This document shows positions 1 through 45,867 of a stretch of 45,867 nucleotides of DNA, piece by piece. The stretch spans positions 1 to 45,867 of the forward strand of contig NZ_BCRE01000001.1 in the NCBI RefSeq assembly GCF_001552435.1. The letters run 5' to 3'. The notes under the pieces were generated by a model. The model ran no database searches. It worked only from the letters and a program-made list of their open reading frames with translations, and had not been told where the DNA came from. Source of the stretch: Kribbia dieselivorans NBRC 106261 (GTDB lineage: Bacteria; Actinomycetota; Actinomycetes; Actinomycetales; Dermatophilaceae). The translations under genes were made by a program, and so were the position numbers. Numbering within the stretch: position 1 is the stretch's first letter; every line of letters begins with the position of its first letter.

Positions 1-3000
1 CATCTGGCCGACACCCCGACCATGGTCGCCGTCGCCCGGCACATCACCGGTGAACACCACGGCCAGGCCCCGCGGGCCGAACACCTGCTCGCCGAGACGG
101 CCGCCCTGGCCGCGCGCTGTACCCAACACCCGCGAGGCGACCTGGGCATCGGTGCGGTCCACCTGCCCGAACCCGAGGTCATCGGTCTCGGCCCGGCCGA
201 CGACGCCATGGCGGTGCTCACCGTCCGGTGCCGCGACGCCGTGCCGGCCCGCTACCCGGGCGCTGCGGCGGCCCACCTGCGCACCGTCCACGACCGGCTC
301 GACGCCGAACTGGCCACGATCGCCGCGCTCGGTTACCCGACCTATTTCCTCACCGTCGCGGCCGTCGTCGACCTCATCCGTGAGATGGGCATCCGCGTGG
401 CCGCACGAGGCTCCGGTGCGGGCAGCCTGGTCAATCACCTGCTCGGCATCAGCGGGGTCGACCCGATCCACCACGACCTGCTCATGGAGCGGTTCTGCAC
501 CCCGCTGCGCGCCGAGTTGCCCGACATCGACATCGACGTGGAGTCCGCCCGGCGCACCGAGATCTACGAGAAGGTGCTGACCCGCTTCGGTGGCGAGCGC
601 GTCACCTGCGTGTCGATGATGGACACCTACAAGGTGCGTCACGCCGTGCGCGATGTCGGAGCGGCGTTGGGCATGCTCCCCGGGGAGATCGACGAGATCG
701 CCAAGGCCTTCCCGCACATCCGCGCTCGCGATGCCCGTTCGGCGCTGGCCGAACTGCCCGAGCTGCGGGTCAAGGGCCTGGATTCACCCCGGCTCGCGAC
801 GTTCTTCGACCTCGTCGAACGCCTCGATGGCCTGCCGAGACACATCGCGCTGCACCCGTGCGGGGTGATCCTGTCCAACGGGGGCCTGCTCGACCGCACT
901 CCGGTCGAGGCGAGTTGGCTGGGCTTCCCGATGAGCCAGTTCGACAAGGACGATGTCGAGGTCCTCGGGCTGCTCAAGCTCGACGTCCTCGGCATCCGCA
1001 TGCAGTCGGCCATGGCCCACGCGATCGACGAGGTCGCGCGCGTCGACGGGGTGCGCATCGACCTCGACGACCGCGCCGATGTGCCGTTCGACGACGACGC
1101 CACCTTCGAGTTGATCCAGTCCACCCGCACGCTGGGGTGCTTCCAGATCGAGTCGCCCGGTCAGCGCGAACTCATCGGCAAGTTCGGGCCGACCGCCTTC
1201 GAGGACCTCATCATCGACATCTCCCTGTTCCGGCCCGGCCCGGTCAAGTCCGACATGATCCGCCCGTTCCTCGAGGCGCGGCACGGCTGGGCCGACCCGG
1301 AGCACCTGCACGACTCCCTCATCGAGGCGTTGCGCGAGACCGAGGGGGTGGTGGTCTTCCACGAACAGATGCTGCGGATCATCGCGGTGACCACCGGATG
1401 CTCGTTGGCGCAGGCCGACGAGGTGCGCCGGGCCATGGGCAGCCCGGCCGGGCAGGAGGAGATCGAGGCCTGGTGGCACCCCGCCGCCACCGCCCGCGGC
1501 TACACCCCCGCCGACCGCACCCGTATCTGGGCCGTGCTCAAGGCGTTCGCGTCCTTCGGGTTCTGCAAGGCCCACGCGGCGGCGTTCGCGTTGCCGACGT
1601 ACCAGTCGGCGTGGCTGAAGACCCACCACACGGCGGCGTTCCTGGCCGGGGTGCTCACCCACGACCCGGGCATGTACCCCAAGCGGCTCATCCTCGAGGA
1701 CGCCCGCGCGTTCGGCGTCGACGTGCTCGGCCTGGACATCAACGCCTCGCGCGACACGTACCGGGTCGAGCGGGTGCCGATCCCGAGTGACCCGGCCACT
1801 CACCGATCCGACGATCATGGCGACCGCGACGACCACGGCGACCCGGAGCTCGGGACCGGCGCCGGCTACGGCATCCGCATCCCGCTGTCCGAGACCAAGG
1901 GCATCAACGACGCCGAGGTCGCCCGACTGCTCTCCGGTCAGCCGTACGCCACCCTCGCCGACGTGTGGACCCGCGCGCACCCCTCGCGCCCGACCATGGA
2001 GCGGTTGGCCCTGGCCGGGGCGTTCGACTCGCTCTACGGCATCGGCCTGCCCGGCGCGCGCACCAACGGGCTGGGTCGGCGCGGGCTGATCACCCGGCGT
2101 GACGTCCTGTTGCACATCGCCGAGCTCGAGCGGTGGGACTCCGCCGGTTCACCCCGGCGCCGGAAGGCCCGGTTGGCGCTGACGGCGGCGGACATCGCCC
2201 GCAACGAGTCCGGCCGGGCTCCCGACGGAGCTCCGAACGGCGGCCCACGCGCCGCTCCTGACCGTGTTCTCGTGGGCGGCACCACCGCCCAGCGGGCCGC
2301 GGCCCAGTCCAACGCCGCCGCGCCGGTGCGCCCTCAACCGGCGCAACTCACCCTCGATCTCGGCGACGCCCCTGAGCTGACCCGTGGCTCCGGCCTGCCC
2401 GAGATGACCGGTCCGGAGCGGGTGCGCGCCGAACTGGACGTGCTCGGTCTGGACGCCTCGGGGCATGTCGTCGAGTTCTACGCCCCGATGCTCGACGCGC
2501 TCGGGGTCACCCGGAGCACCGAGTTGTTGCGGGTGCGCACGGGGTCGGAGATCTGGGTGGCCGGGGTCAAGGTCGCCACCCAGACCCCGCCGGTGCGTTC
2601 GGGGCGTCGGGTCGTCTTCCTCACCCTCGACGACGGCACCGGTCCGGTCGACGCGACCTTCTTCGAGGATGTCCAGGGGCCGTACGCGGCCACGGTGTTC
2701 CACTCGTGGATGATGCTCGTGCGTGGGGTGACCCGCCGCACCGGTGAGAAGGGGATCTCCCTGCGCGCGACCGGTGCGTGGGAGCTGTCCGGCCTGTGGG
2801 AGGCGTGGCTGGCCGGCGGACCCTCGGCCGTCCAGACCGCGCTCCGCGACGCCGATCGTGAGGCCCGTGATCTCGATCAGCTCACCACCGAGGCCCTGGC
2901 CAAGGCCGACACGGCCGGAGAAGCGCGCGGGCCCGGAGCGCGGCGCGGTCGCCGGATGCTCGTGCACGCCTCCGGGTTCAAACAATCGCCCTACGCCGAC

Positions 3001-3123
3001 ACGACTCCGGCGGGGGAGAGCCCGAAACAGGGCCGCGGCGCCCCGCCGAGTCGGCTGGTGCCCAGCGACGGTACCCCGGCGCGCAAACTGTGGCACTCCA
3101 GCCCCGGCAGCTCGGGCAGGTGA
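1..3123 (+). CDS. dnaE2: Error-prone DNA polymerase III alpha subunit DnaE2 (ImuC), 5' end outside window
   Basis: C-family replicative-type polymerase used for translesion synthesis and damage-induced mutagenesis, normally with ImuA'/ImuB. The frame is open from base 1, so the N-terminal PHP domain and the start lie upstream of the window. Visible signatures: the RGSGAGSLVN palm motif (about nt 409-440), the PDIDIDVES catalytic aspartate motif (520-546), then MMDTYKVRHAVRDVG and KLDVLGIRMQSA, all typical of DnaE2 rather than DnaE1. A C-terminal OB-fold (about 2550-2740) carries VVFLTLDDGTGPVDATFF. Two stretches look inserted: a His/Asp-rich segment near 1795-1860 and an Ala/Gly/Pro-rich linker near 2200-2340. 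The C-terminal 60 residues are low-complexity and end in the usual KLWHSSPGSSGR-like tail. Y-family dinB lies 7.5 kb downstream. Identity is secure; the true start is unknown. Confidence 0.93.
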   Translation, partial: HLADTPTMVAVARHITGEHHGQAPRAEHLLAETAALAARCTQHPRGDLGIGAVHLPEPEVIGLGPADDAMAVLTVRCRDAVPARYPGAAAAHLRTVHDRLDAELATIAALGYPTYFLTVAAVVDLIREMGIRVAARGSGAGSLVNHLLGISGVDPIHHDLLMERFCTPLRAELPDIDIDVESARRTEIYEKVLTRFGGERVTCVSMMDTYKVRHAVRDVGAALGMLPGEIDEIAKAFPHIRARDARSALAELPELRVKGLDSPRLATFFDLVERLDGLPRHIALHPCGVILSNGGLLDRTPVEASWLGFPMSQFDKDDVEVLGLLKLDVLGIRMQSAMAHAIDEVARVDGVRIDLDDRADVPFDDDATFELIQSTRTLGCFQIESPGQRELIGKFGPTAFEDLIIDISLFRPGPVKSDMIRPFLEARHGWADPEHLHDSLIEALRETEGVVVFHEQMLRIIAVTTGCSLAQADEVRRAMGSPAGQEEIEAWWHPAATARGYTPADRTRIWAVLKAFASFGFCKAHAAAFALPTYQSAWLKTHHTAAFLAGVLTHDPGMYPKRLILEDARAFGVDVLGLDINASRDTYRVERVPIPSDPATHRSDDHGDRDDHGDPELGTGAGYGIRIPLSETKGINDAEVARLLSGQPYATLADVWTRAHPSRPTMERLALAGAFDSLYGIGLPGARTNGLGRRGLITRRDVLLHIAELERWDSAGSPRRRKARLALTAADIARNESGRAPDGAPNGGPRAAPDRVLVGGTTAQRAAAQSNAAAPVRPQPAQLTLDLGDAPELTRGSGLPEMTGPERVRAELDVLGLDASGHVVEFYAPMLDALGVTRSTELLRVRTGSEIWVAGVKVATQTPPVRSGRRVVFLTLDDGTGPVDATFFEDVQGPYAATVFHSWMMLVRGVTRRTGEKGISLRATGAWELSGLWEAWLAGGPSAVQTALRDADREARDLDQLTTEALAKADTAGEARGPGARRGRRMLVHASGFKQSPYADTTPAGESPKQGRGAPPSRLVPSDGTPARKLWHSSPGSSGR

Positions 3124-3135
3124 CAATGGAGCACA

Positions 3136-3648
3136 TTGAGCGCCACGTTGCACACTGAACGGGTGGCCGAGCACACCCTGATCCTCCTGAGGCACTCCAA
3201 GTCGGACTGGTCCGGCAATGAGGCCGACATCGATCGCCCGCTCGCCAAACGCGGCCGGCGCCAAGCCGCAGAGGCCGGCCAATGGTTGGCCACCTACGTC
3301 GATCGGATCGACGTGGCCGTCGTCTCCACCGCTGAACGCGCCCGTGCGACCTGGGATCTGGTGGCGGCTGAACTGGGCGAACGACCCGAAACCCGACACG
3401 AGGAAGCGGCCTACGCCGCGTCCGTGAACGAACTCCTCGACATCATCCGTGGTCTCGGCGAACAACTGGGCACAGTCATCCTCGTGGGCCACAACCCCGA
3501 ACTCGAGGACCTGTCCGAAGCGCTCCTCGGCACCCGGGTTGCCTTGCCGACATCGGCACTTGCGGTGATCGACTTCGACGGTCCGTGGCGCAGCGCCGGC
3601 CGCATGCCGGGCCTGCTGCGAGCAGCTGGTCGCCCTCCCGCTGGGTGA
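3136..3648 (+). CDS. SixA-type histidine phosphatase
   Basis: Short histidine-phosphatase-superfamily protein (170 aa from TTG 3136; 161 aa from GTG 3163). The catalytic motif reads LILLRHSKSDW, giving the phospho-accepting histidine of the RHG/RHS signature, and the second histidine is in LVGHNPELEDL. Length and the KSDW ending match SixA, whose family removes phosphate from phosphohistidine proteins; the actual substrate here is unknown. The TTG at 3136 has GGAG at 3128-3131 only 4 nt upstream, and the GTG at 3163 has no clear ribosome site, so the start is uncertain. The gene begins 12 nt after dnaE2 and may be co-transcribed with it, though no functional link is evident. Confidence 0.85.
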   Translation: MSATLHTERVAEHTLILLRHSKSDWSGNEADIDRPLAKRGRRQAAEAGQWLATYVDRIDVAVVSTAERARATWDLVAAELGERPETRHEEAAYAASVNELLDIIRGLGEQLGTVILVGHNPELEDLSEALLGTRVALPTSALAVIDFDGPWRSAGRMPGLLRAAGRPPAG

Positions 3649-3717
3649 AGCGACCCACGCTGTCCGTGCAGAGCGATACTGTCTGCGCACTGACCGCAAA
3701 GTGTTGGGGGAGTCACG

Positions 3718-4971
3718 GTGGATAACGAGATTCAGCTGATCAGCGATGGCACCGGTCTGGCCGTGATCGGGAAGTCGACCGATGTCGAGCGCTTTCTCGC
3801 CTCTGAAGGCCTGTCGTCGCAAGATCTCGGACTACACAGGCTCCAAACAGTTTTCAAGACTGGCGCCGTCGGCGCGCAAGCAGCGTCCGAGATCGCGGCC
3901 AACTCCGGCCGTTGGATCAAGTTGACTGAGCAATCCGCTCAGGCTGTCAAGAAGTACGGCCTGATGGACGGCAAGCAGGCCGGTGTAAAACACGCCATGA
4001 TCGGCCAACCGGGCGACATCAAGCAATGGCTGCAGGTCGCACAGGGGCCCGGCACGGTTCTGGCCAACCCAGCGCTCCTTGCCGGTGCTGCCGGAATCAT
4101 GGCGCAGGTGGCCATGGAACAGGCCATGGATGAGATCCGTGACTATCTCGCCACGATCGACGAGAAGGTCGATGATGTGCTGCGCGCCCAGAAGGACGCT
4201 GTCCTGGCCGAGATGGTGGGAGTTGGTCTCGTCATCGACGAGGCCATGACCGTGCGGGCGCACGTGGGCCGGGTCTCCGACGTCACGTGGTCCAAGGTCC
4301 AGAACTCGTCCCACACCATTGCCACCACTCAGGCCTACGCCCTGCGTCAACTGGATGCGCTCGCGGAGAAGCTGGAGAAGAAGTCGCGGATCGGCGAACT
4401 GGCCGAGACGGCAGCCAAGGCAGAATCTGCGGTCAACGATTGGGTGGCGGTGCTGGCTCGCTGCTTCCAGTTGCAGGACGGGATTGCCGTGTTGGAGCTT
4501 GACCGCGTGCTGGACGCCACCCCTGAGGACCTGGACCAGCATCGCCTCGGGCTGAAGGTCGCCCGACAGGAGCGGCTCGACCTCATTGCGGGTAGCACCG
4601 AACGCTTGATGCAGCGCATGAACGCGGCTGCCCATCGGGCCAACGCCAAGGTCCTGCTGAACCCGACCACAGCCCCCGGTGTCGTCCGGTCGACGGAGCA
4701 TGTGGCGCTCACCATGGACCAGTTCCATGCGCTTCTGGGGATCGAGGCCGGACGAGATTCCCTGGAGGCGCGGAAGTGGGTCGACGCTGCCGTCGAGGTA
4801 CGGGACAAGGCCAAGGACAAGGCACTCGAAACCGGAGCCGACGGAGTGGACGCGGTCAAGCGTCTCGGTAGCGAGACGCGCGAGCGGGCCGGAGCCGTGA
4901 AGGGCAAACTCTTCACCACAATCGCCGAGCGAGCTCCCCGCCGGCACAGCCAGAAGGATGAACCCGCATGA
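3718..4971 (+). CDS. Unknown alpha-helical protein, first gene of a two-gene unit
   Basis: 417 aa, starting at GTG 3718 behind a strong GGGGGAG (3706-3712). No family recognised. The middle contains a small hydrophobic Ala/Gly-rich stretch (about residues 110-135, ANPALLAGAAGIMAQVAM), followed by long charged helices likely to form coiled coils (residues 135-320), and a Lys/Glu/Ala-rich C-terminus. No signal peptide is visible. A possible -10 (TACTGT, 3677-3682) lies upstream. The ATGA overlap with the next gene (4968-4971) implies translational coupling with the DUF4230-like membrane protein. GC is lower than both flanks (58-68% on lines counted versus over 70%), suggesting later acquisition or different selection. 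Function unknown. Confidence 0.8.
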   Translation: MDNEIQLISDGTGLAVIGKSTDVERFLASEGLSSQDLGLHRLQTVFKTGAVGAQAASEIAANSGRWIKLTEQSAQAVKKYGLMDGKQAGVKHAMIGQPGDIKQWLQVAQGPGTVLANPALLAGAAGIMAQVAMEQAMDEIRDYLATIDEKVDDVLRAQKDAVLAEMVGVGLVIDEAMTVRAHVGRVSDVTWSKVQNSSHTIATTQAYALRQLDALAEKLEKKSRIGELAETAAKAESAVNDWVAVLARCFQLQDGIAVLELDRVLDATPEDLDQHRLGLKVARQERLDLIAGSTERLMQRMNAAAHRANAKVLLNPTTAPGVVRSTEHVALTMDQFHALLGIEAGRDSLEARKWVDAAVEVRDKAKDKALETGADGVDAVKRLGSETRERAGAVKGKLFTTIAERAPRRHSQKDEPA

Positions 4972-5576
4972 CACGATGGTTGACCAGCCTGGTACTGGGC
5001 CTCCTGTCCCTCGTTCTCGTCTTCGCCCTCGGCGCCTTCGCGGCCGTGAAGAATCAGGATTGGCTTTCCCCCTTCGGGGTCGCGTCCGAGAGCCGGGACT
5101 CGCAGGTGATCCAGGCGGTCGAACGCACCCAGGAGGTCTCCCTGCTGAGTCTGGGCGTTCAGGGCATCAAGGAGCAGGACAAGAACGCGCAGATCTTCGG
5201 GAACAACATCCCGGGGAGCGGGAAGACCGTCTTCATGCAGTACAACTTCGACGCCAAGTTGGGTATCAACGGCGCTGACGTGAAGGTCACGAAGACCGGC
5301 ACGAGCGACTACGCCATCTCCATCCCCGCATTCACCTTCATCGGATACAACGAACCGACCTTCAAGGTAGCCACCGAGGACGGCGGCGTCCTGAGTTGGG
5401 TCACTCCGGACATCGACAAGGTCGAGATGGTCAACGAGATCCTCAACGACGACTCCAAGAAGACGTACATCGCGTCCAATGAGGAGATCCTCAAGGACCA
5501 GGCCAGGGCCTTCTACGACAACCTGATCACCGGCATCGACCCGTCGGCCACGACCACGTTCGAGTTCCGTTCCTAA
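4968..5576 (+). CDS. DUF4230-like membrane-anchored protein
   Basis: 202 aa. An N-terminal hydrophobic segment (residues 5-27, LVLGLLSLVLVFALGAFAAV) should act as an uncleaved anchor or signal, leaving a secreted or periplasm-side domain. The domain has the layout of DUF4230 proteins as I know it: an early strand-rich part (QAVERTQEVSLLSLGVQGI), a KTVFMQYNFDAKLGI segment, then a charged helical C-terminus; the assignment is by eye. ATG 4968 overlaps the stop of the previous gene by 4 nt, so the two are probably made together. Codon usage is less GC-biased than in the neighbours. Molecular function is not known for this family. Confidence 0.7.
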   Translation: MTRWLTSLVLGLLSLVLVFALGAFAAVKNQDWLSPFGVASESRDSQVIQAVERTQEVSLLSLGVQGIKEQDKNAQIFGNNIPGSGKTVFMQYNFDAKLGINGADVKVTKTGTSDYAISIPAFTFIGYNEPTFKVATEDGGVLSWVTPDIDKVEMVNEILNDDSKKTYIASNEEILKDQARAFYDNLITGIDPSATTTFEFRS

Positions 5577-5612
5577 GACCATCCGACTGGCGCCTGCCCC
5601 CATGATGGGGTG

Positions 5613-6833
5613 ATGGACAGCCTCCACGTCGACTCCGAGGTCGGCCCGCTCCAGCGCGTCATCCTGCACCGCCCCGGCAAGGAGCTCAACCGCCTCACCC
5701 CGGGCAACAAGGCGGCCCTGCTCTTCGACGAGGTCCCGTGGCTCGAACGCGCCCAGGAGGAACACGACGCGTTCGCCGCCACACTGCGCTCCCTCGACGT
5801 CGACGTCATCCACCTCGCGGACTTGCTCGAACAGACCCTGACCATCCCGCAGGCCCGCACCGCCCTGCTCGACGCGACGTTCGACGAACGCATCGTCGGC
5901 CCGGCGGCGATCGACGAGGTCCGCAGCCACCTCGACGCGCTCACCCCCGCTGCCCTCACCGAGACCCTGATCGCCGGGCTCACCCGCCGCGAGGTCCTCG
6001 AATGGGGCGACGAACCGCACTCCCTCGTGCTCAAGGCCCTCGACCTCGACGACTTCGTGCTCACCCCGCTGCCCAACCACGTCTTCACCCGCGACGCCAC
6101 CTGCTGGATCTACGACGGCGTGGCCATCAACGCCATGCGCAAACGCGCCCGCCTGCGCGAGACCCTCAACTACGAGGCGATCTACCGCTGGCACCCGCTC
6201 TTCACCGCTGACCACCCCCGCTGGTCCACCGGCAGCACCGAGGGGCCAGCCACCGTCGAAGGCGGTGACGTCCACGTCCTGGGCAACGGCACCGTCCTGG
6301 TCGGCATGGGTGAACGCACCACCGCCCAGGGTGTCGAGCGGCTCGCGCGAAGCCTGTTCGCACGACGCTCCGCCACGCGTGTCGTCGCGCTCGCCCTGCC
6401 GCGCGAGCGGGCCTACATGCACCTCGACACCGTCATGAGCATGGTCGACGTCGACGCGTTCACGTGGTACCCCGGGCTGGCGCCACTGCGCTCCTTCACC
6501 ATCGACCCCGATGGCGACGACTGGGTCGTCACGCCTCACGAACCCGAGGCGATGACGCGCGTCCTGGCCGACACGCTCGGCGTCGACGACGTCCGCCTGC
6601 TGCGCCCCACCCAAGACGCCCACACCGCCGCGCGCGAGCAGTGGGACGACGGCTGCAACGTCCTCGCCGTGCGCCCCGGAGTCGTGCTGGCCTACGAACG
6701 CAACGTCAACACCAACACGTACCTGCGCGCCAACGGCATCGAGGTCATCACCGTCATGGGCAACGAACTCGGCCGCGGCCGAGGCGGCCCGCGCTGCATG
6801 TCCTGCCCGATCGAGCGCGCGAGCGCCGGGTAA
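5613..6833 (+). CDS. arcA: Arginine deiminase
   Basis: Hydrolyses L-arginine to citrulline and ammonia (guanidino-group-modifying, pentein fold; cytoplasmic). 406 aa from ATG 5613, full length for the family. Signatures: [16 protein letters not shown] near the N-terminus, [31 protein letters not shown], the [11 protein letters not shown] histidine region and the C-terminal catalytic cysteine motif [16 protein letters not shown]. No ribosome site precedes ATG 5613 (GTG 5610 is in frame too); a weak -10-like CATGAT at 5601-5606 would fit a leaderless start. The usual partners arcB (ornithine carbamoyltransferase), arcC (carbamate kinase) and arcD (antiporter) are absent nearby; instead a DoxX-like gene and ornithine aminotransferase follow. 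Assignment secure; pathway role is inference. Confidence 0.93.
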
Positions 6834-6837
6834 GTAC

Positions 6838-6884
6838 TTGACGGTTCAAGTTCATCCCCTAGAGTAGTTGACGATTCAAATTCA
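6838..6884 (+). promoter_or_regulatory. Tandem operator-like repeat over the doxX-like promoter
   Basis: Two near-identical 17-nt direct repeats, TTGACGGTTCAAGTTCA (6838-6854) and TTGACGATTCAAATTCA (6868-6884), start 30 bp apart. Each contains a TTGA-N4-TCAA dyad. TTGACG of copy 1 also reads as a -35, with a -10 TAGAGT at 6860-6865 after 16 nt, placing transcription start near copy 2. A repressor bound to both copies would straddle the promoter. MarR-family operators often have this form, but no such regulator is in the window. Confidence 0.6.
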
Positions 6885-6900
6885 ACGTCTAGGAGTTGCC

Positions 6901-7272
6901 ATGAACATCACCCTATGGATCATCGCCGTCGTGCTGGCCGCGTTCTTCCTGCTCGCCGGATTCTCGAAGGTCACCAAGCCCAAGGAGCAGTTCGTCGAGA
7001 CCATGCCGTGGGCCGAGAACTACTCGCCCAGCCTGATCAAGTTCATCGGTGTCGCGGAGATCCTCGGTGCGCTCGGCCTCATCCTGCCGGCCGCCTTCAA
7101 GGTCGCCGTCATCCTGACCCCGTTGGCCGCGACCGGCCTGGCGATCGTCATGCTCCTGGCCATGGTCGTCCACGCTCGCCGCGGGGAGACGCAGGGCGTG
7201 GTCATGAACATCGTCATCTTCCTGCTCCTCGCGTTCGTGGCGATCATGCGGTTCGGTTCGCAGTCCTTCTGA
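6901..7272 (+). CDS. DoxX-like small integral membrane protein
   Basis: 123 aa with four predicted transmembrane helices: residues about 4-20, 48-65, 70-92 and 101-118, with the DoxX_2-type FFLLAGFSKVTKPKEQF after helix 1 and IKFIGVAEILGALGLILP in helix 2. ATG 6901 has AGGAG at 6891-6895. Members of this family are linked to redox or thiol stress and respiration in some bacteria, but the biochemical function is generally not established. It lies between arginine deiminase and ornithine aminotransferase under what looks like its own regulated promoter (repeats at 6838-6884), so it may be independently controlled. Confidence 0.85.
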   Translation: MNITLWIIAVVLAAFFLLAGFSKVTKPKEQFVETMPWAENYSPSLIKFIGVAEILGALGLILPAAFKVAVILTPLAATGLAIVMLLAMVVHARRGETQGVVMNIVIFLLLAFVAIMRFGSQSF

Positions 7273-7384
7273 GACTCGGCTTCACCCCTGACCCTGCCCA
7301 CCGAAGTCCACTCGGTGTCATCCTGAGATGACGGGCACCGACGCCCACCGCGCGCCGGGCCCGCCACCAGGAGGGCAGGTTGCG

Positions 7385-8608
7385 ATGAACTCGCTGTTTG
7401 CTGGCCAGGCCGGGACGACCCAGGACGAGATCCTTCTCGAGTCGCACTACTCGGCGCACAACTACGCACCATTGCCGGTGGTGATCTCATCGGCGGAGGG
7501 GTGTTGGGTCACCGACGTCGACGGGCGCCGGTACCTCGACTGTCTGGCCGGTTACTCCGCGCTCAGTTTCGGCCACCGCCACCCGGCCCTGATCGCCGCA
7601 GCCCGCGAACAACTCGACAAGGTCACCCTGACGAGCCGGGCGTTCCACTCCGACCAGCTCGGCCCGTTCAGCCGCGATCTCGCCGCGCTGGCCGGCATGG
7701 AGGTCGTGCTGCCGATGAACACCGGCGCCGAGGCCGTCGAGACGGGCGTCAAGCTGGCTCGGCGCTGGGGTTACCGAGTCAAGGGCATCGAGCCGGGGAA
7801 GGCGACGATCATCGTCGCGGCCAACAACTTCCACGGCCGCACCACCACGATCATCGGATTCTCGACCGACCCGACCACGCAGGACGGCTTCGGCCCGTTC
7901 ACGCCGGGTTTCCGCGCGGTGCCCTTCGGCGACCTCGACGCGCTCACCGCGGCGATCGACGAGACCACCGCCGCGGTGCTCATCGAACCGATCCAGGGCG
8001 AGGCCGGCGTGGTCGTCCCACCGTCGGGCTACCTGGCCGGCGTGCGCGCGGCCTGTACCCGCGAGAACGTCCTCTTCATCGCCGACGAGGTGCAATCCGG
8101 CCTCGGGCGTACCGGAGCGACGTTCGCGTGCGAACTCGAGGACGTCCACCCCGACGTGTACCTCCTGGGCAAGGCGTTGGGCGGCGGCATCGTGCCGGTC
8201 TCGGCCGTTGTGTCGACCTGGCCGATCATGGAGGTCTTCGACCCCGGCAGCCACGGCTCGACGTTCGGCGGCAACCCGCTGGCCTGCGCCGTCGGCCACG
8301 CCGTGGTCAAGCTCCTCGAGACGGGGGAGTACCAGCGCCACGCCGCCACCCTCGGCCGCACGTGGCTCGACCAACTCCAGGGCCTGATCGGTGGGGCCGT
8401 CACCGGCGTGCGCGCTCGCGGTTTGTGGGCCGGCATCGACCTCGACCCGACGATCATCTCCGGGCGAGCCGCGTGCGAGCGCCTGGCCGAACGCGGCGTC
8501 CTGGCCAAGGAGACGCACGAATCGACGCTCCGCCTGGGCCCGCCGTTGACGATCACCGCCGACGAGCTCACCTGGGCGACCGACCAACTGCGCGCCGTGC
8601 TGTCCTGA
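7385..8608 (+). CDS. rocD: Ornithine aminotransferase
   Basis: PLP-dependent class III aminotransferase moving the delta-amino group of ornithine to 2-oxoglutarate, giving glutamate semialdehyde/pyrroline-5-carboxylate. 407 aa from ATG 7385, which has AGGAGG at 7369-7374; an in-frame ATG at 7328 lacks such a site. Signatures: LDCLAGYSALSFGHRHP, MNTGAEAVETGVKLARRWGY, NNFHGRTTTIIGFS, IEPIQGEAGVVVP, FIADEVQSGLGRTG and the PLP lysine in LLGKALGGGIVPVSAV, then HGSTFGGNPLACAV. The sequence pattern is that of RocD rather than ArgD (acetylornithine). In other actinobacteria rocD is often paired with a dimethylargininase gene; here the pentein partner is ArcA-like. No arginase or OTC is seen in the window to supply ornithine. 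Confidence 0.92.
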   Translation: MNSLFAGQAGTTQDEILLESHYSAHNYAPLPVVISSAEGCWVTDVDGRRYLDCLAGYSALSFGHRHPALIAAAREQLDKVTLTSRAFHSDQLGPFSRDLAALAGMEVVLPMNTGAEAVETGVKLARRWGYRVKGIEPGKATIIVAANNFHGRTTTIIGFSTDPTTQDGFGPFTPGFRAVPFGDLDALTAAIDETTAAVLIEPIQGEAGVVVPPSGYLAGVRAACTRENVLFIADEVQSGLGRTGATFACELEDVHPDVYLLGKALGGGIVPVSAVVSTWPIMEVFDPGSHGSTFGGNPLACAVGHAVVKLLETGEYQRHAATLGRTWLDQLQGLIGGAVTGVRARGLWAGIDLDPTIISGRAACERLAERGVLAKETHESTLRLGPPLTITADELTWATDQLRAVLS

Positions 8609-8683
8609 TCCGGCCCGGCGGCGCCGACCCCGCGACCCGTGCCGACTAGGGTGGGAGGACCACCACAGGCACAAGGAGTATCG

Positions 8684-9469
8684 ATGTCGCAGGAGCGCCG
8701 CCGGGGCCGCCGCCCATCGCTGGACACCGACCTGCGATCGGCCGTCGTCTGGGGGCTGGTCCGCGACCTCGCCGCAGCCCGCACCACCGAACTCGGTCGA
8801 CCGCTGCGCGTGCTCGACGTCGGTGGCGGCACGGGCGGGTTGGCCGTGCCGCTGGCCGAGCAGGGCCACAGCGTGCTCGTCGTCGACCCGAACCCCAACG
8901 CGCTCGCGTCGCTGCGACGCCGGGCGGCCGAGTCCACCGACCCGGCCACGACGACGCGGATCACCGCTCGGCAGGGGGAGTTGGCGTCGTTGCCGCAGGT
9001 GCTCAGCGCCGGCGAGGTCGATCTCGTCTGCTGCCACGGCACCCTCGAGCTGACCGACGACCCGGCCGGCGCGCTGCGCTCCATCGCCGACGTGCTCGCG
9101 CCGGGTGGGCACCTGTCCCTGGTCGCGGCGCAGCGCCTCGCGGCCGTGTTCAACCGGGTGCTCGCCGGCCACATCAAGGCCGCCCAGGCCGTGCTGACCA
9201 GCGAGACCGGCACCTGGGGCGACATGGACCCCCTGCCGCGCCGCTTCGACCGCGAGCCCCTGCTCGACCTCGTCGCCGACGCCGGTTTCGCCGTGGAGTC
9301 GACCTCCGGGGTACGCATCTTCTCCGACATCGTCCCCAACGACGCGGCCGACACCGAGGTCGAGCGGGTCGCGCTGCTCGAGCTGGAGCGCCAGGCCGCG
9401 ACCGGCGCGCAGGCCGACGTGCTCAGCCAGATCGCGCCGGCGCTGCACGTGCTGGCCCGCCGCGACTGA
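8684..9469 (+). CDS. Class I SAM-dependent methyltransferase
   Basis: 261 aa, ATG 8684 with AAGGAG at 8673-8678. Rossmann-fold methyltransferase: motif I LRVLDVGGGTGGLAVPL (residues about 31-47), motif II acidic residue in VLVVDPNPNALASL, motif IV VDLVCCHGTLELTDDP and post-motif VLAPGGHLSLVA. Nothing in the sequence defines the substrate; similar proteins in actinobacteria are often annotated as ubiquinone/menaquinone-type or unknown methyltransferases. It abuts galE (1 nt gap), so the two are probably one transcript. Length is ordinary for the family. Confidence 0.85.
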   Translation: MSQERRRGRRPSLDTDLRSAVVWGLVRDLAAARTTELGRPLRVLDVGGGTGGLAVPLAEQGHSVLVVDPNPNALASLRRRAAESTDPATTTRITARQGELASLPQVLSAGEVDLVCCHGTLELTDDPAGALRSIADVLAPGGHLSLVAAQRLAAVFNRVLAGHIKAAQAVLTSETGTWGDMDPLPRRFDREPLLDLVADAGFAVESTSGVRIFSDIVPNDAADTEVERVALLELERQAATGAQADVLSQIAPALHVLARRD

Positions 9470-9470
9470 C

Positions 9471-10493
9471 ATGCGCATCCTCGTCACCGGCGGAGCCGGG
9501 TACATCGGCTCCCACACGGTCGTCCAGCTCGCCGCGGCCGGCCACGACGTCGTCATCGTCGACAACTTCGCGAACGCCAAACGGAGCGTCGTGCCCCGCC
9601 TCGAGGCCCTGACCGGCACGACGATCCCGGTGCACGCGTTCGATCTCACCGACCGGGTGCGCACCGACGAACTCTTCGCCACCGAGCACCTCGACGCCGT
9701 GATCCACTTCGCCGGGCTCAAGGCCGTCGGCGAATCGGCGAGGAAACCTCTCGAGTACTACGAGAACAACCTCGGATCGACGTTCTCCCTGCTGGCCGCG
9801 ATGCGTCGCCACGACGTGGGCCGACTCGTGTTCTCGAGTTCCGCGACGGTCTATGGCGACCGCGCTCCGGTGCCGTATCGCGAGGACTACGAACCGCTGG
9901 CCGCGGTCAACCCCTACGGGCGCACCAAGGTGATGATCGAGCACGTGCTGGCCGATGCCGCCGCGGCCGACGAGTCGCTCAAGGTGGCCGTGCTGCGCTA
10001 CTTCAACCCGATCGGCGCCCACCCGTCGGGCACGATCGGTGAGGACCCGCTCGGCATCCCCAACAACCTCCTGCCGATCATCGCGCAGGTCGCGGTCGGG
10101 CGCCGCGACAAGCTCAGCGTCTTCGGCGACGACTACCCGACCGCCGACGGCACGTGCGAGCGCGACTACATCCACGTCGAGGACCTCGCCGCCGGGCACC
10201 TCGCCGCCCTCGACGCGCTCGCCGAGGCCCAGGCCCCGGTCAACGTCTGGAACCTCGGCACCGGCCGCGGCACGAGCGTGCTCGAGATGGTGACGGCCTT
10301 CGAGAAGGCCTCCGGAACGGCGATCCCGTATGAGATCGCCGGCCGCCGTGAGGGTGACCTGGCCGCGTACTGGGCCGACCCGACCAAGGCGCACGCGGAG
10401 CTCGGATGGCGCGCGACCCGCGACATCGACGACATGTGCGCCGACACGTGGCGCTGGCAGCAGGGCAACCCGAACGGGTATCCCGACGCCTGA
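9471..10493 (+). CDS. galE: UDP-glucose 4-epimerase
   Basis: Extended SDR enzyme interconverting UDP-glucose and UDP-galactose for cell-surface glycan precursors. 340 aa, full length. NAD-binding motif MRILVTGGAGYIGSHT at the N-terminus; FAGLKAVGESARKPLEYY; SSSATVYGD with the catalytic serine; YGRTK as the Y-x3-K pair; RYFNPIGAHPSGTIGEDP; RDYIHVEDLAAGH. All match GalE specifically. ATG 9471 begins 1 nt after the methyltransferase stop, suggesting coupling. It is followed by the 20-bp perfect inverted repeat at 10511-10556. Confidence 0.95.
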   Translation: MRILVTGGAGYIGSHTVVQLAAAGHDVVIVDNFANAKRSVVPRLEALTGTTIPVHAFDLTDRVRTDELFATEHLDAVIHFAGLKAVGESARKPLEYYENNLGSTFSLLAAMRRHDVGRLVFSSSATVYGDRAPVPYREDYEPLAAVNPYGRTKVMIEHVLADAAAADESLKVAVLRYFNPIGAHPSGTIGEDPLGIPNNLLPIIAQVAVGRRDKLSVFGDDYPTADGTCERDYIHVEDLAAGHLAALDALAEAQAPVNVWNLGTGRGTSVLEMVTAFEKASGTAIPYEIAGRREGDLAAYWADPTKAHAELGWRATRDIDDMCADTWRWQQGNPNGYPDA

Positions 10494-10510
10494 GCGCCCC
10501 CCCTCCGCCG

Positions 10511-10556
10511 GTTCGAGGTATTACCGACCGCTGCAACGGTCGGTAATACCTCGAAC
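10511..10556 (+). terminator. Perfect 20-bp inverted repeat downstream of galE
   Basis: Two 20-nt arms (10511-10530 and 10537-10556) are exact reverse complements around a CTGCAA loop. The arm begins GTTCGAGGTATTACC. There is no T-run after it on either strand. CCTCC at 10502-10506 can pair with GGAGG at 10559-10563 through an internal mismatch. Its position after galE suggests transcription termination or 3'-end protection. The flank CCTCCGCCG resembles the edge of the hairpins at 16640, 17574 and 29516. Confidence 0.7.
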
Positions 10557-10603
10557 GGGGAGGAGTCGCGTGCGTTGTCGGTCGCAACTGGTGCAATGGA
10601 GTC

Positions 10604-11857
10604 ATGAGTCGTCGCCAGTTCGCGTTGCCGGAGCGCAGCTCCAGCGAGCCTCCCGACGACACCGGCTGCACGATTCTCCACGTCGACATGGATGCGTTCT
10701 ATGCCTCGGCGTCGCTGCTGGCCCACCCCGAACTCGTCGGCACGCCGGTCATCATCGGTGGCGGCACTCGCTCGGTCGTGCTCTCGGCGACGTACGAGGC
10801 GCGCCGTTACGGGGTGACCTCGGCGATGCCGATGACGCGGGCGCGCCGGCTGTGCCCGATCGCCACCGTGCTCCCGCCCGATCACGACCTGTACGCGTCG
10901 ATCTCGGCGGCGGTCATGGACACGTTCCATGACGTGACTCCGCTCGTCGAGCCGCTCAGTCTGGACGAGGCGTTCCTCGACGTGAGCGGCGCGGTGCGGC
11001 TGCTCGGCTCACCGTCCACGATCGGGCAGCATCTGCGCGACACGATCGCCGACGAGCAGGGCATCACCGCCAGTGTCGGAGTCGCGTCGACGAAGTTCGT
11101 CGCCAAACTCGCCTCCGGCCTGGCCAAGCCCGATGGCATGGTCGTCGTGCCGCACGCCGAGGTCATCCCGTTCGTGCAGCAGTTGCCCGTCGGCGCGCTG
11201 TGGGGCGTGGGTGACAAGACGGAGGAGCGTTTGATCGCCTTGGGGTTGCGCACCGTCGCCGACATCGCGCACACGCCGGTCGAGACGCTGCGCCGGGCGA
11301 TGGGGGAGGCGAGCGGGCAGGCGCTGCACGACCTGGCGTGGGCGCGTGATCCGCGGCGGGTCGAGCCGGTGCAACGGGAGCGCAGCATCGGCCACGACGA
11401 GACGTTCGGCGCCGACGTCGACGACCCGGCCGTCATCCACCGCACCCTGCTCAAGTTGGCGGACCGGGCGGCGGCGCGGCTGCGCAAGCACGGGCTCGTG
11501 GGGCGCACGGTGACGATCCGGGTGCGGTTCGCCGACTTCACGACGATCACCCGGTCGAAGACGCTGTCGCAGCCGACCGACGTCAGTCGCGACCTGTACG
11601 ACACCGCGCGCGGGCTCTATGACGCGCTCGGGCTGCAGCGCGCCCGGCTGAGGCTGGTCGGCGTGCGCGTCGAGGGGCTATCGGATGCCGAGACGACGCC
11701 GGTGCAGGTGCGCCTGGACGAGCCGGAGCACAGTTGGCGCGACGCCGACCGCGCGGTGGACCGTGCCAGCGCCCGCTTCGGCGCCGGGGCCGTGCGCCCG
11801 GCCAGCCTGATCGGTGACCGGGGGCGTGACGAGGGGCGCGACCGCCGCCGGTCGTGA
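10604..11857 (+). CDS. dinB: DNA polymerase IV (Y-family)
   Basis: Translesion DNA polymerase. 417 aa. The catalytic palm residues are present: HVDMDAFYASASLL (residues about 26-39) with the first Asp, and the LSLDEAFLDV motif with the Asp-Glu pair (near nt 10960), so this is an active DinB rather than the non-catalytic ImuB that partners DnaE2. Also visible: YEARRYGVTSAMPMTRA, ASVGVASTKFVAKLAS and a helix-hairpin-helix region (LWGVGDKTEERLIALGLRT), then the little-finger domain. ATG 10604 has GGAG only 2 nt upstream, so initiation may not use it. The C-terminus is a short Arg/Asp-rich tail. With dnaE2 and the uracil glycosylase remnant, the first 18 kb contains three DNA-damage genes, though not in one operon. 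Confidence 0.93.
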   Translation: MSRRQFALPERSSSEPPDDTGCTILHVDMDAFYASASLLAHPELVGTPVIIGGGTRSVVLSATYEARRYGVTSAMPMTRARRLCPIATVLPPDHDLYASISAAVMDTFHDVTPLVEPLSLDEAFLDVSGAVRLLGSPSTIGQHLRDTIADEQGITASVGVASTKFVAKLASGLAKPDGMVVVPHAEVIPFVQQLPVGALWGVGDKTEERLIALGLRTVADIAHTPVETLRRAMGEASGQALHDLAWARDPRRVEPVQRERSIGHDETFGADVDDPAVIHRTLLKLADRAAARLRKHGLVGRTVTIRVRFADFTTITRSKTLSQPTDVSRDLYDTARGLYDALGLQRARLRLVGVRVEGLSDAETTPVQVRLDEPEHSWRDADRAVDRASARFGAGAVRPASLIGDRGRDEGRDRRRS

Positions 11858-11891
11858 CAGTGAACCCAGGTGGGATCATCGGAGTATGGCC

Positions 11892-12041
11892 ATGACTCCG
11901 CGGATCCCTGACGAAAACGAGCGCGGGCGGCAGGCGATTCGCGAGGCCGCCTCACGACGGGGACACGAAGAGCGAGTCCGAGCGTTGTCCGCGCGCGGTC
12001 GCCGGCGCTACACGGACCTGTTGACCCGACTCGGCCCCTGA
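11892..12041 (+). CDS. Small charged hypothetical protein
   Basis: 49 aa, ATG 11892 with GGAG at 11881-11884 (7-nt spacing); an upstream in-frame ATG at 11886 is too close to that site. The product, beginning MTPRIPDENERGRQAIREAA, is almost entirely charged helix, rich in Arg and Glu, with no membrane segment or cysteine. It lies between dinB and the DUF3040 gene on the same strand. Codon use fits high-GC coding DNA. No family recognised; it could also be a chance ORF. Confidence 0.5.
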   Translation: MTPRIPDENERGRQAIREAASRRGHEERVRALSARGRRRYTDLLTRLGP

Positions 12042-12139
12042 TAGAAGCGAAGGTTTTCCACCGGGCTACCCTCCTCCCAGACTTGCCACGTATCCTTGAG
12101 AGCAGTTGACGGAGACCAGCGGAGGGGGAGGAGCGGCCG

Positions 12140-12583
12140 GTGCCCCTGTCTGACCACGAGCAAAAGAAGCTCGAAGAAATGGAACGGGCCCTCTTGGCCG
12201 AGGACCCGACGTTCGCGCAGCACATGCGCGGATCAGCGCTGCGCTCCGCCGGACGGAGCCTGAGATCGCGTCAGGTCATCGGTGGCGTCGGCGTGCTCGC
12301 TGGCATCGGAGTCGTCGTGCTCGGCATCACGACCCAACAGATCTGGATCGGTGCCATCGGCTTTGCCCTCATGGTCGCCAGTGCTGCCTGGGCGCTGACC
12401 GGTTCGGGGTCGACGAGTTCGGCGCCCGAGCGCGGTGCCCGCACCCCGCAGGGCAAGCGCGGCGCGGCGGGCAAGGCCTCACGTCCGGCCGCGGGCAAGG
12501 CCAAGCGCCAGCAGAACAAGACCGGCTTCATGCAACGCATGGAGGAACGCTGGGAGAAGCGCCGCCGCGACGGAGGCCGCTGA
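12140..12583 (+). CDS. DUF3040 membrane protein
   Basis: 147 aa, GTG 12140 behind an extended purine-rich ribosome site (12121-12134). The N-terminal MPLSDHEQKKLEEMERALLAEDP is the hallmark of DUF3040, followed by two transmembrane helices (residues about 50-66 and 71-90) and a basic, Lys/Arg/Ala-rich cytoplasmic tail. The gene is a conserved actinobacterial neighbour of dinB and, in many genomes, of the mraZ/fts division cluster. That cluster is not here: the next genes are on the other strand. A -10-like TATCCT is at 12091-12096. Function is unknown; a role at the membrane near cell division is only an inference from position in other genomes. Confidence 0.9.
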   Translation: MPLSDHEQKKLEEMERALLAEDPTFAQHMRGSALRSAGRSLRSRQVIGGVGVLAGIGVVVLGITTQQIWIGAIGFALMVASAAWALTGSGSTSSAPERGARTPQGKRGAAGKASRPAAGKAKRQQNKTGFMQRMEERWEKRRRDGGR

Positions 12584-12621
12584 CCGCGCTCCACTTGGTG
12601 CTGGCCACAGGGCCAAGCAAA

Positions 12622-12653
12622 GTGCCCGCCGCGCTGGACAGCGCGACGGGCAC
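12622..12653. terminator. Hairpin between convergent genes
   Basis: Arms GTGCCCGCCGCGCT (12622-12635) and AGCGCGACGGGCAC (12640-12653) pair with a single mismatch around GGAC. It sits between the DUF3040 stop (plus strand) and the alcohol dehydrogenase stop (minus strand), fitting a bidirectional terminator. No T-run follows, as is usual in high-GC actinobacteria. Confidence 0.75.
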
Positions 12654-12672
12654 ATGTGGTTTCAGGGAGAGA

Positions 12673-13521
12673 TCACTCCGGCAGCGTGGCGTACAACCGG
12701 CCGGTGACGGTGCCCTGCTTGAGGCGTTCCAGACCCGCTGGGATCTCGTCGAAACCGACCTCCGCTGCAGCGATCTTGAGGTCCCCGGAGGCGATCATGT
12801 CGATGACCGCGGCGAGGTGTTCCGGCTTGCCCTGGGACGACGCTCCGAGCAGGTCGATGTTTCGCATGACGAACTCGAACGACGCGAAGGGGAACTCGGT
12901 GCGACCCAAGCCGACGAGGACGACTCGACCGAAGCGCTTGACAGCCTCGAGCGCGCCCGTGGTCGTCGTGCCGAAGCCGGCAAAGTCGATGATGACGTCG
13001 AGGTCGGCGCCGGCCAACTCGGAGACGTCGTGGACGATCTCCGTGACGCCCTGCTCGCGGGCGATGGCCCACGGCTCGTCCTTCGGCTCGACGCCGTAGA
13101 CGGTGGCACCCAGCACGACGGCGATCCGCGCGCCGATCAGCCCCAGGCCACCGAGACCGACGATTCCGACACGGTCCCCCGCCTTGACCTGACCGCGGAC
13201 GACAACACCGGTGTAGGCGGCGAGACCGGCGTCGGTGGCGGCTGCCGCCTGCCCCCAGTCCATGCCCTCGGGCAACTTCACCAGACGCGCCGCGGTCGCC
13301 AGGAAGTACTCGGCGTAGGCACCGTCATGGGTGCCGCCGGGGGTGTCCTCGATCGAATCGGCGACGACCACCGCATCGCCGATGGCCCAGCCCGTCACGT
13401 CCGGGCCGAGCGCGGTGATGACACCGGAGGCCTCGTGTCCCAGAATCAGCGGCAGGCCGTGCGGGGTGGGGATGACACCCTCCATGACCCCGACGTCACT
13501 GTGGCACAGCCCGGCGGTCAC
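12673..13521 (-). CDS. Zinc-type alcohol dehydrogenase lacking its N-terminus
   Basis: Medium-chain NAD(P)-dependent alcohol dehydrogenase. In frame it opens directly at VTAGLCHSDVGVMEG, the catalytic zinc cysteine region that normally lies near residue 35-40, so about 30-35 N-terminal residues of the GroES-like domain are missing. The rest is intact: ILGHEASGVI (zinc His/Glu), Rossmann motif VGIVGLGGLGLIGA and a normal C-terminus. The structural-zinc loop with four cysteines is replaced by DSIEDTPGGTHDGAYAEY. The only plausible start is GTG 13519-13521, overlapping the DUF456 stop as GTGA. The upstream continuation of this frame into DUF456 is low-quality sequence. A deletion fusing the two genes, or a truncated pseudogene, is likely; a functional short form is possible. 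Confidence 0.75.
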   Translation of the reverse strand: MTAGLCHSDVGVMEGVIPTPHGLPLILGHEASGVITALGPDVTGWAIGDAVVVADSIEDTPGGTHDGAYAEYFLATAARLVKLPEGMDWGQAAAATDAGLAAYTGVVVRGQVKAGDRVGIVGLGGLGLIGARIAVVLGATVYGVEPKDEPWAIAREQGVTEIVHDVSELAGADLDVIIDFAGFGTTTTGALEAVKRFGRVVLVGLGRTEFPFASFEFVMRNIDLLGASSQGKPEHLAAVIDMIASGDLKIAAAEVGFDEIPAGLERLKQGTVTGRLYATLPE

Positions 13522-14060
13522 GCGGCGACGATGATGCCGCCGACCCACACGATCGCCACGGCCAAGGCGGTGGCCAACTCGATCCCCATCGAGTGCAGCA
13601 CGCCCCGCAGGGCCGCCTTCGTCGCGCTCCACGCCCGATCCAGGTCCTGGTGGCGCACGAACTCGTAGACGAAGATGCCGAGCACGAAGCCCGGCGGTGC
13701 CCCGAAGACGGGGATGACGAAGAACCCGACGATCCCTCCGACGACGCCGGAGAGCAACGCCCAGTTCGAGACTCCGTCACGTTTCATGCGCCGACCCGGC
13801 AGCACGACCTGCAACACCACCCCGGCGACGTACAGCGCCACGGCGATGCCGAAGGCCCACCACGCCGCGCTCGATCCGTTGTCCAGGGCCCATAGCCCGA
13901 CGCTGGCCACGCACAGCACGAGACCGGGCAGCACCGGCACGATGATCCCGAACACGCCCACGACGAACAGCAACGCGGGGATGAGCCAACCGGCGGCGCC
14001 GGGCAGAAAATCCACCCCGCCGACCGTGAGGGCGGCGGGGTGGACCAAGAGCGAGGTCAT
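13518..14060 (-). CDS. DUF456 membrane protein
   Basis: 180 aa, hydrophobic, with several transmembrane helices: about residues 22-42, 44-60, 64-85, 105-130 and 158-178. The pattern VFGIIVPVLPGLVLCVASVGLWAL and VVGGIVGFFVIPVFGAPPGFVLGIFVYEF matches DUF456, whose glycine-rich paired repeats recall glycine-zipper membrane proteins. ATG 14060 follows the stop of the zinc-ribbon gene by 11 nt, without an evident ribosome site, so the two are likely translated from one transcript. Its stop overlaps the GTG of the truncated alcohol dehydrogenase. Function unknown. Confidence 0.85.
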   Translation of the reverse strand: MTSLLVHPAALTVGGVDFLPGAAGWLIPALLFVVGVFGIIVPVLPGLVLCVASVGLWALDNGSSAAWWAFGIAVALYVAGVVLQVVLPGRRMKRDGVSNWALLSGVVGGIVGFFVIPVFGAPPGFVLGIFVYEFVRHQDLDRAWSATKAALRGVLHSMGIELATALAVAIVWVGGIIVAA

Positions 14061-14071
14061 GCGGTCATCGG

Positions 14072-14287
14072 TCAGGGAGTGTCGACCAAGGCCGGCGTGG
14101 AGTCGAGCTTGCTCGACTCGTCCTGGATCTCGGCCAGATCGCGCAACTTGGGCAGGTGCTCCCGGCCGTGATGGGCACAGAAGAACAGGATGCCTCCGCT
14201 GTGGAGACGGGCCTTCATGTACGCCTGAGCCCCGCAGCGATCGCAGCGGTCGGCCGCGGTCAGTGGTGCAGCAAGTGCAGTGGTCAC
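14072..14287 (-). CDS. DUF7455-type zinc-ribbon protein
   Basis: 71 aa, starting at GTG 14287 with AAGAAGG just upstream; a longer start at 14320 is less likely because the family begins close to LTAADRCDRCGAQAY. A Cys-x2-Cys (CDRCGAQAY) followed by C-x2-H (FFCAHHGREH) should bind one zinc. The short acidic C-terminus (DLAEIQDESSKLDS) is typical. The gene is found across actinobacteria next to the topoisomerase or sigma-factor genes. Function unknown; nucleic-acid or protein binding is plausible from the fold. Divergent from parE across a 187-nt region. Confidence 0.85.
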   Translation of the reverse strand: MTTALAAPLTAADRCDRCGAQAYMKARLHSGGILFFCAHHGREHLPKLRDLAEIQDESSKLDSTPALVDTP

Positions 14288-14474
14288 GGTCGCCCTTCTT
14301 TCTTTCTCAAAGCACCCCATCGACGGTGTGCCTACGAGTCAACAGTCAAACACGTCAAACCCTTCCCGGGGCAATCATCCCCACCACTGGGACGACAAAC
14401 GTGACCCATGTGAGACCCCAGCGCCGCGTGCCGATGCTGGGTTGTCGGCGGCGGCGCCTACTCTGGAGGGCGAG

Positions 14475-16631
14475 ATGAGTGCCACCACCGACCCCAAGCG
14501 CGCCGCGAAGAAGGCCGCCAGCAGCAAGTCCGCGTCCGATTACGGCGCCCACCACCTCCAGGTCCTCGAGGGGTTGGAGGCGGTGCGCAAGCGCCCGGGC
14601 ATGTACATCGGCTCGACCGACTCGCGCGGCCTGATGCACTGCCTGTGGGAGATCATCGACAACGCCGTCGACGAGGCGCTGGCCGGGCACGGTGATCGCA
14701 TCGACATCCGGCTGCACGCCGACCACTCCGTCGAGGTCGCCGACACCGGCCGCGGCATCCCGGTCGACATCGAGCCGCGCACCGGCCTGACCGGCGTCGA
14801 GGTCGTCTTCACCAAACTCCATGCCGGAGGCAAGTTCGGCGGGGGTTCGTACGCGGCCTCCGGTGGTCTGCACGGCGTGGGTGCGTCGGTGGTGAACGCG
14901 CTCTCGTCACGCCTGGACGTCGAGGTCGACCGCGGCGGCAAGACGTGGGCGATGTCGTTCCGCCGTGGTGAGCCGGGGTACTTCGACGACAACGGCGGCG
15001 CCAAGTCACCGAACAACCCGTTCACGCCGTTCGAAGCCGGCAGTGAACTGCAGGTCGTCGGCACGACCAAGCGCGGCGTGACCGGCACCCGGGTGCGGTA
15101 CTGGGCCGACCAACAGATCTTCCTCAAGGACGCCGAGTTCGACCACACGGCCCTGGCCAATCGCGCGCGCCAGACGAGCTTCCTCGTGCCGGGGCTGCAG
15201 CTGACCGTGCGTGATGAGCGCGGCCTGGCGGGCACCCCGGGCGCGGACGACCCGGTCGAGGAGAGCTTCAAGCACGATGGCGGCATCACCGAGTTCGTCG
15301 ACTTCCTCGCGCCCGACGCGCCGTTGACGGACGTGTGGCGCCTCGAGGGCAGCGGCACGTTCACCGAGACCGTGCCGGTCCTCGACGAGCAGGGGCACAT
15401 GACGCCGCAGGACGTCGACCGCACCTGCCACGTCGACGTCGCGCTGCGCTGGGGTACCGGCTACGACGCGACCACTCGTTCGTACGTCAACATCATCGCC
15501 ACGCCCAAGGGCGGCACGCACGTCTCCGGGTTCGAGCAGGCGCTGCTGCGCGTCTTCCGCAAGCAACTCGAGATCAACGCGCGCAAGCTCAAGGTCGGCA
15601 ACGACAAGGTCGAGAAGGAGGACGTGCTCGCCGGCTTGACCGCGGTCGTCACCGTCCGACTGGCCGAGCCGCAGTTCGAGGGTCAGACCAAGGAGGTGCT
15701 CGGCACCAGCGCGGTCAAGGGCATCGTCGCCAAGGTCGTCGAGTCCGAGTTGACGACGTGGCTGACCGCGACGAAGGGCGATGCGAAGGCCCAGTCCGGG
15801 CTGCTACTGGAGAAGGTCGTCTCGGAGATGAAGTCGCGCATCACCGCGCGCCAGTACAAGGAGACGCAGCGCCGCAAGACCGCGCTGGAGTCGAGTTCGC
15901 TGCCGGCGAAACTGCGCGACTGCCGCAGCACCGAGGTCGCGGCCACCGAACTGTTCATCGTCGAGGGTGACAGCGCCATGGGCACCGCCAAGGAGGCGCG
16001 CAACAGCGAGTTCCAGGCGCTGCTGCCGATCCGCGGGAAGATCCTCAACGTCCAGAAGGCCAACATCCAGGACATGCTCAAGAACGCCGAGTGTGCCTCG
16101 ATCATCCAGGTCATCGGCGCCGGTTCGGGGCGCACCTTCGACGTCGACGCTGCGCGGTACGGCAAGGTCATCATCATGACCGACGCCGATGTCGACGGCG
16201 CGCACATCCGCACGCTGCTGCTGACGCTGTTCTTCCGGTACATGCGCCCGCTGGTCGAGAAGGGCATGGTCTACGCCGCGGTGCCGCCGCTGCACCGGAT
16301 CGAGGTCGTCAACCCGGGGGCGAAGAAGAACGAGCTGATCTACACGTACTCCGAGGCGCAGATGCGCACGACGCTGGCGCAGGTGCAGAAGCGCAACCGC
16401 TCGATCAAGCAGCCCATCCAGCGGTACAAGGGTCTGGGGGAGATGGATGCCGACCAGCTCGCCGAGACGACGATGGATCCGCGTTTCCGCACGTTGCGGC
16501 GCGTGACGATGAGTGACGCCGAGCAGGCCGACCACGTGTTCGACCTGCTCATGGGCAGCGCCGTCGAGCCGCGCCGCGACTTCATCGTCGCCAGCGCCGA
16601 CGGCCTCGACCGCACCCGCATCGACGCGTAA
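14475..16631 (+). CDS. parE: DNA topoisomerase IV/gyrase-type subunit B
   Basis: ATPase subunit of a type IIA topoisomerase, forming A2B2 with the ParC-type subunit encoded convergently at 17658-20123. 718 aa from ATG 14475 (GGAGGGCGAG just upstream). GHKL ATPase motifs: EAVRKRPGMYIGSTDSRGL, WEIIDNAVDEALAGHGD (Asn/Glu for Mg-ATP), DTGRGIPVDI, then ASGGLHGVGASVVNALS. TOPRIM motifs: ELFIVEGDSAMG and IIMTDADVDGAHIRTLLLT; then the tail QRYKGLGEMDADQL. The N-terminus is a Lys/Ala-rich extension (about 25 residues). Pairing with ParC rather than gyrA distinguishes it from oriC-linked gyrB. Confidence 0.93.
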   Translation: MSATTDPKRAAKKAASSKSASDYGAHHLQVLEGLEAVRKRPGMYIGSTDSRGLMHCLWEIIDNAVDEALAGHGDRIDIRLHADHSVEVADTGRGIPVDIEPRTGLTGVEVVFTKLHAGGKFGGGSYAASGGLHGVGASVVNALSSRLDVEVDRGGKTWAMSFRRGEPGYFDDNGGAKSPNNPFTPFEAGSELQVVGTTKRGVTGTRVRYWADQQIFLKDAEFDHTALANRARQTSFLVPGLQLTVRDERGLAGTPGADDPVEESFKHDGGITEFVDFLAPDAPLTDVWRLEGSGTFTETVPVLDEQGHMTPQDVDRTCHVDVALRWGTGYDATTRSYVNIIATPKGGTHVSGFEQALLRVFRKQLEINARKLKVGNDKVEKEDVLAGLTAVVTVRLAEPQFEGQTKEVLGTSAVKGIVAKVVESELTTWLTATKGDAKAQSGLLLEKVVSEMKSRITARQYKETQRRKTALESSSLPAKLRDCRSTEVAATELFIVEGDSAMGTAKEARNSEFQALLPIRGKILNVQKANIQDMLKNAECASIIQVIGAGSGRTFDVDAARYGKVIIMTDADVDGAHIRTLLLTLFFRYMRPLVEKGMVYAAVPPLHRIEVVNPGAKKNELIYTYSEAQMRTTLAQVQKRNRSIKQPIQRYKGLGEMDADQLAETTMDPRFRTLRRVTMSDAEQADHVFDLLMGSAVEPRRDFIVASADGLDRTRIDA

Positions 16632-16639
16632 CCCAATTC

Positions 16640-16702
16640 CGCCGAGAGGTCACTGGTGGTGGCCTAACGTCGAGGTAGGCCACGACACGTGACCACTCGA
16701 CG
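16640..16702 (+). repeat. Long imperfect inverted repeat, CGCCGAG-ended family, copy A
   Basis: Two 27-nt arms (16640-16666, 16676-16702) match at 22 of 27 positions around ACGTCGAGG. The arm begins CGCCGAGAGGTCAC and its partner reads CGTCGAGTGGTCAC when reverse-complemented. It lies between parE and the uracil-DNA glycosylase remnant on the same strand. Outer bases match the repeats at 17574-17636 and 29516-29579, while the inner stem differs. It may act as a terminator, or be a mobile or REP-like unit. Confidence 0.65.
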
Positions 16703-16739
16703 TGGGTGTGGCCGACTGGTTGTCGACAGGGAGGTCGTC

Positions 16740-17566
16740 ATGGATCCGCATCCGCTCACGGGGCAACTGTTCGACTCGCCCGTGCCACCCGGCACTGGCT
16801 GGCCGGGGGATCCGGCGACGAACGAGACTCCGGTCGCGCATGACGAGGCCGAGGTCATCGACCTGGCCGCCTCGGCGACGAGCATCACCGAGGTGGACGC
16901 CCGGGTGTCGGTGTGCCGGGCCTGCCCGCGGCTCGTGGAGTGGCGTGAGTCGGTCGCCATCGACGGGCGGCGGGCCTCGTTCGCCGACCAGCCTTACTGG
17001 GGGCGGCCCGGGCCGTCGTTCGGCGATCCGGCGGCGTCCCGGCTCATCGTCGGGCTCGCCCGGCGGCCAACGGCACGAACCGGACGGGCCGGATGTTCAC
17101 CGGCGACCGCTCCGGGGACTGGCTCTTCGCGTCGCTGTACCGCACCGGGTACGCCAATCAACCGACCGCCGTGGCCGCCGGGGACGGGCTGGAACTCACG
17201 GGGATCCGGCTGGTCGCATCGGTGCGATGTGCCCCACCGGGCAACGCCCCGACGGCCGACGAAAAGGCCACCTGCGCGCACTGGCTCGATCGCGATCTGA
17301 CGCTGACGGTCGCGAGCGAGACCGGACTCGACACGATCATGGCCCTGGGTGGCATCGCCTGGGAGGCTGTGCTGAAGACCGCGCGCCGGCTCGGGTGGGA
17401 AGTGCCCCGGCCGAAGCCGAAGTTTGGGCATGCCGCGGAAGTGATGCTGCCGCGCCCCGACGGGGGAGCGGTGCGGCTGGTCGGCTGCTACCACGTCAGC
17501 CCGCACAACACCTCGACGGGGCGGCTGACCCAGCCGATGCTCGACGACGTCCTCCGCAGCCTCTGA
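16740..17566 (+). pseudogene. Family-5 (UdgB-like) uracil-DNA glycosylase, frameshifted
   Basis: Base-excision repair enzyme removing uracil from DNA, with a [4Fe-4S] cluster. ATG 16740 has AGGGAGG at 16728-16734. Frame one runs [14 protein letters not shown]... to LIVGLA. The family motif [19 protein letters not shown] is then split: it is restored by adding one C to the CCC run at 17059-17061, after which the second frame reads to a TGA at 17566. All four cluster cysteines are present ([21 protein letters not shown]) and the C-terminal CYHVSPHNTSTGRLT motif is intact, so only this single base is wrong. Either a recent pseudogene or a sequencing/assembly error in a homopolymer. No slippery site or pseudoknot suggests programmed frameshifting. 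Confidence 0.85.
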
Positions 17567-17573
17567 GTACCTC

Positions 17574-17636
17574 CGCCGAGTGGTCAATCCTTGTGACGTA
17601 AGCCGACGTTACGTCGCAAGGATTGACCAGTCGGCG
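17574..17636. repeat. Long inverted repeat, CGCCGAG-ended family, copy B
   Basis: 28-nt arms at 17574-17601 and 17609-17636 match at 26 of 28 positions around GCCGACG. The left arm begins CGCCGAGTGGTCAATCC. It sits between the stop codons of the convergent glycosylase remnant and parC, so a bidirectional terminator role is natural, but the stem is unusually long and lacks a T-run. Outer ends are shared with copies at 16640 and 29516. Confidence 0.75.
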
Positions 17637-17657
17637 TGAGGTGGAGGGAAGCCGGGG

Positions 17658-20123
17658 TCAGGGGCGGGGGCGAACCCAGCCGATGCCGGCGATGACGGCA
17701 GTGACCGGCGCCCCGGACCCGTCGCGCTTGGTGTCCGCGGCGGGCAGGTCCACGGCCGAACCGTCCGCCGCCGAGGCCCGCGCGCCCGCGGCGCCGACCC
17801 AGGCCTTGGCCAGGGTGTCCTCCCCGCGCAGGAACCGGTGGGTGCGCACACCACCGGTGGCCCGCCCCTTGCTCGGGTACTCCGCGAAATCGGTGACCTT
17901 GAGCGAATGGGAGCCGTCGTCGAGCAGGGTCTCGGCCGCGCCGGCCGCCGTCACGACGATGTTCTCCGCCTCCGGGTCCACGGCACCGAAGAAGATGACG
18001 TGCTGCCCGGCGGCCAGCTTGATGCCGGCCACGCCACCGCCGCCGCGGCCCTGCGGGCGCACCGACTCCGCGGAGAAGCGCAGCAGGTTCGCGTCCGAGG
18101 TGACGAAGACGAGATCCTCGGAGCCGTCGACCAACTCGACCGCGCCGACGACGACGTCATCGTCCTTGAGCGCGATGACCTCCCAATCGGCGTTGCGTTC
18201 GGAGGGGAACTCCTGCGTGACGCGCTTGACGACACCGTTGCGGGTGCCGAGCGCCAGGCCGGGGGAGTCGGGATCGAAGGAGCCCAGCGCGAGCGGCTTC
18301 TCGTCGGGAGCCAGGTCGACGTAGACCCCCGCCGGTGCACCGCCGGCCAGCGACGGCGCTCCGGCCGATGGCGGCAGGTGCGGCAGTTCGACGGCCGACA
18401 TGCGAATCATCCGCCCGGTCGAGGTGACCAACCCGAACGTGCCGCGCGCCGTGGTGCGCACCGCCGACACGATCGCGTCGTGCGGGGCGCGGGGCCCGTC
18501 GGTGGGCACCGGGTCGCCGTCGGTCGTGCGGGCCAGCAGCCCGGTCGACGAGAGCAGCACCCAGCACGGCTCGTCGGGCACCTCCAACGGCGCGGCCGTC
18601 GACTTCTCCTCACCGGAGGACTCGAGCAGCACCGTGCGCCGCGGCGTCCCGTGGGTCTTCGCGACGTCGGCGAGCTCGCTGGAGACCAGCCGCAGCAGCA
18701 CGCCCGTGTCGCCGAGGATCTCCTCGAGCTCGGCGATTGCCGCGAGCAGCTCGGCCTTCTCGGCCTCGAGCTCGATGAGGCTGAACCTCGTCAGGCGCCG
18801 AAGCTGCAGGTCGAGGATGTACGTCGCCTGGAGCTCGCTGAGCTCGAACACGGTCATCAACCGCGACCGGGCCTGCGCCGCGTCGTCGCTGGAACGGATC
18901 AGCTGGATGACCTCGTCGATGTCGAGGATCGCGAGGAGCAGGCCCTCGACGAGGTGCAGCCGCTCGCGGCGCTTGCGCAACCGGTACTCCGTGCGGCGGC
19001 GTACGACGTCGGTGCGGAAGTCGACGTAGACGCGCAGCAGGTCCTTCAGACCCAGCGTGCGCGGCGTGCCGTCGACGAGGGCGACGTTGTTGATGCCGAA
19101 CGAATCCTCCATCGGCGTGAGCTTGTACAGCTGCTCCAGCACGGCCTCGGGGTTGAAGCCGTTCTTGATCTCGATGACCAGTTGCATGCCGTTCTCACGG
19201 TCCGAGAGGTCCTTGATGTCCGCGATGCCCTGCAGCTTCTTCGACTGCACATGCGTCTTGACCTTCTCGATGACCTTCTCCGGGCCGACCATGTACGGCA
19301 ACTCGGTGACGATGATGCCCATACGCCGCGCACTGGTCTTCTCGATGCGCGCCGTGGCCCGGGTCTTGAAGGTGCCGCGGCCGGTGGCGTAGGCGTCGCG
19401 GATGCCGTCCAGTCCGACGATCCGGCCGCCGCCGGGCAGATCGGGGCCGGGCACGAACTTCATCAGGTCGTCCAGCGAACAGTCGGGGTTGGCGATCAGG
19501 TGCCGCGCCGCGCCGATGACCTCGACGAGGTTGTGGCTGGGCATGTTCGTGGCCATGCCCACGGCGATCCCGGTCGTGCCGTTGACGAGCAGGTTCGGGT
19601 ACGCCGCCGGCAGCACGTCGGGCTGGGTCAACTGGTCGTCGTAGTTGGGGACGAAGTCGACGGTGTCCTCATCGAGGCCGGTGACCATGAGCAGCGCGGC
19701 CGGAGCCATGCGCGCCTCGGTGTACCGACTCGCGGCCGGGCCGTCGTCGAGCGAGCCGAAGTTGCCGTGGCCGTCGACCAGTGGCAGGCGCATCGCGAAG
19801 GGCTGAGCCAACCGCACGATGGCGTCGTAGATGGCGGAGTCACCGTGCGGGTGGTACTTGCCCATGACCTCGCCGACGACGCGGGAGGACTTGACGTGAC
19901 CGCGATCCGGCCGCAGGCCCATCTCGGACATCGCGTAGAGGATGCGGCGATGGACCGGCTTCAACCCATCGCGCGCATCGGGCAACGCGCGCGAGTGGAT
20001 CACCGAGACGGCGTACTCGAGGAAGGCCCCCTGCATCTCATCGGCAACATCGATGTCGACGATGTTCTCCTCGAAGTCGGGGTCCAGCGGCGGTTTCGAG
20101 GTACGACGGGTCACGTGGGACAT
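17658..20123 (-). CDS. parC: DNA topoisomerase IV/gyrase-type subunit A
   Basis: DNA-breakage subunit of a type IIA topoisomerase. 821 aa from ATG 20121-20123 ([20 protein letters not shown]), with no ribosome site. The reading frame stays open upstream but only as antisense of the acetyltransferase gene. Breakage-reunion domain: [28 protein letters not shown], and the catalytic tyrosine in [15 protein letters not shown]; the quinolone-region helix reads [17 protein letters not shown] coiled-coil gate follows (about residues 340-460). The C-terminal beta-pinwheel has a degenerate GyrA-box-like [12 protein letters not shown], consistent with ParC. Convergent with parE, with the glycosylase remnant and repeat B between them. 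Confidence 0.93.
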
Positions 20124-20171
20124 GTTAACGATGCCTGTCCGCTTCACCGTGGAGCATGACAGCATGGCGCC

Positions 20172-22958
20172 ATGACCGATACCGCATTGCCCGATGCCGC
20201 ACTGCCCGACGGTTACCCGGCCCAGGCGGAGGCCGACGTCGTCCTGCGGGACGGGAGCGTGGCACACGTTCGCCCCATTCGCCCCGACGACACCGAGGCA
20301 CTGCACGCGTTCCACAACGCGCAGTCCGACGAATCGATCTACCTGCGCTTCTTCGCGCCCATGAAGCGCATCTCGAACCGCGACATGAAGCGGTTCACCG
20401 AGGTCGACTACGAGGACCGGATGGCGCTGGTGGCCACGATCCGCGACGAGATCATCGGGGTCGGGCGCTACGACAAGGTCGGGGAGACCTCGGCCGAGGT
20501 CGCCTTCAACATCTCCGACCACTACCACGGCAAGGGCATCGGGTCGGTCATGCTCGAACACCTCGCCGCCATCGCCCAGGAGCACGGTCTGAGCGAGTTC
20601 GTCGCGGAGGTGCTGCCGCAGAACCGCAAGATGCTCAACGTCTTCACCGACGCCGGGTACACCATCGAGCGTCACTTCGAGGATGGCGTGGTGCACGTCT
20701 CCTTCGCCATCCACCCGACGCGCAAGTCCCAGGCGGTGCGCTTCGCGCGGGAGCACCGTGCGGAGTCCAAGAGCATCCAGGGCCTGCTCAATCCCGCCTC
20801 CGTCGTCTTCGTCGGAGCCTCGCGGCGCGAACGCAACGTTGGCCACCAGGTGCTGCGCCACATCGTCGAGACACGCTTCACCGGCCGGCTCGAGGTGATC
20901 CACCCGGAGGTCGACGAGATCCTCGGCGTGCCCACGGTGAGGTCGCTGGCCGACCTCGAGGGCCCGATCGACCTGGCAGTCGTGGCGGTGCCGGCCCAGG
21001 CGGTCGGGGCGCTGGTGCCCGAACTGGCCCGGCTCGGGGTCAAGGGCATGTGCGTCATCTCGTCCGGGTTCGCCGAGACCGGACCCGAGGGGCTCGAACT
21101 CCAACTCGATCTCGTGCGTGACCTGCGCGACAACGGGATGCGCCTGGTCGGGCCCAACTCGTTCGGGTTGATCAACAACAGCGACGCGATCCGGCTCAAC
21201 GCCACGCTGTCGCCGATCGTGCCGCCGCGCGGCCGGTTCGGGATCTTCTCGCAGTCGGGGGCGCTCGCGCTGGCGGTCCTGGACTCCGCCGACCGGCGCA
21301 ACCTCGGGGTGTCGACGTTCGCCTCGGCCGGCAACCGCGCCGACGTCTCCGGCAACGACCTCATGCAGTACTGGATCGACGATGACGAGACCCAGGCCGT
21401 GGGCATGTACCTCGAATCGATGGGCAACCCACGCAAGTTCACCCGCATCGCGCGCATGCTCTCGGCCCAGAAGCCGGTCATCGTCGTGAAGTCGACGTTG
21501 ACCGCGTTCTCGACGCCGCCGGGTCAGACGGTGCGCGCGAGCAAGGCCAGTCCTGCGGCGATGGATCAGGTGCTCAACCAATCCGGCGTGGTGCGTGTCG
21601 AGAGCATCCGCGAGATGTTCGACGTCGCGCAGTTGGTGTTGCACCAGTCCCTGCCGGCGGGCAACCGCGTCGCGGTCGTGTGCAACTCGGCCCAACTCGG
21701 AGCCGTGACGGCCGACTCGTGCGTGGCCCGCGGGCTCGACGTGACGCATGGCCCGGTCGCGGTGCACGCCGAGGCCGACGGAGCGGCGTTCCGCCAGGCC
21801 CTCGATGCGGCGTTCGACGATCCGTTCGTCGACTCGGTGGTGGCGTGCTTCATCCCGCCGCTGGTGACGCTCGAGGAGGAGGTCGTGCGCGCGGTGCGCG
21901 AGGCCGCCGGTCGGTCGGACAAGCCCTGTGTCGCGACGTTGCTCGGGCTGGCCGGGGTCGATGGTGCCCATGACGACCACATGCTGACGGAGGTCGGTGG
22001 GGACGAGGTGAGTGACGACGCTCCGGTGAGTGACGAGGCTCCGGCCAGCGGCAAGGACGGGGACGGCGACGCCGCCCGCGTCGGCGTGACGAACTACGGC
22101 GTCGTCCAGGCGATCCCGCTCTACCCGTTGCCCGACGACGCGGTCCGCGCGTTGGCCAAGGTCACGGAGTACGGCGCGTGGCGGTCCAAGGACCGCGGCG
22201 AGTTCGTCGTGCCCCGGGGCCTGGACCGGCGCAAGGCGAGGGAGATCATCGACGGTCTGCTCGACGAGGATCCGGACGGTCGGGCCCTGACCGACGACGA
22301 GTCGGCTGCGTTGCTCGCGTGCTATGGCATCAAGTTGTGGCGCCGCATCGAGGTGCACAACGCGGAGGAGGCCGTCGCCGCCGCCGACGAACTCGGCTAC
22401 CCGGTGGTGCTCAAGTCGCTCTCCCCGTTGGTGCGTGGCTCCTCCCTCATCAACGGGGTGCGTACCGACCTGACCTCGGCGGGCATGATGCGCCAGGCGT
22501 TCGAGACGCTCGACCGGCGGTTGGCGCCGTTGCAGGCCAACCAGTTCGTCGTGCAGGGGATGGCCCCGACCGGCGTCCCGTGTGTCCTGTCGACGACCGA
22601 GGATCCGGCCTTTGGGCCGCTCATCTCGTTCGCGGTGGCCGGGGCCACGCGTGACCTGCTCGATGACATCGGGTACCGCGTGCCACCGCTGACCGACGTC
22701 GACATCCAAGAACTCATCGGCTCGATCAAGGCCGCGCCGCTGCTGGACGGGCATCAGGGTCTGCCGCCGGTCGATCGACGCGAACTGGCCGATGTCATCG
22801 CCCGCGTGTCCGTCCTCACCGACGACATCCCCGAGCTGGCATCGCTCGAGCTGAACCCGGTCATGGCCCACGGGCACCGCGCCGATGTGCTCGGGTGCCA
22901 GGCGATGCTCGCCCCGCCGGACCGGCGCGTCGACCCGGGGCGTCGCTCGATGACGTGA
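20172..22958 (+). CDS. GNAT acetyltransferase fused to acyl-CoA-synthetase (NDP-forming)-like domains
   Basis: 928 aa. Order: GNAT domain at residues about 20-175 ([20 protein letters not shown], acetyl-CoA loop [17 protein letters not shown]); a CoA-binding Rossmann domain from about 195 ([18 protein letters not shown]); succinyl-CoA-ligase-like domains ([19 protein letters not shown]); then an ATP-grasp domain from about 690 ([35 protein letters not shown]). Proteins of this build are Pat-type protein lysine acetyltransferases, known to acetylate acyl-CoA synthetases; the synthetase part is usually regulatory or degenerate. An acidic low-complexity segment (near nt 21985-22075, [17 protein letters not shown]) interrupts the second half. 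Divergent from parC with a 48-nt spacer. Confidence 0.9.
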
Positions 22959-23027
22959 GGGCCGGTGGGCGTCGCGTCTGTGGATGACGTGACGACCATC
23001 TCGGTGCGGTGGGGCACAATGGCGATC

Positions 23028-23621
23028 ATGCCGTCTGCTTCATTGGACCTGACCACGATCACGCTCCCCGACGAGCTCACCGCCGAGATCGAGCGGGCCG
23101 GGTACCATCCGGCGATCGTGGCCGACGTCATCAAGGCGGCCATCGGCACCGAGGTACCCGGGGCGCACCTGGTGCATCAGGAGACGACGTTCGACCAGAA
23201 CGTCATTCGCCGCCACGTCACCGTGCTCGTCGTCACCGCGACCCGCTTGGTCATCGTCCACGCCGACGACCACGACGACCCGATGGGGCGCGACAGCGTC
23301 GCGACCGCGACGAGCGAGTCGATCCCGCTCACGGCGATCCGTGGCGTCATGCTCACGCACGTCGTGCCGAACCCGGGGCAGTACACGCCCGGCTCGCTGG
23401 GCCGCGAGGTCACGCTGACGATCGGTTGGGGCACGGTCTCGAGAATCGACCTGCTGCCGGCCGCCTGCTCGGACCCGAACTGCGAAGCCGACCACGGCTA
23501 CGACGGCACGATCACCGCCGACGACATCGCGCTGCGCATCAGCGCCGAGGCCGACGGACCCGACGCCCTCTCACGGGCCATGGCCTTCGCCCGCGTGCTC
23601 TCGACCCTCGTCGGGCGCTGA
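23028..23621 (+). CDS. DUF5998 family protein
   Basis: 197 aa from ATG 23028; ATG 23019 is a possible alternative. Family signatures: [61 protein letters not shown] and [21 protein letters not shown]. The fold looks like a mixed alpha/beta, PH-like domain, with one Cys pair (CSDPNC). Upstream, CACAAT at 23015-23020 lies 7 nt before ATG 23028 and would suit a leaderless transcript; there is no ribosome site. In actinobacteria this gene sits next to the phosphodiesterase-type gene and sepH, as here (3-nt gap to the next gene). Function unknown. Confidence 0.85.
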
Positions 23622-23624
23622 CCC

Positions 23625-24794
23625 GTGGTCGGTCCCTTCACCCCGATCGTTCCGGAGTACGGTCCGCTCAACCTGTCGAGTCTGCTTCCGCAGGTCGGGC
23701 GGTCGCTCGGCGTGCGCGGGCTCGTCGACGAGTCGAGCCTGGTCGGTGAGGCGAACTCCGGGTGGGCGCCGCTCGTGCCCGTCAAGCGTTCGGTCGTCGT
23801 GCTCGTCGACGGGCTCGGCGCCGAGCTGCTGGCCCGGCGTGGTGGGCATGCGCCGTTCCTGCGCTCGCTGATGCCGGGTGGCCGGCCGGCTCAGGTGGGG
23901 TTCCCGTCGACGACGGCGACGTCCATGGGGTCGTTCGGGACCGGGCTGACCCCGGGCCGGCACGGTCTGGTCGGCTGGGAGGTCCTCGACCCGGCGACCG
24001 ATCAGGTCTTCAACGAACTCTCCTGGGAAGGCGGGCCGGCGCCGCGGCTGTGGCAGCCGCACGAGACCGTCTTCCAGGCCTGCGAACAGGCGGGGGTGTC
24101 GGTGACGCGCATCGGGCCGGGGCACTTCGACGGCTCCGGGCTGACCGAGTCGGCCCTGCGCGGCGGACGGTTCGTGGCGGCGAAGTCACTCTCGGAACGG
24201 GTCGACGCGACCGTGTCGGCCCTGCGCAACTCACAGCGGGCACTGGTGTACCTCTACTGGGGCGACATCGACATGGTCGGGCACGTCCACGGGTGTGAGT
24301 CGCCGCAGTGGGGCGCCGAACTCGAATCGGTCGACGCAGAACTGCAGCGTCTGGCCCGGCTGCTGCCCAAGGCGACGTCGATGCACATCACGGCCGACCA
24401 CGGCATGGTTGACGTGCCGATGGCCAACCGGCTCGATCTGGCCCATGAGCCGGACCTCGACGCCGGGGTTCGGCGGCTCGCCGGTGACCCCCGTGCGGTG
24501 CAGTTGCACGCGGAGCCCGGTGCCGCCGACGACGTCATCGCGACGTGGCGCGAGCGGCTGGGGGAGCGCGCCGTCGTGCTCTCCCGCGAGGCGGCCATCG
24601 CCGACGGCTGGTTCGGTCCGACGAGCATGGACGTCGCGAACCGGATCGGCGAGATCATCGTCGCCATGGGACCGGACCTCGCGGTCGTCGACTCCCGGCA
24701 CCACCGTCCCGAGTTCCTGGCGCTCCTGGGGCACCACGGGTCGCTCACCTCCGCGGAACTGTCGATTCCGTGGCTGGTGGTCGAGCCGGAGTAG
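23625..24794 (+). CDS. Alkaline-phosphatase-superfamily phosphodiesterase/nucleotide pyrophosphatase-like
   Basis: 389 aa, GTG 23625 three bases after the DUF5998 stop, so probably coupled. Metal ligands and nucleophile follow the type-I phosphodiesterase/nucleotide pyrophosphatase pattern: SVVVLVDGLGAELLARR (first Asp), FPSTTATSMGSFGTGLTPG (Thr nucleophile), YLYWGDIDMVGHVHG and ITADHGMVDVP (Asp/His pair), with LGHHGSLTSAE near the end. No signal peptide or membrane segment, so likely cytoplasmic. Substrate unknown. The gene is convergent with sepH, with a GC-rich hairpin at 24805-24828 between them. Confidence 0.88.
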   Translation: MVGPFTPIVPEYGPLNLSSLLPQVGRSLGVRGLVDESSLVGEANSGWAPLVPVKRSVVVLVDGLGAELLARRGGHAPFLRSLMPGGRPAQVGFPSTTATSMGSFGTGLTPGRHGLVGWEVLDPATDQVFNELSWEGGPAPRLWQPHETVFQACEQAGVSVTRIGPGHFDGSGLTESALRGGRFVAAKSLSERVDATVSALRNSQRALVYLYWGDIDMVGHVHGCESPQWGAELESVDAELQRLARLLPKATSMHITADHGMVDVPMANRLDLAHEPDLDAGVRRLAGDPRAVQLHAEPGAADDVIATWRERLGERAVVLSREAAIADGWFGPTSMDVANRIGEIIVAMGPDLAVVDSRHHRPEFLALLGHHGSLTSAELSIPWLVVEPE

Positions 24795-24804
24795 CGCCGT
24801 CGGG

Positions 24805-24828
24805 GCCGGCCGGGGTGCTCCGGTCGGC
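24805..24828. terminator. GC-rich hairpin between convergent genes
   Basis: GCCGGCCGG (24805-24813) pairs with CCGGTCGGC (24820-24828) around GGTGCT with one G-T pair. It touches the stop codon of sepH. A short stem without a T-run, so terminator function is only probable from its position between two convergent genes. Confidence 0.5.
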
Positions 24829-25742
24829 TAGGAGCGGCCCGAACCGCCGAACATCACGTCGTCCCAGCTCGGCACGGACGGGCGACCCTTGCGGGGCTTG
24901 GCCTCGGGCTTCGGGGTCGGCCGCGCCGCGGCGGGCTCCGCCTCGGGTGTGGGTTTCGTCTCGGGTGGGGGTGCAGGCTCAGGCTTGGGCTCGGCCCCGG
25001 GGCCACGTCGACGCCCGCGACGACTCCGCGCTCCGGAATGCTGTTTCATCGTCGTGATGAGATCGGCGGGATCGGGCCGGTGTCGCAGGCCGCCGGTGGC
25101 CTCGACGTCATAGACCGGGGTGTCCGGACGGGCCGTGTGCGGCGACGGGATGACCCCGTCCTCGACCTCCTCGGTGAGCCAGCGCGCCTCATCGTTGCGC
25201 GGAACGACCGTCATCGCCTGCGGGTCGAAGAACCACGACGCGACGCGGCTGCGCCCTCCGGCCGGGAATTCCACCGATACGGTCCAATGCCCGTCGTGCG
25301 TGCGCGCGGAATCCCAGCGCGCCAGATCCCGTTCGACACCGCGCTCCACCAGCCGCGATTCAACCCGTTCGATCAACGTCTCGGTGCGTGACCGCGCTCC
25401 GGGCTTGGAGGTGATGCGCAGGGGCACACGCTGCGCCCGGGAGGCGTAGTACTCGCGCTCGGCCACGACCGGGCCCTCGTAGCGAATGACCTTCTCCACC
25501 GGCCAGCCGGTCCGTTCGGCGACCTCCTCGGCGGTCATGCCCTGCCGGATCATCTGCTGGATGTCCTTGGGCCGAATCGAGTTGTCCATCTCGATCTGGA
25601 TCTGACCCAGGCGCGGCCGATCCCGCCGTGCCGCAGCCCTCAGCGCCTCGTCGATGGGCACCCGGTAGCGCTCGCCGGAGTCATCGACGAGCAGCAGGTG
25701 GATTCCGTCGGCGTGCACGCCGATGAGGCGCAGGTCGTGCAT
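24828..25742 (-). CDS. sepH: Septation protein SepH (DUF3071)
   Basis: Actinobacterial cell-division protein known to bind FtsZ and stimulate assembly of the ring. 304 aa, ATG 25740-25742 with GGGAG on the minus strand. The conserved N-terminal domain includes MHDLRLIGVHADGIHLLL, the helix-turn-helix (IRPKDIQQMIRQGMTAEEVAERT and WPVEKVIRYEGPVVAE) and EREYYASRAQRVPL. It is followed by a proline/glutamate-rich disordered tail (KPEPAPPPETKPTPEAEPAA) and a conserved C-terminal SWDDVMFGG. Gene order with DUF5998 and the phosphodiesterase is the usual actinobacterial neighbourhood. Confidence 0.93.
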   Translation of the reverse strand: MHDLRLIGVHADGIHLLLVDDSGERYRVPIDEALRAAARRDRPRLGQIQIEMDNSIRPKDIQQMIRQGMTAEEVAERTGWPVEKVIRYEGPVVAEREYYASRAQRVPLRITSKPGARSRTETLIERVESRLVERGVERDLARWDSARTHDGHWTVSVEFPAGGRSRVASWFFDPQAMTVVPRNDEARWLTEEVEDGVIPSPHTARPDTPVYDVEATGGLRHRPDPADLITTMKQHSGARSRRGRRRGPGAEPKPEPAPPPETKPTPEAEPAAARPTPKPEAKPRKGRPSVPSWDDVMFGGSGRS

Positions 25743-25837
25743 GTGCTACTCCCGATCGTGGACAGTTCTCCTGACTCTCTCACCTGCGAGGCCCTCCGGC
25801 GGGGACATCCACGCCGTGACCTGCCCGTGCGCGGCGG

Positions 25838-25843
25838 TAACGT
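25838..25843 (+). promoter_or_regulatory. Possible leaderless -10 element of the TRIC-like gene
   Basis: TAACGT fits the actinobacterial TAnnnT consensus and ends 5 nt before GTG 25849 and 11 nt before ATG 25855. No ribosome site is present, so transcription may begin at the start codon. Weak evidence. Confidence 0.35.
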
Positions 25844-25854
25844 GGCCTGTGCTC

Positions 25855-26592
25855 ATGCTCACTGACCAGACCTCGCTGCAGCTCACCGACCAGACCCTGC
25901 TGCAACTCACCCTCGACGTGGTGGGGATCTTCGCGTTTGCGCTCTCGGGTGCCGTCGTGGCCGTGCGGGCGCGACTCGACATCTTCGGGGTACTCGTGTT
26001 GGCCGGCTCGGCCGGGTTGGGCGGAGGCATCCTGCGCGACGTGCTGCTCGGTGCGACCCCGCCGCAGGGGGTCACCGATCCCTGGTACCTCGGCAGCGTC
26101 GTCGCGGCGGCGCTCGTGACGTTCCTCTTCCACGCGCCCTTGGAGCGGGTCTGGTGGCTCGTCGACCGCCTCGACGCCGTCGGCCTGGCCGCGTTCACGG
26201 CCACCGGTGCCATGAAGGCCCTCAATCTCGGAGCGCCGCCGATCACCGCGATCATCCTCGGCACGATCACCGCGGTCGGCGGAGGCATGCTGCGCGACCT
26301 GCTCGCCGGGCAGGTGCCCCAGGTGCTCTCCGGTCAGTACTACGCGCTGCCGTCGTTGGCCGGTGGCACCGTGCTGGTGCTGCTCCACCAGGTCCACCTC
26401 CTGACGCCCATGGCGGTGTGGGCCATCGTCGCCGGCATCTTCCTCGTGCGGATCATCGTCATCCGGCTCGACGTCCACGCGCCGATCGCCCGACTCGTCG
26501 ACCACGGAGCCACGGCGCCGCGCGGTGATGACCCACCCGCCGCTCACGACTCCGACGACCATCCCGACCCGACCACCGGAGACGCCACATGA
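25855..26592 (+). CDS. TRIC/UPF0126 family cation channel
   Basis: 245 aa from ATG 25855 (GTG 25849 is possible if leaderless). Two homologous three-helix repeats with the family's glycine motifs: FGVLVLAGSAGLGGGILRDVLLG in the first and ILGTITAVGGGMLRDLLAG in the second, each followed by further helices; seven membrane segments in all. Prokaryotic TRIC proteins form trimeric monovalent-cation (K+/Na+) channels. The C-terminus is a His/Asp-rich hydrophilic tail (DDPPAAHDSDDHPDP). Its last 4 bases overlap the ferrochelatase start (ATGA), so the two are probably translated from one message, although no functional link is known. Confidence 0.88.
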   Translation: MLTDQTSLQLTDQTLLQLTLDVVGIFAFALSGAVVAVRARLDIFGVLVLAGSAGLGGGILRDVLLGATPPQGVTDPWYLGSVVAAALVTFLFHAPLERVWWLVDRLDAVGLAAFTATGAMKALNLGAPPITAIILGTITAVGGGMLRDLLAGQVPQVLSGQYYALPSLAGGTVLVLLHQVHLLTPMAVWAIVAGIFLVRIIVIRLDVHAPIARLVDHGATAPRGDDPPAAHDSDDHPDPTTGDAT

Positions 26593-27704
26593 CCGACCCC
26601 GACCTGGCGCCCTACGACGCCCTGCTGCTGATCTCCTTCGGGGGACCGGAGGGCCCGGACGAGGTGTTGCCGTTCCTGCGGCGCGTCACCGCGGGCCGTG
26701 GCATCCCCGACGAACGGCTCGTCGAGGTCGGGGCGCATTACGACCTCTTCGGCGGGCGCAGCCCCATCAACGACCAGTGCCGGGCGCTCATCGCGGCCCT
26801 GCGCACCGAGCTCGACGGCCGAGGTCTCGACACCCCGATCCTGTGGGGCAATCGCAACAGCGAGCCGTTCCTGGCCGACACGCTGCGTGAGGCGTACGAG
26901 GCCGGCCACCGGCGAATCCTGACGTTGACGACGAGCGCCTGGTCGAGTTACTCCTCGTGTCGGCAGTACCGCGAGAACCTCGCCGACGCGGTGACGACCC
27001 TGATCGAGCAGGGCACCGTGGCCGACGGGGGTGACCTGGTCATCGACAAGGTGCGGACCTACGGCGTGCACCCCGGGTTCGCGGTCACCAACGCCACGCT
27101 CGTAACCGAGGCGGTGCGGGCCGCGGCCGCGCAGTACCGCCCGGAGGAGATCCGCGTGCTGTTCGTCACCCACTCCATCCCCGAGGCGATGGACGAGACC
27201 TCCGGTCCGGGCGACGGCGACGGGAACACGTACTCGCGCCAGCACGCCACCCTCGCCGCCGCGTGCGTGGCGCAGTTCGACGCTCCGGTCGAGGGCGAAC
27301 TCGTCTTCTGCTCACGCTCCGGCCCACCCCACCAGCCGTGGCTCGAACCCGACATCGTCGACCGGTTGGAGGAACTGCCGGCCGAAGGTGTGAAGGCCGT
27401 GATCGTCGCTCCGATCGGCTTCGTCTCGGACCACATGGAGGTCATCTACGACCTGGACGTCGAGGCGGCGGCCGCGTGCGAGCGGCTGGGTCTGGCCATG
27501 ACGCGCGTGCCCACGGTCGGTACCGATCCCGACTTCGTGCGCGGGCTCGTCGACCTCATGCTCGAGCGGGCGGCGGAGTCTCGGGGCGAACCGGTGACGC
27601 GGCCGGTGTGGCCGGCGAACGCAACTCCGATGCCCAGCGTGTGCGCGCCCGGGTGCTGCCCCAACCTCCGCCGGGCCGCCCCGGCCCTGTGCGGACTCGA
27701 CTGA
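26589..27704 (+). CDS. cpfC: Ferrochelatase (coproporphyrin-type of actinobacteria)
   Basis: Inserts ferrous iron into the porphyrin ring in haem synthesis; in actinobacteria the substrate is normally coproporphyrin III. 371 aa. Catalytic features: LLLISFGGPEGPDEVLPFL, THSIPEAM with the metal/porphyrin histidine, and APIGFVSDHMEVIYDLDVE with the acidic pathway. The actinobacterial [2Fe-2S] cysteines appear as CAPGCCPNLRRAAPALCG at the C-terminus, probably with an upstream Cys (SSCRQY). ATG 26589 overlaps the TRIC stop. The inositol-phosphatase-like gene follows after 11 nt, so these are likely one operon. No other haem gene is in the window. Confidence 0.94.
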   Translation: MTDPDLAPYDALLLISFGGPEGPDEVLPFLRRVTAGRGIPDERLVEVGAHYDLFGGRSPINDQCRALIAALRTELDGRGLDTPILWGNRNSEPFLADTLREAYEAGHRRILTLTTSAWSSYSSCRQYRENLADAVTTLIEQGTVADGGDLVIDKVRTYGVHPGFAVTNATLVTEAVRAAAAQYRPEEIRVLFVTHSIPEAMDETSGPGDGDGNTYSRQHATLAAACVAQFDAPVEGELVFCSRSGPPHQPWLEPDIVDRLEELPAEGVKAVIVAPIGFVSDHMEVIYDLDVEAAAACERLGLAMTRVPTVGTDPDFVRGLVDLMLERAAESRGEPVTRPVWPANATPMPSVCAPGCCPNLRRAAPALCGLD

Positions 27705-27715
27705 GAGGTTCTGCG

Positions 27716-28573
27716 ATGACACACCCCGAGGACATCGACGTCATCTCCCTGGCCCGGGTGGCCCGTGAGGTGGCCACCGAGGCGGCCGCGCTCATCGTCG
27801 ACGAGCGCCCGCCCGGCCTGGGCGTCATGACGACGAAGACCTCCGCGGTCGACATCGTCACCGAGATGGACCAGCGCGCCCAGGACCTCCTGCGCCGCCG
27901 ACTGGGTGAACGGCGCCCTGACGACGCGTTCCTCGGCGAGGAGGAGGGCTCGAGCGACGGCACCAGCGCGATCACGTGGGTCGTGGACCCGATCGACGGC
28001 ACCGTCAACTACCTCTACGGCATCCCGGCGTACTGCGTCTCCGTCGCGGCCGTGACGGGCGACCCGCGCGAGGTGGGGCAGTGGCGGCCGGTGGCCGGAG
28101 CCGTCGTCAATCCCGTGACGGGGGAGCGGTTCCACGCCGCCCGGGGCCAAGGGGCGTACCGCGCCGTCGGGGCAGGGGAGGCGACCCGGTTGGCGGCCTC
28201 GGGGGCGAGCGACCTCGCGACCGCGCTGATCGGCACCGGTTTCGGGTACGTGGCGCCGCGCCGTCGCTGGCAGGCCGACGTGTTGGCGCAGGTGCTGCCG
28301 GCCGTGCGGGACATCCGCCGCATGGGCAGCGCCGCGCTCGACCTGTGCCATGTCGCCGACGGGGCCCTCGACGGGTACTACGAGCGCGGACTCAATCCGT
28401 GGGACTTCGCCGCGGGTTGGCTGGTTGCGACCGAGGCAGGTGCGCTGGTCACCGACGAGCACGGCGGAGCGCCGTCGGGGGCGATGATCGTCGCCGCGCG
28501 GCCCGGGCTGCACGCTGCGCTGAGCGGTGAACTGCGCTCCGCGATCGCGGTGGTGACGCCCGAGACGCCGTGA
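27716..28573 (+). CDS. Inositol monophosphatase family protein
   Basis: 285 aa, ATG 27716 with GAGAGG at 27703-27708. Metal-dependent phosphatase with the complete motif set: FLGEEEGSSDG (Glu), WVVDPIDGTVNYLYG (Asp-Pro-x-Asp-Gly-Thr) and LNPWDFAAGWLVATEAGA. It may act on inositol-1-phosphate, fructose-1,6-bisphosphate or a nucleotide bisphosphate; sequence alone does not decide. Downstream of ferrochelatase in the same probable operon, a pairing common in actinobacteria. Confidence 0.9.
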   Translation: MTHPEDIDVISLARVAREVATEAAALIVDERPPGLGVMTTKTSAVDIVTEMDQRAQDLLRRRLGERRPDDAFLGEEEGSSDGTSAITWVVDPIDGTVNYLYGIPAYCVSVAAVTGDPREVGQWRPVAGAVVNPVTGERFHAARGQGAYRAVGAGEATRLAASGASDLATALIGTGFGYVAPRRRWQADVLAQVLPAVRDIRRMGSAALDLCHVADGALDGYYERGLNPWDFAAGWLVATEAGALVTDEHGGAPSGAMIVAARPGLHAALSGELRSAIAVVTPETP

Positions 28574-28653
28574 GGCGGCCGCCGATTCCGGGCGCGATTG
28601 GTCGTCGTCGGCGGGAACTCCGACCCCGGGGATGGCGTTGACGCGTGCGATGA

Positions 28654-28666
28654 GGCACAATGTGCC
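28654..28666. promoter_or_regulatory. Palindrome upstream of DUF4193 gene
   Basis: GGCACA and TGTGCC flank a single A, a perfect 6-bp dyad, located about 90 nt before the DUF4193 start in a 185-nt spacer. TTGACG (28638-28643) lies just before it, but a -10 at normal spacing is not obvious. A protein-binding site is possible; no regulator can be assigned. Confidence 0.35.
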
Positions 28667-28758
28667 GCCGGTACGGGCATAAGCCGCGTTGCCCGCTGCG
28701 TTGCATCGTGACTCATCTGACCCGAACCCAGCGGTTGGATACGAATTGAAAGGGCGAG

Positions 28759-29055
28759 ATGGCAACCGATTACGACGCCCCCCGCAAGACCGACGACGAA
28801 CCCGAGGACTCGATCGAGGAACTCAAGTCCCGTCGCGTCGACAAGAACTCCTCCAGTGTGGACGTCGACGAGACCGAGCACGCGGAGGGCTTCGAGCTGC
28901 CCGGTGCCGACCTGTCCAACGAGGAACTCTCCGTTCGAGTGCTCCCGCGTCAGGCCGACGAGTTCACCTGCTCGGAGTGCTTCCTCGTTCACCACGTGTC
29001 GCAGTTGGCCTCCGACGCCGGTGGAGTCCTGATCTGCACCGAGTGTGCTGCCTGA
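28759..29055 (+). CDS. DUF4193 zinc-ribbon protein
   Basis: 98 aa, ATG 28759 after AAAGGGCGAG. The acidic N-terminal half ([14 protein letters not shown] and [19 protein letters not shown]) and the C-terminal zinc ribbon [11 protein letters not shown]...ICTECAA, giving two Cys-x2-Cys pairs, identify DUF4193. It is nearly universal in actinobacteria and is usually found, as here, immediately upstream of dut. Its function is not established; the ribbon suggests an RNA polymerase or nucleic-acid partner, which is inference. Confidence 0.92.
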
Positions 29056-29056
29056 G

Positions 29057-29500
29057 ATGACGGCGCCGCTGGCGGTACGGCTGCGCCGGGTTCATCCCGA
29101 CGCGGTCGTACCGTCGTATGCCCGCGACGGTGATGCCGGTGCGGATCTGAGCGCGGTCACCACGGTGACCCTGGCCCCCGGTGAGCGCGCGCTCGTGCCG
29201 ACCGGGATCGCGCTCGCCCTGCCGCACGGCTACGTCGGCCTGGTCCATCCGCGCTCCGGTCTGGCCGCGCGGCACGGCGTGAGCATCGTCAACGCGCCCG
29301 GCACGGTCGATGCCGGTTACCGTGGCGAGATTCTCGTGAACGTCGTCAATCTCGATCCGACCGAGTCGTTCACCGTCACGGCCGGAGACCGGATCGCGCA
29401 GCTCGTTGTCCAACGCGTCGAGACCTGTGCGTTCGAGGTCGTTGACGAGTTGGAGGACAGCGAGCGCGGCGCCGGCGGGCACGGCTCCAGCGGCCGCTGA
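29057..29500 (+). CDS. dut: dUTP diphosphatase
   Basis: Trimeric dUTPase hydrolysing dUTP to dUMP and diphosphate, keeping uracil out of DNA. 147 aa from ATG 29057, one base after the DUF4193 stop. All five motifs: [35 protein letters not shown] (Asp base and Tyr), GDRIAQLVV, and the C-terminal P-loop-like [10 protein letters not shown]. The phenylalanine usual in the last motif (GGFGSTG) is replaced by histidine (GGHGSSG), which may be tolerated. No ribosome site, consistent with coupling to DUF4193. It complements the uracil glycosylase, which is broken at 16.7-17.6 kb. Confidence 0.94.
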
Positions 29501-29515
29501 GCCGCCCCCACTCCT

Positions 29516-29579
29516 CGCCGAGTGATGGTTTCGGGCCGCCGACACGCCGGTGGAGGCGGCCCGAAACCATCTCTCAGCG
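29516..29579 (+). repeat. Long inverted repeat, CGCCGAG-ended family, copy C
   Basis: 25-nt arms (29516-29540 and 29555-29579) match at 23 of 25 positions around a 14-nt loop. The left arm begins CGCCGAGTGATGGTTTCGG; the partner reads CGCTGAGAGATGG when reverse-complemented. The outer 8 bases match copies A and B, while the inner ATGGTTTCGGGCCGCC stem is unique. It lies between dut and the DUF3710 promoter. Confidence 0.7.
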
Positions 29580-29615
29580 AGTGGGCTCAGGCCCCGTACG
29601 TTCAGGTCTCGGGGT

Positions 29616-29621
29616 TAGTAT
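29616..29621 (+). promoter_or_regulatory. Likely -10 of the DUF3710 operon
   Basis: TAGTAT fits the TAnnnT consensus; transcription would begin near 29628, giving a 35-nt leader containing AGGA at 29652-29655. The -35 is not clear. It follows repeat C, which would separate this unit from dut. Confidence 0.45.
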
Positions 29622-29662
29622 CCGAGGGATTCCACACTCACCGCCCACGACAGGACGTGACC

Positions 29663-30343
29663 ATGTTCGGCCGGCGCCGCAAGAACGACAATTCCGTCGA
29701 GACGAACACCCCGGAGTCGGAGGCCACGACCCGCTCGCAGGGGCCGTGGGACATCGCCGAGCAGCCCGACCTCGACGAGCGTGTCGACCTCGGTGCGTTG
29801 CGCCTGCAGGGCGTGCCGGGCCTGGAGTTGCGGCTCGAACTGGACCAGAACACCGGCGAGGTCTCGTCGGCCCACGCCGTGATCGCCGACTCCACGATGC
29901 AGTTGCAGGCCTTTGCCGCGCCGAAGTCCCGAGGGATCTGGGACGACATTCGGGCGGAGATCACCGAGGCCATCACCAGTGGCGGCGGCACCGTCGATGT
30001 GCTCGACGGCGACTTCGGGCCGGAGCTGCGCACCCGGATGCCGCAGGCCGGCCCGGACGGGCGCACTGTGTATGCGCCGGCCCGGTTCGTCGGTGTCGAC
30101 GGGCCCCGGTGGTTCCTGCGGGCCGTGCTCAGTGGCACGGCCGCGATCGATGACGCTGCGGCGGCCCCGCTGCTCGAGGTCGTGCGCACCGCCGTCGTCG
30201 TGCGCGGCGACGGGCCGATGGCGCCGCGCGAACTGCTGCCGCTGACCGTGCCGGAGAACTCGACCCCCGTGGACGAGACCGAACCCACCCGCGACGACCT
30301 CGCCCCCTTCGAGCGGGGACCTGAGATCACTGAGGTGCGGTGA
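29663..30343 (+). CDS. DUF3710 protein
   Basis: 226 aa, ATG 29663 with AGGA 7 nt upstream. Begins MFGRRRKNDNS, followed by GPWDIAEQPD, the usual DUF3710 start, and has QAFAAPKSRGIWDDIRAEI, EITEAITSGGG and RFVGVDGPRWFLRAVLSGTAA in the core. Soluble mixed alpha/beta protein with acidic ends and no membrane segment. Conserved in actinobacteria directly after dut. First gene of a tight three-gene unit with an OB-fold protein (TGATG overlap) and DUF3159. Function unknown. Confidence 0.9.
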   Translation: MFGRRRKNDNSVETNTPESEATTRSQGPWDIAEQPDLDERVDLGALRLQGVPGLELRLELDQNTGEVSSAHAVIADSTMQLQAFAAPKSRGIWDDIRAEITEAITSGGGTVDVLDGDFGPELRTRMPQAGPDGRTVYAPARFVGVDGPRWFLRAVLSGTAAIDDAAAAPLLEVVRTAVVVRGDGPMAPRELLPLTVPENSTPVDETEPTRDDLAPFERGPEITEVR

Positions 30344-30717
30344 TGGCTCGCACGGTCTTCGGTCGATGGGGTCGCGATCTGACGCGCTCGACGAGCGAGG
30401 TCGACGCCAGCGCGTTGGCTGAGGACTCGGCGCGGGTCGGCTGTCAGCACCTCAACGAGTGCGCCGACCGGACCCATGTCAGCGTCGCCGGGGTGCTCAA
30501 CTCGGTGACCCTACGCCCGCGGAAGCACGTGCCGCTGCTCGTGGCCGAGCTGTACGACGGCACCGACACGGTGCGCCTGGTCTGGCTGGGGCGCCGCGCG
30601 ATCCGGGGGATCGAGCCGGGCGTGCACGTGCGCGCCAGCGGGCTGCTGACCCGGTTGGAGGGTCGCCCGACGATCCACAATCCGGCGTACGAGATCATGC
30701 CTGCCCGTGTCCGCTGA
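30343..30717 (+). CDS. OB-fold nucleic-acid-binding domain protein
   Basis: 124 aa from ATG 30343, which overlaps the previous stop as TGATG. The OB-fold spans roughly residues 40-120: THVSVAGVLNSVTLRP, PLLVAELYDGTDTVRLVWLG, and GVHVRASGLLTR, similar to the tRNA_anti-type domain found in DNA polymerase III alpha and RecG. Usual actinobacterial partner of DUF3710. A DNA- or RNA-binding role is inferred from the fold only. The C-terminus overlaps the DUF3159 start by 11 nt. Confidence 0.87.
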   Translation: MARTVFGRWGRDLTRSTSEVDASALAEDSARVGCQHLNECADRTHVSVAGVLNSVTLRPRKHVPLLVAELYDGTDTVRLVWLGRRAIRGIEPGVHVRASGLLTRLEGRPTIHNPAYEIMPARVR

Positions 30718-31384
30718 CGTCGACGAGGACGACCTGACCACGGTCGAGCAGGTGGTGCGCCGTCGGCTCATCACCGCCGTGGGTGGCTGGCGTGGCTCCT
30801 TGGAGGGGTCGCTGCCGATGCTCGTGTTCGTCATCGGTTGGACCGTGACCAAGGACGCCCGCAACTCGCTCGTCGCCGCGGCCATCGTGCTCGGTGTGCT
30901 GGCTGCGGCCCGTGCCATGCAGCGCTCCACCCAGCAGTACGTGTTGGCCTCGGTGTTCGTCACGGCCATTGCGGCGTTCTTCGCGTTGCGTTCGGGGCGC
31001 GCGGAGGACGCGTTCCTGCCGGGCATCCTCACCTCCGGCGCGTACTTCGTCGGTTCGCTGATCTCCATCCTCGTGCGGTGGCCGCTGGTGGGCTTCATGG
31101 TCGGGTTGGCCGATCCGAACTACCGGGAGGACCCGTTCGCCTGGCGGCGTCATCGCGGTGTCGTGCGCGTGAGCGCCCGGCTGACGTGGGTGCTCGTGCT
31201 GCTTTACGCCATCCGGTTCGCCGCGATGTTCCCGATGTACCTGGCCGGCAACATCGCCGTGCTGTCGGTGCTCAAGGTGGCGTTGGGCTGGCCGCTGTGG
31301 ATCGGCGCCCTCGGGGTCATGGCGCTGCTCCTCATGCGGGGGCACACCCCCGTCGATGCGCCGGACGAACCCACCCCGGCCTGA
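30707..31384 (+). CDS. DUF3159 membrane protein
   Basis: 225 aa, GTG 30707 inside the previous gene. Six or so transmembrane helices from residue about 32: GSLPMLVFVIGWTVTKDARNS, LVAAAIVLGVLAAARAM, YVLASVFVTAIAAFFAL, AYFVGSLISILVRWPLVG, LTWVLVLLYAIRFAAMFPMY, then IGALGVMALLLM. The segment LADPNYREDPFAWRRHR is a conserved cytoplasmic loop of DUF3159. Third gene of the DUF3710 unit, commonly next to the TrkA genes as here. Transport substrate unknown. Confidence 0.9.
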   Translation: MSADVDEDDLTTVEQVVRRRLITAVGGWRGSLEGSLPMLVFVIGWTVTKDARNSLVAAAIVLGVLAAARAMQRSTQQYVLASVFVTAIAAFFALRSGRAEDAFLPGILTSGAYFVGSLISILVRWPLVGFMVGLADPNYREDPFAWRRHRGVVRVSARLTWVLVLLYAIRFAAMFPMYLAGNIAVLSVLKVALGWPLWIGALGVMALLLMRGHTPVDAPDEPTPA

Positions 31385-31415
31385 CCGCGCTCCGCTCTGC
31401 CTGACCTCGGTGCGG

Positions 31416-32102
31416 TTACTCCTCGTCGCGGGGGCGGCGACGCTTGCCGGAGCGGAACAGCGACTCGAGCTCGTCCTGGGCCTCGTCGGTGGTGAGGAAG
31501 AACAACTGGTCACTGCCCTCGAGCGAGTCGTCGGCCACCGGGGCGAACGGGCGACCGTTGCGCAGGATGCCGACCAACACGGTGTCCTCGGGTAGGCGCA
31601 CGTCCCCGACCCGCGACCCGACCATCGGGTTCGTGGCCGGCAGCGTCAGCTCGACCATCGACCCGGCACCCTGCTGGAACTGGAAGATCTGCACGAGATC
31701 ACCGACGCTGACGGCCTCCTCGACCAGAGCCGTCATCAGCCGCGGCGTCGAGACCGCGACGTCCACGCCCCAGCCTTCGTCGAACATCCACTCGTTCTTC
31801 GGGTTGTTGACCCGCGCCACCACGCGGGGGACCCCGAACTCGGTCTTGGCCAGCAGCGAGACCACCAGATTGGCCTTGTCGTCGCCGGTCGCCGCCACGC
31901 ACACGTCACACGTGTCCATGCCGACCTCCTGCAGGGTCGAGATCTCGCACGCATCGGCGGCCAGCCACGACGCGTCGGGCACCTTGGCCATGCGCACGTC
32001 GGTGGCGTCCTTGTCGATGAGCAGGACCTCGTGGTCGTTGTAGATGAGTTCGCGGGCGATGGACCGGCCCACACTGCCGGCCCCGGCGATGACGACACGC
32101 AT
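31416..32102 (-). CDS. ceoC: TrkA-type potassium uptake regulator (CeoC-like)
   Basis: 228 aa. RCK_N domain with NAD(H)-binding motif MRVVIAGAGSVGRSIARELI (residues 1-20), acidic residue in LLIDKD, then RVNNPKNEWMFDEGWGVDVAV, followed by an RCK_C/TrkA_C domain from about 140. Such proteins bind nucleotide and gate K+ channels or transporters at the membrane. Second gene of a minus-strand pair with CeoB-like (29-nt gap), the ceoB-ceoC arrangement of actinobacteria. Convergent with DUF3159 (31-nt spacer). No TrkH/KtrB-type channel is encoded nearby; the adjacent transporter is KimA-like. Confidence 0.9.
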   Translation of the reverse strand: MRVVIAGAGSVGRSIARELIYNDHEVLLIDKDATDVRMAKVPDASWLAADACEISTLQEVGMDTCDVCVAATGDDKANLVVSLLAKTEFGVPRVVARVNNPKNEWMFDEGWGVDVAVSTPRLMTALVEEAVSVGDLVQIFQFQQGAGSMVELTLPATNPMVGSRVGDVRLPEDTVLVGILRNGRPFAPVADDSLEGSDQLFFLTTDEAQDELESLFRSGKRRRPRDEE

Positions 32103-32131
32103 GTGAACGATTCTCCTGTCGTGGCCGACGG

Positions 32132-32794
32132 TCAGCGGATGGGCGAGGTGGAGTCGAGGAGCCGCTCGACCTCGTCGACCCGGTGGCGTTCGATGACCAG
32201 GTGCAACGTGTCGCCCTCCTGGTAGACCGTGTCGGGTCCGGGCAGTTGCGCTTCGCCGAGTCGGGTCAGGAAGGCCACCCGCGCCCCGGTCTGCACCTCG
32301 AGGGCCGTCAGTCGCGTGCCCACCCACGCGGCGCTCACCGGCACCTCGGCCACGACGACCCGGCCGGAGGGTTCGGTCAGGGCCGGCACTGCGCCCTGCG
32401 GCAGGAGCTGGCGCAGCATCTGATCGCTGGTCCACTTCACCGTCGCGACGGTGGGGATGCCCAGGCGTTGATAGATCTCGGCGCGGCGGGAGTCGTAGAT
32501 GCGCGCGGCGACGTTCTCGACGCCGTAGGTCTCGCGCGCCACGCGGGCGGCGAGGATGTTGGAGTTGTCGCCGCTGGAGACGGCCGCGAACGCGTACGCC
32601 TCCTCGATGCCGGCCGCGCGCAGGGTGTCGCGGTCGAAACCGACGCCGGTCACCCGGCGCCCCTGGAATTCGGTCCCCAGACGGCGGAACGCCGTCGCAT
32701 CCTGGTCGATGACGGCCACGTCATGGCCGTGTCGCTCCAAGCCCTGGGCCAACGCCGATCCGACGCGCCCACAACCCATGATCACGAAGTGCAC
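32132..32794 (-). CDS. ceoB: TrkA-type potassium uptake regulator (CeoB-like)
   Basis: 220 aa, ATG 32792-32794. Starts MHFVIMGCGRVGSALAQGLE, the Rossmann dinucleotide motif, with VIDQDATAF carrying the acidic residue; SSGDNSNILAARVARETYG follows, and the TrkA_C domain is from about residue 135 (VSAAWVGTRLTALEVQTGA). Shares the RCK architecture with the CeoC-like protein downstream; the pair probably forms a heteromeric regulator. It is transcribed divergently from the KimA-like transporter across only 71 nt, so both promoters share that spacer. Confidence 0.9.
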   Translation of the reverse strand: MHFVIMGCGRVGSALAQGLERHGHDVAVIDQDATAFRRLGTEFQGRRVTGVGFDRDTLRAAGIEEAYAFAAVSSGDNSNILAARVARETYGVENVAARIYDSRRAEIYQRLGIPTVATVKWTSDQMLRQLLPQGAVPALTEPSGRVVVAEVPVSAAWVGTRLTALEVQTGARVAFLTRLGEAQLPGPDTVYQEGDTLHLVIERHRVDEVERLLDSTSPIR

Positions 32795-32827
32795 GACCCG
32801 ACGCTACACCGCCGAAGGGGTTGCTCA

Positions 32828-32857
32828 TTGTTCGTCGCGCGGTCGGGGGTTTACAGT
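32828..32857 (+). promoter_or_regulatory. Likely promoter of the KimA-like gene
   Basis: TTGTTC (32828-32833) and TACAGT (32852-32857) are separated by 18 nt. GTG 32866 lies 8 nt after the -10 and has no ribosome site, so a leaderless message is likely. The 71-nt divergent spacer is too short for a c-di-AMP riboswitch such as that before Bacillus kimA. Confidence 0.5.
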
Positions 32858-32865
32858 GGTCAATC

Positions 32866-34872
32866 GTGTCCGTCGGCCGAGTCGTCAAGCGGGTTCTCAT
32901 CGGTCGCGCCGAGCGCAGCGATGTCGGTGAGCGAGCCCTCCCCAAGCGGATCGCGCTGCCCGTCTTCGCCAGCGATGCGCTCAGTTCCGTGGCGTACGCC
33001 GCCGACGAGATCTTCCTCGTCCTCGGCCTCGCCGGCGGGTCCCTCGCCCTGACCCAGTCCCTGTGGGTGGCGCTGGCCGTGGCCGTCGTCATGGCGATCC
33101 TCGTGCTGGCCTACCGGCTCAACGTCGTGGCCTACCCTTCCGGCGGCGGCGACTACGAGGTCGTCGGCACCAATCTCGGGCCCCGCGCCGGGCTGGTGGT
33201 CGGGTCGGCGCTGCTCGTCGACTACGTGCTCACGGTGGCGGTCTCGGTCTCGGCCGGCGTGCAGAACGCGTCGACCGCGTTCGGGTGGTTGCGCGGGCAC
33301 GAGGTCATGGTCGCCGCCGCGGCGATCCTCCTGCTCACCCTCGTCAACCTCCGCGGGCTGCGCGAGTCCCGGCGTGCGCTGGCCCTGCCGACCTACCTGT
33401 TCATCGCGGCCATCGCGGCACTCGTCGTCACCGGGGCGGTGCGGCATTTCACCGGCGGATTGCCGGCCGCCGAGAGTGCCGCGCTCGAACTCGTCCCGGC
33501 CGACGGGTACGAGACGGTGGGGATGTTCGCGATGGGCTTCCTCATGTTGCGGGCGTTCTCCTCCGGTAGCGCGGCGTTGACCGGCATCGAGACGATCTCC
33601 ACGGGGGTGCCGGCCTTCAGGTCGCCCAAGGCCAGGAACGCCGCCGTGACCCTGTCGATCATGGGAGCGCTCGGCATCGCGATGCTCCTCTCGGTGGTCG
33701 TCCTCGCCCGCTGGACCGGGGTGCAGCTGGCCGAGAACCCGGCCACCCAACTGCTCCGCGACGGCGTGCCGGTCGGTGAGGCACACATCCAGGAGACCCT
33801 GCTCGGCCAGATCTCCCGTGCGGTGTTCTCCGGCTTCGACGCCGGTGTCATCCTCGTGTCGATCGTCACCGGCCTGATCCTGCTGGTGGCGGCCAACTCG
33901 GCGTTCAACGGCTTCCCGGCGTTGGCCTCGATCCTGGCCCGAGACGGGTTCCTGCCGCGCCAGCTGTACACCCGCGGCGACCGGCTGGCGTTCTCCAACG
34001 CCATCCTCGCCCTGGCCGTCGCCGCTGCCGTCTTTGTGCTGGCCTTCGACGCGAGTGTGACGCGGCTGATCCAGCTGTACATCGTCGGCGTGTTCGTGTC
34101 GTTCGCGCTCAGCCAGATCGCCATGGTGCGGCACTGGAACCGTGAACTGATCGCCTCCCAGGACCCGACCGCCCGGGCCGGCATCGGGCGGCGCCGCGTG
34201 GTCAACGCCGTGGGCGCGACCGTGTCGGTGCTCGTGCTGATCATCGTGCTGGTCACGAAGTTCACCCACGGGGTCTTCCTGGCGGTGTTGGCCATGGCCG
34301 GGTTGTACGTCGTCATGTGGCTGGTGCGCCGGCACTACGACCGGGTGTCACGTGAGCTGGTTGTCATCGACGACGACACCTCCCTGACTCGGTTGCCCTC
34401 GCGGGTGCACGCGGTCGTGCTCATCTCGAAGCTGAACAAGCCTGCCGTGCGTGCCCTGGCCTACGCCCGGGCGACCCGGCCGACGACGCTCGAGGCGGTC
34501 ACGGTCTCCGTCGACCAGGAGGCGACCGCCGAACTCGTCGCCGAGTGGGATCGGCGAGGCTTCGACACTCCGCTCAAGACCCTGGCCTCGCCGTACCGGG
34601 ACGTGACGGGCCCGGTCGTCGACTACGTCACCTCGTTGCGCAGCCAGAACCCGCGCGAATTGGTGGCGGTCTACGTGCCGGAGTACGTCGTGGGGCGTTG
34701 GTACCAGAATCTGCTGCACAACCAGAACGCGGCGCGGCTCAAGCGTCGACTGCACTTCGAGTCGGGAGTCATGGTCTGTTCGGTGCCGTGGCAGTTGCGA
34801 TCCGCCAAGGGACAGGAGGTCTGGCTCGACCAGGCCCCACCCGTGACCGGCAGTGTGCGAGGGCCGAGATGA
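32866..34872 (+). CDS. KimA-like APC-superfamily potassium transporter
   Basis: 668 aa from GTG 32866. From memory of Bacillus KimA (YdaO), a K+/H+ symporter, the match is extensive: LIGRAERSD...LPKRIALPVFASDALSSVAY, YPSGGGDYEVVGTNLG, LLVDYVLTVAVSVSAGVQNA, RAFSSGSAALTGIETIS, VAANSAFNGFPALASILARD and RGDRLAFSNAI. Twelve or so membrane helices (residues about 30-505) precede a cytoplasmic C-terminal domain of about 150 residues (RELVVIDDDTSLTRLPS...). Amino-acid permease is the generic alternative. Neighbouring ceoB and ceoC, encoding K+-transport regulators, support potassium as substrate. Its last bases overlap the next gene's ATG (ATGA). Confidence 0.85.
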   Translation: MSVGRVVKRVLIGRAERSDVGERALPKRIALPVFASDALSSVAYAADEIFLVLGLAGGSLALTQSLWVALAVAVVMAILVLAYRLNVVAYPSGGGDYEVVGTNLGPRAGLVVGSALLVDYVLTVAVSVSAGVQNASTAFGWLRGHEVMVAAAAILLLTLVNLRGLRESRRALALPTYLFIAAIAALVVTGAVRHFTGGLPAAESAALELVPADGYETVGMFAMGFLMLRAFSSGSAALTGIETISTGVPAFRSPKARNAAVTLSIMGALGIAMLLSVVVLARWTGVQLAENPATQLLRDGVPVGEAHIQETLLGQISRAVFSGFDAGVILVSIVTGLILLVAANSAFNGFPALASILARDGFLPRQLYTRGDRLAFSNAILALAVAAAVFVLAFDASVTRLIQLYIVGVFVSFALSQIAMVRHWNRELIASQDPTARAGIGRRRVVNAVGATVSVLVLIIVLVTKFTHGVFLAVLAMAGLYVVMWLVRRHYDRVSRELVVIDDDTSLTRLPSRVHAVVLISKLNKPAVRALAYARATRPTTLEAVTVSVDQEATAELVAEWDRRGFDTPLKTLASPYRDVTGPVVDYVTSLRSQNPRELVAVYVPEYVVGRWYQNLLHNQNAARLKRRLHFESGVMVCSVPWQLRSAKGQEVWLDQAPPVTGSVRGPR

Positions 34873-36125
34873 TGACCACCCAGAGTGCAGAACCCATCGA
34901 CGGCCTGACCGTCGGCGATGAGGTCGAGGTGGTCGTCGGGGCCGTGGCCCACGGTGGGCACTTCGTCGCCCGCCACGAGGGTCGCGTCATCTTCGTGCGG
35001 CACACGCTGCCCGGTGAACGGGTGCGGGTGCGGATCACCGACGGTGGCCCGGGCGAACGATTCCTCCGCGGCGATGCCGTCGAGGTGCTGGAGCCCAGTG
35101 CGGATCGCGTCTCCCCGCCGTGCGCCTTCTCCGGGCCCGGGATGTGTGGCGGCTGCGACTTCCAGCATGTGGATCTGGCGCGCCAGCGTCTCCTCAAGGC
35201 CGATGTCGTTCGGGAGCAGTTCGAGCGGCTGGCCGGTATCGGCGATCTGGGGGACCTTGTCGTCGAGCCCGTCGAGGGCAGTGTGCCCGAGACGCTAGCC
35301 GGGTTGCGTTGGCGCTCGCGAGTCGAGTTCGCCGTCGGCGAGGACGGCCGCGCGGGCCTGCGCCGCCACCGCAGTCACGCCATTGTGCCGATCGATGACT
35401 GTGTGATCGCCGATCCGCGGATCATCGACACCGGAGTGCTGGGTCGAACCTGGGCGGGGGAGAAGGCCGTCGACGTCATCGCCCCGGCCGTCGGTGAGAC
35501 CGTCGTCGTGCCTGTGCCCAGCGGCGATCCGGGGCCGGACGTCACCGAGACCGTGGCCGTCGCGGGGCGCGAGCACGCGTATGCCGTGGCGGCTCGCGGG
35601 TTCTGGCAGGTTCATACCGGAGCGCCGAACACGTTCGTGGACGCGGTCATGGCCGCCGCCGAGGCGCGACCGGGCGAGAAGGTCATAGACCTCTACAGCG
35701 GGGCCGGGCTGTTCTCCGTGCCGTTGGCGCATGCCGTGGGGGAGCGCGGTGCGGTCCAGGGGGTCGAGTCCGACCGGTCCGCGGTCGAGCACGCCGTCGC
35801 CAACCTTGCCGCCACGCCGTGGGCGCAGGCCAAGCGTGATCGGGTCGACCGGTGGCTCAATGCCGCGGCCCGCACGCGTCGGCGGGCCGATCTGGTCGTG
35901 CTCGACCCGCCGCGCACGGGAGCCAAGCGGGCCGTGCTGCGCGACGTCGTCGGGCTGCGGCCGCGGCGCATCGTGTACGTCGCGTGCGACCCGGCGGCGT
36001 TGGCGCGTGACGCGGGGTATCTGCGTGAGTTCGGATGGTCGCTGACCGGGCTGCGGGCGCTCGACGCGTTCCCGATGACGCATCACGTGGAGTGCGTGGC
36101 GGTCTTCGAGCCAGCGCGCGGCTGA
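34869..36125 (+). CDS. TrmA/RumA-type RNA m5U methyltransferase
   Basis: 418 aa, ATG 34869 overlapping the KimA-like stop. SAM-dependent uracil-5 methyltransferase of tRNA or 23S rRNA. TRAM domain at residues about 12-75 (VGDEVEVVVGAVAHGGHFVARH); [4Fe-4S] cysteines in CAFSGPGMCGGCDF with a fourth in DDCVIAD; SAM motif VIDLYSGAGLFSVPLAHAVG; DPPRTGA; and the nucleophile cysteine in IVYVACDPAALARDAGYL. RumA/RlmD-type specificity is suggested by the Fe-S cysteines, but TrmA-like cannot be excluded. It is the last gene of the high-GC, conserved part of the window. Confidence 0.9.
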   Translation: MMTTQSAEPIDGLTVGDEVEVVVGAVAHGGHFVARHEGRVIFVRHTLPGERVRVRITDGGPGERFLRGDAVEVLEPSADRVSPPCAFSGPGMCGGCDFQHVDLARQRLLKADVVREQFERLAGIGDLGDLVVEPVEGSVPETLAGLRWRSRVEFAVGEDGRAGLRRHRSHAIVPIDDCVIADPRIIDTGVLGRTWAGEKAVDVIAPAVGETVVVPVPSGDPGPDVTETVAVAGREHAYAVAARGFWQVHTGAPNTFVDAVMAAAEARPGEKVIDLYSGAGLFSVPLAHAVGERGAVQGVESDRSAVEHAVANLAATPWAQAKRDRVDRWLNAAARTRRRADLVVLDPPRTGAKRAVLRDVVGLRPRRIVYVACDPAALARDAGYLREFGWSLTGLRALDAFPMTHHVECVAVFEPARG

Positions 36126-36292
36126 CGTCCGGTACTCAGCCGTTCCATGAACGACGGGTGACCCTCCACGGCGACGGCCGTGAAACGACCGTTGTCCAGA
36201 TGGTCGATCCGGGTCTGAACTGCCTCCAGGAGCGCCTCGATGTTGGCGGCGTGTGCGTCGAACTTTTCGGGGCCTGGCTTGGGCAGCTCGAC
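36083..36292 (-). other. Coding-like remnant without a start codon
   Basis: The minus strand of this region reads VELPKPGPEKFDAHAANIEA and onward (LLEAVQTRIDHLDNGRFTAV), with codon third positions about 75% G/C, then runs into the antisense of the methyltransferase gene and a TGA at 36083-36085. A TAG lies upstream and no start codon is found before a late ATG. It may be the tail of a lost gene at the boundary with the accessory region, or chance. No family recognised. Confidence 0.25.
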
Positions 36293-36364
36293 GGAGGATG
36301 ATCGCTCCTCGCCTCGGCCACGACGATCGAAAAAATGTGAACTTGGGGTCGCAAAGTCCTTGGG

Positions 36365-36391
36365 AAGCGGCTAGTCTCCAGACAACCGCTT
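36365..36391 (+). promoter_or_regulatory. Operator-like dyad over the phosphotransferase promoter
   Basis: AAGCGG (36365-36370) and CCGCTT (36386-36391) are perfect reverse complements, and inside them GTCT-CC-AGAC (36374-36383) forms a second dyad. A -10-like TAGTCT (36372-36377) lies within, so a repressor here would block transcription of the phosphotransferase operon. The TetR-family gene at 40902 is the obvious candidate regulator, by proximity only. The rest of the 319-nt gap (36126-36444) shows nothing else clear. Confidence 0.45.
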
Positions 36392-36444
36392 GTGATCCGT
36401 CCCCCGTCGGCGTGGGATGGAAATGACCGAAGGGAGTCTGCCCG

Positions 36445-37512
36445 GTGACTGGGGTAGCGGAGGTACGAGAAGGCTTGACAGAGATCTTTCGGGTCTCCGG
36501 ACACCTCGCGGTGGGAGGCTCGCTCAACGAGATCCGAATGGAGCCGATCGGCACAGGACAGATGGCAGACACCCTTCGGGTCTCGCTCGATCGTCCACCA
36601 GCCGGGCTCCCGTCGTCGTTTGTGGTGAAGCTTCCCGTGGCAGAGGGGCAGACGGCTGTCACTGCTCGACACGCGGCCGTGTACGAGCGCGAGTTGCGGT
36701 TCTATCGTGAACTTCGACCGGAACTCCCCGGCCTTGAGTGCCCCCGCTTCTACGGCACGTTTGACGTAGAAGGTGAGCCGGCACTGGTGCTCGAGGAGAT
36801 CCTTGGCGCTCAGCAGGGGAACCAGATCGAGGGCGCTGTCCAGGGCCAAGCCGGACTTGCCGTGGACCAACTCGCCAAATTCCAGGTGCGCTGGTGGAAC
36901 GACGAGGATTTCGGTTCGCAAGACTGGCTCCAGCGTCGAGCAGGAGCGCCTATTGCAGATCGTCAGAAGCGCTACCTGGCCGCTTGGGCGAAGGTGGCCG
37001 AATCAGTGGCTGATGACCTGGTCCCTGGTGCTGCGGAAGTGATCGAGGAGTTTGGCCACCGGTGTGACCTTTGGTCCAGGTCGTACGATGGCCCACTTAC
37101 TTTGGTCCACCACGATTATCGACTGGACAATATGCTGTTCACCGACCATTCGGTCTCAATCGTGGACTGGCAAACTCTTGGGTGGGGACCTCCTGCGTGG
37201 GATATCGCCTACTTCATGGGGACCTCAATCCCGGTCGAAGAACGACGAGCGACCGAACGCGAGCATGTGGAGTGCCACGCCGAGCAGCTCCGTGAATCGG
37301 GCGTTATCGGCTGGGATGATGACGTGGCGTGGCATCGATACCGACAGATGTCGTTCAGCACGCTCCTGCTCACGGTCCCGGCAGCTGGCGAGGTGCGCAC
37401 GAACAAGCGCGCGCGTCAAATGTTTGTGGCCATGTGGAACCGTGCTGCGCAAATGGTCATCGACCTTGACGCGCGTGAGTTCCTCCTTACGGAAGCGGAC
37501 CAGCCATGTTGA
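36445..37512 (+). CDS. Phosphotransferase 1, APH/ecdysteroid-kinase-like
   Basis: 355 aa, GTG 36445 with AGGGAG at 36431-36436. Protein-kinase-like fold small-molecule kinase: IGTGQMADTLRVSLD (N-lobe), FVVKLP with the ATP lysine, GNQIEG, catalytic loop VHHDYRLDNMLF (H-x-D-x4-N) and IVDWQTLGWGPPAWDIAYF (metal Asp). The family phosphorylates hydroxyls of aminoglycosides, choline, steroids or other small molecules; no substrate can be read from the sequence. It shares IGTGQ-x-ADxxRV and GNQ signatures with the second kinase at 38660 and overlaps the next gene by 7 nt. Lower GC (60% on a counted line) than the core genome. Confidence 0.88.
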   Translation: MTGVAEVREGLTEIFRVSGHLAVGGSLNEIRMEPIGTGQMADTLRVSLDRPPAGLPSSFVVKLPVAEGQTAVTARHAAVYERELRFYRELRPELPGLECPRFYGTFDVEGEPALVLEEILGAQQGNQIEGAVQGQAGLAVDQLAKFQVRWWNDEDFGSQDWLQRRAGAPIADRQKRYLAAWAKVAESVADDLVPGAAEVIEEFGHRCDLWSRSYDGPLTLVHHDYRLDNMLFTDHSVSIVDWQTLGWGPPAWDIAYFMGTSIPVEERRATEREHVECHAEQLRESGVIGWDDDVAWHRYRQMSFSTLLLTVPAAGEVRTNKRARQMFVAMWNRAAQMVIDLDAREFLLTEADQPC

Positions 37513-38609
37513 GCACGTACGATGACCTTCTCGTCCACCAGACCCCAGCTCCCGTGCTGCACTTGGCCAACGGCGACCCTGCATTCTATGAACGCTACTA
37601 CCTGACTGCCTTCGCGCCAGACGCGTCGGGGCACTTGGGGTTTGGTCTAAGCATCTATCCCAACACAGGGATCATCGACGCCTCGCTCAGCGTCTCGCGG
37701 GACGGCGTGCAGGAATCGGTATTTGCCTCTGGACGCTTGCCCACGGACCGCACGCAGGCCAAGGTAGGGCCGTTGCGGGTCGAGGTGCTCGAACCACTGC
37801 GTCGGATCAGGGTCGTCGCGGAGATGACGGATGGACTTGCTGCCGACGTCACCTTCGTGGCGGAGGGTAGCCCGATGGAGGAGCAGCGGCTGATTCGCAA
37901 CCGCGGTACAGCTGTCGCATCCGACCGCACGCGTTTTGTGCAGTTCGGAAGCTGCACCGGGTCGGTCCTCACCCCCGTCGGCACAATGTCCATCGACGGA
38001 TGGCATGGCGTGCGTGACCGTTCCTGGGGTGTACGGCGCCAGGCCACTGCCGAGGATGTCGCATCGGCGGAGGTGAGGCCGATATACGCAGTGTGGAGTG
38101 TGCTGCACTTTCCTGACGACTTTCTCCAGGTCACGCTGCACGAGGCTCCGGATGGGGTGGGCCATGTCCGGATGGCAATGCAGACGCCTCGGGTGAGTCC
38201 GAGCGAGGTCGTACCGAACGTGCCTCTGCGGCGCACCGACGACCTGCGCGTGGCCATCACCTATCAGCCCGGCACCCGTCGCCCGGCGAGCGCCCAATTG
38301 AAAGTCGGGCCTCGAGGGCCGCTCGAGTTCGACATCGCCGTGACTCCCCTGCAGGTCTTTCAGATGAAGGGTCTGGGCTATTACCACCCCGAACGCGGTC
38401 ACGGCCGCGACCATCACGGGGAGTCAGTGTCTCGGGAATCCTGGCGTATCGATGACCTTGACCCGTTGGCCAAGGAGAACGTGCACGCCCAACAACTCTG
38501 CATCGTTCGCAGATCCGACGGCGTCGACGGCATCGGGATCTTCGAACACATCGCGATGGGACCACATCAGCCTTCTGGCCTTCCCAAAGGCCTGGCTGCG
38601 CCGCAATGA
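37506..38609 (+). CDS. AttH/CrtC lipocalin-like protein (DUF7064/DUF7065-type)
   Basis: 367 aa, beginning MLSTYDDLLVHQTPAPVLHL inside the end of phosphotransferase 1. Mostly beta-strand with no signal peptide or membrane segment. The central motif IDGWHGVRDRSWGVR recalls the GxRDxxWG region of the carotenoid-hydratase/AttH lipocalin-like fold, whose two beta-barrels bind hydrophobic ligands; GYYHPERGHGRDHHG is a His-rich stretch near the C-terminus. I place it near DUF7064/DUF7065 proteins, which also occur with this kinase type, but that is by eye. Enzymatic activity (hydratase or isomerase) or ligand carriage are both possible. Function unknown. Confidence 0.7.
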   Translation: MLSTYDDLLVHQTPAPVLHLANGDPAFYERYYLTAFAPDASGHLGFGLSIYPNTGIIDASLSVSRDGVQESVFASGRLPTDRTQAKVGPLRVEVLEPLRRIRVVAEMTDGLAADVTFVAEGSPMEEQRLIRNRGTAVASDRTRFVQFGSCTGSVLTPVGTMSIDGWHGVRDRSWGVRRQATAEDVASAEVRPIYAVWSVLHFPDDFLQVTLHEAPDGVGHVRMAMQTPRVSPSEVVPNVPLRRTDDLRVAITYQPGTRRPASAQLKVGPRGPLEFDIAVTPLQVFQMKGLGYYHPERGHGRDHHGESVSRESWRIDDLDPLAKENVHAQQLCIVRRSDGVDGIGIFEHIAMGPHQPSGLPKGLAAPQ

Positions 38610-38659
38610 CGCTGTCACAGCCACCTGCCACCCAAGTATTCAAATGAATCGAGGAGCCC

Positions 38660-39724
38660 ATGCACGCATCGGATGTTAACGCAGAATGGATCGACAAGGT
38701 CCTGCACCAGAACGGCACCCTTCCGTCGGACACAAGGATCACAGGTGCCAAAGTTCGACCGATTGGGACCGGTCAAGTCGCCGACTCGGTACGGGTGGAA
38801 CTCGACATTGAAGGTGATGCCCCGTTCAGTTCACTGGTCGCAAAGGTGTCGTCCGACAATGACCAGAGCCGCGCGGCCGGGCGAACTGAACTCAACTATC
38901 AACGTGAGGTGCGGTTCTACGAGCAGGTCGCCCCACGACTCTCCGCAAGGGTGCCGCATTGCTACTACTCCGAAATCTGCTCCAATGGCACCGAATTCGT
39001 GCTCCTTCTGGAAGATCTCTCGCCCGCGACTGCAGGGAACCAGTTGGACGGCACGAGCATTGAGGATGTTGAAGAAGCACTGATTCAAGCAGCCGGTTTC
39101 CACGCTCCGTTCTGGGACAGCGATGAGTTTTCCGGGTCGGATTGGCTGGACATATCCAGCAGTTACTGGCCACGGTTCGAGCAGATGATGCCGCAGTGGT
39201 GGGGTGGGTTCCGGGACCGCTATGAGGGCAGGTTGACCGACGACCACGCCGCTTTCGGGGACCGGTTCGTGGGTGGCATTTCCAAGTACTACGAGCTGAT
39301 GCGGTCGCTACCTGCGACCATCCAGCACGGTGACTTCCGCCCCGACAACATCCTTTTCGGGGTCGGTGGAGATGCGCGCTCCTTGGCTGTCGTCGACTGG
39401 CAGACGGTGCTGCTTGCGCCAGGTCCCGTCGACGCCGCCTACTGCGTGGGAGGATCTTTGCCGGTCGAAACCAGGCGCGCCCACGAAGAGCGCCTCCTCA
39501 GTCTGTACATAGATGAGCTACGGCGCCTGGGGGTGACGACCGAACGGGCCTTGATCGAGCAGGGGTATGCGGCCGGCACGCTGCACAACTTCATCATCGG
39601 GGTTGCTGCTGCGATGCTGGTGGTTCGAACTGACCGGGGCGACGCGCTCTTCCAATCCATGGTGACCAATGCCGTCACGCACGCTCAGGACAAGCGCGCA
39701 CTGGAACAGGTCGGCATCGCGTGA
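38660..39724 (+). CDS. Phosphotransferase 2, APH/ecdysteroid-kinase-like
   Basis: 354 aa, ATG 38660 after GAGGAG (38650-38655). Paralogue of the gene at 36445: RPIGTGQVADSVRVELD, LVAKVSSDN (ATP lysine), LLLEDLSPATAGNQLDG, catalytic IQHGDFRPDNILFG and AVVDWQTVLLAPGPVDAAY. All kinase residues are present. Overlaps the LLM oxidoreductase start by 1 nt (TGATG). A 12-nt palindrome ATTCAAATGAAT (38638-38649) precedes its ribosome site. One line of this gene counts only 53% GC, the lowest seen in the window, supporting acquisition. Substrate unknown; two related kinases in one operon suggest two hydroxyls or sequential phosphorylation. Confidence 0.88.
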   Translation: MHASDVNAEWIDKVLHQNGTLPSDTRITGAKVRPIGTGQVADSVRVELDIEGDAPFSSLVAKVSSDNDQSRAAGRTELNYQREVRFYEQVAPRLSARVPHCYYSEICSNGTEFVLLLEDLSPATAGNQLDGTSIEDVEEALIQAAGFHAPFWDSDEFSGSDWLDISSSYWPRFEQMMPQWWGGFRDRYEGRLTDDHAAFGDRFVGGISKYYELMRSLPATIQHGDFRPDNILFGVGGDARSLAVVDWQTVLLAPGPVDAAYCVGGSLPVETRRAHEERLLSLYIDELRRLGVTTERALIEQGYAAGTLHNFIIGVAAAMLVVRTDRGDALFQSMVTNAVTHAQDKRALEQVGIA

Positions 39725-40797
39725 TGATTGATGACGCCCCACAAGCCGGACCTCGGTTTCCCGAGCTCGGTTTCTACACCTTGGGCGGACACGTCGAATC
39801 GCCTCACGAGATGTTCGATGAGCTTCGGCTTGCTGAGGAGCTGGGGCTGGGCAACGCCTTCATCTCCGAGAGGCTCAACGTCAAGGAGGCATGCGCTCTC
39901 TCGGGCGCAGCCGGTGCAGTGACGAGCAGCATCGACATCACCACCGCCGCGACGAACATCAACACCAGGCACCCGGCCATCTCTGCTGCCTTCGCCACCA
40001 CGATGCATCGGCTCACCGGGGGGCGGTTCATCTTCGGGATCGGCCGAGGGCTTCGGCCTCAGATAGCCGGACTTGGCCTATCCCAGACCACCACCGCTGA
40101 GATGGAGGAGTTCGCGCTCTTGATGCGGCGGCTGTGGCGCGGCGAGGTCGTGACCGGGTACGACGGACTTCTAGGGCAGTTCCCGAAAGTCGCCTTGGAC
40201 CCGAACTTCGACGAAGACATTCGACTGGCGACAACGGCATTCGGGCCCCAAACCTTGGCGCTCGCGGGGCGGGCCTTCGACGTCGTCATTCTGCATACCT
40301 TCTTCAGCGACGAGACCGTTCTCCGCGTAGTCGACACGATCCGGCGCAGCGCCGAGGAAGCGGGGCGCGACCCTGCCTCGGTGAAGATCTGGTCCTGTTA
40401 TGCCACAGTCCCTGACGAACTCCTGCCGGAAGCAATCATGAAGAAGACCGTCGGGCGACTCGCAACGTACCTCCAGGTCTACGGCCAGCTTCTCGTGGAG
40501 ACCAACCACTGGGACCCGGTGCCGTTGAGACGTTTCCGCGAATCGACGGTGATCAACGAACTCTCGGGATGGGCAGACGCCAGTGCGACGCTGGAGCAGT
40601 TGGAGAGAATCCGAGATCTGCTTCCCTCAGAGTGGCTGGCCTGTGCCGCTACAGGCTCACCGGCTGCTTGCGCCGAAGCCGTCCGGAGCCAATTGCACCT
40701 GGGCTGTGACGGCGTGATCATGCACGGCGCGACTCCCTTGGAACTGCGGTCCGTAGTTCGGGAGTACGGGGCTCTCCACACCCACCTGCCGACGTAG
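39724..40797 (+). CDS. F420-dependent LLM-class oxidoreductase (TIGR03857-type)
   Basis: 357 aa from ATG 39724. Luciferase-like monooxygenase fold: LGFYTLGGHVESPHEM, ELGLGNAFISERLNVKEA, ITTAATNINTRHP, GRFIFGIGRG and CDGVIMHGATPLEL. These segments match the actinobacterial TIGR03857 F420-dependent group as I recall it. Such enzymes move hydride between F420 and a ketone, alcohol or enone, or reduce C=C bonds. It is coupled to phosphotransferase 2, so it probably acts on the same substrate. No F420 biosynthesis gene is in the window. Confidence 0.85.
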   Translation: MIDDAPQAGPRFPELGFYTLGGHVESPHEMFDELRLAEELGLGNAFISERLNVKEACALSGAAGAVTSSIDITTAATNINTRHPAISAAFATTMHRLTGGRFIFGIGRGLRPQIAGLGLSQTTTAEMEEFALLMRRLWRGEVVTGYDGLLGQFPKVALDPNFDEDIRLATTAFGPQTLALAGRAFDVVILHTFFSDETVLRVVDTIRRSAEEAGRDPASVKIWSCYATVPDELLPEAIMKKTVGRLATYLQVYGQLLVETNHWDPVPLRRFRESTVINELSGWADASATLEQLERIRDLLPSEWLACAATGSPAACAEAVRSQLHLGCDGVIMHGATPLELRSVVREYGALHTHLPT

Positions 40798-40831
40798 TCT
40801 CATGGCAACGGTTGTGAACGCATCTTCGCAG

Positions 40832-40844
40832 TTAGCGCTAAGAT
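40832..40844 (+). promoter_or_regulatory. Palindrome overlapping the -10 of the TetR gene
   Basis: TTAGCGCTAA (40832-40841) is a perfect palindrome and overlaps a -10-like TAAGAT (40839-40844). ACGGTTG (40809-40815) and CAACCGT (40863-40869) form an outer dyad around it. The layout fits autorepression by the TetR-family protein encoded at 40902. Confidence 0.45.
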
Positions 40845-40901
40845 GAGCGAGTTCCATTCGAGCAACCGTGAGGTGATGACCCTGCGGAGGGAGGCGAAAC
40901 C

Positions 40902-41609
40902 GTGAGCGGTACCGACGAGGCTGTCAGCAGTTCGCTCATCACCGAGTTCTACAGCGACGCAGGCTTGGCCGCCGAAGTTCCCTCCAAACGACCGAACAAG
41001 CGGGGGGAGCAGACCCGTGAACGACTGATCAAGGCCGCTACCGAGTGCTTCACCGAGTACGGCTACACACGAACGCGGATCTCGGATGTCGTGCACCGCG
41101 CAGACACAGCCCAGGGCAACTTCTACCGCCACTTCGGGTCCTTGGACGAGGCTTTCCTCGCCGTGCTCAGGCCAGGGTTGGAGGAACTGGCGAGCGCGTC
41201 CACGAGACGCTCGGGACACTCCACCGACTTGGCCAGCCTGGTCGAAACCAACTCCACCTATCTGCACACCTATGCCCGTCATCGACACATCCTGCGCCTC
41301 CTTCGTGAGGCCGCTGCATCAAGCCCCAACGACGGTTTCCAGTCACTGTGGCTACGGCTTCGTGGCGATTTCGTCGCACGTACGAGACGCTGGCTGGTGC
41401 GACTACACGAGGCAGGGAAGATCGAGGACGTCAACCTCGACCTGCTGGCCGAATCGCTCGGCTGCCTGACGGAGCAGATGGCCTACGTCCATGTGGGACT
41501 TCCCCCGACCACGCCCCGCCGCGAGCGGATCGATGAACTCGGTCAGGCCCTTGGCGAGGCGTGGTTCCGTCTCATCCCGCGCCGTGTGTCAGAACTCGAT
41601 CTTGACTGA
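40902..41609 (+). CDS. TetR-family transcriptional regulator
   Basis: 235 aa, GTG 40902 with GGAGGGAGG directly upstream. After a 30-residue N-terminal extension comes the TetR helix-turn-helix (residues about 35-80): RGEQTRERLIKAATECFTEY, TRTRISDVVHRADTAQGNFYRHF. The C-terminal half is an all-helical ligand-binding domain. It most likely represses the flanking kinase/LLM operon and/or the minus-strand dehydrogenase operon. Its 3' end overlaps the convergent reductase gene by 21 nt. Ligand unknown. Confidence 0.9.
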   Translation: MSGTDEAVSSSLITEFYSDAGLAAEVPSKRPNKRGEQTRERLIKAATECFTEYGYTRTRISDVVHRADTAQGNFYRHFGSLDEAFLAVLRPGLEELASASTRRSGHSTDLASLVETNSTYLHTYARHRHILRLLREAAASSPNDGFQSLWLRLRGDFVARTRRWLVRLHEAGKIEDVNLDLLAESLGCLTEQMAYVHVGLPPTTPRRERIDELGQALGEAWFRLIPRRVSELDLD

Positions 41610-42656
41610 CTGACTCGACGGCGTGGCCTGACACGCCAAGATGTACCCGTCGGCGATGTCTTCGGCCTCCAAGGCGTCGGTTTGGCCGAGGTTGACGGTG
41701 CCTTGGCCGAGGTGACAGGTGCAGGCTCCGCACTTGCCCTCGCGACATGCGTACGGTGTGTCAATGCCGTTGAGAACCATGACGTCGACCAAGGTATGGG
41801 TGGCCGGCCACGCCAGTTCATGCACGGCCCCATCGATGTTCACCTCGACGAGGGCAGCGTCAGAGAGATTCTCCTCGGCAATCTCCGCGATCGGCTGGAA
41901 GGGATCGCCGGTCAGCGAACGGTACTCCTCGGTCTGGATCCGATAACTGTCGAAGCCTGCTGAGACTGCCCCCTCGCGCACCATCTCCATGAACGGAGCC
42001 GGGCCACAGACAAAGATCTCGCGCTCTCGGTAGGGGGCTGCCCAGGCGGCGAACGCCTCGGCCGTGGGCAGCCCCCGGTCGGCTTCGAGCCAGTGCTCAA
42101 CGACGAGTCGTTCGCCATACTCGTCGGCCAGCCTCTGCAGTTCCCCATCGAAGATGATGGACGCTCTGTCGCGGTTGGCGTAGAAGAGGGCGATCCGGCC
42201 CGTCACCGAGGCCAGGACGGCGCGCAGGACCGACATCGCCGGTGTCACGCCACTCCCGGCTGCACAGAGCAGCAAGTCGGCCTCCGGGGATCGCGGACAG
42301 AAGAGTCCGCTGGGCGGCAGCACCCGCAGTTGCTTACCGGCCGCGGCGTGATCGCACAGCCAGTTGGACGCGTAGCCATTCGCGGTGCGCTTCACCGTGA
42401 CCGCGATGCCGTGCTCGGCAGGCGAGCTTGAGATGGAATAGCACCTGGCCACCCAACCGGTCCGGTCACTCGGCACGGCGACGGTGAGAAACTGACCGGC
42501 CCGGAACGCGTACTCATCGGTCAGCGCAGCCGGCACGTCGAACCAGATCGTCACCGCCTCGGCGGTCTCGGGCACAACCCGGTCGATCGTCAGTAGGTGG
42601 CCAAGCAGATGGGCGTCGGGGTCAAGGGAATCTTGACCTGTCACGTGAGTGGTCAT
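41589..42656 (-). CDS. Ferredoxin-NAD(P)H reductase with C-terminal [2Fe-2S] (KshB/PaaE-like)
   Basis: 355 aa from ATG 42654-42656 (GGAG six bases upstream); an in-frame start at 42689 is less likely. Order: FAD domain with RCYSISSSP and VTVKRTANGYASNWLCD; NAD(P)H domain with LLLCAAGSGVTPAMSVLRAV and FVCGPAPFMEMV; and C-terminal plant-type ferredoxin with CREGKCGACTCHL and a distant YILACQAT cysteine, giving all four [2Fe-2S] ligands. It passes electrons to an oxygenase, as KshB does to the Rieske protein KshA in steroid ring opening. No oxygenase is encoded in the window. The gap to the PpdK-like gene is 29 nt, so it belongs to that operon. Confidence 0.9.
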   Translation of the reverse strand: MTTHVTGQDSLDPDAHLLGHLLTIDRVVPETAEAVTIWFDVPAALTDEYAFRAGQFLTVAVPSDRTGWVARCYSISSSPAEHGIAVTVKRTANGYASNWLCDHAAAGKQLRVLPPSGLFCPRSPEADLLLCAAGSGVTPAMSVLRAVLASVTGRIALFYANRDRASIIFDGELQRLADEYGERLVVEHWLEADRGLPTAEAFAAWAAPYREREIFVCGPAPFMEMVREGAVSAGFDSYRIQTEEYRSLTGDPFQPIAEIAEENLSDAALVEVNIDGAVHELAWPATHTLVDVMVLNGIDTPYACREGKCGACTCHLGQGTVNLGQTDALEAEDIADGYILACQATPSSQSVKIEF

Positions 42657-42685
42657 GGGTGGCTCCGTTCCGTCGTCGCGGAGTT

Positions 42686-44182
42686 TCATAGCTGGTCGAC
42701 TGCCAGTCGGTGGATGGGGTGTTCCGCGTCGTCAGCGGCGAGGGCGATCATTCGGAGAACGTGTGGGTCGTGGGCCACGGGGGAGGTGTTCACCGTGCCT
42801 TCCGAGTAGACCTTGCCCGTCGTGCCGTCGATCGTGATGACACTGCCGGCCAAGGACCCGACCAGTCCGGGCCCCGCGCCCACGACGCACGGCAAACCAA
42901 TCTCTCGACAGACCAGCGCGGCGTGCGATGTCGCGCCACCGACCTCCGTCAGGACACCAGCAGACTGGAACATGGCTGGAACATCGTCGGGCGCCGTGAA
43001 GGTGCGAACCAGAATCACGCTTTCTCCCTGGCCAACCAGCGCAAGCACCTCCTCGAAGGTGTGGGCGACGTGACCGGTGGCTACGCCGGGGCTTGCCCCG
43101 AGCCCGATCGCCAGGGCCTCGCCGTCCTCCTTCTCGATCAGCGAGGCGTTGGCAAGGGAATCCACATGGTCTGAGCTGACCCTCGACAACGCCTCCTCCG
43201 CGGTGATCGTGCCAGCCTCGAACAGGTCTACGGCGATTCGGACGGAAGCGTGGGGTGAGCGTTTCCCTGCGCGGCTCTGGAGCACGTAGAGGCGTCCCTG
43301 CTCGACCGTGAACTCGACGTCCACGAGATCCCGATACTCAGCCTCGAGCGTCTCGGCAATGCGGCACAGATCTGCGTGCAGGACGGGGTTGCTCTCGACC
43401 AGATCAGTCAGCGGCGTCGGTGTCTTCTCACCCGAGACGACATCCTCACCTTGGGCGTTGGCGAGCCATTCCCCGAAGATCGTCGGTTCTCCAGTGCTCG
43501 GGTCTCGGCTGAACAGCACCCCGGTGCCTGACTGGTCATCTCGGTTCCCGAAGACCATGGCCTGCACGGTGACGGCAGTGCCCCCACCCGTGCCGAGAAC
43601 ATGCCGCTCGCGATAGGCACGGACCCGCTCGTTGGTCCACGAGTCGAAGACTGCGCCGACTGCCGACCGGAGCTGCTCCCAGGCGTCGACCGGGACGGTG
43701 CCTTCGCCGTTGAGGACGATGTCGCTGTAGCAACGCTGGAATCGATCCCATGTGTCCTGCGCCCAAGCCGGGTCTCCGGATTCGGATGCGAGGGCGTCGA
43801 CCAAGTCCGGTGTGAGACCCAGATTGAGGACGGTATCCATCATGCCGGGCATGCTTTGAGCGGCGCCGGATCGGACGGAGACAAGGAGTGGGGAAGGACC
43901 TCGACCGAACGTGCGGCCCGTATCCTTTTCGAGCGCACGGATGGCCTCCACGACGTCGTCCCACGCCGCATCGGGTAGTGCGCGGCCGTTGGCGTGGTAG
44001 AGCCCGCACACAGCGGTGGGCAACGTGAAGGCTGGCGGGACTGGTAGTCCGATCCTGCGCATGTGGTTGACGCTGTAGGCCTTCCCTCCCAAGACCTCAC
44101 GGTCGCCGGGCTGCGAGCCATCGAGGTGGACGACAAAGGGCACGTCGCCTGCCTGGCTGAGCGTGGACGTCGAACTGGTCAT
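42686..44182 (-). CDS. ppdK: PpdK-like protein without the PEP/pyruvate-binding barrel
   Basis: 498 aa. N-terminal ATP-grasp part of pyruvate, phosphate dikinase: VLGGKAYSVNHMRRIGLPVP, LLVSVRSGAAQSMPGMMDTV, AVTVQAMVFGNRDDQSGTGV and NAQGEDVVSGEKTPTPL. It is followed by the swivelling phosphohistidine domain with GGATSHAALVCREIGLPCVV. It stops at DDAEHPIHRLAVDQL, where full-length PPDK (about 870 aa) would continue into the TIM barrel that binds PEP/pyruvate. The same truncated form is known in mycobacteria (Rv1127c, 490 aa), so this is a family type rather than damage. The phosphoryl acceptor is unknown. It overlaps the SDR stop as ATGA, within the ALDH-SDR-ppdK-reductase operon. Confidence 0.88.
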   Translation of the reverse strand: MTSSTSTLSQAGDVPFVVHLDGSQPGDREVLGGKAYSVNHMRRIGLPVPPAFTLPTAVCGLYHANGRALPDAAWDDVVEAIRALEKDTGRTFGRGPSPLLVSVRSGAAQSMPGMMDTVLNLGLTPDLVDALASESGDPAWAQDTWDRFQRCYSDIVLNGEGTVPVDAWEQLRSAVGAVFDSWTNERVRAYRERHVLGTGGGTAVTVQAMVFGNRDDQSGTGVLFSRDPSTGEPTIFGEWLANAQGEDVVSGEKTPTPLTDLVESNPVLHADLCRIAETLEAEYRDLVDVEFTVEQGRLYVLQSRAGKRSPHASVRIAVDLFEAGTITAEEALSRVSSDHVDSLANASLIEKEDGEALAIGLGASPGVATGHVAHTFEEVLALVGQGESVILVRTFTAPDDVPAMFQSAGVLTEVGGATSHAALVCREIGLPCVVGAGPGLVGSLAGSVITIDGTTGKVYSEGTVNTSPVAHDPHVLRMIALAADDAEHPIHRLAVDQL

Positions 44183-45012
44183 GACGTAGAACCTCCCGAG
44201 GTGGGGGACTGGGTTGAGGGTGCTGAAGTGGTCGCATCGATGTGCAACTCGGCTGCTCGACGGGCTGCCATCAGACCGCCTTCTACCAGGATGTCGATGC
44301 CGTTCAGCCAGGTGGCGGCCGGTGAGAGACAGAAGGCCACAACAGCCGCGATCTCCTCCGGGCGTCCATGGCGCCCGACCGTGGCCACCGCGCGGTCCAT
44401 CCGGTGCTGGCCCATGGTGGCCGTGAAATCGCCGAGGATCGGCGTTTCCACCGGCCCGGGGCTGATGCTGAGGGCTCGTACACCCGAACCAAGGAGAGCA
44501 GCGGCCCTGCGCATCATCGCGTCGACGACGACTCTCTTGGACGTGTCGTAGGCGGCCGTGCCATCGATCGGGTGACTCTCAAGCCACGCGTCGATGTCGT
44601 CCGCACTCTGGGCACGGTGCAGCAACTCAAGTGAATCGTCGTGCTGGGCGTTGTTGTGGGCCGCCACCGATGCCACGCTGACGATGGCGCTGTCGGCAAC
44701 CAACCGGGGCTGAAGTGCATCGCTCAGAAGGCGTGGCCCGAGAACGTTGACCCGAAGGATCGTGGCAGGCGGCGCCGTGCCTGGAACCCCGGCCACGTTG
44801 GCAAGACCCCCGATCTGCGCTGGGAGCCGATTCACCAGTTCGGCGATGGCAACTTCGTCGGCCAAGTCACAACCGAGAGTGCCGTCGCCCTCGATGCGGT
44901 CCACCCCTATGACCGTGACCCCTTGATCATGGAGGATCCGGACCAAGGCTGCACCGATGCCGGAGGCGGCCCCGGTGACCACAACAGGGGGGCGAGGAAT
45001 CGTCGTGGTCAT
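44179..45012 (-). CDS. Short-chain dehydrogenase, coniferyl-alcohol-dehydrogenase/HsdA-like
   Basis: 277 aa, ATG 45010-45012 overlapping the ALDH stop (ATGA). Rossmann motif VVVTGAASGIGAALV, GVTVIGVDR, ANVAGVPGTAPP, SVASVAAHNNAQ (catalytic Ser), AYDTSKRVVVDA (Tyr-x3-Lys) and SPGPVETPIL. The GVPGTA and PGPVxTPIL stretches match coniferyl-alcohol dehydrogenase CalA closely from memory, with 3-alpha-hydroxysteroid dehydrogenase HsdA as an alternative. It would oxidise an alcohol to an aldehyde or ketone, feeding the ALDH. A disordered Ser/Thr tail ends the protein. Confidence 0.88.
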   Translation of the reverse strand: MTTTIPRPPVVVTGAASGIGAALVRILHDQGVTVIGVDRIEGDGTLGCDLADEVAIAELVNRLPAQIGGLANVAGVPGTAPPATILRVNVLGPRLLSDALQPRLVADSAIVSVASVAAHNNAQHDDSLELLHRAQSADDIDAWLESHPIDGTAAYDTSKRVVVDAMMRRAAALLGSGVRALSISPGPVETPILGDFTATMGQHRMDRAVATVGRHGRPEEIAAVVAFCLSPAATWLNGIDILVEGGLMAARRAAELHIDATTSAPSTQSPTSGGSTS

Positions 45013-45867
45013 GCCATCACCGCCGTCACGTCGGTGAACTCTTCGATGCCCAAGGACCCGAGCTCGCGCCCGTACCCCGAGTTGCGCATCCCACCAAATG
45101 GCACCAAGGGTCGATTCCGAGTGCGTACCCCGTTGATCTTCACCTGACCCACCGACAACTGCCCAGCAATGCGGAGGGCCCGTTCGTCGTCGCCGGACCA
45201 GACCTCGGCCGAGAGCCCGTAGTCGCTGTCATTCGCGATCCTGACGGCATCCTGCTCGCCGGTGTAGGTCTGGATGACCACGACAGGTCCGAAGATTTCC
45301 TCCCGAACGGCCTCGGCGCGTTCAGGGAGACCGGTAATGACGGTGGGGTCGACGAAGAATCCGGTGGCGGTCTGCTCCGACCGCCGGCCACTGCCGGTCA
45401 CCAACCGCCCACCCTGCTCCACGGCTCGGTTGATGCGGGCCAGGACAGCCTGCATCTGACGGTGGGTGACCACGGGACCATGGGTGGTGGAGGGCTTGGT
45501 CGGATCGTCGAGAACGAGCCCGGCGGCAGCGTCGCGAACCAGCTCCACGGCGTCGTCGATGCGGTCAGCCGGCACCAGCATCCGAGTCGGCGCGTTGCAG
45601 GCCTGCCCCGAGTTCACCATGCCACTTGTCAGGGCAGCGGGCACGGCCTGGGCGAAGTCGGCGTCATCCAGGATGAGCGCCGGGGACTTGCCGCCGAGCT
45701 CCAAGGCGGTGCGGGTGAGTTCGCGAGTGGCCAGTGCGGCGACCTCCTTGCCTGCGCGCACACTTCCCGTGAACGAGAGTCGAGCAAGAAGCGGGTGCCC
45801 GGCCAGTGCGGCACCGGTGATCGGCCCAGAGCCGGTGACGACGTTGAGGAGACCGGCGGGCGCGCCC
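45009..45867 (-). CDS. NAD(P)-dependent aldehyde dehydrogenase, 5' end outside window
   Basis: The last 285 residues are visible; translation runs in frame to the window edge (PAGLLNVVTGSGPITG and onward). The catalytic general base Glu is in LELGGKSPALIL and the nucleophile Cys in NSGQACNAPTRML; the FGPVVVIQTY and PFGGMRNSGYGRELG motifs complete the class 1/2 ALDH pattern. It oxidises an aldehyde to the acid, most simply the product of the SDR encoded next to it. The start and promoter of this operon are outside the window. Confidence 0.93.
   Translation of the reverse strand, partial: GAPAGLLNVVTGSGPITGAALAGHPLLARLSFTGSVRAGKEVAALATRELTRTALELGGKSPALILDDADFAQAVPAALTSGMVNSGQACNAPTRMLVPADRIDDAVELVRDAAAGLVLDDPTKPSTTHGPVVTHRQMQAVLARINRAVEQGGRLVTGSGRRSEQTATGFFVDPTVITGLPERAEAVREEIFGPVVVIQTYTGEQDAVRIANDSDYGLSAEVWSGDDERALRIAGQLSVGQVKINGVRTRNRPLVPFGGMRNSGYGRELGSLGIEEFTDVTAVMA

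Follow-up and report, generated by a model that had tools for sequence, protein, structure and literature searches.

A candidate catabolic island of Kribbia dieselivorans with a putative split dikinase and a P450

The window analysed here, which is the whole of contig C1 of Kribbia dieselivorans (45,867 nt), ends in nine genes arranged in two convergent units, five on the plus strand and four on the minus strand, and the question is what such a set might do. The original prediction was a catabolic system in which phosphorylation is part of the route, and all the genes that it named are present with intact motifs. Our analysis favours, with a probability of roughly 0.6, a catabolic island in which a split dikinase would phosphorylate a hydroxyl of the substrate, and a P450, an SDR, an ALDH, a phosphatase and a CoA ligase would then act.

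The two facing units lie in a region of lower GC content, as predicted (63.9% over 36445-45867 vs 69.6% over 1-36200), and the TetR and FdR genes overlap by 21 bp at the point of convergence. The left flank, outside the island, is a gene for an RlmD-type RNA methyltransferase (34545..36125, plus strand). The window ends with the contig, inside the ALDH gene, and contig C2 of the same genome carries the continuation. C1 and C2 share a 10-bp overlap and the ALDH reading frame is unbroken across the joint; the join is based on these 10 bp, the frame and synteny. In 20 of the 27 relatives having about 1.5 kb of flank, RlmD is directly followed by AcnA, which is found here at C2:9581-12364. The best reading of this arrangement is that an island of about 19 kb was horizontally acquired between rlmD and acnA. 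A contaminant contig was ruled out because the host core genes on C1 and C2 keep the order seen in relatives.

The minus-strand unit provides the oxidative enzymes. The C-terminal part of the ALDH (45009..45867, minus strand) covers the Pfam Aldedh profile from position 180 up to its last position, and the N-terminal part is at C2:1-579 (minus strand), the joined frame being uninterrupted. The neighbouring SDR alcohol dehydrogenase (44179..45012, minus strand) is coniferyl-alcohol-dehydrogenase-like (PRK12428, 233 bits, just under the cut-off of 242). These two genes agree with the predicted oxidation of an alcohol to an aldehyde and an acid. FdR, a reductase of the PaaE/KshB type (41589..42689, minus strand), shows the domain order FAD-NAD-[2Fe-2S] with four Cys. 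Electron supply to a Rieske oxygenase or a P450 had been proposed for it; no Rieske oxygenase occurs in the C1 and C2 parts of the cluster, but a CYP125-like P450 is encoded at C2:585-1781 (minus strand), and FdR is likely its electron donor. The closest structure to this P450 is an ancestral CYP125 (about 320 bits), a kinship which suggests hydroxylation of a methyl group but names no substrate. The flank beyond 45867 thus holds the expected oxygenase and also a CoA ligase (C2:5532-7160, minus strand), together with a SurE-type phosphatase (C2:4607-5500, plus strand) that carries a nucleotidase annotation.

The plus-strand unit opens with APH1, an APH/EcKL-fold small-molecule kinase (36445..37512, plus strand; Pfam APH, 75 bits; HHDYRLDN and VDW), and also contains APH2, an EcKL/APH kinase (38660..39724, plus strand). 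The two were correctly taken for paralogs: they are 29% identical and both have the catalytic H-x-D-x4-N and VDW motifs (Pfam APH/EcKL). The kinase profile matches 3dxp, the ACAD11 kinase domain (8v3v) and Rv3168 (3ats), each over short stretches. Orthology of APH1 with Rv3168 was not retained, a single-sequence comparison giving no match and the profile match being weak. APH1 is paired with a gene (37506..38609, plus strand) whose product had been labelled AttH/CrtC-like, or lipocalin-like. This label found no support beyond a sub-threshold match to DUF7065 (Pfam, E 0.0088), and the protein belongs to the Rv3169 family (NCBIfam NF053593, 304.8 bits vs a cut-off of 150); the gene has no counterpart among 57 relatives. 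The predicted F420-dependent enzyme is a LLM-class oxidoreductase (39721..40797, plus strand; TIGR03857, 367.9 bits vs a cut-off of 218.4). As to F420 synthesis in the host, a partial CofD is encoded on C261 and scores under the CofD family cut-off. The unit closes with the TetR-family regulator of the cluster (40902..41609, plus strand; Pfam TetR_N).

Much of this gene set was found again at 19 loci, hereafter type-1 loci, in Rhodococcus, Gordonia, Nocardia and others, including a cluster annotated on plasmid pA of R. pyridinivorans. P450, SDR, PpdK and TetR are present at all 19 (the TetR orthologs compared being 53-73% identical), ALDH, CoA ligase and the MarR-like protein at 18/19, the acceptor and FdR at 17/19 and SurE at 16/19. 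The distances between loci of the cluster genes correlate with one another (Spearman 0.59-0.93). Because the set recurs, the grouping of the genes is not due to chance. There are partial sets: at type-1 locus L038, PpdK is present while the acceptor and SurE are absent within 10 kb, and several genomes (L199, L202) have the acceptor with P450/SDR/ALDH and no PpdK nearby. A second cluster of like logic, here called type 2, is found in the same K. dieselivorans genome on contig C71 and also on plasmid pLP414 of R. opacus.

The predicted joint recurrence held for this core but not for APH1 and the Rv3169-family gene, which lie outside it. The APH1/Rv3169/APH2/LLM unit and the PpdK/SDR/ALDH/P450 unit could thus be separate pathways that became neighbours, and the Rv3168-Rv3169 operon indeed stands alone in M. 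tuberculosis, where it is repressed by Rv3167c (PMC5340868). We consider this unlikely. APH2 and LLM do recur in type-1 loci, where they adjoin each other beside the acceptor (LLM orthologs, 67-75%). Moreover, counterparts of APH1 (37% to P0022) and of the Rv3169-family gene are present in the paralogous dikinase/P450 cluster on C71, and Rv3169 homologs lie near other dikinase clusters and acceptors.

The acceptor subunit (C2:2705-4504, minus strand; 73% to P0012) resembles rifampin phosphotransferase (RPH) in its substrate-binding and swivel domains but lacks an ATP-grasp domain. Its model aligns to RPH 5fbt/5hv1 across some 466 columns (E 1e-14), the pLDDT of the model being only 64.5. Residues 276-576 align to positions 567-863 of the NCBIfam RPH profile, and residues 15-579 to positions 319-880 of the NCBIfam RedH profile, which is the longest profile match. 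PigC and RedH are prodigiosin and undecylprodigiosin ligases. A transient phosphate could, as in these ligases, drive a condensation, and the cluster would then make or tailor a secondary metabolite or a lipid; P450, SDR, ALDH, CoA ligase and LLM enzymes occur in biosynthesis too. We regard this as improbable since the recurrent core has no synthase, PKS, NRPS, export or efflux gene, the phosphatase that is conserved next to the kinase points to an intermediate bearing phosphate, and related members on Rhodococcus plasmids adjoin beta-oxidation and carboxylase genes. Phosphatases recur in the related clusters, though not always from one family. RPH phosphorylates rifampin, and the RPH-like acceptor, the TetR control and the sporadic distribution of the island would also suit a detoxification system in which the dikinase attaches phosphate to a toxic phenol, terpenoid or antibiotic, which the oxidases then clear. 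This appears slightly less probable still, because the phosphatase and the CoA ligase would reverse or channel the product and because of the lack of an efflux gene just mentioned.

The proposed phosphoryl donor, PpdK (42686..44182, minus strand; 498 aa), was rightly described as barrel-less. It comprises ATP-grasp and swivel domains (GGATSHA, catalytic His420), scores 600 bits against NF004531 (cut-off 456) and matches PPDK 1kbl (E 3e-108), with which it shares the GGxTSH motif. The profile search gave no domain match for the PEP/pyruvate-binding barrel, the genomic company is other than that of PPDK, and PpdK falls in a barrel-less clade of the tree. Its existing annotation and its score above the NCBIfam cut-off would fit an ordinary pyruvate, phosphate dikinase of central metabolism lying by chance beside a P450 pathway, a reading we reject as very improbable because the barrel is gone (74-155 residues after the His in the barrel-less group vs 418-436 in full enzymes), a full-length PPDK (912-aa open frame) is encoded on C92 of the same genome, and a MarR-like protein is constantly alongside.

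This last gene (C2:1982-2596, plus strand) accompanies 55 of 56 barrel-less PpdK loci vs none of 24 full-length ones. The MarR winged-helix match is restricted to the first ~70 residues of the protein, and most of its invariant residues lie in a C-terminal helical domain for which a PDB search gave no clear match. It is probably part of the donor/acceptor dikinase. A tentative extension, which we hold to be possible but doubtful, is that barrel-less PpdK together with the MarR-like protein serves actinobacterial catabolism as a general phosphoryl-donor module, in a three-component dikinase in which one donor would supply several interchangeable acceptors by transfer from the PpdK swivel to that of the acceptor.

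How does this machinery compare with known systems? The P450, the dehydrogenases and other enzymes of the 4-cresol pathway are CreJEF, CreG, CreC and CreD; compared as protein classes only, the cre system and the island have a dikinase, a P450, alcohol and aldehyde dehydrogenases and a phosphatase in common. 4-Cresol catabolism begins with CreHI, which like HpeHI and PpsAB is a two-component dikinase with an RPH-type acceptor comprising substrate-binding and swivel domains (PMC12167813, PMC9618137). The island shares with these systems the split dikinase, putative here, and the RPH-like acceptor, and with the Hpe cluster also a phosphatase and a CoA ligase. However, HpeI, CreI and PpsB are PEP-synthase-like ATP subunits without a swivel, whereas the island PpdK is of the PPDK type and has its own swivel His in a sequence (TEVGGATSH) conforming to the T/S-x-x-G-G-x-x-x-H motif of HpeH. 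The acceptor departs from this motif (VDVGAPFSH or VNVGAPFSH), the His being retained and the T/S and second G altered. The island further adds the MarR-like partner, has a SurE-type instead of a NagD-type phosphatase, and contains the CYP125-like P450, the fused [2Fe-2S] reductase, the extra APH kinases and the F420 enzyme. Type-2 clusters have PpdK, acceptor, MarR-like domain, phosphatase, ADH, ALDH, P450, CoA ligase, APH and Rv3169 in common with it, but their acceptor has an N-terminal swivel fused to the MarR-like domain, the CoA ligase is NDP-forming, the ADH is a Zn-ADH and the phosphatase a Tyr-phosphatase; their PpdK lost the barrel independently (tree). In Rv3168-Rv3169, an APH-type kinase gene adjoins an Rv3169-family gene as in the island, but no dikinase or P450 is described there. 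Finally, LvaA and ACAD10/11 are APH-fold hydroxyacyl-CoA kinases (PMC11342911) that share this fold with APH1 and APH2, ACAD11 being matched by the kinase profile; unlike the LvaA system, the island has no LvaC-like acyl-CoA dehydrogenase in its C1 and C2 parts.

From these parts, and by analogy with the logic of the 4-cresol pathway, we infer the following order of steps, in which the substrates and the roles of the MarR-like, APH, Rv3169-family and LLM proteins are likewise proposals. PpdK would bind ATP and carry the phosphohistidine, and the acceptor would bind the substrate and use its own swivel His; together, and probably with the MarR-like protein, they would phosphorylate the hydroxyl of a lipophilic substrate. 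The predicted phosphorylation is thus kept, but most likely it is carried out mainly by PpdK and the acceptor encoded beyond the window, rather than by the APH kinases on their own. The P450, with electrons from the FAD/[2Fe-2S] reductase, would hydroxylate a methyl group, the resulting alcohol would be oxidized to an acid by the SDR and then the ALDH, the SurE-type phosphatase would release the hydroxyl and the CoA ligase would make the thioester. APH2, here with APH1, may next phosphorylate the hydroxyacyl-CoA in the manner of LvaA and ACAD10/11, and the F420 enzyme may adjust a C=C or C=O ahead of beta-oxidation.

Judged from its genes, the cassette probably tags an alcohol or phenol with phosphate for oxidation to a burnable acid. 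To our knowledge, the known phosphorylation-first catabolic routes concern a handful of phenols only; the cassette would take this idea, with a differently built kinase, to a P450 pathway over several actinobacterial families. Its parts are known singly and, as predicted, their combination appears undescribed: a literature search found no paper describing a Rhodococcus cluster with a PEP-utilizing enzyme and a P450, and a paper on the p-cresol transcriptome of R. opacus 1CP makes no mention of a dikinase. The island also gives a genomic context to Rv3169-family proteins and a testable function to the 'pyruvate, phosphate dikinase' and 'MarR regulator' genes of many mycobacteria, among them M. 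lepraemurium and M. uberis, which are host-restricted. If the three-component reading were true, the first of these names would be a misnomer in many mycobacteria, and 'MarR' would be an enzyme subunit and not a regulator.

The 36445–45867 region of the window holds nine genes in two convergent units. The plus-strand unit encodes two APH/EcKL-fold kinases (APH1 and APH2) around an Rv3169-family protein, then the F420-dependent oxidoreductase LLM and a TetR regulator; the minus-strand unit encodes the FAD/NAD/[2Fe-2S] reductase FdR, the dikinase relative PpdK, an SDR and a truncated ALDH. All catalytic motifs are intact, and the GC content of the cluster region is 63.9% versus 69.6% in the remaining window. 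The window is the entire contig C1 of a 310-contig assembly, and its continuation, contig C2, was located by querying the K. dieselivorans genome with neighbour genes known from relatives. C2 opens with an ALDH N-terminal part in matching orientation and has 10 bases (GGGCGCGCCC) in common with the window end; once both are joined, the ALDH frame is uninterrupted. C2 further encodes a P450 (585–1781, minus strand), a MarR-like protein (1982–2596, plus), an RPH-like acceptor subunit (2705–4504, minus), a SurE-type phosphatase (4607–5500, plus), a CoA ligase (5532–7160, minus) and, after these cluster genes, AcnA (from 9581).

Synteny supports this join. Since RlmD flanks the cluster on C1 and AcnA lies on C2, and the two genes are directly adjacent in 20 of 27 relatives, the cluster amounts to about 19 kb of DNA inserted between rlmD and acnA. 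The Rv3169-family gene was found in none of the 57 relatives searched, and acceptor orthologs (at least 60% identity) are confined, outside K. dieselivorans, to 5 of the 395 class genomes, so the cluster is a sporadic island, probably gained by horizontal transfer.

The nearest PpdK relatives (58–64%) come from Rhodococcus, Nocardia, Gordonia, Aldersonia, Nocardioides and Actinomycetospora. Their 18 loci and plasmid pA of R. pyridinivorans P23 mostly follow one order: LLM, APH2, acceptor; SurE; MarR-like, CoA ligase; P450, ALDH, SDR, PpdK, TetR, FdR. P450, SDR, PpdK and TetR are present in all 19 loci, ALDH, CoA ligase and the MarR-like gene in 18, acceptor and FdR in 17 and SurE in 16, several absences coinciding with contig or locus ends. 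APH2 and LLM orthologs were detected in 7/19 and 6/19 loci respectively, the compared flank mostly stopping short of them elsewhere. Pairwise distances between loci correlate among these genes (0.59–0.93), and the acceptor is the best-kept protein (66–73% identity to the K. dieselivorans copy). K. dieselivorans adds APH1 and the Rv3169-family gene to this set; both also occur in a second cluster of this genome (contig C71), and Rv3169 homologs adjoin acceptors in further genomes and plasmids. The pA cluster also contains a short PorA-porin-like gene (L118:10640–11032), perhaps involved in substrate uptake.

PpdK can be aligned to PPDK (1kbl) across its ATP-grasp and swivel domains. It retains the GGATSH motif as well as the GGK, SVRSGA and EFT...LQxR stretches, but lacks the barrel. 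The acceptor has the profile of RPH (rifampin phosphotransferase) minus its ATP-grasp domain, and its predicted fold, of modest confidence (pLDDT 64.5), matches RPH 5fbt and 5hv1 (E 1e-14). The same architecture is known from HpeH, CreH and PpsA, which serve as acceptor subunits in dikinases phosphorylating phenols at the outset of their catabolism (PMC12167813, PMC9618137). Their partners HpeI, CreI and PpsB, however, are ATP-grasp only and PEP synthase-like; for every phenolic kinase known so far, this published work reports a nucleotide motif nearer to PEP synthase than to PPDK. Because the proposed donor described here is PPDK-like and carries a swivel domain, we consider the system a variant rather than a member of this group.

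A MarR-like gene accompanies the barrel-less enzymes. Of the 80 PpdK loci compared, 24 encode full-length proteins, with 418–436 residues after the His, and 56 encode barrel-less proteins, in which 74–155 residues follow it (in one, 71 when measured in this way). The MarR-like gene is missing from all 24 full-length loci and present in 55 of the 56 barrel-less ones; a contig end truncates the remaining locus. It is also present in 18/18 acceptor-bearing class genomes versus 60/377 others (395 genomes, kinship uncorrected). The C71 cluster and R. opacus plasmid pLP414 encode it as a fusion with a swivel/acceptor protein. MarR resemblance is confined to the first 70 residues; the rest is a confidently predicted helical domain (pLDDT 95) which holds most invariant residues and has no clear match in the PDB. 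We infer that the MarR-like protein is an enzyme subunit or, less probably, a regulator. Open frames for the barrel-less PpdK/MarR-like pair are retained in the host-restricted mycobacteria M. lepraemurium (L085) and M. uberis (L102).

All tested barrel-less PpdKs, including that of the window, form one group (100/100) separate from full-length PPDK, save those of C71 and pLP414 (L120:15289–17220 and L136:11770–13551), which are nested among full-length actinobacterial PPDKs (100/96). Barrel loss probably happened on two separate occasions, and each of the resulting lineages occurs in P450 catabolic clusters. The C71 dikinase/P450 cluster (L120:2866–18648) encodes the fused swivel/MarR-like protein, Rv3169, APH and an FCD regulator, together with an NDP-forming CoA ligase, a Tyr-phosphatase, a Zn-ADH, an ALDH, a P450, the barrel-less PpdK and a ferredoxin reductase, in an order largely repeated on pLP414. 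The PPDK of a record titled Bifidobacterium breve MAG (L089) clusters with uncultured proteobacteria; this contig is probably mis-binned.

Related sets comprising PpdK, MarR-like protein and at least one acceptor, often with phosphatase, CoA ligase, APH and oxygenases, are borne by plasmids of Rhodococcus, Mycobacterium and Diaphorobacter; our literature search found no paper describing this arrangement. On pRZP2 of Rhodococcus sp. ZPP (L218, L137), two acceptors lie about 10 kb apart, in a region also holding phosphatase, P450s, an Rv3169 homolog, APH and beta-oxidation genes, and the MarR-like/PpdK donor pair is about 36 kb distant, suggesting that a single donor serves several acceptors. 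Plasmid pRB98 of R. oxybenzonivorans (L131) groups several PEP-utilizing proteins with PpdK, MarR-like protein, biotin carboxylase, thiolase and Tyr-phosphatase, a combination that recalls the carboxylating Hpe route.

As we infer step order and substrates, the dikinase would phosphorylate a hydroxyl of the substrate, the P450, with FdR, would hydroxylate a methyl, SDR and ALDH would form the acid, the SurE-type phosphatase would take off the phosphate and the CoA ligase would activate the acid. By profile, the APH kinases match the ACAD11 kinase and Rv3168; they may act on the hydroxyacyl-CoA, phosphorylating it in the manner of LvaA (PMC11342911). LLM would work with F420, and a partial CofD gene for this cofactor is present in the genome. 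The structure nearest to the P450 is an ancestral CYP125. As to the substrate, this type of P450 and an SDR resembling coniferyl-alcohol dehydrogenase would suit either a terpenoid bearing a methyl group or an alkylphenol.
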